Positions 1 to 64,000 of a DNA stretch of 64,000 nt are shown piece after piece. This DNA comes from a virus. The notes below the pieces were generated by a model. That model ran no database searches. It was not told where the DNA came from and saw nothing but the letters and a program-made list of their open reading frames with translations. Every line of letters starts with the position of its first letter. The first letter of the stretch is position 1. Position numbers and translations under genes: made by a program. The stretch is from positions 1-64,000 of IMG/VR virus record IMGVR_UViG_3300028829_004140. One strand, given 5' to 3'.

Positions 1-1
1 T

Positions 2-208
2 TACTATACTGGCAATCTGGACTTCGTTTATTTTCCGAGAGATTATTTCCCGGTTAGTTACTTTCCGGGACTTGTTCCGCTCGATACTACGGAAGTTAGT
101 TTTACTTTCAAAATTCAGACTCAATCTGAGAAGAAATTGGGTATAAATAGAGAGAGCGAAGCAACTTTAAAAATCAATCGTCAACTAGAATTTAAACTAG
201 AAAGATAA
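2..208 (+). CDS. 3' end of an unknown protein, cut by the window start
   Basis: An open frame enters from the left edge and ends at TAA 206-208, giving the last 68 residues of a protein. The visible part is rich in aromatic and beta-branched residues (YFPRDYFPVSYFPGL) and ends in a charged tail (NRQLEFKLER). It runs into the next gene after 11 nt, in the same direction as the virion genes, so a virion protein is a reasonable guess. I do not recognise the family. A TTGGGTATAAATAG motif inside its last third may be the promoter for the following gene. Confidence 0.6.
   Translation, partial: YYTGNLDFVYFPRDYFPVSYFPGLVPLDTTEVSFTFKIQTQSEKKLGINRESEATLKINRQLEFKLER
137..150 (+). promoter_or_regulatory. 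candidate phage late promoter motif
   Basis: TTGGGTATAAATAG lies about 70 nt before the ATG at 220, inside the end of the preceding gene. It is one of five copies of TTGKGTATA-like sequence found ahead of plus-strand virion genes. The TATAAATA part resembles the T4-type late -10 element, but no factor binding it is known here. Confidence 0.35.
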
Positions 209-219
209 CAGGAGAAGTT

Positions 220-807
220 ATGGATTACCTTACAGATATTAAGCTATTAGAGGATATTGGAAAAACGGACGCAGAGATTGTAAATATTCTCAGTGGTAAA
301 ACCCAATCTCCAATCAAGATTTCCGATCTAGAAAACTTTTTCACTTTTGAAGATTTGGCAAGCAAAAACGCTATTACTTCAAACTGGGAAGGCGTTTTGA
401 TTGATGAAATCAATAACGATGTGTTTGGTTTAAGTACCGCCCTTGTGGAGCTTTTCAAGCATGTCAACAAAACCAGATCAGAGGTTATTGATACCACGGT
501 CGCTGAATGGGCCGAGAAATCTTGGCTTTTGACAAACGCTCTTGTGGCTGCCGGAATTATTACCAGTGGTCAGCAGGACGCATTTTACAACTTGGGTCGC
601 GGAAGAAGGCATGTGGGCTTGAACGAAGATGGTGTAAATTACTTGCGAACAAAATATAATGATGAAGAACTACCAAGGCTTGAAGCTGTTGGTCGTGTTA
701 ACGAAAGGGCCGGAGCTGCTCAACAAGCGGCACAAATAGCACTATTGTCTGAAAAAACTCCACAGGAAATTCTTGCTGACGCAGAAACTGCTTGGAATAA
801 TTCTTAA
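220..807 (+). CDS. unknown protein, probably virion-associated
   Basis: A 195-residue, mostly hydrophilic and helix-rich protein with no signal peptide or membrane segment. An ACAGGAGAAG ribosome-binding site sits 7 nt before the ATG, so the start is secure. The central segment (about residues 85-150) has a compact motif GRGRRHVGLNEDGV, and the C-terminus is Ala/Gln-rich and helical. It is the first complete gene of the fibre-like group that ends at 5536, so a head or fibre-attachment role is possible by position only. I do not recognise the family. Confidence 0.6.
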   Translation: MDYLTDIKLLEDIGKTDAEIVNILSGKTQSPIKISDLENFFTFEDLASKNAITSNWEGVLIDEINNDVFGLSTALVELFKHVNKTRSEVIDTTVAEWAEKSWLLTNALVAAGIITSGQQDAFYNLGRGRRHVGLNEDGVNYLRTKYNDEELPRLEAVGRVNERAGAAQQAAQIALLSEKTPQEILADAETAWNNS

Positions 808-831
808 TTCTTACAAATATGAGGTTAAGAT

Positions 832-2025
832 ATGACTGTTCCAAATGGTTATGTAAAATTTAATGCCGATACTGGTAGTGACACCTTGTCTAGCGGGCTT
901 GGTCCGTCTACCCCTCTTAATGGTTCTGCTGCCAGTACCACAGCATCCTCTTCAGTTGTAAATGGAATAGATACTACTGCCGTAACTGCCGGTGATTTAT
1001 TGTGGGTGCAATCTTCTTCTGGTCGCCAGTTTAGCATTATTGCCAGTGTTGATAGTACAACACAAGTAACCTGCGATGACACCTTCGATAATACGGAAAG
1101 CGGTAGAACTTGGGCTATAGGTGGAAAAAGAGCCACTCTGGACGATGCTAGTTCCCGTAGACTAACTTCTGGCGACATGGGGCAAACTTGGATCGAGCTT
1201 GAAACAGATCAAACTATCACTTCTGGTTTAGGCGTGGCTGGGGAATACGCAAGAATAAAATCTTCTGGTTCTACAAAAAAGACCATTACAATTTCCGGTG
1301 TTGGCGAATATATGTTCGTTAGAGGTACTTTCTATCTCAGGGATATAAAGATGCGAGCATTAGATAATAATGTATTCGCTGACGCTGGCGGTAATTCTAC
1401 CACGATGTTAAGAGCTAATGGTTGTGTAATCGGAGATCCTGATTATCCTTTTTCTGCTTTAGTTTCTTCAAATTGGTCTGTTAATTTTGATTTATATGAA
1501 ACTTTGATTCAAGAAATAAATCCCTCTGGCGATATTGCTGCGGGAAATACTTTGCTTGCTAGTAGACTAATGCTAGACAACTGCATTATGAAAAATTGTG
1601 GAAGATTTAATATGGTTGGCCCCGGAGGATCTCTGTTTGGTTTTAGAAATTCTATATTTATTGGGACTGGTGGCGATTTAAGTTCTGGTAATTATGGAAT
1701 TGTCGATGTTCAAAATTGTATATTCTACAACTATGACTCTGTATTTATTGGCGGATCTTGGCGATTTGAGATTTATAATTGTATTTTCCATACCGTTAAC
1801 AATATAGTCAAAGATATTTACAGTCGCCCAGAATTATATTTCGGTGTAAGAATTTACAATTCTTTTGGATATAATACTACCTCAAATACAATTACGTCTA
1901 AAGATGTAATCAGCTATACAGCATTAACAGAAGATCCTTTTGTGGATGTGTTTAATGATGACTTTAATATAAATAATACTACGGGGGGAGGAGCTGTTAT
2001 AAAAGCAGTCTCGCATCAGTTATGA
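832..2025 (+). CDS. beta-helix-like appendage protein, paralog A
   Basis: This 397-residue protein has two parts. Residues 1-110 contain Ser/Thr/Gly-rich beta sequence including DLLWVQSSSGRQF and GRTWAIGGKRATL. The rest consists of short strands with regularly spaced Asn/Cys turns (NCIMKNCGRF, NCIFYNYDS, NCIFHTVNN), typical of right-handed parallel beta-helix appendages. The first 110 residues are closely repeated at the start of the next gene, so the pair arose by tandem duplication. The stop overlaps the next start as ATGA. A GAGG site precedes the ATG. A role as a tailspike, fibre or head appendage is inferred; no catalytic motif is evident. Confidence 0.65.
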   Translation: MTVPNGYVKFNADTGSDTLSSGLGPSTPLNGSAASTTASSSVVNGIDTTAVTAGDLLWVQSSSGRQFSIIASVDSTTQVTCDDTFDNTESGRTWAIGGKRATLDDASSRRLTSGDMGQTWIELETDQTITSGLGVAGEYARIKSSGSTKKTITISGVGEYMFVRGTFYLRDIKMRALDNNVFADAGGNSTTMLRANGCVIGDPDYPFSALVSSNWSVNFDLYETLIQEINPSGDIAAGNTLLASRLMLDNCIMKNCGRFNMVGPGGSLFGFRNSIFIGTGGDLSSGNYGIVDVQNCIFYNYDSVFIGGSWRFEIYNCIFHTVNNIVKDIYSRPELYFGVRIYNSFGYNTTSNTITSKDVISYTALTEDPFVDVFNDDFNINNTTGGGAVIKAVSHQL

Positions 2026-3311
2026 CATTACCCAATGGAAATGTAATCTTAAATTCTTCTACTGGTAGCGATACACAGTCTAGTGGTTTAGGCCCCTCTA
2101 CAGCTGTATATGGATCTAATGCGTCTATAACGCTGGATAGCAACGTAGTTACCGGAATCGACACAACCGGCGTAACAGCAGGTGATCTTTTGTGGGTACA
2201 ATCTTCTGTCGGTAGGCAGTTTATTATAATAGCGAGTGTTGATAGTGCCACTCAGGTAACATGCGATGAAAATTTTAATGTAACGGAGTCGGGTAGAACT
2301 TGGGCGATAGGTGGAAAAAGGGCAACGCTAGACAATGCGGATCTTAGCACTATTTATGGTACTTATCCATATAATCACCCTGACCGGGAGTTGTGGATAG
2401 AGCTAGAAACTGATCAGACAATAACTTCTGCGATTGTTGGATACCAAGCAGCGGCTAGGATAAAATCCTCTACCGGAAGTGTAAAAACCATAACTCTGGC
2501 ATCTGGGTCTTCAACAGTTTATGTCTTCGGCATATCTAGCGTATTCTTAGACAGAATTAAAATCAGATGTGAAAACAGTGACCATTCGGTATTCTGGGGG
2601 TTAACGTCTGGAGGATGTAAAGCATATTTGTTTAATTGTGTTGTTGGGGAATCTTCTTATCCGATCAAAATGTTGGGTCATGGTGGCACTCAAGGGTCTA
2701 ACGTTTCTGCATTTAATACAAGATTTGAAAGCATAAAAATAACCCCCGCTTCTCAATTCGGTCTTGACAATGGCGATATGCACGGCTGGAACTGTGCTGT
2801 GAGGGCTAATGGTTGTTTGTTTTATAATTGCGGGAGTATTCATGGTTCTGGGTCTAACATAGATAATTATTTTGGAAGTACCAATATATATTCCCAGCTT
2901 ACAAATTGTATTTTTATAGGCGATGGGGTTACGGATTTATCTGGACCATATCTACCATCTTTTAAAAATTGCATTATAACAAACTATAGATATATAGGAA
3001 ACATAACGACCGACGCAGTTCCATACGCAACGATACAAACTTTTGGAAATATTAAAAATTGCTTAGTACATAATGTTGACTCTATATTAAATATAAACCC
3101 AAGCACGCTAGATATTAGAAGGTTGGATGTTACAGATAGTTTCTTTTATAACGTTGGTAGTTTTTCCAATGTGCAAAATATAGAGTCTTATATCGGTCTA
3201 GACAATACAACTTTAACGGCAGATCCGCTAGAGGTTATAAACGACACCGTTCAAATAAATAATTCTGTTGGTGGTGGCAACCTAGTACGAAATTCGGAGA
3301 TCAAACTGTGA
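2022..3311 (+). CDS. beta-helix-like appendage protein, paralog B
   Basis: This 429-residue protein is a tandem paralog of the upstream gene. It shares the N-terminal module (DLLWVQSSVGRQF, GRTWAIGGKRATLDNA), while its C-terminal repeats (NCVVGES, NCIFIGDG, NCIITNY, NCLVHNVD) have diverged. Conserved N-terminus with variable C-terminus is the usual pattern of phage appendages that share a mounting site but contact different ligands. It begins at an ATGA overlap with paralog A and ends in a GTGA overlap with the next gene, so all three are probably translated together. The exact location on the virion cannot be told from sequence. Confidence 0.65.
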   Translation: MTLPNGNVILNSSTGSDTQSSGLGPSTAVYGSNASITLDSNVVTGIDTTGVTAGDLLWVQSSVGRQFIIIASVDSATQVTCDENFNVTESGRTWAIGGKRATLDNADLSTIYGTYPYNHPDRELWIELETDQTITSAIVGYQAAARIKSSTGSVKTITLASGSSTVYVFGISSVFLDRIKIRCENSDHSVFWGLTSGGCKAYLFNCVVGESSYPIKMLGHGGTQGSNVSAFNTRFESIKITPASQFGLDNGDMHGWNCAVRANGCLFYNCGSIHGSGSNIDNYFGSTNIYSQLTNCIFIGDGVTDLSGPYLPSFKNCIITNYRYIGNITTDAVPYATIQTFGNIKNCLVHNVDSILNINPSTLDIRRLDVTDSFFYNVGSFSNVQNIESYIGLDNTTLTADPLEVINDTVQINNSVGGGNLVRNSEIKL

Positions 3312-5536
3312 CAACTATTTATACTTTTGCCAATTTAGCAGACGCAGACCAAGGGGCTAGAACAGACCTTCGCCCATTTGGACAGTTCTATGCTCCAACA
3401 TCTGTCGCCACCCAATGTTATAACGCCCTTTTTGGTAAGGGGAATTATGATGGGGCAGATAAAAATCTTGCCGCCAATTTTGAGATGCAGGATAATGATA
3501 ACACAACCTTGGTGAGAGACAGTAGCGGTAACGGAAGAGATGGATACTTTAAAGATAGATTTGGTACGTGGGGTGGAGAATATTCATTTGGTACAACTTC
3601 TGATCTTTCTTATGAAGATGGTCCCAAAGGTTATTTGCCTAGATCTTTACATGTTCCGGGCAAGGAGAGCGGCTATGATCCCGGAGAAATAGCGTTTGGG
3701 GTCGGTACCAGCACTAAAATAGACTGGGCCGATATACCAGAATCTCAGGGGATAACACTTATTGGATGGGCTAACATGGGTCCAAGTTTTTCTGGTATGC
3801 AAATGTTTAGAAGGCTTGCTCACCCCAACCCCTTAGCACCTTCTGATTATTATTTTGGAATTCATAGTCAAAACAATGCTGGCTGGACTGCTTTCACGGG
3901 TAGTACCGGTGACTACACTGGCAACAGTTTAACTGTTACTCCAAACACTGGTGTAAATAGACTACAGCCAGACACATGGTATCATGGTGCTTATGTTATT
4001 AAGGATCTTAACAGAAAAATATATCAAGATGGCGTGTTAAAGGTTGAAAGGCCGGATGGGGCAACGGTAGTATATAATATTAACGCCGGTTTTTATATTG
4101 GTGGAGGTGGTTATCTTGCTGGTGTTTCTATGTTTAGTCGCGAATTATCAGCAGATGAAATCTCAGAAGCCTATTCCGGCCCAGAGCCATACGCACAAGT
4201 AATGCCCACAATATCAGGCACGCCCGCCGTGGGAAGTTTCATTACAATCAACGCCGGAACTTGGAACTCACAATCCAACGGGACGATAAGATATACATAC
4301 AAAATGTATAGCTATAGCGATACCGCCGGTTCGGACGAAAGATTAGAAAAAGAAGTTACTACTTTTCTAACATCGCAGAAGATACTTCTTCGTGGGTCAT
4401 CAAGACTAGCGGGCCGCTATCTAAGATTCATTATTTCTGCTGAAAATGATGGCGGAACTGACCCGCTTGAAGTTTATGAAACATCTTATACTGCGGCTGT
4501 TGCTTCGGGATCTGAGCCAGCTTATGTTAGCTATAACGCTTTGTTTGGTTATGGAAAACATACACACGATCCAGAACTTCAAACACGCATGTTATTTGAT
4601 AGTGATCCAACACTAGAAGAATTTCAGCAATATGGCGATTGGACTGTTAATAATATAGCTTTAACTGACTCTAATTTAGTAGACGTTGGACCTACTTCGT
4701 ATTTAACTAAATCTTTTAATCAATCAGTGGTGGGTCAAAATATTACATTTAGTTCGCCTAATGCAGATTTAACATCTACTGGATACACTGCTGGTTCTTG
4801 GGTCAAGCTAGATGCGTATGAACCTGTCGGCATTTCTAATGTCATATCTATGGCAAATCATAGTGGTGGCTGGATAGGCTTGCGGGTATTTGCAACTGCC
4901 TATTTTGCAACTGGTGCAGTTAATCCGCCGGTTGGTTTTAGCTGGAATAACGAAGTTGGGCTTGGTGGCTGGGGACATATTGTAGGAAGGCTCGATACTA
5001 CCGGTTTTCAACAGCCTTCTACTGCCGAGATATACTTAAATGCCGAGTCTCAAGCTTCTTCATCTTCCGCTGGAAGTTGGCATATCCGGCCAACCTCTGG
5101 AGATCTTATGTATCGTATACCGGGCAACATGGCGGATTTTTGGTGGATTCAAAGAAGTTTATCTGACACAGAAATTTCAGAAACTTACACAGGCCCAGAA
5201 CCAGTTAATGTTGTCCCGGCATCTATTTCGGGCGATTTTAGAGTTGGCTATACGCTTTCCATTTCCTCTGGCGTATGGGACTCTCAAAACAACGGAATCA
5301 TGACTAAAACTTACCAATGGTATCGTGCAGACGATATTAATGGAACAAACTTAACAGCAATCGCTGGAGAAACTTCTTCAACATACACTTTAACAATAAA
5401 TGATTATAAAAAATATCTAACCGTTAAGGAAAGATCCAGCAATGACGGGGGCTATGATGAGCTTGAAGACACGTTTGCAACTTACACTTCCCAAATAGCT
5501 TTACGTGGCGGAATGTTGATGTTAAAGGCTGGATAA
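3308..5536 (+). CDS. fibre-like protein with two LamG-like and two Ig-like modules
   Basis: This 742-residue protein repeats one architecture twice. A LamG/concanavalin-like jelly roll (about residues 55-290, with RDSSGNGRDGYF and the terminal SRELSADEISEAYSGPEP) is followed by an Ig-like module (PTISGTPAVGSFITINAGTW). A second jelly roll (about 400-635, ending RSLSDTEISETYTGPEP) precedes a second Ig-like module (ASISGDFRVGYTLSISSGVW ... TYQWYRADD). Such modules usually bind carbohydrate and decorate phage fibres. The start is GTG at 3308, with GGAG 9 nt upstream and GTGA overlap with the previous stop. It lies upstream of the neck genes rather than after the tail tip, so it could be a head fibre or capsid decoration. 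Confidence 0.7.
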   Translation: MTTIYTFANLADADQGARTDLRPFGQFYAPTSVATQCYNALFGKGNYDGADKNLAANFEMQDNDNTTLVRDSSGNGRDGYFKDRFGTWGGEYSFGTTSDLSYEDGPKGYLPRSLHVPGKESGYDPGEIAFGVGTSTKIDWADIPESQGITLIGWANMGPSFSGMQMFRRLAHPNPLAPSDYYFGIHSQNNAGWTAFTGSTGDYTGNSLTVTPNTGVNRLQPDTWYHGAYVIKDLNRKIYQDGVLKVERPDGATVVYNINAGFYIGGGGYLAGVSMFSRELSADEISEAYSGPEPYAQVMPTISGTPAVGSFITINAGTWNSQSNGTIRYTYKMYSYSDTAGSDERLEKEVTTFLTSQKILLRGSSRLAGRYLRFIISAENDGGTDPLEVYETSYTAAVASGSEPAYVSYNALFGYGKHTHDPELQTRMLFDSDPTLEEFQQYGDWTVNNIALTDSNLVDVGPTSYLTKSFNQSVVGQNITFSSPNADLTSTGYTAGSWVKLDAYEPVGISNVISMANHSGGWIGLRVFATAYFATGAVNPPVGFSWNNEVGLGGWGHIVGRLDTTGFQQPSTAEIYLNAESQASSSSAGSWHIRPTSGDLMYRIPGNMADFWWIQRSLSDTEISETYTGPEPVNVVPASISGDFRVGYTLSISSGVWDSQNNGIMTKTYQWYRADDINGTNLTAIAGETSSTYTLTINDYKKYLTVKERSSNDGGYDELEDTFATYTSQIALRGGMLMLKAG

Positions 5537-5541
5537 TTTAT

Positions 5542-5572
5542 TTTTTACAATTACAACCCTTAAATGTAAAAA
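5542..5572. repeat. AT-rich inverted repeat between fibre and neck genes
   Basis: TTTTTACA (5542-5549) and TGTAAAAA (5565-5572) form an eight-pair stem around a 15 nt loop, just after the fibre gene stop. The stem is too AT-rich for a convincing intrinsic terminator. It immediately precedes the candidate promoter at 5574. Confidence 0.3.
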
Positions 5573-5573
5573 T

Positions 5574-5590
5574 TTGGGTATAACTATTTA
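5574..5590 (+). promoter_or_regulatory. candidate phage late promoter motif
   Basis: TTGGGTATAACTATTTA lies in the 102 nt gap between the fibre gene and the first neck gene, about 55 nt before the ATG at 5639. It matches the motif seen ahead of the tail tube, tape measure and 28993 genes. It would start a neck-tail transcript. Confidence 0.4.
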
Positions 5591-5638
5591 TAATCAAGAA
5601 AGTTTTATCGCTACCCTGTATAGCCTAGAGAGAAGAAA

Positions 5639-5965
5639 ATGACATGTTCGGAAGAAGAACTACATTATAATGATGTTGGAACTGTGTTTCTAGTTACCAT
5701 GAATGATTGCGTTTCTGGTACTTCCACCGTTCTAAATATATCGTCCGCTTCTTCTTTGCAGCTTATTTTAAAATCACCCTCTGGAGTTTCATCAACAAAA
5801 AATGCGGTTCTGGATTCAGACGGAACTGATGGGAAAATGAAGTATACCAGCGTAGCGGGAGATCTAAACGAAATAGGAACTTGGAGAATTCAGGCAAAAA
5901 TACAAATTCTCGATGGAGTTTTTAGATCAAATATAGATACGTTCAAAGTATACGAAAACCTATAG
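5639..5965 (+). CDS. small Ig-like virion protein
   Basis: A 108-residue all-beta protein with alternating hydrophobic strands (SLQLILKSPSG, WRIQAKIQILDG), suggesting an Ig-like sandwich. The shape recalls the short N-terminal domains of baseplate-upper-protein-type virion proteins, but that is not a firm match. The ATG is preceded by AGAGAGAAG. It is the first gene after the candidate promoter at 5574 and sits 9 nt before a probable connector protein, so it is probably a neck or head-tail interface component. Confidence 0.5.
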   Translation: MTCSEEELHYNDVGTVFLVTMNDCVSGTSTVLNISSASSLQLILKSPSGVSSTKNAVLDSDGTDGKMKYTSVAGDLNEIGTWRIQAKIQILDGVFRSNIDTFKVYENL

Positions 5966-5974
5966 GGTAATTAT

Positions 5975-6481
5975 ATGTCGTGGCAAGTAGATATGGTTTT
6001 AATGTTAAGGTCTATAATTGGAGATCTTGATGGTTTAAAATATACGGATGAGCGTTTAAAGCAGGTTTTAGTGATAGGAGCTTATAATGTTCAGAATGAG
6101 GCCAGCTTTGCAAATACTTATGTGGCTAGTGTGGGGCAGGTTTCTCTTTCTCCCGATCCAATTAACACAGGAGATTCGGACTTCGCCGTTTTAAGCGTTT
6201 ATAAAAGTGCCTGTATTCTTATAGGTAGTGAAGTAAAAACAGAATCAGCAAACGCGATTTCTATTAAAGATGGACCTTCTGCAATTGACCTAAGAGGTGT
6301 TAGCGGAAGTTTGTCTGCGTTGTTTAACAGTATTTGTGCAAAATATGATGAGATGCTGACAAAATACCAATATGAAAGCGGCAATGGAGATGGAACACCT
6401 GTTGGAACTGCCGTTCTCGGTCCTTATAGCCCCGGTAGTTGGGGCGTTGCCCAGAACCGTAATAATGGCGGTTTTTATTAA
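5975..6481 (+). CDS. probable head-tail connector/adaptor protein
   Basis: A 168-residue protein starting with a helical segment LRSIIGDLDGLKYTDERL and continuing through helices (SVYKSACILIGSE, LSALFNSICAKYDEML) to a Gly/Asn-rich flexible tail. The layout (N-terminal helix bundle about residues 5-135, then an extended tail) fits the adaptor proteins that sit under the portal in long-tailed phages. The position just ahead of the tail-completion and tube genes agrees. No motif proves it, so the call rests mainly on size, helix pattern and order. Confidence 0.5.
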   Translation: MSWQVDMVLMLRSIIGDLDGLKYTDERLKQVLVIGAYNVQNEASFANTYVASVGQVSLSPDPINTGDSDFAVLSVYKSACILIGSEVKTESANAISIKDGPSAIDLRGVSGSLSALFNSICAKYDEMLTKYQYESGNGDGTPVGTAVLGPYSPGSWGVAQNRNNGGFY

Positions 6482-6505
6482 CATTTACCTAACTGGAGAA
6501 AAGAT

Positions 6506-6943
6506 ATGGCTTCTGTAAAAATTATTGGCGGGAATGGGTTTAATGAAGGGGGTGCTGTTACTTTTGCAACACCTACCGGAGTTGTTTCAGAACTTACTAA
6601 TCCCGCTCTAAATAGACAAGACCTTCCGCGAGATTACAAAATGTATGGCATAGTGGAATACGCAGTTATCTCTGCTGGGGCTGTCACTCAACAAATTAGA
6701 GCTGGCATAGAAGGAAGACAAATAGAGGTTTTATCTTATGCCTTTGTTTGTGATGATACTACTTTGGTAACATTTAAATCTGATACTACGGCTATATCTG
6801 GAGATTTTCCTATTGCCACAAATGGTGGTATATCTTCACCATCCGGTGATGATGGTGTTATGATTACCGCTGTTGGAGAGGATTTAAACATAACAAATTC
6901 GGTAGGAAATATTGCAGGTCATGTGACATACAGGATTATTTAA
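6506..6943 (+). CDS. small beta-rich virion protein (possible decoration protein)
   Basis: A 145-residue protein of predicted beta structure ending GEDLNITNSVGNIAGHVTYRII. A C-terminus of the form 'LNI.NS.GN.AGHVTY' is recurrent in small phage capsid-decoration or fibre-cap proteins with a jelly-roll-like fold, but I cannot assign the family. AACTGGAGAA provides a strong ribosome-binding site. The stop overlaps the next ATG (TAATG). Confidence 0.5.
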   Translation: MASVKIIGGNGFNEGGAVTFATPTGVVSELTNPALNRQDLPRDYKMYGIVEYAVISAGAVTQQIRAGIEGRQIEVLSYAFVCDDTTLVTFKSDTTAISGDFPIATNGGISSPSGDDGVMITAVGEDLNITNSVGNIAGHVTYRII

Positions 6944-7458
6944 TGGCTATCAATATACCAAGTGGTGTTTTTGACGTATACAATGATGCTATTCTTCTTT
7001 TTACAAGGTCTGCTAAATTAGTATATCCTGAATTTAAAGAGGATTGCCCTAATTGTATACTTGGTTCAATGGGTACAAGAAATAGATCTGTTAGTATTTA
7101 TCAAGCGGGTGGTCCTTACCCTTTTGAAAGAGGTATGCCATGTCCTTACTGTGGGGGCAAGGGTTATAAAGCAACAGAGTCTACGGATACTGTTACGTTA
7201 AGAATTTACTGGGATAGGAAAAGCTGGGTAAAAACCGGTGCTGAGATAAATATTCCAGACGGAGGAATTCAAACCATTGCATACCTTTCAGACCTTGATA
7301 AAATAGAGAAGTGTAAGTATATGATTCCTTCTTATGACGGAATAGAAAACTACGATACTAATGCTAGATATGAAAAATCAGGAACTTCTTTTCCTCAAGG
7401 TTTTAAGCAAAATAAAACGAAATACGTTGTCACATTTTGGACAAGGGCTTCTTCGTAA
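6943..7458 (+). CDS. zinc-binding neck/tail-completion candidate
   Basis: A 171-residue protein with two Cys pairs, C35-x2-C38 (DCPNC) and C67-x2-C70 in CPYCGGKGY. This is the pattern of a small zinc ribbon like those in DnaJ-type cysteine-rich modules. The rest is beta-rich (TVTLRIYWDRKSW). Metal-bound proteins of this size occur in the neck region of long-tailed phages, and the neighbours fit that. Its stop overlaps the start of the next gene by one base (TAATG at 7456-7460). Confidence 0.5.
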   Translation: MAINIPSGVFDVYNDAILLFTRSAKLVYPEFKEDCPNCILGSMGTRNRSVSIYQAGGPYPFERGMPCPYCGGKGYKATESTDTVTLRIYWDRKSWVKTGAEINIPDGGIQTIAYLSDLDKIEKCKYMIPSYDGIENYDTNARYEKSGTSFPQGFKQNKTKYVVTFWTRASS

Positions 7459-8078
7459 TGATAAGAAAGACGAGTGTAAAATTAGTAGAGACCAATAACC
7501 AGTTCAAAAAGAAGGTAAACAAGGCGATAGCAGAAGATGCTAATAAAAATGTTCCTAAAAAAATTCCAAAAATAAGTAGTGACATCAAACCTCTTGTTTC
7601 TGCGGCTCTTTTATCTAGTCCAGAAATTTTATCTTTACAAAGTGGAATTCTTCGTTCGGAGTTTGGTCTTGAACAAGACCCTACTCAAGATATCATAGGT
7701 GCTATTCTTTCTAGTTTAAAAGTTCAATATTTTCCAATAAGTTCGAAAAACTTAACAGGGGGATTGAGAATTGTTATGCAGCCTTCCAGTTTTGAAAATC
7801 TTTTATCTCTAGATGTCGCTCAACAGTCAATAAAGGATGGAAGTATTCCTTGGTTGCAATGGTTGTTGACGTTAGGTGATTCTATTATCATAGTTGATTT
7901 TGGAGTTCAGTTTGGTGCCTATCCAGAATCTAGAACTGGTTCGGCCAGAATGAGTAGAAAATTTGCTCCTTATAAGGTAAATAACTCTTTTTCTGGAACA
8001 AGAGATGATAATTTTATAACTAGGGCTGTGGCTAAAATAGAACCACAGATTACAAGGATACTTAAAGGAGCTTTCTAA
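7458..8078 (+). CDS. probable tail-completion/neck protein
   Basis: A 206-residue protein with a basic helical N-terminus, a hydrophobic stretch SIPWLQWLLTLGDSIIIVDF, and a C-terminus NNSFSGTRDDNFITRAVAKI. The order and the 'FxGT..DNFITRA' ending resemble minor tail-completion proteins of siphoviruses; the call is provisional. I chose ATG 7458, which forms TAATG with the previous stop. An in-frame TTG at 7437 would add seven residues without a better ribosome-binding site. The stop overlaps the next ATG (TAATG). Confidence 0.5.
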   Translation: MIRKTSVKLVETNNQFKKKVNKAIAEDANKNVPKKIPKISSDIKPLVSAALLSSPEILSLQSGILRSEFGLEQDPTQDIIGAILSSLKVQYFPISSKNLTGGLRIVMQPSSFENLLSLDVAQQSIKDGSIPWLQWLLTLGDSIIIVDFGVQFGAYPESRTGSARMSRKFAPYKVNNSFSGTRDDNFITRAVAKIEPQITRILKGAF

Positions 8079-9064
8079 TGCCCGGAGACAATACAACAAA
8101 ACTTAATTTAGCTTGGGGCCAAGATAAGGCTACAGATATAACTTTGTCAGAGCTTGTTTTAGATAATTTTGTAAATTTTTACGACTGGGGATTGTTAGAT
8201 AAGGGTGGATTTTACAACATAAATATTCCCCAAAGTGGTATATATGGCGGAGATCGTCACAGATTAAGGCTCGTAGATTCTCCTAATTACAATGACGGTC
8301 AGGTTTGGGAGGGGTATCGACAGAACTGGGTTTGGGAGGGTAGTGGTAGTGTAGACGGTACTACCGAACAGCCTATTACTCCATCTGGTGTATTTGTTGA
8401 CGGTTCCTTTTATGCTGTTGATAATGTTACAAAGCCGTTTTACATTGATTATGATTTGGGAAGAGTTGTTTTCGATTCTGCCGAACCTACCACAAGCGAG
8501 GTCACTATCGCATATAGCCATAAAAGGGTTCAAGTAGTTCCAGCCAAGGGTATATCTTGGTTCCAGCAATTGCAAACCAATTCATTTAGAAACGAGTCTG
8601 ATTTTCAGGTTTATGGTTCTGGTGGATGGGTTCATTTAGGGCAGACAAGAGTTCAGCTCCCGGCTATAGCTGTTGAGGTAGTTCCTGCTCAAAGTACCAA
8701 AGGTTATCAGCTTGGTGGTGGTCAATGGGTAAGACCAGATGTTGTGTTTTATATTATGAGTGAAAATCACTGGGAAACGGTAAATCTGATGGATACTGTG
8801 ATTTCTCAGAACGATAGAGCAATAAAATTATACGATTCTACACAGGTAGCGGCTTCTGGTGTTTCTCCTTACACTTTTGAAAACGGTAGGCAGAGAGAGT
8901 TAAGAGATCATGCTAGAGCTAGTGGTATTTATCCTAGTTTGGTTGAAAACTATCCTTATAGAAAGTGCTGGATTAATAATTCTAAGGGAAATGCAATTAC
9001 GCAGCTTTCTGTTGATCTTTATATGGGGGTTGCTCGTTGTTCTACGGAAATTGGGCCTGTTTAG
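8078..9064 (+). CDS. virion structural protein next to the tail tube
   Basis: A 328-residue acidic, beta-rich protein with many aromatic residues (WEGYRQNWVWEG) and an ordered beta core around residues 100-200 (KPFYIDYDLGRVVFDS). No enzyme motif is present. It lies between the tail-completion gene and the tail tube, where tail-terminator or connector proteins are expected. It is too short for a contractile sheath. AAAGGAGC is the ribosome-binding site, overlapping the end of the preceding gene. Confidence 0.5.
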   Translation: MPGDNTTKLNLAWGQDKATDITLSELVLDNFVNFYDWGLLDKGGFYNINIPQSGIYGGDRHRLRLVDSPNYNDGQVWEGYRQNWVWEGSGSVDGTTEQPITPSGVFVDGSFYAVDNVTKPFYIDYDLGRVVFDSAEPTTSEVTIAYSHKRVQVVPAKGISWFQQLQTNSFRNESDFQVYGSGGWVHLGQTRVQLPAIAVEVVPAQSTKGYQLGGGQWVRPDVVFYIMSENHWETVNLMDTVISQNDRAIKLYDSTQVAASGVSPYTFENGRQRELRDHARASGIYPSLVENYPYRKCWINNSKGNAITQLSVDLYMGVARCSTEIGPV

Positions 9065-9071
9065 TTGATTT

Positions 9072-9088
9072 TTGTGTATATATTATTA
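9072..9088 (+). promoter_or_regulatory. candidate phage late promoter motif
   Basis: TTGTGTATATATTATTA lies in the 67 nt gap before the tail tube gene, about 50 nt ahead of its ATG. A separate promoter is sensible here because tube subunits are needed in many copies. It shares TTGKGTATA with four other sites. Confidence 0.45.
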
Positions 9089-9131
9089 GCCCTTTACCAG
9101 AGGACTTAAATAAAATCTAAGGAGAATAATT

Positions 9132-10166
9132 ATGGGTAGAAATGATAGAATTTTCTACGCTTGTCAAGCAGTAGCAATTGCTAAAACCGGGGTCACCCCC
9201 GAAGCTAAACATATTGCGCGTGGTTTGCAAAGTGTTGGAATGAACTCTAACTTTTCACTGGATCAAATTTTTGAAATTGGTCAGCTTGAAATTTATGAGA
9301 ACGTAGAAGATGTTGCAGACATCGAAGTTTCGCTTGAAAAGGTTATTGATGGAGAGACTTTATTGTTTACTCTTGCTTCGAATGGTCTTGCTTCGGTCGA
9401 CTTGGTTGCCGCCGTTAAAAATCGTTCAGATGTTTATCTGTCGATCTTTGATGATGCTCAATCAAACGCTACGGGGACGGCTCGCAACGTATGTTGGAAC
9501 TCTGGATGCTATATTTCCAACGTTTCTTACAGCTACAATGTTGACGGAAATGCAACAGAGTCTTTAGGTCTGGTTGGTAACGATAGGTTCTGGAACAGTG
9601 TCGCCGGTGGAACTGGTTCCAATGCAACCGCTCAGTTTGCAACAATCACTACTGGTCAATTTGGATCGGACTCACCACTTTCCGGTGTTGTTCGTAGAAA
9701 CGACATTGACCTTGCTAATAGTGAACTTCCAGATCTTGTTAAGTCTCAAGAGGGTGACTTGGCTAATGTTCCCATTGGGAATGAGAACTACCATCTCCAG
9801 TCCGTTTCTATTAGTGCTGACTTTGGTCAGGAGAACTTGCTTGAATTGGGTCGATTTGGACCTTACGCTAAGTTCGTGACTTTCCCAATTGAGGTTAGTT
9901 GTGAGTTTGAAGTTATTGCAACTTCCGGTGATCTAAAGAGTGTTTCGGGTATCAACAAGAACTTGGTAGACCAAGATATTCTGATTAAAGATAGCGCCGG
10001 AACTGTTATTGACCTCGGTAGTGGTGGCAGTGGAAAGAATAAACTTTCTTCGATCTCTTACTCTGGTGGTGACGCCGGTGGAGGTAACTCGACTGTTACT
10101 TACTCTTACACCAATTTCAATTCATTAATCGTTGATGATGGCTCAGACTTTGCAGCATCATCTTAA
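9132..10166 (+). CDS. probable major tail tube protein
   Basis: A 344-residue beta-rich protein. Its core about residues 30-65 (NSNFSLDQIFEIGQLEIYE ... DIEVSLEKVIDG) reads like the beta-sandwich of phage tail tube subunits. The following segment (VYLSIFDDAQ, NVCWNSGCYISN) adds an inserted domain. It has the strongest ribosome-binding site in the region (AAGGAGA) and its own upstream promoter motif, as expected for an abundant virion protein. It is followed by chaperone-like genes and the tape measure, the standard order. The assignment rests on order and pattern, not a diagnostic motif. Confidence 0.6.
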   Translation: MGRNDRIFYACQAVAIAKTGVTPEAKHIARGLQSVGMNSNFSLDQIFEIGQLEIYENVEDVADIEVSLEKVIDGETLLFTLASNGLASVDLVAAVKNRSDVYLSIFDDAQSNATGTARNVCWNSGCYISNVSYSYNVDGNATESLGLVGNDRFWNSVAGGTGSNATAQFATITTGQFGSDSPLSGVVRRNDIDLANSELPDLVKSQEGDLANVPIGNENYHLQSVSISADFGQENLLELGRFGPYAKFVTFPIEVSCEFEVIATSGDLKSVSGINKNLVDQDILIKDSAGTVIDLGSGGSGKNKLSSISYSGGDAGGGNSTVTYSYTNFNSLIVDDGSDFAASS

Positions 10167-10196
10167 CCTTTAAAGTATTAGTAAAAGGATTAGGAC

Positions 10197-11249
10197 TTGG
10201 ATGATATTTACTACGAGGGAATTTTAAACAGAATTATCCAAGGTCGTCTGCGAATAAATGTAGACGGCCTTGTTCTGTTTATTTATGAACCAGACAGCTT
10301 TATTTTAGAAGAATCTTACGAGGTTTACGAAGAAGCAAAAAGAAAAGCTTATTTTTCTGGGTGTTATTTAAAAGATGATGCAGTTAATTTACTTTGCGAG
10401 TTGGGGTTGTGGACTCCGTTTGATAAAAAAACATCGAAAGAGTTAGAAAAAACCATAGAAGATTTAAAGGTTCATTTATATGAGAACTTTTTTAAAAAGA
10501 AGGAAGCGATAGGAATAAAGGCTAATATTAGGATGAAAGAAAAATTGAGGGATGAGATACTTCAAAAAGAGAGGCAGTTTGATTATCTTACCTGTGAAGG
10601 TGTTGCTGGTTTTACTAGAAAGTCTTGGATTCTTTCCAACACTACTAAAACTATCGAGGGTGACACTTATGATTTTAAAGAAAACGCTCCTAGCAAAATT
10701 TTAGACATATACGGAGCTAAGACCATAACAACAAAAGAATTTAGAAAAGTTGCTAGATCTTCTCCATTTAGGTCTATGTGGACAAGCTCTAAAACAAGAG
10801 GTGACGTTTTTGGAAAATGCGCTGTTAAAATGGATGGACAGCAGTTGGCTTTAGTTTCTTATGCAATGATGTATGACAATGTTTACGAAAACCCGGAGCA
10901 ACCATCAGACAGTGTTATAAATGATGATGATGCTTTAGATGGCTGGTTCATTGTTCAAAAAAGAAAGCATGAAAAGGATAGAAAAGCATCAGAAGCTGAT
11001 GGAATATTATCTGGTTCAATAAATCAAAACGCTCAAGAAGTCATGCTTATGGCTAATAGTAGCGAAGATGCCAAGAATATTTATGACCTAAATAATGATC
11101 ATGCAAGGATGAAGCTCGCCACAAGGCAGAGTCAGATTGATGCAAATGATGGCGAATTACACTTTAAAGATTTTGCGGACATTAAACAAGAAAGAGCTAT
11201 TAACGCAGTACAAACTGGACTAGCAGCGGTTAAAGGAAGTAAAAAATGA
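10197..11249 (+). CDS. tail-assembly chaperone-like protein (TTG start)
   Basis: A 350-residue charged, helix-rich protein between the tail tube and the tape measure, where tail assembly chaperones lie. The start is TTG at 10197: AAAAGGA (10183-10189) is 7 nt upstream. The nearby ATG at 10201 is out of frame. The C-terminal third is very hydrophilic (KRKHEKDRKASEADG). The coding end reads AGT AAA AAA TGA across an ATGA overlap with the next gene, so the two are probably made in a fixed ratio. I know of no enzymatic motif in it. Confidence 0.5.
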   Translation: MDDIYYEGILNRIIQGRLRINVDGLVLFIYEPDSFILEESYEVYEEAKRKAYFSGCYLKDDAVNLLCELGLWTPFDKKTSKELEKTIEDLKVHLYENFFKKKEAIGIKANIRMKEKLRDEILQKERQFDYLTCEGVAGFTRKSWILSNTTKTIEGDTYDFKENAPSKILDIYGAKTITTKEFRKVARSSPFRSMWTSSKTRGDVFGKCAVKMDGQQLALVSYAMMYDNVYENPEQPSDSVINDDDALDGWFIVQKRKHEKDRKASEADGILSGSINQNAQEVMLMANSSEDAKNIYDLNNDHARMKLATRQSQIDANDGELHFKDFADIKQERAINAVQTGLAAVKGSKK

Positions 11250-11626
11250 CAAAAGAAAAAGAAGGAGAATACAACAACTTCTTAAAGAAGTCAATAGACT
11301 TAAAAAACATAAGGGAGCAGAGAAAAAAAGAGGTTTCTAAAGATGAACTCTTTAAAATCTGCAAAAAGAAAATTCAAACTACCATGATTGGAGCGTTGGA
11401 CGTTGTAGAAAAGCGTTTTGGGTTTCTATGGTCTTTTGAAGGTGGTGACGATTTATCGGAAGAGCAAAAACAACTAAAGGATATATACGACGAAGCCAGA
11501 GCCGATATTCTCGACAAAGGAAATACTCAGATAAGAAACTTAGAAGCAGAATTTTCAGATTACGAGGTCACAAAAAAGAGATATTCAATTAATTTACCTA
11601 TTTCAGAAAATAACTTAGGAGAGTAA
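11246..11626 (+). CDS. second tail-assembly chaperone-like protein
   Basis: A 126-residue highly charged helical protein (KIQTTMIGALDVVEKRFGFL, then EEQKQLKDIYDEARADIL). The first half is basic and the second acidic, with no hydrophobic core large enough for a membrane or enzyme domain. It starts inside the stop of the preceding gene (ATGA), with AAAGGAAG 6 nt upstream. Size and position match the small partner proteins that coat the tape measure during tail assembly. The function is inferred from context only. Confidence 0.45.
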   Translation: MTKEKEGEYNNFLKKSIDLKNIREQRKKEVSKDELFKICKKKIQTTMIGALDVVEKRFGFLWSFEGGDDLSEEQKQLKDIYDEARADILDKGNTQIRNLEAEFSDYEVTKKRYSINLPISENNLGE

Positions 11627-11628
11627 GA

Positions 11629-12588
11629 ATGGAAAATAATAAAACTATTGACGGTGTAGATAATAGCGGTAACTCGGTAAAGGTTATGCTTAAAACGCCC
11701 GGACCACAAGAATATAGAGATTCTCAGATTGAATACAACAAGGCTTTCAGGAAGGCTCTGGATTCAGGAGCGTTGCTGCGGCAAAAGTTAACTGATTATA
11801 TGACTGATCAGGGCATATGGAACGATGATAAGGAGAAAAAAAATGAAAGGTTTATCGAGGAAATAAGTGCTAAAGAAGAAATTATCAATAGTGGCGGTAT
11901 TAAACTATCGGAAGCTAGAGATATTGCCTTGGAACTAAGAGGTCTTCGTTATGAGTTTAGGGAATTTATTGCAGAAAAAAATTCTTTAGATCAAAATTCC
12001 GTAGAAGGACAGGCGGATAATGCCCGATTTTCTGAACTGGTCAGGCTTTGTATGCTCAACCCTAACACAAAAAAGCCATATTTTCAAACTCAAAAGGATT
12101 ATGACGCAAGTAGTGATCAGCCTTGGGTGGTAGAGGCTTCGTCAGAACTTGCTAGTATGATTTATGGGCTTGATCCTGACTATGACAATAAGTTGACAGA
12201 AAATAAGTTTCTTAAAGAGTTTGATTTTGTAAACGAAGAACTTAGACTTGTTAATGACAATGGACACCTTGTAGACATAGAGGGAAGACTCATTGACGAA
12301 GACGGTCGTTACGTAGCTTATCGAAATGACAAACAGATAGATAAAAATAAGTATTTTGTTAATAATTCTGGAGAAGAGGTTATTTCTATCACGGACGACG
12401 ATGGAAATACTACTTGGGTAAAAAAGGGTAAAGAAGTTAGACAGCCTTTCTTGGATGATGACGGAAATCCTATAGTATCCGCTAAAAAGGAAGACCTAGA
12501 AAGCGAAGAGGATTTGGTTGCAAAGGAAGTTAAATCAAAATCCAAAAGGACTAGAAAACCTGTTGAGTCAAAAAAAACATCTAGTTAA
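11629..12588 (+). CDS. unknown tail-module protein upstream of the tape measure
   Basis: A 319-residue acidic protein. Residues 1-190 are helical with a conserved-looking core (EARDIALELRGLRYEFREF). Residues about 205-290 hold beta repeats of the form 'LVNDNGHLVDIEGRLIDEDG' and 'DDDGNTTWVKKGKE'. The tail is Lys/Ser/Glu-rich. AGGAGAGTAAG precedes the ATG. It ends at the candidate promoter of the tape measure gene. It may be a third chaperone or a tail-shaft component; the sequence does not decide this. Confidence 0.45.
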   Translation: MENNKTIDGVDNSGNSVKVMLKTPGPQEYRDSQIEYNKAFRKALDSGALLRQKLTDYMTDQGIWNDDKEKKNERFIEEISAKEEIINSGGIKLSEARDIALELRGLRYEFREFIAEKNSLDQNSVEGQADNARFSELVRLCMLNPNTKKPYFQTQKDYDASSDQPWVVEASSELASMIYGLDPDYDNKLTENKFLKEFDFVNEELRLVNDNGHLVDIEGRLIDEDGRYVAYRNDKQIDKNKYFVNNSGEEVISITDDDGNTTWVKKGKEVRQPFLDDDGNPIVSAKKEDLESEEDLVAKEVKSKSKRTRKPVESKKTSS

Positions 12589-12593
12589 TAATA

Positions 12594-12610
12594 ATTGTGT
12601 ATAGAATTAT
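12594..12610 (+). promoter_or_regulatory. candidate phage late promoter motif
   Basis: TTGTGTATAGAATTATG begins six bases after the stop of the preceding gene and about 62 nt before the tape measure ATG. It shares TTGKGTATA with the other four sites. Confidence 0.4.
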
Positions 12611-12624
12611 GGGAAAATAATAAT

Positions 12625-12641
12625 GGGGCACATTTTGCCCC
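12625..12641 (+). terminator. GC-rich hairpin before the tape measure gene
   Basis: GGGGCA (12625-12630) pairs with TGCCCC (12636-12641) around a five-base loop, and GTTAGTTTT follows. It could be a weak intrinsic terminator or attenuator closing the tube-chaperone transcript. Because it lies after the promoter motif at 12594, it could equally be a 5'-leader hairpin of the tape measure mRNA. Confidence 0.45.
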
Positions 12642-12667
12642 GTTAGTTTTAGCATAAGAAGGTAAAA

Positions 12668-15600
12668 ATGGCAGCTTTCAATCTAACGGCAGAAATACAA
12701 CTACAGGCTCCTAACACAAAAGGAGTCGCTAGTCAAATTCAACGAGACCTTAATGGTATAAAGCTTAATATTGACGTTGGTAAAAACGCAAGGAATTTAG
12801 CCTCTCTTCAGCAAAATTTGAATGGTCTTGCTAAACAAGGAGATAGGACTTCTAAGAGCTTTAATATTTTGAGCCGAAATGTTGCAGAGGCGGCCCGCAG
12901 GTTCAGTGTTATTACTGTTGCTACAGGAAGTTTCATTGCTCTTGCTAGAGGGGTTAAAACCTCTATTGGTAGTGCTATTGAGTTCCAAAGAGAGCTTGTA
13001 AAAATTTCTCAGGTTACTGGAAAAAGCATAGACCAATTAAAAGGACTGCAAAGTGAGGTTACTAGGCTTTCTACTACTTTAGGTGTATCTAATGCTGAAC
13101 TTCTTCAAACCTCTAGAGTTTTAGCTCAAGCGGGTCTTTCTGCCTTGAAAACTAGGCAAGCCTTGGATGTTCTGGCGCAAACAACCCTAGCACCTACGTT
13201 CGATACAATTATCGACACTACGGAAGGTGCAATTGCTATTCTTAATCAGTTTGGTAGACAGGCGGCAAAAACTGGCAATGATATCAGGTTCTTGGAAGAG
13301 TCGCTAGATGCTATAAACGCTGTTTCTAAGAATTTTGCTGTAGAGTCTTCTGATCTTATTGCAACGGTTCGTAGGACTGGTGGTGTATTTGAGGCTGCCG
13401 GTGGTAATCTTAAAGAACTGATAGCATTATTCACAAGTGTTCGTCAAACTACTCGCGAGGGTGCTGAAACTATTGCTACTGGTTTCCGTACAATTTTCAC
13501 TAGGTTGCAGAGAAAGGATACTATTGAAGCTCTTAATGAATTGGGCATTAGTTTGCAGGATGCGGAGGGTAAGTTTATAGGACCGCTAAAGGCCATTGAA
13601 AAATTAGCTATTGGTCTTTCTGGGTTAGATCCTAAAGATGTTCGATTTAATGAAATTGTTGAACAGCTTGGTGGTTTTCGTCAAATTGGTAAGGTTATTC
13701 CTCTTATTAAACAGTTTCAGGTTACACAGCAGGCTTTGGCTGTAGCCAATAATTCTGTTGGTTCCACTTCTAAGGATGCTCAAGAAGCTCAGAAAGCTTT
13801 GTCTGTGCAATTAGGTAAAACTAGAGAATCTTTTGACGCTCTTATTCGTAAGTTTACAGACAGTTCTACTTTTCAAGATTCGGCTAAATTTGTTCTTAAA
13901 CTTGCTAACACATTCTTAAAGTTTGCTGAATCTCTTGAAACTGTGCTACCATTGTTGACACAGATTGCCGCTATAAAGTTAGGTAGAAGTTTAGCTCCGG
14001 GACTTAGCCAGATTTTTGGCAGGGGTGCGCAAAAAAGAAATGCTGGTGGAAAGATATTGGGCTTTAACTCTGGTGGTGTGGTTCCCGGAAGCGGTAATCG
14101 CGATACTGTTCCAGCCATGCTTACTCCGGGAGAGTTTGTCATAAGAAAGAGTAGCGTTAATAAGCTAGGCGCTGGTACTCTCGCGGCGATGAATGAAAAT
14201 AGATTCAATAGAGGCGCTCGCATAAAAGAAGAATTAGATCAGCAAAGAAAAACAGATGTTTTTGACTTTAAAGAGGGCGCGACTATAAAGGCTGGCAAGG
14301 GCGGATCTGGAAGCCTCAAGGCGGCATTAACTCAGGCAGATTTACAAGCTGATGTTGATCCTTACCAAGCCGTATTTCTAAGACCTGAAGCTAAAGGCAA
14401 GCAATTTAATGGTGAGATATCAGCTAGTAATTTAAAAACAGCTGTTAAAGAGGCGATTGAAGGAACTAATATTCCGAAAACAGAATTAGGCACGGCAAAC
14501 CAGATTGCTGAAAGATACGCAAAAAGAAACAAATTCACATTAACCGCCGGATCTTTAGCCGCGCCTGAATCTGCGAGACTTGAGGGAACTCTTTTAGATG
14601 GTGTTTTTGAGACAGCTAAACGAGGCGCTAAAGATATAAATAATAGTCTTGGTATACAGGGCGAAAAGAATATAGCGACAGCTCTTAGGTCTGCCAATAT
14701 AGATCAAGTTTTGGGTAATTTGTTTGAAGTTGTTTTAAGTAATGCTGGCGCTCCGTTTGGTATGCCGGACACAGATCCGCCCAATGCTCCATTTGATTTT
14801 CCTTCTGGTCTTGGTGATATGGCTAAAAAGTTTGGATTGCAACAAGGCATAGAGACAGAGGCAAAATCATTTTTCTCAGGGGATAATTTAGCCACGATAA
14901 ATAAAAAAATACAAAATCAATTAATAAATGAGTCTATAGATGAGCTTAGGGCTATATACAGACAAAATTTGACTGGGAGCAAAGAGATATCTTTAGATGA
15001 GGCGAAAAAGGCTTTTGGTTCAACTAGATTAAATAAAGATGATGTGACTAGACTTGCAGAGGAAAGAGGGTTAGATTTTACAGGACTTGGAGGCGGCAAG
15101 TATACTCTAAATAAAAAAAATGCCGGAGGAGGTATTTCTGGTTCTGACACGGTTCCAGCTTTGCTGACTCCCGGTGAGTTTGTTATGAACAAAAGTGCTT
15201 CACAAAGTATTGGCTATACCAATCTAAACAGAATGAACAAGCATGGCGTTCAGGGGTATGCTGATGGCGGAATAGTTGGTTTCCAAAGTTATGCTACTGG
15301 CACCGGCACTCTTGGCGCAAGGAGTGCTGGGGCTGTTAACTTTAAAGGCATTAATAGCATCACGGGCGCGGTTTCAAGGCTAAGTAAATCACTGGCTAAG
15401 ATGGGAGTTTCTGTTGATAATCAAATTCCTGTTTTGAAAAAATTTGAAGAGGAACTAAAAAATGGAGTCAAGGCTTCTGAAGCTATCGCTAGAACCTTTG
15501 AAGATACTGATATTAATGTTAGCAAGACTTCTGATAAACCAGATGGTAGTTCCGACGATCTTCGAGAGGCATTGGAAGGCGTTGCTGACTCTTCCGAAGA

Positions 15601-18600
15601 AGTATCGGACGCAAATAAAGAACAGGCTAGTAAAATTAGAGGAATTGGGGAAACTTTTAATAAAGTATCAACTGCTGCATTAGCTATATCTTTCGCTGGC
15701 GGAACTTTAATTGAGTCTTTTGGTGGTATCACCGAAGAACAAAAGGTGTTCAGTCAAGCGGTTCTAAATACGGTTAGTGCAAACCTTGCTTTAGGGGGCC
15801 AATTCGCATCTTTAGGCTATGAAGTCGCTGCTCAAATTTCTACCAGTTCCATTCTTAAAAAATCGACACTACAAACTGCTTTAGCTTTGGATAAGTTGAG
15901 CGGATCTGCTACTAAAACTAGTGCTACTGGTGGCAGTGGTAGCGCTGTCGGTAATGCGGCTGGAAAAGCTCTTGGCGTGGCTGCTACGGCAGTGGCTGTG
16001 GGTTTTATTGTGTCCTCTATTGTAAAGGGTATCACCGAGGGTTACAAAGCGGTTGAAAGACTTCAACTGGATGCAGCCAACAAAGTAGCCGATAAGCAAT
16101 TAGAGGCTTTGGAGGAGGGTCGTGGTGCGAGTGAAAAAGATTTTGTATCGGCAAGACAGAAAGCGGCGGGAGCAGACCTAAATATACAGAGATTGGAAGA
16201 ACAGGGTTCAGCCGGTTCTTCTGCGGCTTTAACAACAGGCGTAGTTGTTGGGACTGCTGGCCTTGCTGTATCAGCGGGTTCGGCTGCCATAGCGGCTAGT
16301 TCTTTAACAGGTAGTCTCGCGACTGCTGCCGTTGCTGTCAACGCCATTCCCGTAGCGGGACAGGTCGCATCCGTTGCCCTTATTGCCGCTGCTGCTGCTG
16401 CTAGCGCTGCTACTTTTGCTTTTTACGCTGCCGCCGAAAGCGAGAAGGAGAAGGCAGAGGTTAATGAATTATTAGCTAAGACTTCTAAAAATTATGCCCT
16501 TACTCAGTTTAGGTCTATCAAGGCCGCAAAAGCTCTAACAGACAACCTGCAATCCGCTGCTGACGCAGGTGCTTCTGCCTCGACCCAAATAGGAATTCTT
16601 GCTAGTGCAACAAACAATGCACAGTCTGAAATTAAAAATAATGCATCTCGACTTAGTGATGCAACTGAACAAGAAGCAGAGCTTCGTAAAAAACTTATAG
16701 ATCAGGGGGTTCTTACCGAAAAGGGCAACGTTTCTTCTGGTGCAGACACCGATGACGACAGTGTTAAAGACCAGCTAAAAACTCTTGAACAGCTAACCAA
16801 GCAAAGAGAAGCTGCCGAAAAAGCGGATATCGAACTTATAAAAACAACCACACAAAAAGCCGCTGTTTTTAGAACTTTGGCTCAAAAGGCTGTTTCAGAG
16901 GGTTTGACAGAGATTGGCAAACTGGGACCGGCTGCTTTAGCTAATATTAACGGTCTTGACGGGTTGGCTAAAATTACTCCGGATCTTTCTAGATCAATTA
17001 CAGTCGCAAAGAACAAATTTGAAGAGCTTAAAAATCTAGAACTTAAAAAGGCTTTAGAAGGAGAAGATGACGAAGGTGTTAAAAACGCATTAAGAAGAAA
17101 ATCGGAAGCTGAGATCATTGTTTCCCAAATTGAACTCGTTAAAAGTGCAGAAGAACAAATTTTGGCACAGCAAAGAGTGGCAAGGGCATCGCTTTTAACA
17201 GAGCAGGCAGAAAGACAAAAAGCTTTGACCCTGCTCAAAGTAAATAAAAATCTTAGTGCCTTCAACTTGTTACTATTACAGAGTGACAAATTGAGCGGTC
17301 TTTATGACGCTGTTGAAGACTTTGGTAAAGGGGGAAGTTTTGGTGCCGTTAAGTTTGACACAAGTATTTTTGATATCACTTTCAAGCAATTAAACGACAA
17401 GGCGATTGAAAGAATTAACAATCTTGGCAGAGGTGCTATTGGCAAGGACGCCACTGGATTTGCCAAAAATATAAGAGATGTTAAAAATATAACAAAGGGT
17501 TTACCATCGGTATTTGAAAGTTTCCGAAGAAGCGGCAAGGATTCAGAAATTGTAGATATTCCCACTCTTAAAAAACAGCTTTCTCAACAAATAGCAAGAG
17601 ATGTGCCCGGAGGATTAGATGGGCTAGGCGGTGACATTCGTGCTATCATAGAGAAAAACGCAGACGAGGCTATTGGAAGCGGCATAAAAGGATCTTTAAC
17701 TTTTGAAAGTCAGGAAAAACTTAACAAAGAACTTGAAGAGGCTATTCAGGGACAGATAGACGTTTTCAAGCGAGGGGTAGAAATTCAAAACCAGTTTTTA
17801 CAAAAACTTGCAGATTTAGACTCTAAAATAATATCCGCTCAGGGAAGAATAATTGATGCTCAGGTTAGAGTTTCTGACGCATTTGAAAGAAATGCAGACA
17901 GGCTTGCAGACGCTAGTGAAAGACCTCGATCAAGACAGGAAAAAGAGGCGGGAAGACTTCGCACAGCTAGTATTGGTTTAGGGGCAACGGCTAGACAGGC
18001 CGGTGCTAGGGCTGGTGATGTAACCGCGACCGCAAAAGCTTTTAAGAGCTTAACTCTTGAATCAAGAAATTTAAGAAAAAAACAAAGACAGCTTGCCAGA
18101 TCTACTTCACCTAATCCTAAAACTACGAACATGATTGCTAAACTTGGCAGCTCGGCAAACGATGCAGCTAAAGGTGCGGCCAGAGCAAAGGCAGAATTAG
18201 AAAGGTTGGCAGATCAGTCGGCTAGAGCCGCAGATGTAGAAAAGGATTTGACAAAACTTAGAGAAAAAAGATCAGAAGCAGAGAGCCTGCAAGAATCTGT
18301 CGCTTTTGGAAGTGATGAACAAAGGCAGGAAATATTTAAAGGATTTAGATTACTTAATCAATCAATAATGCAGGGTGGTATCCAAGGCGCTAATAGTGAA
18401 CAAAGGGCGTCTATTGGAAATGCTCTAGATTCTATCGGTAGCCAGCTTATTAATTTTGAAGGTCAGCAGGTTACAGGTAAAGAATTAAAACAAATCTTTG
18501 CAGCTAGAGAAACTGGAAGATTGGGCGCTTTCGGACTTAATAATTTCATAGATAATCTTAGGAAAGCTGAAAACCCTTTGTTGGGCGAACTTAAAGACAT

Positions 18601-21600
18601 CGCTAAAACAGAACTGACGGCTACTGCCGCCTTAGCGATGGTTGAAACTCAGGAACTTCGAGTATTAAAAGATATTAGAACTGCACTTGTTGGCACATTC
18701 CCAGAAGAATTAGCTAATGCTCAGAATGATGCCGCCAATGATCTTGGTAAAGGCGAAGAGGATGCCGGACGAGGGATTGCTGCCAATCAAGATACTTTAG
18801 TTAAGTTAAATCAGACCATCGCGACACAGACAAAAAGAGTTGCCGATTTAACAGAGAAAATGGCGGAGAAACAGGGCATTAACATAGAGGCTATTGAAGA
18901 TTTAGACAGGGCACGGCAACGGCAGAACGAGGCGCAAAATAGATCTAGGGGCGGTCCTATATATATGAATGATGGTGGAGTAGTTCCCGGCAGTGCCCCA
19001 ACGCCAAAAGGAATGGAAGAAGTATTTAAACCAAAAGGTACAGACAATGTTCCTGCATATTTGTCAGAGGGCGAGTTTGTTATCAAGAAGTCTTCTGTTG
19101 ATAAAATTGGAACGGATGCCTTACATCAGATAAACAACGGCGGAACAGTTTACGCTAAAGAAGGAAGTAAAAAGGCCATCGGGAAAAAGGATGAAGATAA
19201 TTTATTGAATGCCGTCTTTGGTAGCGTGAATAACTTTGTCAATAACGAAATGGGAAGCAGCGCTCTTGGTTCCATGCGTGGTGAAAGGCGTGATCCATTG
19301 TCGCCCTTCGATCCAAAGTTCGCTCTTGGTTACACGCGTGATGAAAGGCTTGAGGATTTTAATTTTATAAATGACGCCATAGACGGTATCGCGTCTTTTA
19401 CTTCTGCTGATATTAATATAATGCCGGAAGCGTTAAAGATTGTAGACTCTGTGCCAATTTTTAGCAAATTGCTTGAAGACACAAAGGCTCTTAGTTATCT
19501 ACCGGGTGGCGGTTTAGCTAATGCTATGCTTAAAAAGGCTAACGAGTCAGTATTTGCTGAGGGCAAACTTCTTGATCCTAGAAGACTTCAAAATAGACAA
19601 GGAGATCAAAAGGGTATTAAATTATTTAAAGAGGGGATGTATGCTTCTCAAAACAAGCTAGACCAAGTAAGAGATGATAATGCACTGGCGCTAATGTCTG
19701 GTGTTGTGCCTGCTTCCGTGTATGAAGCCGCTGAATTAATACCTGAAAACTCTTTGGAGCAAACGGATAAACAGAAAATTGTTTCTCAGCTTTCTGATAA
19801 AGAGCTAGAGCGACTAACTCAGGTAGGCGCAAGTATCACACAGAATTCAAACATAAAAACTGCTGATACTACAGGCGGTAGTATTGCTAGATTTTTGGGT
19901 GAGGGCATACTAGAAAAAGGAATAGGACAAGATACTATATTTAATAAGGCTCTTGATTATCTACCGGGTGGCGGTTTAGGTAATGCTATGCTTGAAAAGG
20001 CTAACGAGTCAGTATTTGCTGCGGGCAAAGCTAAAAAATCTGATGACGATCTTTACAGTTCTATAGAGGTAAGCCCACTTTGGGAAGATGCTATGGATGA
20101 AAAAATGAAAAGACTTGCTGAAGAAAGAATAAATAAGAATAAATTTATTATCGCACAAGGGGAAAAGCAAAGAGAACTTGCTGGCAAAACGCTTGAAAGT
20201 CTAGGAGTTAGAGAAAGGATTGACGCCAATTGGGTAAAAACCGCGAAAAATAGAAATGAGTTCGGCCCCAAAGAGGGGTCGTCTGGATATGATTTTACCA
20301 CTGTTAGCGATGTAAATCAGCTTGAAGCAATGGCTGCTGGCTTTGACCCGACTGCAACATTTGATAAAAAAACTGGTAAATGGAAAGGCGAGGCTCTTGC
20401 GGACGATAAGCTTGGAGGACTACGATTTTCTGCACGGGCAGAGCTTGACGCAAGACGAAGAGTTGAAGATGATAAGAAAAGAATAGAAAGATATCGCGAG
20501 ACTCTAAAAATAAGAGGCGCTGAAGCGGCGGAAAAATACGCTAAGGATGTTGGGATTTGGAAGAGTGTGAGTGATGAACACAAGACCCCAGTAAAAACAA
20601 TCGCGCAAGAATATCAAGAAAGCAAAGACAAACAAGACCTAGAGGATCTTAGAAAAAGAAAAGAATACCTAGATGAACAAGCACGCAAGAAAGCAGAATT
20701 TGATGGTTCTATTGCTGGCGCTGATAAAACGAATGCCGGATTTGGCACGATGGGCGGCGGCGATATTGAATATTCCTTTGGAATATTGCAAATGCAGAAA
20801 GAAAAAGCTGACGCACAAAAAGCTCTAGACCAAACTATTCCCGGATCAGTGGCTTATAACAAAGCTAAAAGAGACTTAGAGGAATTACAAGATCCAAATT
20901 TAGCAGCTAGTAATTTTAATGCTGATCAAAAACGTCGTCAAGACTCGAAGATGTTTTTTGGTGGATCAAAGGAAAACTTGAAATCTATTAGCGAAAAAAA
21001 CAAGCGGTCCGCTTCTAATTATGACAAGAGCATGGCGCCGTTACTAGCCAAGATGGAAAGTCTAAAGGACAACATTAACAAAGAAAAAAATCAAGTTAGA
21101 GCAGCTAGGATGCAGGAAAACTACGACAGTATATCTCAGGAATTGGGTCAAATCCAAGATCGTGCCATAGAATTACAGAAAAACAAAAATGAAGAAGGAA
21201 TGGAAGAAGTATTTAAACCAACAAGGCAAAATGTAAACTCAAGAAGAAAGGCTAGATTAGCAGAACAGCGAGGAAGATTATCTGGTACAAAATCTAACAC
21301 AGGTAGGAATAGAATCCTTCCTGATGAAACGAAAGAAGATGGCGATGATTTTTCTAGAGATAAGTACAACAGACTTCTTAGGGTTAATGGTCTAGCGGCG
21401 GCAAGTAGATATGCAACATCTAAAAATAAAAATCCTCAACAGCTAACAACAGGCAATAACCAACCCGGACAACAGAGGGCCGGAGGACAGCAGCAGCAGA
21501 TTCTACAATTCATCTTCAATCTTTTAAAGCAGGGAGGAATAGATCCTATAGAGCTTGCGAAAGGCTTCAACAAAGGTGGTGGAACCGTGGATAATATTCC

Positions 21601-22105
21601 TGCCATGTTAACAGAGGGTGAGTTTGTTATGAATGCCAAATCTTCGGCTGACGTGGGACTTCCAAACCTAAAATACATGAACGAAAATGGTGCCATACCC
21701 GAGAAATTCGCTAAGGGTGGTGTTGTTGGAGGGGTGAAAACCTCATATTTGAGACGTGGCGGTTCTCCTCGCGGATCAGGGGGTCCACTAGAGATAAATA
21801 CTGGGTCATTTAGTGAGGTATTGGATAAATTTAGTGCGGCTTTTGGTAGTAGGCTTGATAATATGGTATTAAACTTTGATGTTTTAGGAAATGCCATGAA
21901 TAATCTTTCCTCAGTAATAACACAAGGAATGAAAGTTAATCATTCATTTAGTGGAGACATGACGATGACATTCAATCTGCCAGATAGTGCGGTTTCGGAT
22001 ATTGTGAAATCGGTAGCAGATGCTATTACTCCTAAAATGAAAGAAAGCATCAAGCAAGAAGTTGATAAGCGATTTAATCCAAATTCATTTAATGGGGGAC
22101 AGTAA
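12668..22105 (+). CDS. giant tail tape measure protein
   Basis: At 3145 residues this is by far the longest gene. Residues 1-420 form the conserved tape-measure head, with coiled helices and a TP901-like core (SRVLAQAGLSALKTRQALDV, TVRRTGGVFEAAGG). Hydrophobic segments at about 1099-1118 and 1180-1256 (Ala/Val/Gly-rich) are probable membrane-inserting parts. Long coiled coils follow (about 1270-2090). Four copies of the tape-measure motif 'VPAMLTPGEFVIRKSS' lie at about residues 480, 828, 2128 and 2976. In-frame DNA repeats lie at 19261-19353 and 19496-20029. If the usual relation of about 0.15 nm per residue holds, the tail would be near 0.45 micrometres long. AAGAAGGT precedes the ATG. Confidence 0.92.
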   Translation: MAAFNLTAEIQLQAPNTKGVASQIQRDLNGIKLNIDVGKNARNLASLQQNLNGLAKQGDRTSKSFNILSRNVAEAARRFSVITVATGSFIALARGVKTSIGSAIEFQRELVKISQVTGKSIDQLKGLQSEVTRLSTTLGVSNAELLQTSRVLAQAGLSALKTRQALDVLAQTTLAPTFDTIIDTTEGAIAILNQFGRQAAKTGNDIRFLEESLDAINAVSKNFAVESSDLIATVRRTGGVFEAAGGNLKELIALFTSVRQTTREGAETIATGFRTIFTRLQRKDTIEALNELGISLQDAEGKFIGPLKAIEKLAIGLSGLDPKDVRFNEIVEQLGGFRQIGKVIPLIKQFQVTQQALAVANNSVGSTSKDAQEAQKALSVQLGKTRESFDALIRKFTDSSTFQDSAKFVLKLANTFLKFAESLETVLPLLTQIAAIKLGRSLAPGLSQIFGRGAQKRNAGGKILGFNSGGVVPGSGNRDTVPAMLTPGEFVIRKSSVNKLGAGTLAAMNENRFNRGARIKEELDQQRKTDVFDFKEGATIKAGKGGSGSLKAALTQADLQADVDPYQAVFLRPEAKGKQFNGEISASNLKTAVKEAIEGTNIPKTELGTANQIAERYAKRNKFTLTAGSLAAPESARLEGTLLDGVFETAKRGAKDINNSLGIQGEKNIATALRSANIDQVLGNLFEVVLSNAGAPFGMPDTDPPNAPFDFPSGLGDMAKKFGLQQGIETEAKSFFSGDNLATINKKIQNQLINESIDELRAIYRQNLTGSKEISLDEAKKAFGSTRLNKDDVTRLAEERGLDFTGLGGGKYTLNKKNAGGGISGSDTVPALLTPGEFVMNKSASQSIGYTNLNRMNKHGVQGYADGGIVGFQSYATGTGTLGARSAGAVNFKGINSITGAVSRLSKSLAKMGVSVDNQIPVLKKFEEELKNGVKASEAIARTFEDTDINVSKTSDKPDGSSDDLREALEGVADSSEEVSDANKEQASKIRGIGETFNKVSTAALAISFAGGTLIESFGGITEEQKVFSQAVLNTVSANLALGGQFASLGYEVAAQISTSSILKKSTLQTALALDKLSGSATKTSATGGSGSAVGNAAGKALGVAATAVAVGFIVSSIVKGITEGYKAVERLQLDAANKVADKQLEALEEGRGASEKDFVSARQKAAGADLNIQRLEEQGSAGSSAALTTGVVVGTAGLAVSAGSAAIAASSLTGSLATAAVAVNAIPVAGQVASVALIAAAAAASAATFAFYAAAESEKEKAEVNELLAKTSKNYALTQFRSIKAAKALTDNLQSAADAGASASTQIGILASATNNAQSEIKNNASRLSDATEQEAELRKKLIDQGVLTEKGNVSSGADTDDDSVKDQLKTLEQLTKQREAAEKADIELIKTTTQKAAVFRTLAQKAVSEGLTEIGKLGPAALANINGLDGLAKITPDLSRSITVAKNKFEELKNLELKKALEGEDDEGVKNALRRKSEAEIIVSQIELVKSAEEQILAQQRVARASLLTEQAERQKALTLLKVNKNLSAFNLLLLQSDKLSGLYDAVEDFGKGGSFGAVKFDTSIFDITFKQLNDKAIERINNLGRGAIGKDATGFAKNIRDVKNITKGLPSVFESFRRSGKDSEIVDIPTLKKQLSQQIARDVPGGLDGLGGDIRAIIEKNADEAIGSGIKGSLTFESQEKLNKELEEAIQGQIDVFKRGVEIQNQFLQKLADLDSKIISAQGRIIDAQVRVSDAFERNADRLADASERPRSRQEKEAGRLRTASIGLGATARQAGARAGDVTATAKAFKSLTLESRNLRKKQRQLARSTSPNPKTTNMIAKLGSSANDAAKGAARAKAELERLADQSARAADVEKDLTKLREKRSEAESLQESVAFGSDEQRQEIFKGFRLLNQSIMQGGIQGANSEQRASIGNALDSIGSQLINFEGQQVTGKELKQIFAARETGRLGAFGLNNFIDNLRKAENPLLGELKDIAKTELTATAALAMVETQELRVLKDIRTALVGTFPEELANAQNDAANDLGKGEEDAGRGIAANQDTLVKLNQTIATQTKRVADLTEKMAEKQGINIEAIEDLDRARQRQNEAQNRSRGGPIYMNDGGVVPGSAPTPKGMEEVFKPKGTDNVPAYLSEGEFVIKKSSVDKIGTDALHQINNGGTVYAKEGSKKAIGKKDEDNLLNAVFGSVNNFVNNEMGSSALGSMRGERRDPLSPFDPKFALGYTRDERLEDFNFINDAIDGIASFTSADINIMPEALKIVDSVPIFSKLLEDTKALSYLPGGGLANAMLKKANESVFAEGKLLDPRRLQNRQGDQKGIKLFKEGMYASQNKLDQVRDDNALALMSGVVPASVYEAAELIPENSLEQTDKQKIVSQLSDKELERLTQVGASITQNSNIKTADTTGGSIARFLGEGILEKGIGQDTIFNKALDYLPGGGLGNAMLEKANESVFAAGKAKKSDDDLYSSIEVSPLWEDAMDEKMKRLAEERINKNKFIIAQGEKQRELAGKTLESLGVRERIDANWVKTAKNRNEFGPKEGSSGYDFTTVSDVNQLEAMAAGFDPTATFDKKTGKWKGEALADDKLGGLRFSARAELDARRRVEDDKKRIERYRETLKIRGAEAAEKYAKDVGIWKSVSDEHKTPVKTIAQEYQESKDKQDLEDLRKRKEYLDEQARKKAEFDGSIAGADKTNAGFGTMGGGDIEYSFGILQMQKEKADAQKALDQTIPGSVAYNKAKRDLEELQDPNLAASNFNADQKRRQDSKMFFGGSKENLKSISEKNKRSASNYDKSMAPLLAKMESLKDNINKEKNQVRAARMQENYDSISQELGQIQDRAIELQKNKNEEGMEEVFKPTRQNVNSRRKARLAEQRGRLSGTKSNTGRNRILPDETKEDGDDFSRDKYNRLLRVNGLAAASRYATSKNKNPQQLTTGNNQPGQQRAGGQQQQILQFIFNLLKQGGIDPIELAKGFNKGGGTVDNIPAMLTEGEFVMNAKSSADVGLPNLKYMNENGAIPEKFAKGGVVGGVKTSYLRRGGSPRGSGGPLEINTGSFSEVLDKFSAAFGSRLDNMVLNFDVLGNAMNNLSSVITQGMKVNHSFSGDMTMTFNLPDSAVSDIVKSVADAITPKMKESIKQEVDKRFNPNSFNGGQ
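19261..19353 (+). repeat. 60-nt-period duplication inside the tape measure gene
   Basis: CGCTCTTGGTT begins both at 19261 and at 19321, and the following 22 nt are alike apart from a few substitutions. The encoded segments are ALGSMRGERRD and ALGYTRDERLE. The 60 nt offset is exactly 20 codons, so gain or loss keeps the frame. Confidence 0.75.
19496..20029 (+). repeat. two near-identical 72-nt repeats inside the tape measure gene
   Basis: The segment 19496-19567 recurs at 19958-20029 with only a few differences, both encoding YLPGGGL.NAML.KANESVFA. The offset is 462 nt (154 codons), so recombination between the copies would delete or duplicate 154 residues in frame. A shorter exact repeat encoding GMEEVFKP also occurs near 19009 and 21199. 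Confidence 0.8.
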
Positions 22106-22108
22106 AGT

Positions 22109-22801
22109 ATGCCTATAGTGGGTGGTATTGGTCTTCTAACCAATAAAAATTTGTTTATTAAAGGTTATCCAGATGGATCTGGTGTTTCGCCTTTGTTTAT
22201 TGGGCCTGCAAACAGGGAGAATATTGAACAAACCCTGTTTACTACTGGTCCAGTAGCATCTGATGTTCCTCTGTTTATTGGATTTGATCAAGTTTCTTCT
22301 GGTTCCCAAAGTGCTTATATACTAGGGACTCAAGGTTTTGGAGGTAGTCCTGACCAGTTAGACATAACTTTAAGAATCGAAGGAACGGATGGATCGCTTT
22401 TTACAGACATAAACACACTTACGCTTTTAGGACCGGAAAAGATTGATGATAATTCAACAACAACTTTATTTACTGAAGCTGGCTCAATCCCAACCGGGTC
22501 TGGAACTTTACAGTTCTTTACCGAAGGGGCTAGTGCAACCACAACCAATCCCGTGTTAGAAAACTCCACAGTAAATCTTTTTATTAGAAATGAACAGACA
22601 TTTAATTCTGATGCCACGCTTTATGTAGAGAAAGACTTTAACACTGCTGAAACGAGTACCCTGTTTCTAAAAAGCAACACACCTAGCGGAGTCGCGACCT
22701 TATATTCGTCGGGGGTTGGGGTTAATACTGCCTCCGCTAACCTGTTAATAAAAGCGCCAGAAGTTAGAAAAATGAGTATATTTTCGCGTGGATATAATTA
22801 G
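22109..22801 (+). CDS. LFI-repeat beta protein of the tail tip
   Basis: A 230-residue protein made almost entirely of short beta repeats of about 13-14 residues with an L-F/Y-hydrophobic core. Examples are NLFIKG (14-19), PLFIGP (28-33), TLFTTG (42-47), PLFIGF (54-59), NLFIRN (156-161), TLFLKS (184-189) and NLLIKA (211-216). The spacing suggests a beta-solenoid or a stack of hairpins. It directly follows the tape measure (GGGGGACAG ribosome-binding site) and precedes the tail-tip proteins, so a distal tail role is likely. I know no described family with this repeat. Confidence 0.6.
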   Translation: MPIVGGIGLLTNKNLFIKGYPDGSGVSPLFIGPANRENIEQTLFTTGPVASDVPLFIGFDQVSSGSQSAYILGTQGFGGSPDQLDITLRIEGTDGSLFTDINTLTLLGPEKIDDNSTTTLFTEAGSIPTGSGTLQFFTEGASATTTNPVLENSTVNLFIRNEQTFNSDATLYVEKDFNTAETSTLFLKSNTPSGVATLYSSGVGVNTASANLLIKAPEVRKMSIFSRGYN

Positions 22802-22811
22802 GAGATAATTA

Positions 22812-25037
22812 ATGACAAGTTTTACTTACACTATCCCAAACGTTAGCCCGATACAGATTTCTGGCGCCCCTTTGCCAGCGGTAGATCCTAATACTGGCAG
22901 CGGTTTTCCTCTGGCTGGCCCGTTACCAAGCTACACAATTGAAACGGAGTTGCTTCGCAAGGGAAATTTGTACCTTGGTCAAAAATTCATTATTACCATT
23001 ACCGGAACAACTCTTGTAGATCCTTCAAAAAGTATGCTTGTTAAAGGAGAAAGACAGGCGGCTGTTGCTGAAAAGGTTACAGAGATTATATCTCTTACTT
23101 ATGGAAATAACAAGGATATCGGTCCCCGTGCTGGATCTTTAGTTATAACAGATAGGGGCGGAATAAATCCCATAACCTTTACTGATGCGATTTTGATAAG
23201 CGTAGAAGCATCTGAGCAGACTGAGGAAAGTCAAGGCGTTCAAGATCAAAGTTACGTGTTCACCTTTGAAAGTAATAATTTTTCATGCAAGGATGAAAAT
23301 GGAAACCCTATATCAACCCTTGATAGCTTGTATAAACCTAGTGTAGATTCTACTACTGGCGGTGCAGTAGACAGGTCATTACAACCAGACTCTAGATATA
23401 TTATTGACTATTCCGAAGATTGGTCGCTAACGCCAAATGAAGATGTTAAAACAATAAAAGACCCATTTAAAAAAGAAGGTCTAGAACCTAGACAAGATTT
23501 AGATCCTGATAAGGCGGAAGAGTCCCCTTCAAACGTGTTTAAGACATGGACTTTAACTCACAATATATCTGCGACAGGCATTCCGTTTAATAGCCCTCTA
23601 GATAATAGCGAAGAGCCTCAAGATGCGATTGGTTATGGCAATAATGCCGCTGGTTTTCGTTGGGCTAAGAGGTTTATTGATGCTCGACTGCGAACTATGG
23701 GTAACGATCCTCTGGATAATACTACTACGGTATGGGGAGAAGGTGAGGGTACAGATGGTCAAGGAAACTCACTTAGATTTAGAAAACCTGAAACTATCAC
23801 ATCTGCACCAATAAACAACGACCCCGGCGACAAAATTTTAGGCGAAAATTCCAGTAACCTGCCTAAAGAAGCTCATACTTATAAAACTAGCGAGAAGGCT
23901 TCAAATTTTAAAGCTTTCAATCAAGTGAATCAATTTCAAAGAGGCGTGACAGAAGGAACCTATTCTGTTACTCGAACTTGGCAGATTGCTAATATGTTTG
24001 GGTTTAAAACTCCCGCAAAAATGGAAGTGGACTTTACTTTAGACGGTGGAATTGCCGGTTCCAGTGTAAATACAATAGGTGTAAATATTTCAGTAGAAGG
24101 CTGGAGCGAGCCTAACGACGGAGACAACGCTGCTGTAGGCTCGATTGATGAGTCTCCTAATCTAGGAGAGATGGGGTTAGATACTAAGTATAAACATGCT
24201 TGGAATTGGGTAAATAATTACGTGTTAGCATTACCTTTGCCAAGAAAAGCACCTTCTTCGCCAGAAAGTTTTACCCCTCCCGGACCAGAAATTGCTGAAC
24301 CTAAGACTTATGCCACGGATTTGATATATGAATGGGCAAGACGGTATTACGAAGACGTTGTGGGTTCGAGGCCACAGTCTCCTCAAGAGGGCAATGTTAG
24401 GATTGTGGAAGCTAATATTCCCGATTGGAGAAGGGATAATAAAGCTATTCAGCTTCAGCCGATACCATTGACTTTTAGCAGAACAGATAATGAGACTGCT
24501 GGAACTATCACTATATCAACTTCGTTTAATGATCAAGAACCCTTATTTAAGGGTGCGACTTCAGCAGATGTTAGTGTTGATATGGGCAACGAAGATGGAT
24601 CAATTCAGGGCATTGCTATAAAGCCTGTCATTGGTAAAGAAGATGGTCCAGTCATTCAAGATATGAAAATTACACCTGAGAGAACTAGAAGTGTTACATT
24701 GAATTTAGTTATGGATAGATATTATAGATATGTTGTACCTGATGGATTTATCTGGATCGACAAGTATTGGAAACCTCTTCTTGGTAAATATACAAAGGGT
24801 CCAAACGCAGGTAAAGATATACCTGTTTATATAAGAAGTAGGAATCAAAACTGGAACCCTATAACGGGACAATATAGCGCATCAGTAGAGTATGTTTGGA
24901 CAGAATTTAATCCTTTACCTTTCGAAGATAATGAAAAACCAGAAAATTATGAACCGCAGTCGAACAAAACTGGAGTTAATCCTGATGGAGCTGGAACTAT
25001 ACGTAGAGTAGACCAAGGTCCAGTAGAACAAGCCTAA
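22812..25037 (+). CDS. tail-tip structural protein
   Basis: A 741-residue protein with a Pro-rich N-terminus, a beta domain (about 45-165, YLGQKFIITITGTTLV and DQSYVFTFESNNF) and a second large beta region (about 360-690, TYSVTRTWQIANMFG, TYATDLIYEWARRYYEDVVG). No enzymatic motif is visible. The gene lies between the tape measure and the probable hub, where distal tail and adaptor proteins are found in long-tailed phages. The ribosome-binding site is AGGAGATAATT. The precise ring of the tip that it forms cannot be told. Confidence 0.55.
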   Translation: MTSFTYTIPNVSPIQISGAPLPAVDPNTGSGFPLAGPLPSYTIETELLRKGNLYLGQKFIITITGTTLVDPSKSMLVKGERQAAVAEKVTEIISLTYGNNKDIGPRAGSLVITDRGGINPITFTDAILISVEASEQTEESQGVQDQSYVFTFESNNFSCKDENGNPISTLDSLYKPSVDSTTGGAVDRSLQPDSRYIIDYSEDWSLTPNEDVKTIKDPFKKEGLEPRQDLDPDKAEESPSNVFKTWTLTHNISATGIPFNSPLDNSEEPQDAIGYGNNAAGFRWAKRFIDARLRTMGNDPLDNTTTVWGEGEGTDGQGNSLRFRKPETITSAPINNDPGDKILGENSSNLPKEAHTYKTSEKASNFKAFNQVNQFQRGVTEGTYSVTRTWQIANMFGFKTPAKMEVDFTLDGGIAGSSVNTIGVNISVEGWSEPNDGDNAAVGSIDESPNLGEMGLDTKYKHAWNWVNNYVLALPLPRKAPSSPESFTPPGPEIAEPKTYATDLIYEWARRYYEDVVGSRPQSPQEGNVRIVEANIPDWRRDNKAIQLQPIPLTFSRTDNETAGTITISTSFNDQEPLFKGATSADVSVDMGNEDGSIQGIAIKPVIGKEDGPVIQDMKITPERTRSVTLNLVMDRYYRYVVPDGFIWIDKYWKPLLGKYTKGPNAGKDIPVYIRSRNQNWNPITGQYSASVEYVWTEFNPLPFEDNEKPENYEPQSNKTGVNPDGAGTIRRVDQGPVEQA

Positions 25038-25065
25038 TAAACATATATACAATTAGAGGAAGGTA

Positions 25066-27963
25066 ATGCCACCGCCTATTATAATACAAAAACCTATTTT
25101 TATGTTTGGAGCTTATGTTTCAAACCTGTCGGTGTCTATTGGATGGGGAGGGCAGGGGGGAAGTCTGCAAGTTACTTTAGTTGAAGATCCTATTAATGGT
25201 ATATTCATACCTAAAGAAAACGGAGAAGTGGATGGAACTGGCAATCCCTTTTATGGGGCGCCAAACTCACCCTCTACAGGAACTCCTTGTTTTTTTAAGT
25301 TGGGAAAATTCTATTTTGCTGGAATATTTCAAAGGTGGACATATAAAGAGGATGCTGTAAATGGTAGAACTTATGATGTTATTTTAGAGTCTCCATCTAA
25401 GCTAATGGACGGTGTTCAGCTCATTATTGAAAACTTTAACGGTGCAACAGATCTTTTTGCTAACCAGTATAATCAATGGCAATTTTCTACAAACGCTTAT
25501 GGTGGTGGAAATGAGCCTATTTTTGACGCTGTTTATGGTAACACAAAGTCTCGACAAGATCGAAATGGAACTGCGACAAATATATTTAACCTTTTTGCCT
25601 ATTGGGAAAATCCTGATTATGGATGGCATACAGCGATAGATGACGGAGTATTTGGTAAAGGCGGTGTTAAACCTAATAATAGACCTAAGCAGATATATAA
25701 TAACTTTGGCGCTTCTGGTTTTAATTCTAGTGGAACGTCTATATTAAAACTTTTGATTGCTTCTGATGAGTTAATGAAAGTTGATTCAGAGAACAAGTTT
25801 GGTGGAGGTATTCAGTTTGGACTAGATAAACCTGAGATTGAAGCAGGCGTCAGCTCAGAGTATGATTTTGATTGGGATGCGCTGGCAAAATTTTATGTAG
25901 AAGAGGGTATTGATAGTGCAGAATTAGACAATATAAGAATCCAAGGTCCGGTAAAGTCTATCAATGGATTAGTCTCGGAGTTGGCAGAATTTCATCAGTT
26001 TGATTTTTATTATACAATCAACCCACAAGGTGGTCCAGATACTGTTAATAATCTTATAGTTTATCATAATGATCCGAAAAATTATGGTGTAGAAATTCAG
26101 TCTTCTGAAGGTGGCGGCCTTTTATCAGATACTCGACAGCCGATGGTGACCCAAGAAAGAGCAGAAATTGCCTTAAAAGTTACTTCTAAAAGAAAACCAC
26201 CAAAAGCACACGCAATTAGGGATTTTATTAAAGAAGAAGCTGCACTCCCTAAAGAAGAAAGGTCGATAATGTCTTATGACCTTGGTAAGGAGTTTGCTGA
26301 CTCTACGACTCAAAAGATGATATGGGGATCTAGAAGAACTAGGTATTTAGAGATCAACGGTAGAGTTAGGACAGGAAGTACGACAAAAGCTTTTGGCTTT
26401 AATCCTTCAGTTTCTTCTCAGTACGCAGTTTGGGGAAAAAATAACAGCAATGTCACAGATGCTTATAACATGGTAGGACTTGCTGGTATTGTTTATGGAA
26501 ACTTATCGGGAGCGCGTAGAATATTCATTCCGGGGTACGGGGATTATCTTGCGACTCCTTTAGAGATGAGAATGGCACTTGGTGGAAAAACTCCTTGGCA
26601 GATATACAAAACCTTTCAAACTTTGTCAAACAATGAGCCTAATGGTCAAAATAACATTTTCAACACTCCTTGGAGTGCTACACAAGATTTTACTAGTGAC
26701 CTTCTTAATCAGCTGAGTCGAAACATAGGTAACAGTTTTGATTTAACGGTAACTAATCTTACAAAAGCAAATAACCAATGGTTGCCTGCTCTTAATCAGA
26801 TAAATGACACTATTTTTTCTGGGGTCAGCGCTATCGCTAACAGTTCGTATAAGCAAGAGTATTATTGCCTCCTGCCTAACGAAATTTCTAATCCTTATTA
26901 CAACGTTTACTATCCCGAGGATGAGTCTGAGGCTATAAAAACTTGGGACATATCTAGCTCTGCATTTATCAAGTATGGGCAGTTTTCTCCAGTTTTAGAT
27001 GTTAGTTATTTTGATCAAAGTGGAAAAATGCTTCCCTCTGTAGGATATCCGTATGCTAGTACACAGGGTCAGATTGACTTATCTAGCTTAGGTTCTGACT
27101 ATACATTGGGTATAAATGGAGCTAACGGTCTAGTTGTTTCTAAAAAAGGAGGTCCGTCAGGAGAGTCTTATTTCTACTCACCATTTGGAAGATTTGGAAC
27201 CTTATTTAAAACAGGGTCGCAACCAAAGATTTTTGACGCTATGACTACTCCTGATTTTGGACTAACCAAGTTGGCAGCTTTCTTTTTTGGCATAAATATT
27301 CCTCCATCCGCATATATAGCAAATGGCAAGGAGTCTTTACAGTTTCAAATTCCTCCTGATGTGTTGCAACCAGAATATTTTGGAATACCTCAAGAAAGTC
27401 AAAGGTTTAGTTATGGTCCTTGGATTACTCTTAATAAAGAGTCTGGAGGTTTTTATAGCCCATTTGGAAAAGCCGAGGCTCAGGAGATTACACAGCTTAA
27501 CCCAGAGACATTCGGGGGTTATGCTGAGTTACAGGACGCTGGGGGTGTTTATGCCGCCGTTGCAAATACGGATATGTATGAGTCAGAAAGTGGTTATATG
27601 CAAATGGTTGGCGCTCCGGCTTGGAATTTAGGAGAAAGGTTTGTTAGTTTAGGTCCATATGTGAGTAGTATGGATATAACTGTAGACGCTACAGGAGGTA
27701 TTGCCACTTCCTATAAATTTAATACTTGGACTCCTGAATTTGGTAAGCTGTCAAAGTATAATGTTGACAGAATAGCAAAGACTAATAAATCAGCTTGGTC
27801 CAGATCGCAGCAATTACGGGGAAAAATATCCAAACCACCATTACCTAAATTGCCTTTCGAAAGATCAGACTACAAAGAATTAAATAAGGCCAAAGAATCT
27901 GCTCACGCTATGAATGTTATAATGACGAATATGGCTAATCAAATACCTGACCCCCAAAATTAA
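25066..27963 (+). CDS. probable tail-tip hub protein
   Basis: A 965-residue protein. The N-terminal ~120 residues (VSNLSVSIGWGGQGGSLQVT, then FKLGKFYFAGIFQRWTYK) look like the beta-barrel start of phage hub proteins of the gp27/VgrG kind, in which a coordinate-like 'L.V' strand set is followed by a ligand-ring domain. Residues 250-345 (LAKFYVEEGID, LVSELAEFHQFDFYYTI) match the next part of such hubs. The C-terminal half is long and Gly/Tyr-rich and may contact fibres. It is the largest protein after the tape measure, and its place after the tail-tip gene supports the call. AGAGGAAGG precedes the ATG. Confidence 0.6.
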   Translation: MPPPIIIQKPIFMFGAYVSNLSVSIGWGGQGGSLQVTLVEDPINGIFIPKENGEVDGTGNPFYGAPNSPSTGTPCFFKLGKFYFAGIFQRWTYKEDAVNGRTYDVILESPSKLMDGVQLIIENFNGATDLFANQYNQWQFSTNAYGGGNEPIFDAVYGNTKSRQDRNGTATNIFNLFAYWENPDYGWHTAIDDGVFGKGGVKPNNRPKQIYNNFGASGFNSSGTSILKLLIASDELMKVDSENKFGGGIQFGLDKPEIEAGVSSEYDFDWDALAKFYVEEGIDSAELDNIRIQGPVKSINGLVSELAEFHQFDFYYTINPQGGPDTVNNLIVYHNDPKNYGVEIQSSEGGGLLSDTRQPMVTQERAEIALKVTSKRKPPKAHAIRDFIKEEAALPKEERSIMSYDLGKEFADSTTQKMIWGSRRTRYLEINGRVRTGSTTKAFGFNPSVSSQYAVWGKNNSNVTDAYNMVGLAGIVYGNLSGARRIFIPGYGDYLATPLEMRMALGGKTPWQIYKTFQTLSNNEPNGQNNIFNTPWSATQDFTSDLLNQLSRNIGNSFDLTVTNLTKANNQWLPALNQINDTIFSGVSAIANSSYKQEYYCLLPNEISNPYYNVYYPEDESEAIKTWDISSSAFIKYGQFSPVLDVSYFDQSGKMLPSVGYPYASTQGQIDLSSLGSDYTLGINGANGLVVSKKGGPSGESYFYSPFGRFGTLFKTGSQPKIFDAMTTPDFGLTKLAAFFFGINIPPSAYIANGKESLQFQIPPDVLQPEYFGIPQESQRFSYGPWITLNKESGGFYSPFGKAEAQEITQLNPETFGGYAELQDAGGVYAAVANTDMYESESGYMQMVGAPAWNLGERFVSLGPYVSSMDITVDATGGIATSYKFNTWTPEFGKLSKYNVDRIAKTNKSAWSRSQQLRGKISKPPLPKLPFERSDYKELNKAKESAHAMNVIMTNMANQIPDPQN

Positions 27964-28023
27964 AATAAACAAGAGAACCCCCAACAGTAAACAATTGGAC
28001 AAAATAAAAAAGGAAATTAAAGA

Positions 28024-28902
28024 ATGACAGATATATCAGCTACAGTAGTAGATGCAACAGGCGCAGCCGCAGCTTTAGCTAATGATCCGGGCAATTCTGC
28101 GTTGAGCAGTAGCGAACAGATTTATTCTCCTATATTTATAGTTAGATCTAACAATGCAGCGGGTCATTCGATAAGCTCTTTTGCTCAACCCTTGGCGTCT
28201 CCGTACTCTTCTGGTCAGTACGGATCTCAGCATGTAGGACCAACAAGGTCGGAATTAGACCCATACTTTTCAAACTTTTTAAATAATCCTTCTGGATGGA
28301 TGGAAAGTAACGATTTTCAGATGATGTCTAATAACGGAGCGAGTATTCAAAACGGGGGAGCGGATGCTAATATTAGAAAAGTTAACAGGGGGGGTGTTAC
28401 TCAGGTGGCAGTAAATCACTTCAGGGGTCCGCTCTGTATATCTGGGTGGGGGACCGATCTAGCCGATAGACCTGTTCCATCAGTTAGTTCTAGTGGAGAT
28501 CGTAGTTGGGAGTTAGACCCTTCTGCGGTAAGTAGTAGAGCGACTTGGCGCGCTGGTCCTGTGGATCTCAAATGGGATGAAGAAAGGTCTGTATGGTCTG
28601 GCGGGCATCATTTGCTTTGTGGCTGGACTAAAGAGGTTCCAAAGGGGGAAATATGCGCCCCGTCTTCATTTACTATGCATGTTCTTCGTCTTAAAAACGG
28701 TATTGGTGGAGGATTAGATAGTGCATTTCGTGGAGAAACTGTTACGGTTCTGAACCATGATCCTAGCCTAAAAGAAGATGCAGAAGAAGGAAAGAAAATT
28801 TTCGTTATAGCCGGAAGAATAAACTACGAATGGGTTCCGCTTTGGGTGGGATGTCCAGAATGCGATAAGGGAGAGTGCAAGATCGAACCATGTGCTGCAT
28901 AA
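28024..28902 (+). CDS. virion protein with C-terminal Cys cluster
   Basis: A 292-residue protein with a Ser/Gly/Asn-rich N-terminus. A conserved-looking core follows (FRGPLCISGWGTDLADRPVP and GPVDLKWDEERSVWSGG). The C-terminus has four Cys (CPECDKGECKIEPC). The 'RGPL..SGWG.DLADRPVP' plus 'DL.WDEER.VW' pair recurs in unassigned virion proteins of other aquatic phages as far as I recall. The four Cys could bind zinc or form disulfides. It is placed just after the hub, so a tail-tip or fibre role is likely. Confidence 0.55.
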   Translation: MTDISATVVDATGAAAALANDPGNSALSSSEQIYSPIFIVRSNNAAGHSISSFAQPLASPYSSGQYGSQHVGPTRSELDPYFSNFLNNPSGWMESNDFQMMSNNGASIQNGGADANIRKVNRGGVTQVAVNHFRGPLCISGWGTDLADRPVPSVSSSGDRSWELDPSAVSSRATWRAGPVDLKWDEERSVWSGGHHLLCGWTKEVPKGEICAPSSFTMHVLRLKNGIGGGLDSAFRGETVTVLNHDPSLKEDAEEGKKIFVIAGRINYEWVPLWVGCPECDKGECKIEPCAA

Positions 28903-28948
28903 GCGGCGTTTGGTATGAAGCAGTCAAAATATTCAAAATCTACTTATT

Positions 28949-28966
28949 TATGTGTATAACACTATA
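28949..28966 (+). promoter_or_regulatory. candidate phage late promoter motif
   Basis: TATGTGTATAACACTATA lies in the 90 nt gap before the gene at 28993, about 35 nt upstream of its ATG. It shares GTGTATA with the other four candidate late promoters and could also drive the four downstream enzyme genes. Confidence 0.4.
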
Positions 28967-28992
28967 TAACCTAATAACAGGAGAAAATCCAA

Positions 28993-29988
28993 ATGGCAGA
29001 GATACGATTTCAATTACTAGGAAACTCAGACGGAACACCTTCTGTCGATACGTTGTCTGGTTCGGGCATGGCATTTTTTGGTTCTACAGCAGGATCGTCG
29101 GTGCAAATTGGTGCATATCAGGATACTAGTTACGTTTCGAACGGTGACGGAACCTCTTACACAAATTCTAGTTCTAATGTAAAATTTCAAACAACTTCAA
29201 CTTATCCCAGTGGACAGGTGGTTCTCGATGCTGTTGCCGGAACGCCCTCCAGTATGGGACTGTCGGGAGTTAGAACTATGTATGGAACTGTCGGTATTGA
29301 GTTTGGAAACTCTTCCGAAGTTAATGTTCAAAATGTGCAGCTAAGGGTTTATGACCGTGGAAATATTAATTACCCTGCGAGCGGCGTTAACACAAAGGTT
29401 GCGGAGATTGTAAACCATAATGGCTCAACTTTTAACTCTCAAGGTTCTGACAATGGGCTTTGTTCAGATGCTCAAGGAAGTGGAGACTTGTGGTGGTGGG
29501 GAGAGCCTTGGCCTAGCGAATACATTACCGGAGGAAAGAACTACTATACAAACAGTGTTGGTGAAACCTTTTACAATGGAACAGATAGTGACGCTGTTGT
29601 AAATGGTGATGCTAGACTCGCTTCAGCAGCTATTGCCGGAAGTTACGATTCTGTTGGAGGTAGCGGAATAAAGGTTCCTTTGCTAGATTCTCCGGGATCT
29701 GGACAGAAACAACTTCAGAATTCTGAGGTAGTAAGTGGCACTGGTATGGTTTGGCCGAAATGGACCCAGTACATAACAGACACTACTGATCAGACAGAAG
29801 TTTTTGGATTTTCCTTTGGAGACGGGAGCGATACGGTAAAAGTTGCTGGCATAGCTCCTATTGATAGGACTTTTGGAGGCAGTGGTGTAGATACTCATCA
29901 TACTTGGTCAGTTGCGCTTTCAGCATCTCCATTATCCACTGGACCCAAAGAGCAATACGGCTTATATGTTTCTCTTGAATTTGTTTAA
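28993..29988 (+). CDS. virion protein, possible tail fibre or decoration
   Basis: A 331-residue Gly/Ser/Thr-rich, beta-rich protein without enzyme motifs. Segments such as VQNVQLRVYDRGNINYPASG and the final TWSVALSASPLS...LYVSLEF indicate a jelly-roll or sandwich. The composition is that of exposed virion proteins. AACAGGAGAA is a strong ribosome-binding site and a promoter motif lies just upstream. It is the last structural-looking gene before the enzyme genes. Confidence 0.55.
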   Translation: MAEIRFQLLGNSDGTPSVDTLSGSGMAFFGSTAGSSVQIGAYQDTSYVSNGDGTSYTNSSSNVKFQTTSTYPSGQVVLDAVAGTPSSMGLSGVRTMYGTVGIEFGNSSEVNVQNVQLRVYDRGNINYPASGVNTKVAEIVNHNGSTFNSQGSDNGLCSDAQGSGDLWWWGEPWPSEYITGGKNYYTNSVGETFYNGTDSDAVVNGDARLASAAIAGSYDSVGGSGIKVPLLDSPGSGQKQLQNSEVVSGTGMVWPKWTQYITDTTDQTEVFGFSFGDGSDTVKVAGIAPIDRTFGGSGVDTHHTWSVALSASPLSTGPKEQYGLYVSLEFV

Positions 29989-30006
29989 ACCGAACTAGGA
30001 AGTGGA

Positions 30007-30792
30007 ATGGCTAGGGTTGATGTTTCTATTTGTATAGCCACTTGGAACAAGGCAGGTCTTTTATCACAGACCTTAAAAAGTATTCGTAAACAGGAAACAA
30101 AGCTCAACTACGAAATTGTCGTGGTTGATGATGGAAGTTGTGATGGTACAAAAAAGGTTTGTCAGAGTTTTGATGTTGTTTATCATTATTTAGATAGACC
30201 TTATTTGTGCGGCTCTGCTACTGCAAGAAACATGGCTTGTGACATAGCCAAAGGTCGGGTTCTTATTATGCAGTCCGACGACGTTGTTCACATGTCCCCG
30301 TCCTATTCGTTGGGTGCTTGTAAGTGGTTACGCGATAATAAAGTTGGTGGTGTTATTTCTTGTGAAAACCTTAAATCTAGCATTGATAAACTTTATGAAG
30401 TTCCAGACAAGTCTGCCCATTTTGCCCCAGTTCTTAACGTTGCATACAACAGATCAAATCCAAAGGCTAGTAAAACACTTCGGTGGTATTGCAATTGGTG
30501 GAAACAAAAACGTCCTTTGTTTTTTCTAGGGTCAATGTCCAAGGATGATTTTTGGGCGATTGGCGGAAACGATGAAGATTTTACAAGGCCGGGATATGAA
30601 GACACATATCTTGGTGCTTTGATTACTAGGCTTTATGATGTTTATTTCAGGGATGATATCATAGGTTTTCACCAAAGTCATAAAGGAAGAATTAGTGGTT
30701 TTTTAGATATGAGAAAGTTATACGCAAAAAAGATTTTAAGTATTGATAGCAAGGTTGAAGGTTTAAGAAAAGAAATTTATGGAGAGGATTAA
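30007..30792 (+). CDS. GT2-family glycosyltransferase
   Basis: This 261-residue GT-A enzyme transfers a sugar from a nucleotide donor. The N-terminus SICIATWNKAGLLSQTLKSI and EIVVVDDGSCDGT form the donor-binding Rossmann half. SATARNMACDIAKG and the metal-binding QSDD (residues 91-95) follow. GGNDEDFTRPGYEDTYLG is the usual acceptor-side 'ED' motif near residues 184-201. No membrane segment is present, so it acts in the cytoplasm. AGGAAGTGG precedes the ATG, and the stop overlaps the next ATG (TAATG). It is transcribed with the tail genes, so it may modify virion proteins or late-stage host glycans. Acceptor unknown. Confidence 0.85.
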   Translation: MARVDVSICIATWNKAGLLSQTLKSIRKQETKLNYEIVVVDDGSCDGTKKVCQSFDVVYHYLDRPYLCGSATARNMACDIAKGRVLIMQSDDVVHMSPSYSLGACKWLRDNKVGGVISCENLKSSIDKLYEVPDKSAHFAPVLNVAYNRSNPKASKTLRWYCNWWKQKRPLFFLGSMSKDDFWAIGGNDEDFTRPGYEDTYLGALITRLYDVYFRDDIIGFHQSHKGRISGFLDMRKLYAKKILSIDSKVEGLRKEIYGED

Positions 30793-31892
30793 TGACAGCA
30801 TATTCGTCAGGAAAGGTTTTTCATCACAGAGATAGGATCGACCAGTTAAAGGCAGGGGAACAAACCGTGCCATTACAAGTACACTTTATAATCTCTGACC
30901 TTTGCAACCAAGATTGCTCTTTTTGTGCTTATAGAATGTCGGGCTACACCACTAATGAATTATTTAAAGTGGTTCATCCCGAAAGCGGTGAGATAAACAA
31001 TAATCCAAACCGTAAAATTCCTTACGAAAAATGTCTGGAAATTCTTGATGACTGTGCCGAAATGGGCGTTAAAGCAATTCAGATTACCGGAGGCGGCGAG
31101 CCTTCTGTTCACCCCGATCACACAAAGATCTATCAGGCTGTGCTAGATCGTGGTATGGAGCTAGGTCTGGTTAGTAACGGTGTGATATTCAAACCCGAAA
31201 CAATTCCTCTTTTGCTACAAGCTACTTGGGTTCGTTTTTCTGTAGACGCTGGTAATCCAGAGTCTTATTCACGTATCCGAAACGTCTCTGCAAAACATCA
31301 CGACAGAATGTGGAAGAACGTAACAGATCTTGCGGCAGAGAAGAAGCGTACAGGATCAGATCTGACGATTGGTATGGGTTTTGTTGTCACTGATGATAAC
31401 TGGTCGGAGGTTGGGCAGTTTGCGGAACTTGCGAAGAAAGCTGGCGTAGATAACATAAGGATTAGTGCAGTATTCCAGCCAGACAATGAAAAGTATTTTA
31501 CACAGTTCTTTGACAAGGCCGCTGAACTTTGTAGGGAGACAAAAGAAAAATATGAAGACGAGAACTTTGCCGTATTCAATAACTTTGGCGAGCGTTATGC
31601 CGATCTTGTTCAAGCTGCCCCAGACTACTCGTTTTGTGGTTATCAAGAGCTTGTGACCTACATTGGCGGCGATCTGAATGTTTATAGATGTTGTGTTACT
31701 GCCTACAATCAACAAGGAATGGTTGGATCTCTTGCAGATCAAAGATTTAAAGACCTTTGGAATTCAGAAGAGAAAAAGAAAAACTTCTCTTGCTTTGATG
31801 CTAAGAGTTGTGACAGATGTATGTTTAACAATAAAAACAAGACCATATTGTACGCTATTGACAAAGACCCTCAGCATGTGAATTTTGTATAG
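30792..31892 (+). CDS. radical SAM enzyme with SPASM-like C-terminal Cys cluster
   Basis: A 366-residue protein with the radical SAM cluster motif C38-x3-C42-x2-C45 (CNQDCSFC), which binds a [4Fe-4S] cluster and S-adenosylmethionine. The SAM-binding GGGEP motif is at 100-104. The C-terminal region carries C282, C300, C301, C334, C340 and C343, which fits a SPASM/twitch auxiliary cluster. SPASM enzymes mostly modify peptides, proteins or sugars (thioether or epimer formation, amino-sugar dehydrogenation). The substrate is unknown. It is coupled to a glycosyltransferase on one side and followed by tiny ORFs and a methyltransferase-glycosyltransferase fusion on the other. Confidence 0.85.
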   Translation: MTAYSSGKVFHHRDRIDQLKAGEQTVPLQVHFIISDLCNQDCSFCAYRMSGYTTNELFKVVHPESGEINNNPNRKIPYEKCLEILDDCAEMGVKAIQITGGGEPSVHPDHTKIYQAVLDRGMELGLVSNGVIFKPETIPLLLQATWVRFSVDAGNPESYSRIRNVSAKHHDRMWKNVTDLAAEKKRTGSDLTIGMGFVVTDDNWSEVGQFAELAKKAGVDNIRISAVFQPDNEKYFTQFFDKAAELCRETKEKYEDENFAVFNNFGERYADLVQAAPDYSFCGYQELVTYIGGDLNVYRCCVTAYNQQGMVGSLADQRFKDLWNSEEKKKNFSCFDAKSCDRCMFNNKNKTILYAIDKDPQHVNFV

Positions 31893-31901
31893 GATAATTT
31901 A

Positions 31902-31943
31902 ATGAGGCAAGTACCACCTCTTTTGCAAGAATCTTTAGGTTAA
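31902..31943 (+). CDS. candidate 13-residue micro-ORF after the radical SAM gene
   Basis: ATG 31902 to TAA 31941-31943 encodes MRQVPPLLQESLG, with AGGA about 7 nt upstream. It lies directly after the radical SAM stop. It could be a peptide substrate, a leader peptide or chance. It has no Cys, so it does not look like a thioether-type precursor. Confidence 0.25.
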   Translation: MRQVPPLLQESLG

Positions 31944-31963
31944 GTTATAGAAATAAAAACAAT

Positions 31964-32038
31964 ATGAAAAATAGAGAATTGCTGGTACTAAACGACATAA
32001 TAAATAATTATCTCCGTTGCTCTAGGTTGGAGAGATGA
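31964..32038 (+). CDS. candidate 24-residue micro-ORF overlapping the fusion gene
   Basis: ATG 31964 to TGA 32036-32038 encodes MKNRELLVLNDIINNYLRCS plus four residues. The TGA overlaps ATG 32035 of the next frame, the packing common in this genome. No clear ribosome-binding site precedes it, so it may be a coincidental frame. Confidence 0.25.
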   Translation: MKNRELLVLNDIINNYLRCSRLER

Positions 32039-32040
32039 AT

Positions 32041-34503
32041 ATGACAAATCCACATACGGTTGCATGGAACGCAATAAAAGATGAAATGCTTGGAGAGGTT
32101 TGTGAAGTTGCCCGCCGTGTGCCGTGGGGCTTTAAGGCTGATTATCCTTCTATACATAATGTCACTTGTGATCAGTTTCTTGAGACTGACAAGGTTTTTG
32201 GCACTGTTATTCTTCATATCTTGATTGGAGAAGGTGAGTCTTTAGATATTTTTGAAAAGGTGTTTCAACACGCCTACAAACACGCTCTTAAAGTAATTGT
32301 TCTAGAACATTCTCCATCTTCATCAGATTGGGCAAGAAATGATAATGTAACCGAAGAACGTATTGATTTCCTGCAAAACCTCCTAGATGAATCTGGTGAA
32401 AGGATTCGCACTAAAGACTTGGGAAGAAATGTTGTTCATCTATTTACTACAGTAAAACCTTTGTTTATAGATCAGATAAATGATAACTACATAAAAGAAA
32501 ATTTAAACAAGTCTTGGAAAGGAACGAAAAAAGCGGCTTGGTATTCCGATGGTTACTACACCCATACTAGCGAATCGTTAATCTCGCAAGAAATAATTGA
32601 TAAACTTCCTGTAGACAAGGATTTTTATTGGGTTATTGGGGGATTAATGTTTCTGGGGAATATTAACAATATACCAGATCACAGACATAAACTGATAGAC
32701 TCTGTTTTCAAACAATGTTTGATGGCAAGAATTGTAATAGATCCTGAGTCAGATGAGTTAATATCAAAAATAAATACCATTCAAGAAAATTTAGGCAGTG
32801 GTATTCTTTCAAAGATTAATTCTGCTCCTGTTTATATAGATGCTTTTGGTAACAAAAATCATTGGTGTAATTTTCACAAGATTCATGGTTGCGAGGATGT
32901 CCTTTATAAAATCTCTTCGATTGAGCATCTCAATATCTCGGATTTAAAAACTTCCGACCAAATAATTTACACTAGCACAGTTCCTCTTCCTGCTTACAAG
33001 CATCTGAAATTTAAAAACTGGGTTATTACCTGCACAGAGGGTATTAAATGGGATGTGCCTTGGCTGATGGAAAAAGTTGAGGAAGGTTACTCATCGCCAT
33101 TGAGAAAAAAACCTGCCGATTTATGGAATGAACAAAGATGGCAAAGATGGAATAAAGATAAGCGTAGAGGTAGAGGTCAAATACCTGACTATACGGCAGC
33201 CAAGAAGTTTATACAATCAGGGAATGATGTTCTTGATCTCGGTTGTGGCTTGGGGCGATCTGGTCAATATGCTTATAGCGAGGACGTTAAAAGTTTCACT
33301 AGCACAGATGTGAACTCAGAAGTTTTAAAATATGTTCCTAAGTATGGTGACAATCACCACGTTGTCACAGGGCTAGACGAATCTAAAAAGTATGATGTTG
33401 TTTTATGTATGGATGTTTTGGAGCATGTAGAGCACGATGTTTCATTTTTAAAAAAAATTGACTCCTTATCAAAAAATACCATAGTTATCACTACCCCAAA
33501 TTTCAATTATTCAAAATGTCGAAATCGCTACCACTGTAGAGAGTATCGTCCTGATTTCTTTGAAAGACTTATCAGAGAGACTATTCCTGCCGAAGAGTAT
33601 ATCTTTGATACCAATGGTGCAAAAATGACTGCCACTATACTCAAAAAAGAAAAACCCACCACTGTTCGTGTGCCTAAAAAAATATTTTTCTATTGGGGCA
33701 ATGACACAATGTCTTGGTTAAGATACATGACCCTATACTCCTTTAGGAGGTTTAACCCAGACTGGGAAATGGAACTACACGTATCCCATATAGATATAAA
33801 AAATAAATATTGGAAGACTCCCGAAGCTCAGGATTTTCATTCCTACGCAGGTAAAAATTGGTTGTCGGAAGTTGAAAAACTTGGAGTAACAATAAAAGAG
33901 TGTCCGGTATTTGTCGAAGGGGCAGGGCCATCTCACAACAGCAATTTTTTCAAGTGGAACGAACTAGCTACTAGCGGAGGTATCTACTCGGACATGGATA
34001 TACTTTTTATTAAGCCTATCGAGGAATACTACAACAATATCAAAGATCTAAAAACAGGAATATCATACAGCACCGAAGTTGCACACCGCAGTCACGGAGG
34101 ATACTATTCAATCGGATTCATGTTCTCTTCTGGTAACAATAGGTTTTTTAAAGATGTCTTTAACTTTTCTACAGAGCGTTATGATTTTAACAGTTATCAA
34201 GGTGCTGGAGTAGATCGTCTATACGAGATGCTGGAGAAAAATCGTCTAGGAATGAAACCATATCATAAAGGCTTATGCTACATACCTATGAATTTAGTTT
34301 ATCCTTGGAGACATTATCAGCAGGGCGATTTCTTTAATCACTGCCATACAACACTACCGGAAGAAACAATAGGGATTCATTGGTTTGCTGGACATCCAAA
34401 AGCACAAGAATTCAATAACGCGATTAACCCAGACACACTGGATAACCACAACAACACAATGTCACACTGGCTAGAAAAAATAATTGGACGTTATCAATTA
34501 TGA
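32041..34503 (+). CDS. class I methyltransferase fused to a DXD-type glycosyltransferase
   Basis: About 820 residues in three parts. Residues 1-360 are unassigned. At about 397-530 lies a SAM-dependent methyltransferase (VLDLGCGLGRSGQY, then VVLCMDVLEHVEHD and IVITTPNFNY). Residues ~545-820 form a GT32-like glycosyltransferase with IFFYWGND, FFKWNELATSGGIYSDMDIL (metal-binding DMD) and a closing GIHWFAGHP. I chose ATG 32041 because GGAGAG (32029-32034) is six bases upstream; ATG 32035 touches that site. The glycosyltransferase half is repeated as a separate gene immediately downstream. It probably adds and methylates a sugar on one glycan. Confidence 0.8.
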   Translation: MTNPHTVAWNAIKDEMLGEVCEVARRVPWGFKADYPSIHNVTCDQFLETDKVFGTVILHILIGEGESLDIFEKVFQHAYKHALKVIVLEHSPSSSDWARNDNVTEERIDFLQNLLDESGERIRTKDLGRNVVHLFTTVKPLFIDQINDNYIKENLNKSWKGTKKAAWYSDGYYTHTSESLISQEIIDKLPVDKDFYWVIGGLMFLGNINNIPDHRHKLIDSVFKQCLMARIVIDPESDELISKINTIQENLGSGILSKINSAPVYIDAFGNKNHWCNFHKIHGCEDVLYKISSIEHLNISDLKTSDQIIYTSTVPLPAYKHLKFKNWVITCTEGIKWDVPWLMEKVEEGYSSPLRKKPADLWNEQRWQRWNKDKRRGRGQIPDYTAAKKFIQSGNDVLDLGCGLGRSGQYAYSEDVKSFTSTDVNSEVLKYVPKYGDNHHVVTGLDESKKYDVVLCMDVLEHVEHDVSFLKKIDSLSKNTIVITTPNFNYSKCRNRYHCREYRPDFFERLIRETIPAEEYIFDTNGAKMTATILKKEKPTTVRVPKKIFFYWGNDTMSWLRYMTLYSFRRFNPDWEMELHVSHIDIKNKYWKTPEAQDFHSYAGKNWLSEVEKLGVTIKECPVFVEGAGPSHNSNFFKWNELATSGGIYSDMDILFIKPIEEYYNNIKDLKTGISYSTEVAHRSHGGYYSIGFMFSSGNNRFFKDVFNFSTERYDFNSYQGAGVDRLYEMLEKNRLGMKPYHKGLCYIPMNLVYPWRHYQQGDFFNHCHTTLPEETIGIHWFAGHPKAQEFNNAINPDTLDNHNNTMSHWLEKIIGRYQL

Positions 34504-35345
34504 AAACAATACCCAAACGAATATTCTTTTATTGGGGCAACAAGGAGATGTCTTGGTTGCGTTACATGACTTTATACTCTTTTAGAAAGTTTAACCCAGA
34601 CTGGGAAATTGAACTATATGTATCAGATGTAAAGGTTTTGAAGAAAATTTGGAAGCAGAATGTTGTTCAGGATTTTCATAGCTACAGGGGCAAAGACTGG
34701 ATGCCAGAGGTTGAGAAACTAGGAGTTGAAATAAAGGAGTGCCCTGTTTTTGACGAACGAGCAACACCAATTCAAAATAGTGACATTTTTAGATGGAACG
34801 AATTAGCTACCAATGCTGGTTTCTACTCGGACATGGACATACTTTACATTAAGCCCATTGAAGAATACTACCAGAAAATAAAAGGTTTTCAAACAGGCAT
34901 ATCTTACTATGTTGGAAAGCGTTCAAGGATATATACTAACTTTACTGGTTACTTTTCAATAGGTTTCATGTTTTCTGCTGGCAATAATAGATTTTTTGGA
35001 GACATTTTAGACTCGGTTATGGCAAAAAAAAATTTAATCGACTACCAGTCGGCAGGCGTTAACCCGTTGTATAATATGCTTGGTAACACGAAAGGTATTG
35101 ATAAATACCAAGAAGGTATGCATAATATCCCAATGAAGGTTGTCTATCCTTATAGGTCACATCAGGGGAGGGATTTTTTTAAAGTTCTTAATAATCATCA
35201 GATTCATGGTGACTTAACAATAGGAATACATTGGTATGCAGGCAAGCCAATAGCACAGAAGTTTAACAACTCCATTTCTCCAGAAACGTTAAATAGCCAG
35301 AGCAACACCATGTCACACTGGCTAAAGTATGTTCTAGACGCTTAA
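34500..35345 (+). CDS. GT32-like glycosyltransferase, paralog of the upstream fusion's C-terminal half
   Basis: This 281-residue protein matches the C-terminal half of the preceding fusion along its length: IFFYWGNKEMSWLRYMTLYS at the start, FRWNELATNAGFYSDMDILY with the metal-binding DMD, then SIGFMFSAGNNRFF and GIHWYAGKPIAQKFNNSI. The two therefore arose by tandem duplication, and either the fusion gained or this copy lost the methyltransferase. The start overlaps the previous stop (ATGA). It is the last plus-strand gene and ends only 5 nt from a convergent minus-strand gene. Confidence 0.8.
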   Translation: MKTIPKRIFFYWGNKEMSWLRYMTLYSFRKFNPDWEIELYVSDVKVLKKIWKQNVVQDFHSYRGKDWMPEVEKLGVEIKECPVFDERATPIQNSDIFRWNELATNAGFYSDMDILYIKPIEEYYQKIKGFQTGISYYVGKRSRIYTNFTGYFSIGFMFSAGNNRFFGDILDSVMAKKNLIDYQSAGVNPLYNMLGNTKGIDKYQEGMHNIPMKVVYPYRSHQGRDFFKVLNNHQIHGDLTIGIHWYAGKPIAQKFNNSISPETLNSQSNTMSHWLKYVLDA

Positions 35346-35350
35346 CCTAC

Positions 35351-35602
35351 TCACTCAAGTGCTGATTTTAGTTTAAGTTCTGTTACAGGTACGCTGCTGT
35401 CTTCTACTGTTTGAGCGGCTAAATAAGAGTTGTAAAGTTCTTCTGAAATCTTGTTCCTAATGATAGGTATATCTAACGTCAGAAAATTATTAACTGTTAC
35501 GGTATTATTTATATTTCCGTCTCGAAGAACAGAAACCGTAACCACATATCTATCTTCTGGCTTGAGTTTTTTTACAATATCTATAGCTTCATTTTTAGCC
35601 AT
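35351..35602 (-). CDS. small unknown protein at the convergent junction
   Basis: An 83-residue soluble protein beginning MAKNEAIDIVKKLKPEDRYV, with one beta-like segment (VTVSVLRDGNINNTVTV) and an Ala/Leu-rich end. It is the last gene of the minus-strand block; its stop is 5 nt from the convergent plus-strand stop with no terminator between. AAGGAAAAG precedes the ATG. A strong minus-strand terminator upstream at 35628-35656 separates it from the zinc-ribbon gene, so it needs its own promoter or readthrough. I do not recognise it. Confidence 0.55.
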   Translation of the reverse strand: MAKNEAIDIVKKLKPEDRYVVTVSVLRDGNINNTVTVNNFLTLDIPIIRNKISEELYNSYLAAQTVEDSSVPVTELKLKSALE

Positions 35603-35627
35603 GTTACTTTTCCTTAGTTATATAGTT

Positions 35628-35656
35628 AAAAAATAAGGCGATCAAAGACCGCCTTA
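35628..35656 (-). terminator. intrinsic terminator of the minus-strand operon
   Basis: Read on the minus strand, TAAGGCG (35656-35650) pairs with CGCCTTA (35640-35634) around a nine-base loop, and a run of six T follows (35633-35628). It lies about 20 nt after the stop of the zinc-ribbon gene. This is the clearest intrinsic terminator in the window. Confidence 0.8.
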
Positions 35657-35675
35657 TAGTATTTAAACAGCTGAA

Positions 35676-36011
35676 TTACTCAACGGTTTTAGTTTGAGGG
35701 TTCCATCTAACCCAGCCACCATCAGGTAGCCAGTTACCGTCACCATCTTTTCGTTTAGGAAAAATTCCCCCTCCCTTTTTATTACTGCCAAAAGCTAATT
35801 TAGCACGACATTCAGGGTTCTTGCAAATAATTTCACGAAATTCGTTGTCTTGATTTTTTCTTACACCATATCTCAAGTCTACGCTTCCACATTTACCACA
35901 AGATTTGTGACCAAACACCTCTTGAAAGTCAGCGATAGCGTTAAAGTTTTCACCCAAATCGCCTTCAAGTTCCGCAGAAATTTCGCCACTACTTGTTACA
36001 ATAATCTTCAT
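35676..36011 (-). CDS. zinc-ribbon protein
   Basis: A 111-residue protein with C38-x2-C41 (SCGKCGS) and C63-x4-C68 (CKNPEC), a four-Cys zinc ribbon. A basic Gly/Lys-rich stretch (FGSNKKGGGIFPKRKDGDG) and a Trp-rich end (GGWVRWNPQ) follow. Such small ribbons often bind nucleic acid or polymerase subunits. The gene is the last of the operon ending at the terminator and lies 2 nt after the possible annealing protein, so a role in recombination or transcription is plausible but unproven. The start is preceded by GGAGGTAACA. Confidence 0.6.
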   Translation of the reverse strand: MKIIVTSSGEISAELEGDLGENFNAIADFQEVFGHKSCGKCGSVDLRYGVRKNQDNEFREIICKNPECRAKLAFGSNKKGGGIFPKRKDGDGNWLPDGGWVRWNPQTKTVE

Positions 36012-36013
36012 TG

Positions 36014-36796
36014 TTACCTCCAGTTTTCTTGAAAGCCTAAGATAGTATCAGGCTTTTCTTTTTCTTTAGTTTGATACTCATTTAAGACTCCTAGCATTTT
36101 AACTGCTGTCTTTTTAGAAACCTCCTCAATCTGATTATAATTAGCAACTCCCATGTTTACAAATTTCATCACATTGATGTCCAACTGTTTACATTTCGAT
36201 GTAATAAAACTAATCTGATAATCGTTGATACTGTCCCCTTCCTCCCATTCACCTGTAGTTTCCGCAATAGGAACGGATTGTTGTATGGCGCGTTCTACAG
36301 CTTCGGCAACGTCTTTCTTTGCAAGCTCTTCCGCCGCCAAGCATTTGACTTTAAGTGCTTTTCGTAAAGCTCTACCTTCTGCCCGTGTAGAAGCCGTAGC
36401 AACCGGATGCCCTGCGAACAAAGCGTCACAGTTGCCGTGCCATACATCTGCTACTTCTGAGTAAGTTCTTAGTTGTCCTGAGTTCATCCAGTCGATAACA
36501 ACCTCAAACACTACAGTTGCCCTTCCGGGACCGTTAGCGTCTGTCGAGGGCCACACCTGAGATGGTCTACTAACAACGATGTCTCCTAATAGTTCTTCCG
36601 CAACCCGTCTGAGTCCAGCGCAAACTGGATTGCCATCAAATAACTCATTTTTATGAAACTTACTCATAACATAATCATTCCAACCCTCTGATCCATATTT
36701 GGGACCATACAGCTCTTCGTCCTTTTCCTTGGCGACCTCTTCCTTTATACTATCTGCGTCAAAAAGAGAATCGTCATCTTGTCCTAGTTTATTCAT
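36014..36796 (-). CDS. possible single-strand annealing/recombination protein
   Basis: A 260-residue acidic-start protein. A central segment (about 90-165) reads GRATVVFEVVIDWMNSG, then TYSEVADVWHGNCDALFAGH and TASTRAEGRALRKALKVKCL. The beta strands followed by 'A..RAEGRALRKAL' helix resemble the core of Rad52/Sak-type annealing proteins, but I have no decisive motif. The C-terminal part (SFITSKCKQLDINVMKFVNM) looks like the small helical tail often appended to such proteins. It starts as ATGA overlapping the homing endonuclease stop. A recombination role would suit a phage with its own replication module. Confidence 0.4.
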   Translation of the reverse strand: MNKLGQDDDSLFDADSIKEEVAKEKDEELYGPKYGSEGWNDYVMSKFHKNELFDGNPVCAGLRRVAEELLGDIVVSRPSQVWPSTDANGPGRATVVFEVVIDWMNSGQLRTYSEVADVWHGNCDALFAGHPVATASTRAEGRALRKALKVKCLAAEELAKKDVAEAVERAIQQSVPIAETTGEWEEGDSINDYQISFITSKCKQLDINVMKFVNMGVANYNQIEEVSKKTAVKMLGVLNEYQTKEKEKPDTILGFQENWR

Positions 36797-37566
36797 TTAA
36801 TCTCCAATTCAATAAGCCTTTGATGTTTAGGCGGGAACTTTTTCTCAATCTTTTTTATCTGTTCAGATACAGCGGACCATATCTTACGTTCTACAGATTT
36901 GTTCATACCTTTGCAAAGATATTTTAATCTGACAATACAGAACCCCTTTCCTATTAGTAAGCCGTTTTTAATGTTGTCCATTTTTATCACATTTTGCAGC
37001 TTTTCTTCTCCGAAGATGGGAAGAAAGTGCTGTGGTCCATCTATCTCTATTATAGTATTTAGCTCCGGTAAAAGCAGGTCAATTTCAAAATTTCCCTGAA
37101 CTAATCCTTTCTTATGCATAACTACCTGATAGCCCAAATCGTTTAGTTTTTTCTTTAAAAACTTCTCAGCCTTAGACCCTTCTATAGAAGAAATCCTCAA
37201 GGCACGACCGGCCTTTTCTTGCATTTCTCTTTTTTTCAATGGGTCGATTTTGTCCCACCTTTCTTTGGCAGCATCAGAGAAGGCTTTTCTGTCCAAGTCG
37301 TCCATCTTATCCCAAGACTTCTCTACGCCTTTGCTGATAGCCTCCTTCTCGGCCTCTGTGCGTTTCTTGCCCTTTGTTGGGTGTTCTAGCCTTCCTTTGT
37401 TTATTGCCTTCTTGGTTGCATCTGATCGACTTCTGAGCATGACCCCATGCTTCTTGAGTAGCCTTTCAATTTTCTTAGGGTAAGTGCTGAAATGTTCTGC
37501 TATTTCTGCACAACTAAGACCTTCCTCGTACTTCTTTGTTACTTCTTTTATATTTAGTTCTTTCAT
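36793..37566 (-). CDS. homing endonuclease, Vsr/EDxHD-like
   Basis: A 257-residue protein. Residues 1-35 carry a helix-turn-helix (SCAEIAEHFSTYPKKIERLL), and residues 50-130 hold repeated basic helices of NUMOD type (KSWDKMDDLDRKAFSDAAKE). The C-terminal nuclease core has FEIDLLLPELNTIIEIDGPQ, matching the EDxHD/Vsr-like PD-(D/E)XK fold used by several phage homing endonucleases. The ATG at 37566 follows AGGAG and is preferred over an in-frame start 39 nt upstream. Its stop overlaps the next start. It is probably a free-standing mobile gene lodged beside the recombination gene. Confidence 0.75.
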   Translation of the reverse strand: MKELNIKEVTKKYEEGLSCAEIAEHFSTYPKKIERLLKKHGVMLRSRSDATKKAINKGRLEHPTKGKKRTEAEKEAISKGVEKSWDKMDDLDRKAFSDAAKERWDKIDPLKKREMQEKAGRALRISSIEGSKAEKFLKKKLNDLGYQVVMHKKGLVQGNFEIDLLLPELNTIIEIDGPQHFLPIFGEEKLQNVIKMDNIKNGLLIGKGFCIVRLKYLCKGMNKSVERKIWSAVSEQIKKIEKKFPPKHQRLIELEIK

Positions 37567-37648
37567 TTTGTTTCTCCTAGTTTTTTCCAGACTGCCGTTT
37601 TTCAAGCGGTTATATTTTTGCCAAAGTCGCTATTCGTGTTGATCTGTT

Positions 37649-38308
37649 CTATGGGCATATTTCCCACTCCAATCTTCTAGTGAAAGGTAATTCGGGCCGG
37701 TCGTCGTAAAAGAAAAGTTTAGCCATTGGATTCATGGAGTCAACCAAATGAACAAACGAAGAATTTATACAGTGTATCTCGGTTGCACGTTCTATTACTT
37801 CCATCCAGTCAAACATACTTTTTTCGACAAGGGGTCTGGTTAAATGTATTTTCGGTAGCTCTGTTTGGATGTTTACGTTCGCTTTACCGGCACTTGCTAC
37901 ATCGTTTACTAATGCGAATCTAGGTGGAAGATTTAAATAATCCGATACTAGCTTTTCTTGCTTGTAGTCTCTTTCGATGTGAAAAGAGTCCCATCTATGC
38001 GAAAAATCAACACCGGCATGTTTGTAAAAAGTTTCATCAAAATTTAAAGTCCTATCTCCGTTTGCAAGCCACCCAAGGTTTACTTCGCCGTAAAACGTTT
38101 GATGACTTTCGGACACTGGGGCAAATGTTAAGTTTATATCTCTAAACATTCTCATTACATTATCTAGATTTGAATGTTTAACAACTAGAGTATTAGCCGC
38201 TCCCAACTCACTAGCCATAGGCATGAACCTTGTCGCAGAACCTAACTGCCTAACAAGACCATTGCATATAATATGATCGCCAAGACCTAAATGATGATGA
38301 ATAATCAC
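37649..38308 (-). CDS. GT9-like (GT-B) glycosyltransferase
   Basis: A 219-residue protein with an N-terminus HHHLGLGDHIICNGLVRQLG, typical of heptosyltransferase-like GT-B enzymes ('GLGD.I...P.l..L'). A C-terminal donor-side segment ATEIHCINSSFVHLVDSM is the 'aDl.ig.dSg..HlA' equivalent of that family. It is shorter than cellular GT9 enzymes (usually 320-350 residues), so it is a minimal version. It overlaps its upstream neighbour by 4 nt, as part of a translationally coupled glycosylation operon. Confidence 0.6.
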   Translation of the reverse strand: MIIHHHLGLGDHIICNGLVRQLGSATRFMPMASELGAANTLVVKHSNLDNVMRMFRDINLTFAPVSESHQTFYGEVNLGWLANGDRTLNFDETFYKHAGVDFSHRWDSFHIERDYKQEKLVSDYLNLPPRFALVNDVASAGKANVNIQTELPKIHLTRPLVEKSMFDWMEVIERATEIHCINSSFVHLVDSMNPMAKLFFYDDRPELPFTRRLEWEICP

Positions 38309-38766
38309 TCCACTATCTCTCTTATTTGTTCTAGGTTCCAGTTGTCAACAATTCCTACCGGTTTCTTGTTGCAGAAATTTTCTATCATGTCTGCGTGTTC
38401 TTCGCTTCTGGCTATAAGTTTTAGTTTATCGTTTGATATCACTTCATACATTGCGTTGTAATCAGTTGGTATATTTAACCAGTTAAAATCCCATAGGTAC
38501 AGATACCGATCCATTTTTGTAGGCATTTTTAGCGATATTGCTGCGTTTTTTATCGACGTAGAAATTAACACACCTTCGTAACTGGAAAGAAAAGAAGAAA
38601 GCTTGTATGAAAAAAGACACTTAGTTACAGGAAGGCAGTGGGCGTTTACAAATGTTCCCAATGAAAGCTTTGTATTATCTAATCCCTTGTTCCACTCTTT
38701 GATTAAATAGAAGGCATTTTGTGAAGGTCCAAGGTTCTCCATAAAGGCCGATATGTTTTTTACCAT
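38305..38766 (-). CDS. short glycan-locus protein, possibly a partial GT-B domain
   Basis: A 153-residue protein of mixed alpha/beta pattern. The segment LKLIARSEEHADMIENFCNK, followed by KPVGIVDNWNLEQI, reads like the hinge between the two Rossmann halves of a GT-B glycosyltransferase ('..a.S......i....g....vv.N..d'), but the donor-binding half is missing. It may act with a neighbour or be a truncated enzyme. It starts at TAATG overlap with the previous stop. Confidence 0.4.
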   Translation of the reverse strand: MVKNISAFMENLGPSQNAFYLIKEWNKGLDNTKLSLGTFVNAHCLPVTKCLFSYKLSSFLSSYEGVLISTSIKNAAISLKMPTKMDRYLYLWDFNWLNIPTDYNAMYEVISNDKLKLIARSEEHADMIENFCNKKPVGIVDNWNLEQIREIVE

Positions 38767-39527
38767 TATCTTTCCAAGTATTGATTCATTCTAACTTCTG
38801 TACCGGGAGGAATAAATTCAAATATTTCTCCAACAAAATGCTTGTACTCGTCTAGCGGATCTGGAAAGTCTTTTGCAAAACTTTCTGGCCTAAAGACCCA
38901 TTTGCTGCTGTCGAAGTCTTTGGCCTGATGAACCATAGAGGTTAATATGTTTCCTCCATACTTAGGGTAAATTACATCCCTAAGAAAATTCATGTCCACC
39001 ATTCCCCAAGAAGACTTGTCGTAATAACGATTTTCGGGAGTAACCCTTATTCCTTTGGAGGTCTGCCATTCGAGAAGTGCCTTATACATATCAATCCATC
39101 CACCTTGTATGCCCCACATTCCTCCGAGCATAGGATACCCATGATGGGGATGATCTCTCATTATATGTAGAATACTGCCGGAATCTACCCATTCTTTTAC
39201 AGCATTTGCTTCTCTTTGGGTTATTCTTGAGTCAGCATCTCTAAAAATTGTATAGTCATAATCATCTGCAACTATGAATCTCCAACTAACAGGAGCTATA
39301 GGTTGCCATCCTGCTCCCCAATTTGCATGTCGCCCACCCCTATGAACAACCGCATTTGGAAATTCTTCCAGTTTTAATAGGGTTTTTTCAGGAACCGAAT
39401 CGTCAGCACATATATTGACTGTCCATCCCGGATAGTATTTTTCCGCAAGGTTAATGTTTCTCAACATTCCTTCCGTATATTTAAACTTATCGCCCCAAAG
39501 GCTGAATGCTATCGCTTTTTTTGTCAT
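38766..39527 (-). CDS. GT-A glycosyltransferase with DXD motif
   Basis: A 253-residue protein with the start KAIAFSLWGDKFKYTEGMLR, a donor-site strand and metal-binding DAD in YTIFRDADSRITQREANAV (about residues 93-111), and an acceptor-side GMWGIQGGWIDM. The pattern is a GT-A fold related to small polysaccharide-modifying transferases. No membrane segment is present. It overlaps both neighbours by 1-4 nt. Donor and acceptor are unknown. Confidence 0.7.
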   Translation of the reverse strand: MTKKAIAFSLWGDKFKYTEGMLRNINLAEKYYPGWTVNICADDSVPEKTLLKLEEFPNAVVHRGGRHANWGAGWQPIAPVSWRFIVADDYDYTIFRDADSRITQREANAVKEWVDSGSILHIMRDHPHHGYPMLGGMWGIQGGWIDMYKALLEWQTSKGIRVTPENRYYDKSSWGMVDMNFLRDVIYPKYGGNILTSMVHQAKDFDSSKWVFRPESFAKDFPDPLDEYKHFVGEIFEFIPPGTEVRMNQYLER

Positions 39528-40132
39528 TGAAACGAAACCCTTCCCATTATTCCTATTGAATCAGGCTGTAAAGTATTCATTAATTCTAAATTTTGACCAG
39601 CAACATTTGCAAACGATCTAAACGTTGCACGTTCTACATCGTGAGTGTTTGCGCATGGCAAATTTTTCCATATGGTTTTAAGCGTTTTGGTTTTTCCAAA
39701 CATAAAAGCTGGACTTAACAACTTATCTTTTGCAGGATTTTTAGATGTGCTTAAACAAGAAAGTTTCTTATTATCAAAAACTTTATCAATATTATTAACG
39801 AAATAATTGTAGTCACATACAGCAGTATACATCAATCCTGCTTTTTCGCATGATGCCAAACCTTTGTTTATACACTGTTGGATATCTCTAATTAAAAATT
39901 TACTATCACTTGAAGCAGAAAGACATATGTCAAAAGTTCCTTCAATTCGGCTATCTATATCTTCTATAAATTTAGAATCTAGCATGTTTTCGCCAAAAGA
40001 CATAGAAACCGTAGTAAAAAAAGAATCTCCATTACTTAGTTCTTCAGATTTCCAATGTCCTACTCTTCTTACTAACAAATTCCAGTCAAACGCTTTATCT
40101 AAGCGTCCATAGAGTATGAGTCCATGTTTCAT
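39524..40132 (-). CDS. unknown glycan-locus protein
   Basis: A 202-residue soluble protein of alternating beta/alpha pattern starting KHGLILYGRLDKAFDWNLLV. It contains CLSASSDSKFLIRDIQQC and, near the end, AFMFGKTKTLKTIWKNLPC. The 'SPAFMFGK...L..iW' part looks like the last helix-strand pair of GT-A enzymes, so it may be a diverged transferase, but no DXD is visible. It starts with an ATGA overlap to the GT2 gene. The function is unassigned. Confidence 0.4.
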   Translation of the reverse strand: MKHGLILYGRLDKAFDWNLLVRRVGHWKSEELSNGDSFFTTVSMSFGENMLDSKFIEDIDSRIEGTFDICLSASSDSKFLIRDIQQCINKGLASCEKAGLMYTAVCDYNYFVNNIDKVFDNKKLSCLSTSKNPAKDKLLSPAFMFGKTKTLKTIWKNLPCANTHDVERATFRSFANVAGQNLELMNTLQPDSIGIMGRVSFQ

Positions 40133-40905
40133 TCTAGATATTCTCCACAGGTTTTGTCAAATAATTGTTTGATTGTAAGTCCCGTAATATCTGATGGTGT
40201 TTTATAGTATGAACAATCTATAGCATATTTTCTTGTATCTTCTTCTATCATTATGGCTCTTTTTTCTGCGGGAAGCACACAAACTTTTATGTCGCAACAC
40301 GTTTTAAACTTAACTCCACTGTAGTAGGACCGCATAGCCATCTCTCCATCGGCACAATAATATTGATAAGATGTGTTATAAAGCCCGTAATTACGAAATA
40401 CGTCTTTTTTGTAAATTCCGTAGTTCATAACCACCTCTCCCTTGATTGGGTTGGGATAGTCATAGTCGGCGCAATTGTGAAGATTCCATCCATTATCCCT
40501 CATTCCTGTGCAGATTGTCCATCTCAGTTCTTTCATAGATTGCGTATCACCTTCTTTCCAATTAAAAAGATAGGCATCATGATCGTCGCTAATCGTTTCA
40601 AAAACATCATCCCATGTATTGCAGAGAAGAACGTCATCATTCCATTGACAAATATTTTCATACGATGCGGTTTTTATGCCGAGGTTCATATAGTGTGGAT
40701 AAGAACTTCTCTTTCCAACTTCTACCAGTTTAATATTGGGATGATTTAAACGTTTGATATACTCTATGGTTCCGTCTGTGCTGCCACCGTCAACAAGGAC
40801 TAATTCGAGTCCATCTCCGCAATCTGACTGGACAGTATTTTCTATCAAGCCGCCCAAATATTTTAGGCGGTTTAATGTTCCTGTTACAATACTAATTCCT
40901 TGCAT
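40129..40905 (-). CDS. GT2-family glycosyltransferase
   Basis: A 258-residue GT-A enzyme: ISIVTGTLNRLKYLGGLIEN and LELVLVDGGSTDGTIEYIKR at the donor site, metal-binding region ICQWNDDVLL, then an acceptor-side NYGLYNTSYQYYCADGEMAM. I chose ATG 40905, because GGGGAG (40920-40915) lies 9 nt upstream; a longer frame would run 71 nt into the neighbouring FkbM gene and add residues unlike the family. The gene overlaps the upstream FkbM gene by 14 nt. Confidence 0.8.
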   Translation of the reverse strand: MQGISIVTGTLNRLKYLGGLIENTVQSDCGDGLELVLVDGGSTDGTIEYIKRLNHPNIKLVEVGKRSSYPHYMNLGIKTASYENICQWNDDVLLCNTWDDVFETISDDHDAYLFNWKEGDTQSMKELRWTICTGMRDNGWNLHNCADYDYPNPIKGEVVMNYGIYKKDVFRNYGLYNTSYQYYCADGEMAMRSYYSGVKFKTCCDIKVCVLPAEKRAIMIEEDTRKYAIDCSYYKTPSDITGLTIKQLFDKTCGEYLE

Positions 40906-41509
40906 AAAAAGCATCTCCCCAACTCTGTGATTGCCAATAGGTTGCAAGTCTAGAAAATCCAAACTCTTCTAGAAATTCATCCAAATCTTCCACCATAGGA
41001 CACCCTTCGTAAACCTCGTCTCTGTTAACTTCTAGAATCATAGAGTCTACTGTTGTCAGCGAATTGACCGCACCCTTTAGAACTTCTAACTCATAACCCT
41101 GAACGTCTATATTGAGAAAATTGCAAACCGGATCGTAATAGTTGTCCAGAATGTCTACCTTCACACTTATAGAATCATTAAACAAAACATCGGTATGTTC
41201 TGTTAGGTGTTTTTTTGGCTTCATTAAAGAACTAGATGCACCACTACCCTGCTGAACTCCACCAGACCTCCAAGAAACATGCATTTCTTTTTCACATTGC
41301 CTAGATCCTAGTGCAACATTGTGGATCTTTTCGGAGTCTATCAGCTTGCCTTGCACTAGATTATATAAATCTGGCTGGGGTTCAAACATCACGGTGTTTT
41401 TTAATCCTAGATTTCTATAGCTGATTAACTCTTCGCCAGCGAAGGCTCCAACGTGCATGACACCGGTAATTGGAAATCTTGCATGAATTTTTCTAATGTC
41501 AAAAATCAT
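40892..41509 (-). CDS. FkbM-type methyltransferase
   Basis: A 205-residue SAM-dependent methyltransferase. VMHVGAFAGEELISYRNLG is the SAM-binding motif I, VMFEPQPDLYNLV the acidic loop, and CNFLNIDVQGYELEVLKGA the family signature that follows. It ends with WQSQSWGDAFYARN. FkbM enzymes O-methylate hydroxyls of sugars or polyketides, so here sugar O-methylation is the natural reading. This is one of at least three methyltransferase-type genes in the glycan locus. Confidence 0.85.
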   Translation of the reverse strand: MIFDIRKIHARFPITGVMHVGAFAGEELISYRNLGLKNTVMFEPQPDLYNLVQGKLIDSEKIHNVALGSRQCEKEMHVSWRSGGVQQGSGASSSLMKPKKHLTEHTDVLFNDSISVKVDILDNYYDPVCNFLNIDVQGYELEVLKGAVNSLTTVDSMILEVNRDEVYEGCPMVEDLDEFLEEFGFSRLATYWQSQSWGDAFYARN

Positions 41510-41552
41510 TATCTAACCTTTCTACTAAATTCCAAACCGGAGCGCATTTCAT
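41499..41552 (-). CDS. candidate 17-residue micro-ORF in the glycan locus
   Basis: ATG 41552 to TGA 41501-41499 encodes MKCAPVWNLVERLDNDF. It begins 6 nt after the preceding stop, with AAGGTGA upstream, and overlaps the start of the FkbM gene in another frame. It may couple translation between the two genes or be accidental. Confidence 0.25.
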   Translation of the reverse strand: MKCAPVWNLVERLDNDF

Positions 41553-41557
41553 AACTA

Positions 41558-42562
41558 TCACCTTGAATTTTCTCTAACTGTTCCGCCTAGAACCTTTATG
41601 TCTTGAATGACTCTGCCAGTCGTGCGCTCTTCTTTAATCATGGCATCCAGAATGTTAATTTCCTGATGGGCACATATAATGTTGTCTAAGTGTCCCGCTT
41701 TTTTTAGTGTTTTGTAACACACTCTATATCCATTGTTAAAATCTTCCAATAGACGATCTGCTTGAAGTGGATAAGTTTCTCCAGAGATGTTCTTAACAGA
41801 TTCATCATGATTGAAATAATCAGAGACTTGGTTGTTTGGACTATTTACAACGCATCCCAACGGAGGCATAATAACAAAAGGGGGACATTCTTGGCAAAAT
41901 CTTTGCAAGGCTCTTTCTAGTTCATTTGGATTTTGTTTCCATTTCTTAATTTTGTCAAGATAGCACAATTCTTCTGTCCAAGCTTGTACTACACTTTGTT
42001 GAAAAATGTGACCGTCTAGAGAAATGGGATAATTCCAATAGCCGCCATAGTAATGAATACTTCTGTCATAGTAAAGTAGACGTTCCCACTCTGTTGCGAG
42101 AGGTCGTGGATGCACAAAAGCCCCAAAATCGCCAACTTCCTGCTTGAACATTCCCTCAATCCCTGCTCCTGATCTGTATTGAGTATTCTCACCGAGCCGT
42201 AAACTTATATGACTTAATCGACCAACTTCCGATCCAAAAGCCCCATCAATCCATCGCTGCGTAAGCAGTATGTCATTGTAAAATATGTTATCATCGGTAA
42301 AAAACGCAATGTAAGGAGAAAGAGAGCATGACACAGCAACATCAACATCCTTAAACAAAGATTCACTCTGTTCCCAGAATGACACATTTGGATATTCTTT
42401 TGGTAATTTTTTGTATGCTTTTTCGTACTCTAAATTGCTACATTTGTAAATAACAATTTTTTCTTCAAATACGTCGTTTACGTCACACTTTTCCATGCTC
42501 GAAAGCAATAGGTCTAGTTGTAAAGGTCTATCCTTACTGAATATGATCGAAGTAATTGGCAA
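41558..42562 (-). CDS. GT-A-like glycosyltransferase (TTG start)
   Basis: A 334-residue protein starting ITSIIFSKDRPLQLDLLLSS, typical of the first strand and helix of GT-A enzymes. It continues with KIVIYKCSN, then a metal-site region SPYIAFFTDDNIFY (FTDD near residues 92-95). The rest is rich in aromatic residues and likely binds acceptor. The start is TTG 42562 with GGGAG 9 nt upstream, and no ATG is available near the conserved N-terminus. It overlaps the end of the epimerase gene by 29 nt. Confidence 0.65.
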   Translation of the reverse strand: MPITSIIFSKDRPLQLDLLLSSMEKCDVNDVFEEKIVIYKCSNLEYEKAYKKLPKEYPNVSFWEQSESLFKDVDVAVSCSLSPYIAFFTDDNIFYNDILLTQRWIDGAFGSEVGRLSHISLRLGENTQYRSGAGIEGMFKQEVGDFGAFVHPRPLATEWERLLYYDRSIHYYGGYWNYPISLDGHIFQQSVVQAWTEELCYLDKIKKWKQNPNELERALQRFCQECPPFVIMPPLGCVVNSPNNQVSDYFNHDESVKNISGETYPLQADRLLEDFNNGYRVCYKTLKKAGHLDNIICAHQEINILDAMIKEERTTGRVIQDIKVLGGTVRENSR

Positions 42563-43496
42563 AACTTTTTTCTCCCTTATATCTATAGTACCAGCTAACA
42601 GTGTGTTTTAGTCCTTCGTAAAGGGGCATACTCGCCTCAAAACCAAAGACTTTATATGCTTTACTTACATCTAAGCATCGACGGGGTTGACCATTCGGCT
42701 TGTCTGAATGATAGGTAATATCGCCCGTGTATCCCATTATCTTTGCTAGTGTTAACACCAAGTCTCTGATTTTGATTTCGTTGCCAGTTCCTACGTTTAT
42801 AGGATGCGGAGTTGTTTCTTTTTCAATGCTTTTTCTGATTATTTCTGCACAATCATCAACGTACAAAAACTCTCTACTAGCGTCGCCTGTCCCCCAGATG
42901 TCTATGTTGTTACTTCCTCTGGAAATCGCTCTGTCTATCTTTAAAATTAGGGCAGGAATGACATGACTACTTTCCGGGTTAAAGTTATCATTTGGTCCGT
43001 ACATATTTACAGGTATTAGGTTTGTAGATTGTAAACCATACTGAGCATGGTAGGCGATAAGCATTTCTGTTAGAGTTTTTTTGGCTATCCCATATGGAGC
43101 ATTGGTTTCTTCTGGATAACCATTCCATATATCTTCTTCTTTAAATGGAACGGGCGTAAACTTAGGATAAGCACACACCGTTCCAACCATGATAAACTTT
43201 TTAAGTTTACCGTATTTCCTAGCTGTTTCAATAAGATTCATTCCCATGACTAGGTTTTCATACATGAACAGTCCGGGGTTTTGTTTATTAGCTCCTATTC
43301 CGCCGACTTTGGCAGCAAGGTGGACAATAACATCAGGAGTATTATGCGCGAATAAATACTCAACATGTTTTTGTTTTGTTAAGTCCCATTCGCCTCTTCC
43401 TCTTAGCGGAATAATAGTATCATTAGAATCCGATAACGCTTTGCGAACAGCCTTACCAAGAAAGCCAGTGCCGCCAGTAATTATAATTTTAGACAT
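42534..43496 (-). CDS. GDP-L-fucose-synthase-like NAD(P)-dependent epimerase/reductase
   Basis: A 320-residue short-chain dehydrogenase of the extended type. TGGTGFLG (7-14) binds NAD(P). HLAAKVGGIGANKQNPG and the active-site Y135-x3-K139 (APYGIAKK) are typical of GDP-4-keto-6-deoxy-mannose epimerase/reductase, which makes GDP-fucose. The Ser expected in 'SSCIYP' of the E. coli enzyme is replaced in GTVCAYP (Val at 107). This variant is, as far as I recall, shared by a large related subfamily, so the exact product is less certain. It would supply an activated deoxysugar for the surrounding glycosyltransferases. Confidence 0.8.
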   Translation of the reverse strand: MSKIIITGGTGFLGKAVRKALSDSNDTIIPLRGRGEWDLTKQKHVEYLFAHNTPDVIVHLAAKVGGIGANKQNPGLFMYENLVMGMNLIETARKYGKLKKFIMVGTVCAYPKFTPVPFKEEDIWNGYPEETNAPYGIAKKTLTEMLIAYHAQYGLQSTNLIPVNMYGPNDNFNPESSHVIPALILKIDRAISRGSNNIDIWGTGDASREFLYVDDCAEIIRKSIEKETTPHPINVGTGNEIKIRDLVLTLAKIMGYTGDITYHSDKPNGQPRRCLDVSKAYKVFGFEASMPLYEGLKHTVSWYYRYKGEKSFANYFDHIQ

Positions 43497-44535
43497 TTAA
43501 TGTATCCTTATAAGCTTTCAAAATCCCGCCAGCCACATCACTGTATCCAAACGCTTCCATAATTGTTGCAATCCTGTGGAAGCCTGTGTGGTTTTCTGTA
43601 ACAATCTTTTGCCCTTTAAACATGATTTCAGACATAAGCATCCTACCTTCTATGGTATTTAAATAGTGTTCAATCTTATCTCTAAAATCTTCTGGAGAAT
43701 TCGCAATTACGATACCGTCACCAAACATCTTGTATCCTTCTACATTATCACTAACACAGAAGCCTCCCGCATACAAAATCTTGAATATTCTTTCATTTAC
43801 ATCGAATCCATATTCTTGCGCATGTGGCTCGCTTAGGTTAGGGCAGATTTTCGCAGAACGGAACAGATTTTTAACATCTGAATCTTCTATTAGGCCGCAG
43901 TATTGGTTGACAGGCCAAGGTTGATTACCGAATATTTTTACCTTATATTTTCCCAAAGGATGCAAAAGCGGTGTAAGATAACGATCCATCACTTGTGCTT
44001 TGTAAGGCCAATAACCTCCAACAAAACCAATATCGCATTTCAGCTTTTTGTCAAATTTTGCGTTGTTGTACTCAAAGGTGTCAGCGCACATCATTAACGA
44101 AATAGGTTTGATACCAATAGACTCAAAGTAATTATGTGTAACTTTTATAGCTTCTTCTGGATAATGAATGTGAACAAATTTAATTTGTCCCGTTTCTTGC
44201 TGTAGCCGTTCTAGTAACTTTCTTTCTTTTGTTCCGAGAGTTAGGATGTTAAATCTATCATGATCTATCTCCGAGGTTTGAGTGCCCCAGTCTCCAGCTC
44301 TTAATCCAACTTTTAAATGTGGTCTTTCCCTAATGCAATCTATGGTTGCTTTATTTAAGTTATAAGACTGTCCTAAAAATAGGTCTGGCTCAAATTGATC
44401 GAACACATCATATGCAGAATGTTCTTTTATTTCCCAAAATCCTACATCAAAACCATAGGCTCTTAAAGAGTTAGCCCAAGCTATTCTTTGATAGTAATGA
44501 GCATGTCTACCGTCATTTGCGATTAGTATCTTCAT
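43489..44535 (-). CDS. CgeB-like GT-B glycosyltransferase
   Basis: A 348-residue protein. The N-terminal half starts KILIANDGRHAHYYQRIAWA. The C-terminal donor half has IGFVGGYWPYKAQVMDRYL, then KICPNLSEPHAQEYGFDVNE and KILYAGGFCVSDNVEGYKMF, the glycosyltransferase arrangement of CgeB-like proteins. ATG 44535 is preferred (AGGGGAT upstream and ATGA overlap with the previous stop); a longer frame adds 19 unlikely residues. It is probably a glycan-chain transferase of the operon. Confidence 0.75.
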   Translation of the reverse strand: MKILIANDGRHAHYYQRIAWANSLRAYGFDVGFWEIKEHSAYDVFDQFEPDLFLGQSYNLNKATIDCIRERPHLKVGLRAGDWGTQTSEIDHDRFNILTLGTKERKLLERLQQETGQIKFVHIHYPEEAIKVTHNYFESIGIKPISLMMCADTFEYNNAKFDKKLKCDIGFVGGYWPYKAQVMDRYLTPLLHPLGKYKVKIFGNQPWPVNQYCGLIEDSDVKNLFRSAKICPNLSEPHAQEYGFDVNERIFKILYAGGFCVSDNVEGYKMFGDGIVIANSPEDFRDKIEHYLNTIEGRMLMSEIMFKGQKIVTENHTGFHRIATIMEAFGYSDVAGGILKAYKDTLNV

Positions 44536-45239
44536 TGCATATCCCCTATTCTGTCGATTTCTTTGATTTGCATACCATCCGGCTCTAAACATTCAAAGCT
44601 ACCACCTAATTTTATTACTTCGTTAATTATTTCGAAAGACAATTTTTTCTTATCTCTGTCTTCAAATTTTTGCATGATTGAATTGAGTAGTTTAAATTCT
44701 TTACCTGTAAAGAAAGCCATCTGTGCCCATTTCAAACTAAGACCGTATGAAAGTATAGAAGCTTTGCCTTTTACCTTCGTGACACCGATTTCTTCTTCTT
44801 TAATCATTTTTTTTGAATCAACAATTATAAAAGATTTAGAATATGGTAACTGTAGGGTTTTTTCGTTGAAAATAATGTCGCCATGACAAAACATTAAATT
44901 TTGATGGCATGAGTTATTTAAACCTAGACGTAGACTTTCAGAAGAATTTGTAGAGGCGTAGAGTTGATTCTCTACAAATCTAATGCCTGTATTTTTTTTC
45001 TGCCTCTTTATTACCTTCGTTGCATAGCATCCCACGACGGCTATTATTTCAACGTTATCAAAATAATTAATAACGTTACTAACCTGATTGTCGATAATAC
45101 TTTCACACTTGTTTAATTTTAACAAACTTCTAGGCTCATATGATTTAATTTTCTTTCCACAACCAGCAGCAAGAATCACAAAACTAAGTCTGTCTTCTTT
45201 TAAATTATTCTTTTTTATTTTTCTTACGTTTCTAGTCAT
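44532..45239 (-). CDS. sugar/alcohol-phosphate nucleotidyltransferase-like protein
   Basis: A 235-residue protein starting with a basic tail, then LSFVILAAGCGKKIKSYEPR, a version of the nucleotidyltransferase signature (LAAG.G.R....PK) in which Pro-Lys is Pro-Arg. NLMFCHGDIIFN fits the usual metal-binding segment. The family activates sugar, choline or inositol phosphates with CTP/UTP/GTP to feed glycosyltransferases. The substrate is not predictable, and the altered motif leaves some doubt about activity. It overlaps both neighbours. Confidence 0.6.
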   Translation of the reverse strand: MTRNVRKIKKNNLKEDRLSFVILAAGCGKKIKSYEPRSLLKLNKCESIIDNQVSNVINYFDNVEIIAVVGCYATKVIKRQKKNTGIRFVENQLYASTNSSESLRLGLNNSCHQNLMFCHGDIIFNEKTLQLPYSKSFIIVDSKKMIKEEEIGVTKVKGKASILSYGLSLKWAQMAFFTGKEFKLLNSIMQKFEDRDKKKLSFEIINEVIKLGGSFECLEPDGMQIKEIDRIGDMQ

Positions 45240-46012
45240 TACTTACCAGTAATTATTTTTGCGTTTTGTTGAAAAATTTCCGTAGTCATTTTCATAGATT
45301 GATTTCTTCCATGTTGGTTAGCGATGGCTAAACACTCTGGCACATGGGTAATCATACAAACCTTAGACAGTCTAAGCCATAAGTCATAGTCTTCTGTGCA
45401 ACCTATAAAGCCTTTACTAGCAGGACCGTGGAGTTCGGATCTATAAATCTCTCCATTAGGCATCCTTACTGCATCTAAGTATTCTTTTTTAATCAATGCG
45501 TTACTATGCACCATGCAATGCTGCCGCAAACCAGCCCTACTGTAAGAATCTTTGAACTCAAGCTTGGAATAATCCGGGAATACATTTTCGTAGTCTGCGT
45601 ATGCCACTCCTACTTCTTCGTGTTCGACAAGTTTGGCTACCAGCTTTTCAACCTTCTCTGGGTAGTAAGCGTCATCAGCATCTAGTACACCAATAATATC
45701 GGCCCAGTCCCAGCACATATCAATCGCTACATTACGGGCGACACTAGCACCAGAGTTTTCAATTCTTTTCCTAAAAAGGACACTATCTGTAACTTCCTCG
45801 ATAGTGTCCACCATTGGATTTCCGAATGGGTCTTTATCTTGAAAAAATCTCGTCCTTAAAATCTTTTCCCAAGAATCGTCAGATGATCCATCGTCTACAA
45901 CATACAAACGAAGCTCCCCTTTGTATGTTTGACCTATAATACTTTCTATGGCAGGAATAATGTAGTCCCCATAGTTATAATTCGCACAAATAATAGCAAC
46001 TTTAGGCAGCAT
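45239..46012 (-). CDS. GT2-family glycosyltransferase
   Basis: A 257-residue GT-A enzyme. VAIICANYNYGDYIIPAIES and LYVVDDGSSDDSWEKIL build the donor site. NSGASVARNVAIDMCWD and IIGVLDADDAYYPEKVEKLV hold the metal-binding DADD. The acceptor-side GCTEDYDLWLRLSKV carries the catalytic ED. ATG 46012 is preceded by GGGAGGAG; the frame extends upstream but without family similarity. This is a canonical member of the family. Confidence 0.88.
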   Translation of the reverse strand: MLPKVAIICANYNYGDYIIPAIESIIGQTYKGELRLYVVDDGSSDDSWEKILRTRFFQDKDPFGNPMVDTIEEVTDSVLFRKRIENSGASVARNVAIDMCWDWADIIGVLDADDAYYPEKVEKLVAKLVEHEEVGVAYADYENVFPDYSKLEFKDSYSRAGLRQHCMVHSNALIKKEYLDAVRMPNGEIYRSELHGPASKGFIGCTEDYDLWLRLSKVCMITHVPECLAIANQHGRNQSMKMTTEIFQQNAKIITGK

Positions 46013-46075
46013 AAAACTCCTCCCAAGTGTAAACAGTTTTTGTGCCGCCCCTTTTCTCGGCTGCAAGAACCTTAT

Positions 46076-46834
46076 TCAAGAAAAGAAGGATCGAGTATCA
46101 ACCATATCATCTTTGAAAACTTTTGCGCTATTTCCGTTTAAAAATTTAAACAGGAAGGCGGGAAATGTAAATCCCGAGAAAGGACTATCTGACTTCGGTA
46201 GTAGCATAACAATCTGCTTCATTTCTACGTTAACAAAATTATGGATTTTATTTAAGAAATTGTCAGGAACTTCGTCACCTGAAGTTAGACATTGTACCCA
46301 TCCATTTTGAAAATGAGTAAAAGTAGCGTCGATTATGGTAGATAAGTTCTTATGAGCTTGGTTTAATTGAACAATGTGATATTTGGTTACAGGGTCTTCT
46401 CCAAAGTAAGAAATAAACTTACCCCAAATATCTTCATTGTATTCAACCTTTTCCGTCACCACAATAATATATGGATGTTCTTTTCCGGTTGGTGTTTTTA
46501 TTTTTTTAATTGAAGCTAAGGTTTTATCAAGATCTTCAATTTCGTCACCCTTTGTATGATCTAATTTGATTATAAAACCTACTCTTGGAGCCACTTCTTT
46601 CATTGCGACTTCTTTAATATTCAGCCTGTCTTCGAATTCAAGATTGGAAATCCATTCTTCTGGACGGTAAGTATTGCAGAATCTTTCTAATGTAAAGGTT
46701 GTTTCGTCGGAAAGAGTTGAAAATCCTAGTTTTTCATGCCTTGCTAAATCGCAATCGACCTGCTTACCTCCCTCAAGCTTTGAGAAAACGCATCCTTCAC
46801 ATTTTGTTACTGGAGTTAATGATTCTGCCGACAT
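46076..46834 (-). CDS. unknown Cys-rich glycan-locus protein
   Basis: A 252-residue protein with an N-terminal cluster C12-x2-C15-x12-C28 and C53 (KCEGCVFSKLE, VDCDLARHE, RFCNTYRP), which suggests a metal site. The remaining 180 residues have GT-A-like alternation (GFIIKLDHTKG, PYIIVVTEKVEYNED, WVQCLTSGDEVPDNFLNK). The 'TSGDEVP..FL' segment sits where a GT2 metal motif would be. It may be a diverged glycosyltransferase with an added metal-binding head; I cannot assign it firmly. Confidence 0.45.
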   Translation of the reverse strand: MSAESLTPVTKCEGCVFSKLEGGKQVDCDLARHEKLGFSTLSDETTFTLERFCNTYRPEEWISNLEFEDRLNIKEVAMKEVAPRVGFIIKLDHTKGDEIEDLDKTLASIKKIKTPTGKEHPYIIVVTEKVEYNEDIWGKFISYFGEDPVTKYHIVQLNQAHKNLSTIIDATFTHFQNGWVQCLTSGDEVPDNFLNKIHNFVNVEMKQIVMLLPKSDSPFSGFTFPAFLFKFLNGNSAKVFKDDMVDTRSFFS

Positions 46835-47229
46835 TAATTTGCCCTCTTTATTTTAAGTTGGAATTGACTCCCGTTTTGAATAAACATACGGGTCAAGGTT
46901 GTGAAATTATTAGGAATCAGTGTTTCAAGATATTCTAAAGACAAAAAAGAATTAATTCTATTTCCATAAAGGTTAACATTAGGAATATGTACTTGCGAAG
47001 GATTGGAACGAAGAGAATTAACATATTTACCGAAGTTAAAAACGTCTAACTCCTGAAAACATATAGTGCCACCAATTCTTATCTTGGAAAGTAGAGTTTC
47101 AACAACCTTTGAAACTTCTTCTTCTTTGAATTGACACAGAAACCAATCGCAGTTTATCTCTGTAACAGGATTATCTTGAATGTTAAAAACACTCATTCCG
47201 CTACTGGCGTTATTTAGTTCTATCTTCAT
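46834..47229 (-). CDS. small methyltransferase-like fragment protein
   Basis: A 131-residue protein. The segment LLSKIRIGGTICFQELDVFN resembles the later strands of a class I methyltransferase ('l...LkpGG.l...e.d'), with no SAM-binding motif I present. It starts as ATGA overlapping the preceding gene, and the stop is in TAATG overlap with the next. It could be a degenerate or accessory methyltransferase subunit. Confidence 0.35.
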   Translation of the reverse strand: MKIELNNASSGMSVFNIQDNPVTEINCDWFLCQFKEEEVSKVVETLLSKIRIGGTICFQELDVFNFGKYVNSLRSNPSQVHIPNVNLYGNRINSFLSLEYLETLIPNNFTTLTRMFIQNGSQFQLKIKRAN

Positions 47230-48269
47230 CTAAATTCTCCAACGGTTTTGTAAAGTAATTTGCTCCAACTCTGTACAAATCTGTCAAGACTATATCTTTC
47301 TTCAATTGTTTTGCGTCCAGCCTCACCGATTTTGCGAGCGAGTTCTGGTTTATCTAACAACTCCCTACACCAGAATTTCATATCCGATGCGTTATCGGCT
47401 ATGATTCCGTTTACACCGTGTTCAATGATTTCTGGAATCATACACGTCCCTGTTGTTACAACAGGACAACCACACGCCATAGCTTCCATCATTACCGATG
47501 GCACGGGCGAGTGAAGCGATGTGTTTAAGAACACGGCAGCGGTTTGATAGATATCTCTTAGATGCTCCCTGCATTGAGCGGGTTGGGAAAATCCGGCATG
47601 TTCCCCTGTGCATTTTCCTACTACTCGATAAGGAGCAATAGGGCTGGATGCCACTTCTTTCCATAAGCTAAAGCCGCAACACCAATCTCTTGAAGGAAAC
47701 TCATTAACAACCGATAAGCAATAAAGTTCTCTCGATGTATTACTAGCTCCCCAACCCTGATTCCAAAACTCTGTATCAACACCATGCTCTACTACACTAC
47801 TATTATCTGCTGAAAAACCCCAAGTGTCACGATTAAACTCGGAAATAAAGGAATTGCTGGAAACAGGAATTTCGCCATATCCCTTTATTTGCTGTTGAAC
47901 ATCACCTCTGACATCTGGCAAAACATGGCAATGTCTAAGGATCGGTATTGCTGTTTTATTAGCTTGTCCCCTTGTCTCACTAAGGAGGTCATGAGCGACC
48001 TGTAGACGGTTGCAAGAGGTATGGCTTAGTACAATGTCTATATCTAGGTAGTCGGGCAGAGAGTCGATTATGTGGTAGTTCTCTGGAACCGGTGCATATG
48101 TAGTGTCCCACTCCTTGCCAACTCTTAGAGAGTAAAAGTTGTGTCCAGTTTTACATAGATTTTCTTCGTATCGCTCATGTGTGGCAAAAGTTAATATGTT
48201 CAGCTTCCGGTCTGATGTGGGCCGGTTCATAATTAACTTAACCGATTTAGCCGACGCTCTAGCTGTCAT
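47226..48269 (-). CDS. GT4-family glycosyltransferase
   Basis: A 347-residue GT-B enzyme with the donor-binding C-terminal half AAVFLNTSLHSPVPSVMMEA, continuing ACGCPVVTTGTCMIPEIIEH and GVNGIIADN. This is the standard 'P...EAma.G.PVv....g..e.i..g..G.lv' block of retaining GT4 enzymes, with the first Glu of E-x7-E replaced (SPVPSVMME). ATG 48269 has AAAGGG 7 nt upstream and overlaps the previous stop by 11 nt. Confidence 0.8.
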   Translation of the reverse strand: MTARASAKSVKLIMNRPTSDRKLNILTFATHERYEENLCKTGHNFYSLRVGKEWDTTYAPVPENYHIIDSLPDYLDIDIVLSHTSCNRLQVAHDLLSETRGQANKTAIPILRHCHVLPDVRGDVQQQIKGYGEIPVSSNSFISEFNRDTWGFSADNSSVVEHGVDTEFWNQGWGASNTSRELYCLSVVNEFPSRDWCCGFSLWKEVASSPIAPYRVVGKCTGEHAGFSQPAQCREHLRDIYQTAAVFLNTSLHSPVPSVMMEAMACGCPVVTTGTCMIPEIIEHGVNGIIADNASDMKFWCRELLDKPELARKIGEAGRKTIEERYSLDRFVQSWSKLLYKTVGEFR

Positions 48270-49344
48270 TTAATAGCCCTTTCATTTCTAATCCTACGGT
48301 TTTGTGGAAATATCCATTGGCAGCAGTCTTGCACTGGTTTGCAACATCTTGTTTTATTTCTGGAACTACTAATGTTTCATACATTTTTCGCATTGCTTTA
48401 GAAAGTTCCACTATGTCAATATCTTTCCAAGTTGATGCGGATGTATCAATGTCTGGAAGGGATTCTACTGCACCAAAACAAGGAACGTCTCTAGATGGCA
48501 CCGGAATACCAATAACCTGATCCATGCCGATTCCTTCGGTCCATATGCTGGGAATACCCATAAACAAAACCTCAAGCGAAGGAATACAAAAAGACTCTCC
48601 ACGACTTGGCATAACAAAACAGTCTATCTGACTAAGAATGTCAATGTATTCTTTTTGCGGCACTGATCCCGAAATTATGACCTCTTCTGAAAAATCTTTT
48701 GATAGCTTGAGTCCTTTTCTGATGTGGTTGCAATATTCTTGTACATCTTTTACGGATTTTTTTGAAGTTTTAATAAAAAGTCTTACACTATCTCTCCCGT
48801 CAAAAGTCATATGAAAAGCTCTGACAAAAGCTTGGATGTTTTTTCTTTCAATAAATTCACCCACAAACCCAAATACAAAGTTGTCTTTCATCTCTTGTAT
48901 CGCAACTTGACCACTGGGTTTATATTGAGTAGGGTTTAGAGAATATTTGGCGAGTCTTACTGGAACCTTAACATTGCTTTCTAGGCAGATTTTACGAGTT
49001 ACTTCATTAGGAACCCAAATCTCGTCCATCATGTTACAATTTCTTGCCCAGTCAGTTTGATTAAAGTTAGAGGATTCAGCGCAAAGAACTCCAATATTTT
49101 TATCAAATTTACTGTTGTAACAGTAATTGCTAGGAAGTGTATGTTGAATAACTATATTACAACCCGTTTGTTCCTTCTTCTCTAGGCTTTGCACGATCTC
49201 ATTTTGAACCCTGTCTTCCGCTTCGTATGTAATAGCCCTCGGAACAACATCTACTCCGGCAGTGTTAAGTGCAAGTATATTGTTTAGCGCGGCGTTACCC
49301 CAGCCAGTTCCGTCTTTGTAGTGACCTATGTATAATACTTTCAT
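48259..49344 (-). CDS. GT4-family glycosyltransferase
   Basis: A 361-residue GT-B enzyme. The start is KVLYIGHYKDGTGWGNAALN. FVFGFVGEFIERKNIQAFVR opens the donor half, and CFVMPSRGESFCIPSLEVLF carries the E-x7-E motif. An identical layout and adjacency to the previous GT4 suggest they act one after another on one chain. There is no membrane anchor, so it is cytoplasmic or peripheral. Confidence 0.85.
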   Translation of the reverse strand: MKVLYIGHYKDGTGWGNAALNNILALNTAGVDVVPRAITYEAEDRVQNEIVQSLEKKEQTGCNIVIQHTLPSNYCYNSKFDKNIGVLCAESSNFNQTDWARNCNMMDEIWVPNEVTRKICLESNVKVPVRLAKYSLNPTQYKPSGQVAIQEMKDNFVFGFVGEFIERKNIQAFVRAFHMTFDGRDSVRLFIKTSKKSVKDVQEYCNHIRKGLKLSKDFSEEVIISGSVPQKEYIDILSQIDCFVMPSRGESFCIPSLEVLFMGIPSIWTEGIGMDQVIGIPVPSRDVPCFGAVESLPDIDTSASTWKDIDIVELSKAMRKMYETLVVPEIKQDVANQCKTAANGYFHKTVGLEMKGLLNDS

Positions 49345-49982
49345 TATTCTAGCTTTTTAAATATCTCATGAAAAGTTATGTTATCTTCTGCTAAATGTCC
49401 CCACTCTTTAAAGAGTTCGTCATTTACATACCAGTCTTCTATTTTTTCATCCTCTCTTAATCCGACATTACCAAACAATATCTTGTATCCAAGGTCTTGA
49501 AATTTTTCTCTAGAGTAGTCCTTGTCCCCATCGTAAAACCCTTTAAAGTTTGGATTTCCTTCGGTGCTAAAGTTATGTTCATACGTCATAATCTTAAATG
49601 AATATTTGTTAAAATCGAACTCGTCTAATACTTTGCGTTGTGCCATGTCTACGTCAAAGGAAAGATAATCGAAGTGTTCTGGACAATCCCTTTCCGCAAG
49701 AACATCATTAATATTATGCTCCATAAGGTCGACACAATGCAAGCTCTTTCTATATTTAGAAGCGGAATCGTAATAAGTTTTGTCATAATCTAGCGCTATT
49801 CCCTGCCACTTAAAAACACTTTCCAAGGTCCAAGTATTACTCATAGAAGACCAGTGAGAGTATCTTAGATCTAAATCGCTAGTTCCACAACCTATGTCTA
49901 CAAAAAATCCCGGTTTGAATCTTGTTATCTTTGAAACAAATAAATCTTGACCAAACTGGCTGTAGAAATTAATTCGTTCCAT
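49344..49982 (-). CDS. FkbM-like methyltransferase
   Basis: A 212-residue SAM-dependent methyltransferase with YSQFGQDLFVSKITRFKPGF, then FFVDIGCGTSDLDLRYSHWS as motif I. A second acidic motif is IALDYDKTYYDSASKYRKSL, and FDYLSFDVDMAQRKVLDEFD corresponds to the FkbM signature (..lS.DvdG.e...l). It likely O-methylates a sugar in the glycan. It overlaps the next gene by 14 nt. Confidence 0.75.
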   Translation of the reverse strand: MERINFYSQFGQDLFVSKITRFKPGFFVDIGCGTSDLDLRYSHWSSMSNTWTLESVFKWQGIALDYDKTYYDSASKYRKSLHCVDLMEHNINDVLAERDCPEHFDYLSFDVDMAQRKVLDEFDFNKYSFKIMTYEHNFSTEGNPNFKGFYDGDKDYSREKFQDLGYKILFGNVGLREDEKIEDWYVNDELFKEWGHLAEDNITFHEIFKKLE

Positions 49983-50592
49983 TTATGTTCTCCATATAAA
50001 GCATACCGCTTCCAAATTCAGGCAACTTTTCATAGTCGATACCCTTTTCGTCTAAATACTTAATAAGATCAAGTGCTTTGGTTGGAACATCGTCTACCAA
50101 AACCGAGACAGTATCACCCTCGGAACTTTTGGCAATTTTTTCTACAGCAATGAACTGATTTAATGTTTGCACATGTGCGTCAGGTGTTTGTGAAATGTCT
50201 GCACCATCCAAATAATAAACGCCGCAGCGTGATACTTGTTGCAGGCTATCTAAGCCATCTCCGATTCTTAAATTAACCCTGTGGCTCAAGGAATTAGCTA
50301 AAAAAAATGAGTTTGCTATATGGTCAACATTAATGTCCGCAACATAATATTCACCGCCAAATTTTTTGGTATAAGATCCAAACCAAATATCGCTCCAGCC
50401 AGAACCCATTCTAAACTTGTCTTCAAAAGTTTCTATAGCACCTATCTGAAAAATATCAACAGGTTTTCCCTTGAATCTATCTAACGCTCTTTTAAAAAGA
50501 CTGTCTCTAAATGGCGGTGGAATTACTTTAAGGTTATCCCAAGTTACCTCATTTTGCATGTACTGAATAATCGCACTATTTTGCATTTGCAT
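49969..50592 (-). CDS. probable class I methyltransferase-like protein
   Basis: A 207-residue protein with VDIFQIGAIETFEDKFRMGS, a motif I-like glycine segment. GEYYVADINVDHIANSFFLA ends in the acidic position that normally binds SAM ribose, and VNLRIGDGLDSLQQVSRCGV is the third motif. Similar short proteins accompany FkbM genes in phage and bacterial glycan loci. The call is less certain than for the FkbM pair because motif I is modified. GAGGA lies 8 nt before the ATG. Confidence 0.55.
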   Translation of the reverse strand: MQMQNSAIIQYMQNEVTWDNLKVIPPPFRDSLFKRALDRFKGKPVDIFQIGAIETFEDKFRMGSGWSDIWFGSYTKKFGGEYYVADINVDHIANSFFLANSLSHRVNLRIGDGLDSLQQVSRCGVYYLDGADISQTPDAHVQTLNQFIAVEKIAKSSEGDTVSVLVDDVPTKALDLIKYLDEKGIDYEKLPEFGSGMLYMENINGTN

Positions 50593-52231
50593 TAATTTGT
50601 CCTCTTTGTCTTTCTAATTCGTTCCAATTTTGCCTCATGTTTGTTAGATCTCTTACAACGCCTTCCATGTTATAAGGTTGATACTTATTTTGCGAAGGAA
50701 GGTGGGATTCGTTGAAATAATAGTCATCTTCCGAGGGATTCACCCTGTATCCGAATGTGACATCTTTTATAACTTTAGACCAAAACCAGCCCCCAATCCA
50801 TTCGGGCTTGTGTAAAACATATTTAAATAGGTAACTTACCTGTTCTTCGGTTGAAACAATATTGTTAGGCATTGAAGTTGCTGGTTTAAGCACTTTTATT
50901 GGAGACATGTATGTTTTAGACCAGTCTTTTATCGGAATTGTTTTTAAATGCTCTATCCATACCTGAGCAGTTTTATCCCAGTCGTAGTGATTTCTGGATT
51001 TACTGTATATAGACTCTCCATTGTGTCCGTCATATTTTGTTTTATCACGTTTATTTTTATATGCATCTGCTATAACTTTAACCAACAAATCGTTATCGGC
51101 AATGGCTCTATAGCAACCCGTTTCACACTCCATAGAAAGTGCCAAAGGGTTCATCGCAATTCCTCCGATATTTTTCATAACTGAGTTCATGGCAGAGTAA
51201 TTAATGGCGGCCACAGGAACGCCACAAAACGCCGCTTCTAACTGAGGCATACCAAATCCTTCGCTATTAGCGTACTGAACATACAAATCAAATGTGTTGT
51301 ATATTTTGCTTAGTTCTGCGCCATCAACGGAGTTGTTTACGCCTATGAGTTTTTTCTTAAACTGTTTACATTTTCCGCAGTGACACATGGAGTCTCTGTA
51401 AAAGTCCATAGATACATCGCCGCAGTTTTTACACTTGTAACCGAAAAGGACTCTGTTTTCTAGTCCGAACCTGTTAAGAAGTTCAGGGATTTCCCATCCG
51501 ATGTCGGGATAAAAAACGTGACAGTAAAGGTAGGCTTCTGGGGTTTTGTTTTCGTCTAAGTATTGACGGAAGGCTTTAAACAAGTCTGGGTATAATTTTC
51601 TTCTTTGGTTTCTCATAACCGTTCCTACAAGAAATACACTTGAATCAAGTCCCATATCATCCTTGTGTTTATTCTTATCTGGAACCTTGTCAAATATTTC
51701 CTTGTTTGCACATGGAGGAGCTATTCCGACAAAGTTAATAGAATCACTTTGCCTAAGAAGTGTATCCCTACCAAATTCAGAGTAGCTCAAAACAGAATCC
51801 GCAGAAGCGAACGTATTTATCCACATAGGATTTTGTGGAAATGCGTCTACCGTTGGCATAATTGCCCAATGAAAAAAGTCTCTGTATGGCGACCTCTGCT
51901 GGAATTCAAACATCCACCAGTCTCTAATATCCATAACAATATCAGGCTTAAAGTCTATCAATACACTGTTGAAAGTGTTTTCCCCAAAAATTCTAGACGG
52001 ACTACTTATGTATGATTGAAAGTCTTCGTCGGAATCAAGAGGTCGATTTGGATATACTTTCCAAGGAGAGTTGGCAATTCTTATGTCTTTTCTGTCAACA
52101 TGAGTAGCCAGCTCCGCAACTTGAAATTCTTCTACCTTGTTTAATCTTGATAGAATCTCTTTACCGTAAACAGAGTATCCGGTTCCTTGCCAATGGGCTT
52201 CATTGACCCAAAGTATTCTTTTTTTTCTCAT
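50576..52231 (-). CDS. GT4-family glycosyltransferase with inserted Cys cluster
   Basis: A 551-residue GT-B enzyme. Residues 1-200 form the acceptor half (RILWVNEAHWQGTGYSVYGK). The donor half carries ANSEGFGMPQLEAAFCGVPV (about 321-340, E324-x7-E332). Between them, residues 267-288 contain five Cys, C267-x2-C270-x12-C283-x-C285-x2-C288, in a segment FGYKCKNCGD to GKCKQFKKK. This looks like an inserted zinc ribbon. Such an insertion is not usual for GT4 enzymes and may bind acceptor or partner. The last ~110 residues are unassigned. It overlaps the SSB stop by 4 nt. Confidence 0.8.
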   Translation of the reverse strand: MRKKRILWVNEAHWQGTGYSVYGKEILSRLNKVEEFQVAELATHVDRKDIRIANSPWKVYPNRPLDSDEDFQSYISSPSRIFGENTFNSVLIDFKPDIVMDIRDWWMFEFQQRSPYRDFFHWAIMPTVDAFPQNPMWINTFASADSVLSYSEFGRDTLLRQSDSINFVGIAPPCANKEIFDKVPDKNKHKDDMGLDSSVFLVGTVMRNQRRKLYPDLFKAFRQYLDENKTPEAYLYCHVFYPDIGWEIPELLNRFGLENRVLFGYKCKNCGDVSMDFYRDSMCHCGKCKQFKKKLIGVNNSVDGAELSKIYNTFDLYVQYANSEGFGMPQLEAAFCGVPVAAINYSAMNSVMKNIGGIAMNPLALSMECETGCYRAIADNDLLVKVIADAYKNKRDKTKYDGHNGESIYSKSRNHYDWDKTAQVWIEHLKTIPIKDWSKTYMSPIKVLKPATSMPNNIVSTEEQVSYLFKYVLHKPEWIGGWFWSKVIKDVTFGYRVNPSEDDYYFNESHLPSQNKYQPYNMEGVVRDLTNMRQNWNELERQRGQINANAK

Positions 52232-52551
52232 TGAACAATAATCTTAAAAGAGGAAACTCTGAAATATGTAGTAAGCGATACTTCGCTGGAATCATCCTGC
52301 TGCCAAGATTCTTCGTTTCGGGCACTGGATTCTACAGCCATTATAGACCCTGTTTTGGCATATTTATTAATCGCTAGAGCAGCAGAGTCCCAAGCTTCGA
52401 AGGCAAGATATGTGAAATTTTTTACCTTTTCTCCGTTTGAGTCTTTTCTAAACTCTTCTATTTCTAAATCAAAGTTGACACATGACACACCGTTTACATT
52501 TACCAACTCTGGACCGTGTGATATTTTGCCCAAAAACATACATTTGTTCAC
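52228..52551 (-). CDS. single-stranded DNA-binding protein
   Basis: A 107-residue SSB with an OB fold from residue 2: MNKCMFLGKISHGPELV opens it, then NFDLEIEEFRK, and the strand KNFTYLAFEAWDSAALAINK with the 'W..tAe.i..yl.KG..i.v.g' pattern typical of the family. No acidic C-terminal tail is present, so partner recruitment differs from E. coli SSB. It lies next to the polymerase C-terminal gene, with a start overlap to the large glycosyltransferase. It binds single-stranded replication and recombination intermediates. Confidence 0.82.
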   Translation of the reverse strand: MNKCMFLGKISHGPELVNVNGVSCVNFDLEIEEFRKDSNGEKVKNFTYLAFEAWDSAALAINKYAKTGSIMAVESSARNEESWQQDDSSEVSLTTYFRVSSFKIIVQ

Positions 52552-52563
52552 ATTTATTCCTTA

Positions 52564-54141
52564 TCAAATCTGTGTTGCTTTATTAACAATGAACGAACCT
52601 TTACTAACTTCGCCATGCAATAATACTGTATTACCCTCAATTAAAACGTCTTTGTTTTCTTTATAACAGTCTGGAAAGATTACAACATCTTCTAGATCGC
52701 CGGAACCATCTTCTACGCTAAGAAAAGCCATTTCTTGTCCGGGGTTCTTTCCGTTTTTAGTTTGTACAATTTTCATACGAGATATTTCAACAGCAAGAAT
52801 TACTTTACCTGTTATCACACCTTTTGCCACATCTTGACACATATTTGTTGAATTAATTATATCTAATCCGTCAACTTTGCTACAAGTAAGTGGTGATGCA
52901 AGAAATTTTTCTTCGTCTATCGCAACAGTAAGTGCATTGTCATTTATGTCATAAAATGGATTGTCTAAGGAGTCTTTTATATCTTTAACGGTTTCCATTC
53001 TCTTTGCATTAATCTTTAATCCTCTACCCTCGATTAAATGGCCTATCGCCTGAGAAAGATCCTTTGCGAATACAGACGGTTCGCCTGATTTGTAATTGGA
53101 AACAATAGTTTTTCGCTCTCTTTCAGTCAACTTTTTCCAAGAGTCAAACTCATAAAGCATTTTTTGTCGAGAGTTTAAGTTATTCCTACCGTTAAATCCC
53201 CCTACAGAAATCAATGCGATTGTGGACCTTTTGTTTAATCGAAGATCGTTAATGATAAAAAAAAGACAATCTAACCAGCTAAAATCTTGGATTTCCCTGT
53301 CTTTCATAAAATCCATAATCTTCTTGGTTTCTATGCTGCCTACGTTTTTAACATGGTTAATTCCGTAGTATATAACGTTTTTCTTTTTATCTCTAGAAAA
53401 ATCCGCAACTAAATGTTGCAGTCTAGGTGGAAGCACTTCGATGTTTGCCTTCTTGGCGTCATTTATTAGTTGTTTTTTTTCTTCGTCTGGATAAGGTTTT
53501 CTATTCGCTCTATTTAAATAAGTATTGTAGAATTTATTTCTACGATGAAACTTACAATAGGCAGACCAGTAAGCTAGGTATGCATAAGAGACTGCGTGAG
53601 ATTTATTGAAAGCGTACCTACTAGACTTTTCGATCCATGAGAATATTTCTTCCGCGACACCAAGACTTATTTCACCTTTTTTTTCTACGCCATCCATAAA
53701 CTCCTTCTTAACAGATGCCATAACATCTGCCTTCTTCTTTCCGATAGCCTTGCGTAGCGAATCAGCTTGTACTCCGTTAAAGCCTGCTAGTTTTTGAACG
53801 ATAGCCATAGACTGTTCTTGGTAAACAAGAACGCCATATGTTTCTCTTAGGATAGGCTCTAGTGACTCATGTAGGTACTCGACAGGAGCATCGCTTTTTC
53901 CAGCTTTTCTATCTGCATAGACCTGTGTCATGCTTTTTCCGTTGGCATCTTTCGCCATAAGAGTTCCGGGTCGAATAAGACTGATAAGTGCCGCAAGATC
54001 TTTTCTATTTCTAGGCTTTGTCTCTTTTGCCCAATGTCTACCCAAATGTGATTCTAGCTGGAAGACGCCTTTTGTATCACCTTCGCATAGCAAGTCCCAA
54101 ACATTTTCATCGTCAAAATCGTTAATGTCAAAATTAGTCAT
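52564..54141 (-). CDS. dnaE: DNA polymerase III alpha (DnaE-type), C-terminal half
   Basis: A 525-residue protein corresponding to the second half of DnaE. It starts MTNFDINDFDDENVWDLLCE, just before the conserved GVFQLESHLGR. FNKSHAVSYAYLAYWSAYC (about 200-220) is the 'FNKSHS.aYa...y' block of the fingers region. Helix-hairpin-helix sequence follows, and an OB domain ends the protein (about 440-525, KNGKNPGQEMAFLSVEDGSG). The palm aspartates are absent here and lie in the separate gene at 55944-57545. The two products must assemble to give a working polymerase. The catalytic gene is transcribed first. Confidence 0.88.
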   Translation of the reverse strand: MTNFDINDFDDENVWDLLCEGDTKGVFQLESHLGRHWAKETKPRNRKDLAALISLIRPGTLMAKDANGKSMTQVYADRKAGKSDAPVEYLHESLEPILRETYGVLVYQEQSMAIVQKLAGFNGVQADSLRKAIGKKKADVMASVKKEFMDGVEKKGEISLGVAEEIFSWIEKSSRYAFNKSHAVSYAYLAYWSAYCKFHRRNKFYNTYLNRANRKPYPDEEKKQLINDAKKANIEVLPPRLQHLVADFSRDKKKNVIYYGINHVKNVGSIETKKIMDFMKDREIQDFSWLDCLFFIINDLRLNKRSTIALISVGGFNGRNNLNSRQKMLYEFDSWKKLTERERKTIVSNYKSGEPSVFAKDLSQAIGHLIEGRGLKINAKRMETVKDIKDSLDNPFYDINDNALTVAIDEEKFLASPLTCSKVDGLDIINSTNMCQDVAKGVITGKVILAVEISRMKIVQTKNGKNPGQEMAFLSVEDGSGDLEDVVIFPDCYKENKDVLIEGNTVLLHGEVSKGSFIVNKATQI

Positions 54142-54274
54142 CTTTTTTACTTTCTTTCAACTCTTGTTGAATTCTCTTTTGTTCTTTGTAAAAATCTTCT
54201 AGTTCTTCAATATTTATCATGAAAAAATTTCCATGAACATCGTTAACTCTGATGGTTTTTTTGTTATCTGACAT
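54134..54274 (-). CDS. 46-residue protein between exonuclease and polymerase C-half
   Basis: A short frame from ATG 54274 to TAA 54134, encoding 46 highly charged residues (RVNDVHGNFFMINIEELEDF, then a Lys/Gln/Glu-rich helix). GGAG lies 6 nt upstream, inside the end of the exonuclease gene, and the stop overlaps the polymerase C-half start by 8 nt, the usual packing here. The amphipathic end suggests a helical partner protein. It is too small to classify, but packing and ribosome-binding site make it a likely real gene. Confidence 0.6.
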   Translation of the reverse strand: MSDNKKTIRVNDVHGNFFMINIEELEDFYKEQKRIQQELKESKKDD

Positions 54275-54953
54275 ACAAATCTCCAGAACCAAAGGCTTTT
54301 TCAAAAGTTATTTTCTTGGACAGGTTTCTCTGCATTTTTAAGAATTTGATAAGAATATTGGCCGTATCTTTAACGTCTTGCAAAGCATCGTGAGCGTTGT
54401 CTTTCGGTAGACCAAAATAATCTCGCATGTAATCCATACTATATCCTTTGCAGTCTGTGTTGTTTTCAAACCAGCAATATATATGCTGCATTAGATCCAT
54501 TGTAAAGATCGGATTAAAAAGTGTCTGTTGGTTCTTTTTTTCATTCCAAGGTCCATACTCTTTGCACATTCTATTCACAATTGGCATATCGTAACCATTG
54601 ATATTGAAACCCGCAGCTATTGGAGCAGTCCAGCTAGTACCCTTCCAGTTAAACTTGTCGCAAAACTTGTCAAACTTGTTCCAGACGGTTTTTGGTTTTG
54701 GTCCCTTGCTGATTTCTTCTCTTGTTTTCCTAGTTACCTCTAAAGCCTTTTCCTCTATTGGATCAAAGCCCGCCTCTACAGCTTTTTCGTCGTCAACAAT
54801 GCAGCGAATCTTACTTTCAAAAACTCCTCCCGGCTGTAGTTCTAACTTTCTAGCGTGAATAGCTACTGCGGCGATTTGAGTTGGTTGGCACTTGTATGGA
54901 TTTTGACCAGTGGTTTCAAAGTCAAATACGATAATATCTCTGTAATTAGCCAT
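54264..54953 (-). CDS. DnaQ-like 3'-5' exonuclease
   Basis: A 229-residue exonuclease. Exo I motif FDFETTG (10-16, D11 and E13), Exo II in AGFNINGYDMPIVNRM, and Exo III in NAHDALQDVKDTANIL (His-x4-Asp) give the complete DEDDh active site. It is therefore predicted to be active and is the likely proofreader of the split polymerase. It lies between the two polymerase genes, in the same operon. It is followed by the 46-residue protein. Confidence 0.88.
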   Translation of the reverse strand: MANYRDIIVFDFETTGQNPYKCQPTQIAAVAIHARKLELQPGGVFESKIRCIVDDEKAVEAGFDPIEEKALEVTRKTREEISKGPKPKTVWNKFDKFCDKFNWKGTSWTAPIAAGFNINGYDMPIVNRMCKEYGPWNEKKNQQTLFNPIFTMDLMQHIYCWFENNTDCKGYSMDYMRDYFGLPKDNAHDALQDVKDTANILIKFLKMQRNLSKKITFEKAFGSGDLYVR

Positions 54954-55008
54954 CTTTTCCTCGTTATTATGATTTAGCTTCTACGATTTCTTAAATTAAT
55001 GATTGTTT

Positions 55009-55722
55009 CTAGTTATATACTATAAACTTTTTTGGAGTATAGTACAAGTTAAAATCTGGATGATTAACTATTTCCCTACAGAAAGTCCCATCTTCTCCTA
55101 GTGGCATATTCTCTTTATACTTGAAATGTTGTGCAGAGGATGCTCTGATAGAAATAGGTCCGTGTGCAACGGGCTGCTTGTTTTTAGTCATTACATTTGT
55201 TCTAGGGATGTTAAACCATCCTTCTGGAACAGGGTCTGGATTTGGTTCTACCAATATTATAGGCTCCACGTTTAAAACATCCTTATCGTTAACCGACTCC
55301 CAGATAGGAAACAATTCTCCCCGACTATAGTTATGAACAAGTGCATCCACATCGGGATTCACGAAAACCTTTTTGACAAATTCGCATTTTTTAGGATGAA
55401 TATCGTCGTCAACATCGCAAAAAGAAATAACCTCATCATCGTCCCGGTTGTGAGAAGTGAGGATGTAGGAAAATGAACCTTTGTTTCTAGCCCATCCCGG
55501 AAGCTTTCTTGTTGGCGAGGTCGTGATACTATATTCATCAAACCATCTACCTAGTCTTTGGCACAGTGCGTGGGCAACTTCGGTTCTATCTAATAATCCG
55601 CTTCCCACAAAGGTTACTTTTTCAGGTTGCATACTTTGAGCGGCAATAAAATTAACACATCTCTCTAATAAGTGCCAATCTTTATCACAAAATGTTATGC
55701 AAAAATTTGATTTTATAGTCAT
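55009..55722 (-). CDS. GT2/GT-A-like glycosyltransferase inserted between polymerase halves
   Basis: A 237-residue protein with a GT-A beginning (SNFCITFCDKDWHLLERCVN) and a metal-binding DXD in EVISFCDVDDDIHPKKCEFV (about 97-116). The acceptor-side NMPLGEDGTFCREIVNHPDF holds an ED. It is unrelated to replication, yet lies between the polymerase N-half and the exonuclease. It is probably a glycan-locus gene that moved here by recombination. Confidence 0.65.
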   Translation of the reverse strand: MTIKSNFCITFCDKDWHLLERCVNFIAAQSMQPEKVTFVGSGLLDRTEVAHALCQRLGRWFDEYSITTSPTRKLPGWARNKGSFSYILTSHNRDDDEVISFCDVDDDIHPKKCEFVKKVFVNPDVDALVHNYSRGELFPIWESVNDKDVLNVEPIILVEPNPDPVPEGWFNIPRTNVMTKNKQPVAHGPISIRASSAQHFKYKENMPLGEDGTFCREIVNHPDFNLYYTPKKFIVYN

Positions 55723-55732
55723 TTACTGAAAT

Positions 55733-55951
55733 TCACTTTTTTAAAGAGATGAATTGATCTACGGCTTCATCTAAAGTTCTGAAAAGTTTGCTGTAATTAT
55801 GACGCTTGCTATAGACTTGATACTTATTTTTTGGTACACGTAATGATGTAACCATCGTGTCCTGTAGGTTGCAAAGAGATACTCCTTTAAACTCAATAGA
55901 GCATCCATCATATATGATTTCTTTGTAAAGTAATTTTTGTGCGTTATTCAT
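55733..55951 (-). CDS. 72-residue unknown protein after polymerase N-half
   Basis: A small basic protein starting MNNAQKLLYKEIIYDGCSIE and ending FRTLDEAVDQFISLKK. The start used here, ATG 55951, overlaps the polymerase N-half stop by 8 nt; a longer in-frame start 36 nt upstream is possible. The helix-strand pattern suggests a compact alpha/beta fold. Placement directly after the catalytic half makes a linker or accessory subunit role conceivable, but nothing proves it. Confidence 0.5.
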   Translation of the reverse strand: MNNAQKLLYKEIIYDGCSIEFKGVSLCNLQDTMVTSLRVPKNKYQVYSKRHNYSKLFRTLDEAVDQFISLKK

Positions 55952-57545
55952 TTTTGCATATCTCCATGATTTTTGATAATAAGTCAATTCCTAAAACGTC
56001 GAATTTAACGTGTCCCTGTTTTTCAAGGGGGTTCATTTCAAAAGCAACGATTGGATCACCGTTTTTATCAACCGTCATCGGACAAACGTCCGAAAGTTTA
56101 TGTTTTGAAATAATTACACCAGCAGGATGTTTTCCTTGTGATTTATTAGTTCCTTCGATATTTATAGCTTGGGTAAAGATGTCCTTCATAGGACCGTCTA
56201 ATTTTCCATCTTCATTAATGTAACAGTAGTTTTTAAGTTTTTCTGGTTGGTGTTCCAAGGCCCATAGAATTACAGACTTGCTATCCATTAACTCTAGCTG
56301 ATCGGAAATTAATTGCTCGTCAGGCAGAGCCGCTGTCATTTCGTTGATTTCGGCAAAACTAGAAGCTTCATTTACTCTACAAACCTCTTTTATTGCAGAC
56401 CTTCCTTGTAGCCTGCCCATTGTAATCATTTGTGCAACATTTGATTCTCCATACTTTTCCTTGATGTACGAGATTACATCATCCCTATATTCTGCCGGAA
56501 CATCCATATCAATATCAGGAATTGCCACATTATCTTCTGTATTACGTCCTTCATTATAAAAACGCTCAAAGAGAAGATCAAACTCAACAGGATCAACGTC
56601 TGTGATTCCTAAAAGATATGATATCAAGCAACCAGCGGCAGATCCTCGACCCGGACCAGCGAGCCAACCTTGTGATTTAACCCATCGAATAATATCCTGA
56701 ACGATCAAAAAGTAACCAGAAAGCTGTGCTTTAAAAATAACCTTTAGTTCGTGTTTGATTTGTTTCGTATAGCGATCCTTGTCTTCTTGGGTAGTAATCT
56801 TTTCTGTGCCTACAAGTCTTGATTTCCAGCCCTCTCTACATAATTCTGTGAGATAATCATCCTCGCTGATTCCGTCAGGACATGGAAAGGTAGGGAATGA
56901 TGGTTTATCAGCAAGGTCGTATTCTTCGCATTTATCCACAATTCGCCAAATATCATTTTGACCCTCAGTAAAGCAAATCTTGGTAAATTCTTGGTTTTGG
57001 TTTTTTAGGTGAAACGTTCCATAGCTTTTATGAAGAGGATCGAAGAACTGCTCATAATCGTGTTCTAAGTTATTTACCTTCTTTAGTGTGGTTTTCATCT
57101 TGCCACATAACATGATTCTATGACACTCAGCGTCACTTTCATCTACATAATAGATTGCCTGCGACTCATAATCAAGCTGTACATGATTGCTTTTAAAAAG
57201 GTTGGCAAATCCATTTTTTTCTGCGGTAACACAAAGTACATTTCCTCGACTGGCAACATCTTTAAGAACATTGAGAGTCTGGTTTGATACATACTTTACA
57301 AGGTCGAACCATCCATCCTTATTTTTGGCGTAAAGAATATAGCCATCAAACTCGCATCCAATAATTGGCTTGATACCATTTTGCTTACATTCCTGTTGGA
57401 AATCTACGGCCCCGGAAAGCGTGCCAAAATCAGCTATTCCACAAGCCGTATACCCATACTCCGCACAGCGTTTTGCTAATTTATCAGCCTTGCAAAACCC
57501 GTGCTGTAAAGAAAAGTGAGTTTTGCAGTTAACTGGGTTCCACAT
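55944..57545 (-). CDS. dnaE: DNA polymerase III alpha (DnaE-type), N-terminal catalytic half
   Basis: A 533-residue protein with an N-terminal PHP domain and the palm. LAGPGRGSAAGCLISYLLGI, then VEFDLLFERFYNEGR and AIPDIDMDVP supply the first two catalytic Asp (D344, D346, equal to E. coli D401/D403). VKFDVLGI near the C-terminus supplies the third (D516, E. coli D555). The protein stops 17 residues later, and the rest of DnaE is in the gene at 52564-54141. PHP His ligands are lost: the 'H.H' motif reads KTHFS and 'TDH' reads ADFG. ATG 57545 follows GAGGA. A near-consensus sigma70 promoter precedes it. Confidence 0.9.
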   Translation of the reverse strand: MWNPVNCKTHFSLQHGFCKADKLAKRCAEYGYTACGIADFGTLSGAVDFQQECKQNGIKPIIGCEFDGYILYAKNKDGWFDLVKYVSNQTLNVLKDVASRGNVLCVTAEKNGFANLFKSNHVQLDYESQAIYYVDESDAECHRIMLCGKMKTTLKKVNNLEHDYEQFFDPLHKSYGTFHLKNQNQEFTKICFTEGQNDIWRIVDKCEEYDLADKPSFPTFPCPDGISEDDYLTELCREGWKSRLVGTEKITTQEDKDRYTKQIKHELKVIFKAQLSGYFLIVQDIIRWVKSQGWLAGPGRGSAAGCLISYLLGITDVDPVEFDLLFERFYNEGRNTEDNVAIPDIDMDVPAEYRDDVISYIKEKYGESNVAQMITMGRLQGRSAIKEVCRVNEASSFAEINEMTAALPDEQLISDQLELMDSKSVILWALEHQPEKLKNYCYINEDGKLDGPMKDIFTQAINIEGTNKSQGKHPAGVIISKHKLSDVCPMTVDKNGDPIVAFEMNPLEKQGHVKFDVLGIDLLSKIMEICKNE

Positions 57546-57586
57546 ATGTTCCTCAAATCTATTTCGCAAAGTTTAGTGTACGTCTT

Positions 57587-57615
57587 ATTATAGTATGAGA
57601 GTGCTGATTTGCCAA
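57587..57615 (-). promoter_or_regulatory. near-consensus sigma70 promoter of polymerase N-half
   Basis: On the minus strand TTGGCA (57615-57610) and TATAAT (57592-57587) are separated by exactly 17 nt, one mismatch from the full bacterial consensus. The predicted start of RNA is near 57580, leaving a ~35 nt leader that contains GAGGA and the ATG at 57545. Host RNA polymerase could use it early. Confidence 0.75.
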
Positions 57616-57645
57616 CTGGTTTTTTCATATTTTATTTAAATCACC

Positions 57646-57744
57646 TCATCTCCAATGAACAGATTTAAGACCGCTATCCTTGAAAAAATGGTACAAACTA
57701 GCTGTGCCACACTTATTGAATCCTATTTGAAAAATCTTCATCAT
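57646..57744 (-). pseudogene. truncated sulfotransferase remnant
   Basis: ATG 57744 to TGA 57646 leaves 32 residues (KIFQIGFNKCGTASLYHFFK and GLKSVHWR). The phosphate-binding segment IGFNKCGTASL and SVHW at ~30 are the opening blocks of a PAPS-dependent sulfotransferase family that normally runs to over 200 residues. The frame continues after the TGA as GDLNKI and then stops again. The start overlaps the stop of the nuclease gene. It is probably an inactivated gene. Confidence 0.65.
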
Positions 57745-58757
57745 CCCGGCGCCTCGTAATATCCTACACTATGACCTTTTTTAGTACACTCTTTAACAGT
57801 TGCGTCATGTCCTATGTCATAAAGCCTATCTTCTACATAATTGCACATAGACTTATCTGTTCCGGGCCATTTTTCTTTGTAAAAGTGACATAACCTTGTA
57901 CATTTAAAACTAGACCTGTTTTTTGAACATGGTCGAGGGTAGTTCGTTTTTCTTATGTCTTTGTATCTTTTTTCCAGCATTGTCAAAAATTTCTTTTGGT
58001 CACTTTTGTCAAAACACATGCTGAATGGACCGCCATCGCGAGTAAAAAATATACTCATAATTGCTTGTTTATACTGCGGATACAGCTTAGATATTGCATA
58101 ATTATATAATAATAACTGAGGATCTTCTAAAAGTTTCTCGTATGTTTTCTTTTCTCCAGTCGCCCAATTCTTTCTTTGTCCCGTTTTCCAATCTACAACT
58201 TCTATTATGTCGCTATCAATTTCTGTAACTAGGTCAATAGTTCCTTTAATTGCAAGCTGTCCTTGGGTTCCATCTTCGTATGTAAAATTAGCCCAGTCTT
58301 CTTCAATAACTATGTTGAACTGAGGCTCTGTGTCTACGATCTTTCTTTTACGGGGGTCGAACTGTCCGTCGTTAAATAACAAAGCCTCGTTGATTTGTTT
58401 GCTGCAAAATTTAATATCTGCCGGTGTGTAATTATGATGGTCGTTTGAAGAATACCATTCAAAGCTTCTGTCTAGTAGTTCCTTTACGAATTTTTTGGTT
58501 TTTAGTTTTGTTTCAGTAAAGTTTACCTCTCCAAGCGCATCATCTACAATAGATCTTGGCGTTTTTTTATCTGCCGGATGGTCTTGAATATCTTTTGTGC
58601 AGGAGGCGAGGCACTCCATTACTTTGTGGACCATAGTTCCTAGTTGGGCCTTTTTTCCAGAAGGAGACTGGTAACCTAAGTTGTAGGTGATAAAATACTG
58701 CAATTCACAGTATTCGAAATTATTATAGCTTGAACTACGTATATACTCTACAATCAT
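57741..58757 (-). CDS. PD-(D/E)XK nuclease, RecB/Cas4-like
   Basis: A 338-residue protein. SYNNFEYCELQYFITYNLGY at the start is the usual first helix of the family. GTMVHKVMECLA brings the His. KGTIDLVTEIDSDIIEVVDW followed by KTGQRKNW is the D...(E/D)xK core (about 172-195). A C-terminal Cys group (CSKNRSSFKCTRLCHFYKE and later MC) could hold an iron-sulfur or zinc cluster as in Cas4/AddB-type nucleases. It acts in DNA recombination or end processing. It overlaps the sulfotransferase remnant and the dNMP kinase by 4 nt each. Confidence 0.8.
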   Translation of the reverse strand: MIVEYIRSSSYNNFEYCELQYFITYNLGYQSPSGKKAQLGTMVHKVMECLASCTKDIQDHPADKKTPRSIVDDALGEVNFTETKLKTKKFVKELLDRSFEWYSSNDHHNYTPADIKFCSKQINEALLFNDGQFDPRKRKIVDTEPQFNIVIEEDWANFTYEDGTQGQLAIKGTIDLVTEIDSDIIEVVDWKTGQRKNWATGEKKTYEKLLEDPQLLLYNYAISKLYPQYKQAIMSIFFTRDGGPFSMCFDKSDQKKFLTMLEKRYKDIRKTNYPRPCSKNRSSFKCTRLCHFYKEKWPGTDKSMCNYVEDRLYDIGHDATVKECTKKGHSVGYYEAPG

Positions 58758-59698
58758 TGATTGGCCTTTATTGTATGAACAGTTTTTTTACCATTGGTGA
58801 CAGTAGCGGCTCCTAACCATCCCCAGTCATTAAGCGTTTTGATTATTTCTTTACAAACTTCATGAATTTCCATATTTTTATTATCAATTAAACAATCCAC
58901 AAAATCCCAGTTTTCTTTAATCTCTTTTTCGCTAGAGTGAGTATCTCCGTAGATATCTCTTGTGTGTCCTATTACTTTACCTCCGACCTCTTGGATAGCC
59001 AAGATTTCATTTTTGAAACGACAGTCGTCAATCACCGCTAACAATGGACGTTCTTCTTCGATATCTTTTAACGTTCTTTTTATCCAAACGGGTTCCCAGA
59101 TTTTACGCATAACGTCTGTGCCAAAGAATTGCATAAATTCACGGGCGGTCATTGGGCCTGCGGCGTGATATGTTAAATTGATTCTAGCAAGGTCTTTTTG
59201 CATTTCCTCATTGCCATATTCACTATCACTAGGAAACCAATCGCACAACAAATTGCCCCATTCTTCTTCAAGAATCTCCTTAGTAGCAATTCCCGGCATG
59301 TTTTCCCATCTTAGGTGAGGAACAATCTGGTCTTTATAAGCATTGCTGCCATAACACTGCTCGTAAGTAAGTCCGAACAAAGACATACAGATACTCTTCA
59401 AAGAATCTGCAAAGGAATACTTTTTAACAAAGGGCCACATATTATACATAGCCCATTCAACAAATTCAGGATCTCGCCTAGAGATATCCATAAAGGTGTC
59501 ACCCTGTTCAATTTTACCACCACTATCTACAATCTCTGTGTTAACAATCAACCTACCAGTATCTGGAGCTATTCCAAAGTTTTGGATAACTTCTTGGGCG
59601 CGTAACTGATACCCGTGAAGGAAGTTACATGCGGTAGTTTTTCCTGACTGTTTCGATCCAGCAAAGGCAAGTATTCTAGTTTCTGATTGATTATTCAT
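58754..59698 (-). CDS. deoxynucleoside monophosphate kinase
   Basis: A 314-residue P-loop kinase. GSKQSGKTT (14-22) binds ATP. TAREFMQFFGTDVMRKIWEP and LLAVIDDCRFKNEILAIQEV match the dNMP-kinase block seen in T4 gp1-type enzymes, which phosphorylate dNMPs for DNA synthesis. The segment YEQCYGSNAYKDQ fits the lid area. It sits between primase and nuclease genes, in the replication operon, and overlaps both by 4-8 nt. The call rests on conserved order of motifs. Confidence 0.8.
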   Translation of the reverse strand: MNNQSETRILAFAGSKQSGKTTACNFLHGYQLRAQEVIQNFGIAPDTGRLIVNTEIVDSGGKIEQGDTFMDISRRDPEFVEWAMYNMWPFVKKYSFADSLKSICMSLFGLTYEQCYGSNAYKDQIVPHLRWENMPGIATKEILEEEWGNLLCDWFPSDSEYGNEEMQKDLARINLTYHAAGPMTAREFMQFFGTDVMRKIWEPVWIKRTLKDIEEERPLLAVIDDCRFKNEILAIQEVGGKVIGHTRDIYGDTHSSEKEIKENWDFVDCLIDNKNMEIHEVCKEIIKTLNDWGWLGAATVTNGKKTVHTIKANQ

Positions 59699-60803
59699 TA
59701 CTTTTCCTTGTAAACGGTAGATAGGGTATAATTTCTTTTTTAATGTCTTCGCTTGTCATTTGTCCCAAGTCGCGCTGCTTTATTGGGATATCCTTACTGT
59801 CAAACCAGCTATCTAATTCTGGCCTGAAGTAATTGAATCTCCTACCACATTTTTTAATTATGGAATCAGCAGACTTCTTTCCAGCTTCATCGTAATCTGT
59901 TAGTATGACAACATTAAGCGCTCCTGACGATTCTAGCAGTATTAATTGATCTTCACTTAGTGATGTTCCAAATATTCCTACTGTCATGTCTAAACCAGAC
60001 TCAAATGCTCGCCAAACATCACCTTGACCTTCTACCAAAATAACTGTTTTAGTTTCAAGTATATTGCTTTTGGCGTAATTTAGTCCATAAAGAATATTCT
60101 TAGTGAATCCTTTGCTATGTAGCCATTTTGGCTGTAGATGTTCTTTAATGGCTCTACCAACACATCCTACATAGTTATTATCTTCATCATATAAGGGTAC
60201 AACAACTCTTCCTGACATTGGCTGATTTTCAACAGTGCATTCTCCAATATCAAATTTTTCTAATATATCTACGCTGTGCCCTCTTCCTACAAAATATTGC
60301 GAAGGAATATTTAGTTTGTTTCTAATTGAAGACCTCGTAAATTGAGACTCCTTCCTTGCAATCTTCCTGTTAAACACGTCTACTGTTCGACTACTTCTGT
60401 CAACAAAGCTAGACTCTATTTCTTCTATGTCAGTGTCTAAAAACCAACAAATAAAAGAAGCGGTTTCAAGCATAGAAATATCTTTGTTTCTATGTCGCTT
60501 CAAACATCCCCGAACAAAACCAAAAAGGTTTCCGATATGTTCTTCCTCGCAGTGATTTGTCCAGCAAGACCAGTTTCCAGTGTTTGATTCGCCGTCAGTA
60601 AATATACAGCAACCTTCTGGATTGTCACCTCCATGAATAGGGCAAGCAAAGGCCAATCTATTTGGAAACTCTACCCAGTTTACGCCGAAATAATCTAATA
60701 ACTGTTTTGATTTTGGAAGCAGGGCTTCACAGAGTGACGATATTTTCTTCTTCGTCAAATTCTTCGGTTTCAAAACCCTGTTCTCTTGTTCTCGAATTAT
60801 CAT
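59691..60803 (-). CDS. DnaG-type DNA primase
   Basis: A 370-residue primase. A CHC2-type zinc finger uses C54-x2-H57 (CPIHGG) and C80-x4-C85 (CWTNHC). The TOPRIM domain has VILVEGQGDVWR (acidic Glu) and VVILTDYDEAGKKSADSIIK (DxD). It lacks the DnaB-binding C-terminal domain of cellular DnaG. ATG 60803 has AGGA upstream and lies inside the helicase gene, giving a 77 nt overlap. It makes RNA primers at the phage fork. Confidence 0.88.
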   Translation of the reverse strand: MIIREQENRVLKPKNLTKKKISSLCEALLPKSKQLLDYFGVNWVEFPNRLAFACPIHGGDNPEGCCIFTDGESNTGNWSCWTNHCEEEHIGNLFGFVRGCLKRHRNKDISMLETASFICWFLDTDIEEIESSFVDRSSRTVDVFNRKIARKESQFTRSSIRNKLNIPSQYFVGRGHSVDILEKFDIGECTVENQPMSGRVVVPLYDEDNNYVGCVGRAIKEHLQPKWLHSKGFTKNILYGLNYAKSNILETKTVILVEGQGDVWRAFESGLDMTVGIFGTSLSEDQLILLESSGALNVVILTDYDEAGKKSADSIIKKCGRRFNYFRPELDSWFDSKDIPIKQRDLGQMTSEDIKKEIIPYLPFTRKSNE

Positions 60804-62187
60804 GTATCTCGTTCCTAGTTAAACCCTGCTGGATTCTTCCAAACTTACCGAACATTTTCATACTAATATAATCTCCATCATCTAGTCCCTCTCCATGTCT
60901 AGCAACGACAGGTACAATCTTTCTGTCTCCATTCTCAGGACCATCCTCCGCTTTTTCTTCGTCTGATTTTAATTTAAAGATTGAAAAACTAGTACAGAGC
61001 CATACAAGCCTGTCAGAACCAGAAACAACGTCCGTAGTTTCTTTTGTAATTCCATCCCTGTTGAGTTGAACAAACGCCAAACACGCAACATCATATTTAA
61101 CCACAAAGTTGTGCAGTTTGGTAATTTGAAAACCGAGAACCTGATACTCTTGCATTGCAGCGTTAATACCCTCTGAACCCATTAGTTTCAGATAGTCATA
61201 AACAATAACACAATCTTTTGTTCTACCAGACTCATCGAATCCTACATGCTGGTAAATCCATTTTCTCATTTGAGAAATAATGTTTTCGAAAGACTCTCCT
61301 GCAATACTGATGTAGTGATATGGAATTTCTTTTAGTCTTTGCGCCGCATTTTGAACCTTTTCTTTTTCTATTTCACTTTCGCTAAAACGACCAGTAGAAA
61401 TTCTGTTGATTTCTACACCAGACTCATCAGCCAACATTCTGTTGTAGTGATCTTCTTTAGACATTTCTGTGTCTAAAACTAAAACTGGAACATTAACTTC
61501 AGATGCTACGTATTTCGCTACAGCGTCACCAAGCATAGACTTGCCGACCTTGGGCCTAGCAGCAACTAGATCAACGCATTTTCTACGCAAGCCACCGCCG
61601 ATAGCAGCATCTAACGCAGGGAAGCCTGTAGGTATGCCTACGAAGTCGGACACGTTATCAGATAAGAAATCTAAATAATCCTCTATGCCATCTCCAAGCA
61701 GTTCGGTTTTCTTACTAGAAGATTTGTATATGTCACCAGTCGCATCTAGAAGAGGCTCTTCAATCTTGGACACAATGTCCATTATATCCTCTTCCCCACT
61801 TACCTTGCCCAGCTCTTTTTCACAAGCTTTTAGTGTTTGAGACAAGTCTCTAGCAAGTTTTAGTTTCGCTATTTTCGCTGCGTATGATCCTACGTTTTGT
61901 TTTGTTATTGGGAAATTAAACAAAGAACGTACAAAGGATATCTCATCCTTAGAGTTCATCTGCTCAGATACGCCTAAATCATTCGCAGCAGATAAAATTG
62001 AAGATAATTCTACCTGAGTATTTTCAGAAATTGATTTGTATATGCAATCGAATAATAGCTGATTCATAGGATCTGTAAAAGATCTTGATTCTATGAAATC
62101 AACTTCTAGATAAGCATCTAAACCATATTGGCAAAGTGCAGCTAATACAGCTCTTTCTGATGCTAAGTCGCTCAATTTTTTATTCAT
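60727..62187 (-). CDS. DnaB-type replicative helicase
   Basis: A 486-residue hexameric helicase. Residues 1-110 form the N-terminal helical domain (ERAVLAALCQYG, a DnaB-like start). The RecA-like domain begins near 180 (IPTGFPALDAAIGGGL). Walker A is RPKVGKSM (211-218). LVLDTEMSK (237-244) and CVIVYDYLKLMGSEG carry the H1a and Walker B strands. It loads with the primase whose gene starts inside its 3' end, so their production is probably coupled. The acidic C-terminus (EEFDEEENIVTL) may bind partners. Confidence 0.92.
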   Translation of the reverse strand: MNKKLSDLASERAVLAALCQYGLDAYLEVDFIESRSFTDPMNQLLFDCIYKSISENTQVELSSILSAANDLGVSEQMNSKDEISFVRSLFNFPITKQNVGSYAAKIAKLKLARDLSQTLKACEKELGKVSGEEDIMDIVSKIEEPLLDATGDIYKSSSKKTELLGDGIEDYLDFLSDNVSDFVGIPTGFPALDAAIGGGLRRKCVDLVAARPKVGKSMLGDAVAKYVASEVNVPVLVLDTEMSKEDHYNRMLADESGVEINRISTGRFSESEIEKEKVQNAAQRLKEIPYHYISIAGESFENIISQMRKWIYQHVGFDESGRTKDCVIVYDYLKLMGSEGINAAMQEYQVLGFQITKLHNFVVKYDVACLAFVQLNRDGITKETTDVVSGSDRLVWLCTSFSIFKLKSDEEKAEDGPENGDRKIVPVVARHGEGLDDGDYISMKMFGKFGRIQQGLTRNEIHDNSRTREQGFETEEFDEEENIVTL

Positions 62188-62193
62188 AAGTTT

Positions 62194-62619
62194 TTATCGT
62201 CGTAAGCATGAATCGCAAGTAAAAAAATCCCTGACGAAAGACGGATTAACACTCACTACTTTACTACACCTTTGGCAAGTTTGGTCAACCTTTTTGAATG
62301 TTGGTCTTCGTCTTTCAGTTAATTCTACATTTGGCGTGATATTATGCTCATCCTTATGTTCACCTTTGTCTACATAGAGGTTCGTTCTTTTTTTTACCTC
62401 CACAGGTTGTCGCATTTTACTTTCCGACTTCATGGAAAACTCTGGAAATTTATTATCTAATTCCGCTTCGTTTTTAGTGACTTCTTTATTGATTTTTTCT
62501 TGACTATTTTTTATAGATTGAGAGTCAATCAAGTCCGTAGCCAAATCTAATAGCTCCATATCGCCAGTTTCTTTAGCTTTCTTAATTAGTTTTTTTATCT
62601 TTACACTTAGATCGCTCAT
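62194..62619 (-). CDS. unknown replication-operon protein with C-terminal zinc ribbon
   Basis: A 141-residue basic protein with helices (KIKKLIKKAKETGDMELLDL) in its first half and a low-complexity middle. A four-Cys zinc ribbon lies at the C-terminus, C115-x2-C118 and C135-x2-C138 (CQRCSK, CDSCLR). Proteins of this kind in phage replication operons often bind DNA or bridge helicase and primase; that is inference. It lies 6 nt before the helicase gene. I do not recognise the family. Confidence 0.5.
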   Translation of the reverse strand: MSDLSVKIKKLIKKAKETGDMELLDLATDLIDSQSIKNSQEKINKEVTKNEAELDNKFPEFSMKSESKMRQPVEVKKRTNLYVDKGEHKDEHNITPNVELTERRRPTFKKVDQTCQRCSKVVSVNPSFVRDFFTCDSCLRR

Positions 62620-63077
62620 TATTTTCTCCTAGCCATATTGTTTAGAGTGTCTGCCATCTTGATAATTCTTTCCTGTTTTCCTTCTAGCATTTGAACCCTA
62701 GCATGTGCATGGTTTTTAACCTTTAAAATCTTTGTAGCTAGTGGATTTTCTTTCACAGCAGAATAATACTTCTTTTCCCATTTTGTAAACCCATCACCGT
62801 ATTGGTCCAGTGTACTACCTATTATAAACCAAATAGAACCTTCTGCCCAATCAAAAACAATTTTTTCTTTAGCTTTTACCCCAGCCAAGTATTCTGAGTA
62901 TGCGTAGAGCCTAAAAGAGTTGATGTAACACGTTTCCTGACTCCATGACTGCATTTCTTCAAAAGAAGCATTGATTACCGTCTCTATCTCTTTAGGAGGG
63001 TCTACTCTAGCAAGAAACTTGGAACTAACCCATTCCTCGATAGTGTTGACAAACTCGGTACTTCTATCCTCTTTCAT
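62619..63077 (-). CDS. small helical protein, possible UvsY-like mediator
   Basis: A 152-residue, mostly helical protein. The layout (acidic start, SFRLYAYSEYLAGVKAKEKI, a low-complexity bridge, then ATKILKVKNHAHARVQMLEG and a basic end) is like T4 UvsY, which loads the recombinase on single strands. Sequence similarity is slight, so this is only a possibility. It starts with AAGG 8 nt upstream, overlaps the sulfotransferase stop by 14 nt, and is followed directly by the zinc-ribbon gene of the replication operon. Confidence 0.35.
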   Translation of the reverse strand: MKEDRSTEFVNTIEEWVSSKFLARVDPPKEIETVINASFEEMQSWSQETCYINSFRLYAYSEYLAGVKAKEKIVFDWAEGSIWFIIGSTLDQYGDGFTKWEKKYYSAVKENPLATKILKVKNHAHARVQMLEGKQERIIKMADTLNNMARRK

Positions 63078-63831
63078 ACGATGCCTTTTTGTTAAACGTT
63101 TTTTCGTATAGTTCGATATCCTTACTCAAAAGGTTGGTAGCCCTAGCTAAAATTTCCGGGTTGTTCCACAGGTATACCGATTTGTTTTTTGGTTGAGTAT
63201 TTGTTTTTGGAAAATTGTTGACCTCGATATCGAAGCGTGACATAATCTTTCTAAAATCTCTTTCTAGGTTGTCAAAGTCTCCAATGAAATCAACTTTGGA
63301 ATTAAGCCAAAAGGATTGTAGACGGTCGGACTTTAATCCGTCTCTATTTTCTAGACAAAATATAAACTCAGCAAATGCCAGATCTTGATCGGGATTATCT
63401 ATAACTTTATTGTAAATTTTGTTCATCGGACTTGGTATGTGCTTTCTATGCCAGAACAAGGACGTTAGCCAGTCGTAAGGATTCCTTAAAAAGGCAAAGT
63501 GCCAAAATTTTTTTTTTAAATGCTTTGTTCTTGGGTTTCCGTAGAGAATCTTTTTAGTTAAACTTACTTGGTTATGTGCCCCAAATCCGTTTCTAAGACC
63601 AGCGTGTTTAAACCACCACTTCATCCAATTATTGTGGTCAGGATTGCTCTCGCTCCAACCTACAAACATTTCTCCTTCTGTGTCCCTAGTAAGAGTACGA
63701 ACCCCTCTCTGTCCTACAAAGTACACTTCTTGTCCCATGTTTTTTGCTATCCAGTTTCCGATGGATGTTCCACCGGTTTTTGGAATATGATGACAAACAA
63801 AACCTTTTGTCTTATGAGCCATTGTTACCAT
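63064..63831 (-). CDS. PAPS-dependent sulfotransferase
   Basis: A 255-residue sulfotransferase. The 5'-phosphate-binding loop is HHIPKTGGTSIGNW (about residues 11-24), and the 3'-phosphate site is HFAFLRNPYDWLTSLFWHRK (R and S positions conserved). It would transfer sulfate from PAPS to a hydroxyl of a glycan or protein. ATG 63831 overlaps the stop of the incoming gene (ATGGTAA). It is a different sub-family from the remnant at 57646, so the phage carries or carried two. It probably decorates glycans built by the locus downstream. Confidence 0.8.
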   Translation of the reverse strand: MVTMAHKTKGFVCHHIPKTGGTSIGNWIAKNMGQEVYFVGQRGVRTLTRDTEGEMFVGWSESNPDHNNWMKWWFKHAGLRNGFGAHNQVSLTKKILYGNPRTKHLKKKFWHFAFLRNPYDWLTSLFWHRKHIPSPMNKIYNKVIDNPDQDLAFAEFIFCLENRDGLKSDRLQSFWLNSKVDFIGDFDNLERDFRKIMSRFDIEVNNFPKTNTQPKNKSVYLWNNPEILARATNLLSKDIELYEKTFNKKASYERG

Positions 63832-63998
63832 TTTAGTCTCTGTCTCCACTGTTCGTCTGTTTCGTTAAAATTAAGCTCTATCAGGGTTAAGTCGTTTAAC
63901 TTAAACCAATCCTGCTTGGTCCTATCTCTTGCTTGGGCACGATAAAAATTAATCTTGTTTTTGTGGTAAAAATGAATGTATTTAAAGTGCTGCTCGCC
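63825..63998 (-). CDS. 3' end of a gene cut by the window edge
   Basis: An open frame entering from the right edge codes for the last 57 residues (NKINFYRAQARDRTKQDWFK, then LTLIELNFNETDEQWRQRLK) and stops at TAA 63827-63825. The ending 'l.liel...e..eqwr' looks like the end of PD-(D/E)XK or HNH-type phage nucleases, but this is a resemblance only. It continues the same minus-strand operon. Confidence 0.5.
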   Translation of the reverse strand, partial: GEQHFKYIHFYHKNKINFYRAQARDRTKQDWFKLNDLTLIELNFNETDEQWRQRLKW

Positions 63999-64000
63999 AT

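What the first reader, a model, noticed from the sequence alone, without database searches (positions are those of the whole stretch)
52564..57545. Replicative DNA polymerase III alpha encoded by two separated genes
Seen: the product of 55944-57545 contains PHP and palm and stops 17 residues after the third catalytic Asp (VKFDVLGI). The product of 52564-54141 begins just before the next conserved block (GVFQLESH) and runs to the OB domain. Together they cover DnaE with only about 10 poorly conserved residues missing, so this is a clean division, not decay. Known: cellular DnaE is one chain; the split in cyanobacteria uses an intein at another site. Inferred: the halves assemble non-covalently, and the split lies within a surface loop.
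Basis: partly seen in the sequence, partly recalled or inferred. Interest (0 to 1): 0.85.

Follow-up and report, generated by a model that had tools for sequence, protein, structure and literature searches.

The report
Phage replicative polymerase in two pieces
A large family of uncultured phages makes its DNA-copying enzyme (a bacterial-type DNA polymerase III) as two separate proteins cut cleanly between the palm and the fingers, with the proofreading gene between the two halves and no sign of any splicing to rejoin them.

Summary
Window 55944-57545 (-) encodes PHP, palm and thumb (533 aa); 52564-54141 (-) encodes fingers, HhH and OB (525 aa). Separate AlphaFold models align to E. coli DnaE 5-572 (Z 26.6) and 581-1073 (Z 21.6). 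The pair spans 41 residues between the third catalytic Asp and the next conserved block; unsplit DnaE spans 41 or more, so nothing need be missing. The same cut occurs in 95 IMG/VR contigs from 79 metagenomes and 5 MAG contigs, always as N half, DnaQ-like exonuclease, C half, usually with a ~70-aa ORF after the N half. The split enzymes form one fully supported branch; dN/dS is 0.03-0.09 in most close pairs; the genome record has no PolA, PolB or beta-clamp hit. No intein or intron lies at the junction, while two relatives carry a real split intein elsewhere, in the fingers. Most likely the halves assemble non-covalently into the phage replicase; assembly was not tested. Closest known: the minimal two-gene Pol III alpha of jumbo phages (other cut site, genes 33 kb apart), T4-type 43A/43B, cyanobacterial split-intein DnaE. 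New variant of a known kind.

The parts
55944..57545 (-). dnaE-N: PHP + palm + thumb of DNA polymerase III alpha, 533 aa, with all palm metal ligands (D344, D346, D348, D516)
52564..54141 (-). dnaE-C: fingers + HhH + OB fold of DNA polymerase III alpha, 525 aa; ends where the OB fold ends, no tau-binding domain
54264..54953 (-). DnaQ/RNase T-family 3'-5' exonuclease (DEDDh residues conserved); the only gene found between the halves in every relative
55733..55951 (-). SM1: 72-aa ORF of unknown function, overlaps the end of dnaE-N; in all split loci except L124, L126, L127, L128
   Evidence: no hit in Pfam, PHROGs or PDB
55009..55722 (-). 237-aa ORF, glycosyltransferase-like by eye; present only in the window and a few close relatives, so a later insertion
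   Evidence: no Pfam or PHROG hit
54134..54274 (-). 46-aa ORF overlapping both the exonuclease stop and the dnaE-C start
   Evidence: read from the sequence
52228..52551 (-). single-strand DNA-binding protein directly after dnaE-C
59691..60803 (-). Toprim/DnaG-like primase of the same replication block
60727..62187 (-). DnaB-like replicative helicase of the same replication block

Best explanation
This is a C-family (DnaE-type) replicative DNA polymerase permanently encoded as two proteins in a large, uncultured clade of phages. The N protein brings PHP, palm and thumb with all catalytic metal ligands; the C protein brings fingers, HhH and OB. The two most likely fold on their own and dock non-covalently at the palm-fingers boundary to form the active site, and the DnaQ-like exonuclease encoded between them supplies proofreading. 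Shown: the cut, its conservation, selection on both halves, the fold of each half, absence of splicing elements at the junction. Inferred: physical assembly, polymerase activity, the exonuclease as partner, and origin by one fission of a single-chain dnaE.
For: Same cut and gene order in 95 viral contigs from 79 metagenomes plus 5 MAG contigs; one branch with SH-aLRT 100; dN/dS 0.03-0.09 in most close pairs, both halves; N and C distances correlate across 39 loci, r 0.91, 0 of 2000 permutations; catalytic residues invariant; confident models matching consecutive parts of E. coli DnaE; linker length complete without extra sequence; no PolA, PolB or beta clamp found in the record; no intron family at the junction and no intein model on the halves.
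Against: No direct evidence of assembly or activity. The genome record may be incomplete, so another polymerase could be missed. Correlated distances also follow from mere linkage. The segment of C at about 345-430 and the missing tau-binding domain leave the link to a clamp unexplained.
Confidence: 0.85

Rival explanations
1. The halves are joined after translation by protein trans-splicing, as in cyanobacterial DnaE.
For: Split inteins do occur in this clade: L004 and L013 carry one inside the C gene.
Against: The window halves carry no intein sequence at either end; N has 17 residues after the third Asp and C 24 before GVFQLES, all DnaE-like. No intein model matched them.
Confidence: 0.02
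2. The gap is an intron or is removed at RNA level, giving one protein.
For: Self-splicing introns are common in phage polymerase genes (own knowledge).
Against: No intron family in Rfam matches. The gap varies from about 0.8 to 3 kb, holds conserved genes with their own starts, and both halves have conserved stop and start codons.
Confidence: 0.02
3. The arrangement is an assembly error or a decaying gene.
For: Single metagenome contig if taken alone.
Against: 79 independent metagenomes, identical cut, low dN/dS.
Confidence: 0.01
4. The halves do not form one enzyme; each acts alone or with host DnaE parts.
For: Assembly was not tested; both halves give confident stand-alone models.
Against: Neither half has a complete active site alone, yet residues of both parts are invariant; they are always found together in one block with the exonuclease.
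Confidence: 0.1

Closest known systems
Minimal split Pol III alpha of jumbo phages, group 2.2 (Iyer et al. 2021, PMC7824862)
   Same: A phage Pol III alpha in two separate genes, proposed to reassemble.
   Different: There the enzyme is minimal (CBB pieces match families of 171 and 197 aa), has no PHP, the genes lie 33 kb apart, the cut lies before the catalytic DxD, and a family B polymerase is also present. Here it is near full length, in one block, cut after the third Asp, and no PolB was found.
Split family B polymerase 43A/43B of Aeromonas T4-type phages (reviewed in PMC2988022)
   Same: A phage replicative polymerase in two genes; there the two proteins co-purify and are active.
   Different: Unrelated polymerase family; the break there holds a homing endonuclease gene or an untranslated insert, here a conserved exonuclease gene.
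Cyanobacterial split-intein DnaE
   Same: DnaE in two genes.
   Different: There the halves are ligated by a split intein in the fingers (own knowledge); here no intein, other site. L004 and L013 carry a split intein near the cyanobacterial site in addition.
Single-chain phage DnaE, such as Moorella phage MTATph1, Geobacillus phage GBK1, Bacillus phage vB_BpsS-36
   Same: Homologous over both halves, same domain order, about 25-35% identity.
   Different: One uninterrupted gene across this junction in every isolate phage examined.

Membership tests
C-family (DnaE-type) DNA polymerase | Palm of Pol-beta-like fold with three catalytic Asp | tested here: met
   D344, D346 and D516 invariant, model matches E. 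coli DnaE 5-572, Z 26.6
C-family (DnaE-type) DNA polymerase | Fingers, HhH and OB regions of DnaE | tested here: met
   PF17657 and HHH_6 matches, model matches 581-1073; the OB hit is below the Pfam cut-off
C-family (DnaE-type) DNA polymerase | N-terminal PHP domain | tested here: met
   PF02811 match; metal motif degenerate in the window, intact in early-branching relatives
C-family (DnaE-type) DNA polymerase | Polymerase activity | not testable with these tools
   needs an assay
Two-chain DnaE held together non-covalently | Physical association of the two chains | not testable with these tools
Cyanobacterial-type split-intein DnaE | Intein fragments at the broken ends | tested here: not met
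   none at the window junction
Jumbo-phage group 2.2 minimal split Pol III alpha | Minimal enzyme without PHP, cut before the DxD motif, genes far apart | tested here: not met
   PHP present, cut after third Asp, genes 1.8 kb apart
Homing-endonuclease-split phage polymerase (43A/43B type) | Endonuclease gene or remnant in the break | tested here: inconclusive
   No endonuclease gene recognised in the window gap; HNH-like ORFs in the gap of L053 and L055 only by eye

The most novel reading that the evidence does not exclude
A naturally two-chain C-family replicase whose active site forms only when palm and fingers meet, with the exonuclease and the conserved 72-aa protein encoded between the halves as true subunits, so that assembly itself could be a control point of phage replication.
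Probability: 0.25. Interest if true: 0.75.

Novelty: new variant of a known kind. Interest (0 to 1): 0.58.

Why it matters
DnaE is the catalytic core of bacterial replication and is otherwise one chain outside intein-split cyanobacteria (own knowledge). A clade-wide, splice-free division at the palm-fingers boundary shows that this junction tolerates a permanent break, offers a natural split C-family polymerase for mechanistic work, and adds a second, differently placed division of this enzyme in phages. In the held papers I found no report of this cut.

Tried and rejected
Rfam search for introns across the region: only two sub-threshold chance hits. The C half as a single query in viral contigs found only the identical contig; the alignment query worked but was capped at the best 80 of 466 relatives, so more distant ones were not read. 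SM1 against Pfam, PHROGs and the PDB: nothing; my impression of an AP2-like fold is unsupported. Large ORFs of the rest of the window against PHROGs were mostly unassigned, so the phage's taxonomy is open. Kazlauskas and Venclovas on viral replicases is not held, so an earlier mention of this split there cannot be excluded. Contigs binned as Lokiarchaeota (L127, L128) were considered as archaeal viruses; a neighbouring phage sigma-factor-like gene points instead to a phage in a wrong bin. Homing endonuclease as the cause of the break: HNH-like ORFs occur in the gap of only a few relatives, so not favoured.

Full report
What is there. On the minus strand the order is dnaE-N (57545-55944), a 72-aa ORF called SM1 here (55951-55733), a 237-aa ORF (55722-55009), a DnaQ/RNase T-family exonuclease (54953-54264), a 46-aa ORF (54274-54134), dnaE-C (54141-52564) and an SSB (52551-52228); upstream lie nuclease, dNMP kinase, primase and helicase genes. 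Several neighbours overlap by a few bases: dnaE-N with SM1, and the 46-aa ORF with both the exonuclease and dnaE-C. This suggests one co-translated block (read directly).

The cut. Profile matches place N on E. coli DnaE from residue 9 to about 565, and C from 591 to 889 and on the OB region. AlphaFold models of each half, made with 43- and 42-sequence alignments, are confident (pLDDT 89.4 and 90.2). VIA-align matches N to E. coli 5-572 (2hnh, Z 26.6, rmsd 2.9, 487 aligned) and C to 582-910 (2hnh, Z 17.3) or 581-1073 (5fku, Z 21.6 with rmsd 8.9, as domain positions differ). The break is thus between about 572 and 581, between a C-terminal helix of N (521-532) and a loop of 11 residues before the first helix of C. 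The third Asp and GVFQLES are 17 + 24 = 41 residues apart in the window pair; single chains have 41-49 (phage) or 46-76 (bacteria). C ends at the end of the OB fold, so the tau-binding domain of E. coli DnaE is absent; C residues of about 345-430 were poorly matched by PDB chains, and I recognised no clamp-binding motif.

How widespread. Searches of IMG/VR and of species genomes gave 95 viral contigs from 79 metagenomes, one of them identical to the window here, and 5 MAG contigs that hold N and C in separate frames. Every one has the exonuclease gene between the halves. SM1 is present in all but L124, L126, L127 and L128. Identity to the window falls to 38% (N) and 39% (C), so the arrangement is old. 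86 other loci, bacterial and phage, carry DnaE without a break at this point. On a tree of 31 split and 28 single-chain enzymes the split ones form one side of a branch with SH-aLRT 100 and the trait changes once. The tree is unrooted, with several long single-chain branches, so the exact sister is not resolved. Isolate phages match only weakly, with best identities of about 35%, and those inspected are single-chain.

Function. Both halves keep the residues a polymerase needs: GPGRGS, D344, D346, D348 and D516 in N, and the fingers motifs LRKAIGKK and FN-SH in C, are invariant. dN/dS among close pairs is 0.03-0.09, with one pair of near-identical sequences at 0.16. The record has no PolA, PolB or beta-clamp match, though it may be incomplete. 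The simplest reading is a two-chain replicase with proofreading by the neighbouring exonuclease, whose DEDDh residues are conserved. The PHP metal motif is HLHTH/TDHG in members such as L108-L123 but NCKTH/ADFG in the window's group, which has also lost about 100 residues of N: the PHP nuclease seems to have decayed while the separate exonuclease was kept (inference).

Splicing. No intron family matches, and no intein model matches the window halves. L004 and L013 show what an intein would look like: their C gene is broken again at FNK|SH, with CLSPKT...EIMCID ending the first piece and ...FYGDGI[AV]TSN opening the second. Their DnaE is therefore three genes, two of which should be ligated by trans-splicing while the palm-fingers break stays open (inference).

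Compared with the known. A two-gene Pol III alpha is already described for group 2.2 jumbo phages (PMC7824862). I located both pieces in phage CBB: they match PHROG families of 197 and 171 aa and lie 33 kb apart. The latter matches N only up to profile position 335, before the catalytic DxD, so the cut is elsewhere. The family B enzyme of T4-type phages shows that two-gene phage polymerases can work (PMC2988022). Surveys of phage and bacterial polymerases (PMC11348598, PMC12926913) do not mention the present cut in the passages found. The case is a new variant: a different enzyme form and cut site, clade-wide, with a conserved exonuclease gene in the gap.

Origin. Two routes are open: insertion of the exonuclease gene into an intact dnaE, or a break by a homing endonuclease that was later lost. 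I favour the first, because the exonuclease is the one gene always present; HNH-like ORFs occur in only a few relatives.

Noticed in passing
L004:3569-6440, L013:8925-11778: The C gene of these two relatives is broken a second time by a split intein at FNK|SH (intein_Nterm model over its cut-off), so DnaE is spread over three genes.
   Followed up: yes
L037, L041, L042: DnaE without the palm-fingers break, but with intein-like sequence and two frames about 1 kb or less apart at the same fingers site; L042 also has one near the palm motif.
   Followed up: partly
L038:5998-9155, L039:5381-8538: DnaE interrupted at another fingers site, with a LAGLIDADG endonuclease ORF in the gap.
   Followed up: partly
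L108-L123 against window 55944-57545: The PHP metal motif is intact in one part of the clade and lost in the window's part, together with about 100 residues.
   Followed up: partly
L127, L128 (Lokiarchaeota MAG), L124 (SAR202 MAG): Split DnaE on contigs binned with an archaeon and a SAR202 bacterium; a phage sigma-factor-like gene on L127 suggests phage contigs in these bins.
   Followed up: partly
window 55733-55951: Conserved 72-aa ORF of unknown function right after the N half in nearly all relatives.
   Followed up: partly
window 36000-52231: Long run of minus-strand ORFs beside the replication genes; several look like glycosyltransferases or methyltransferases by eye.
   Followed up: no
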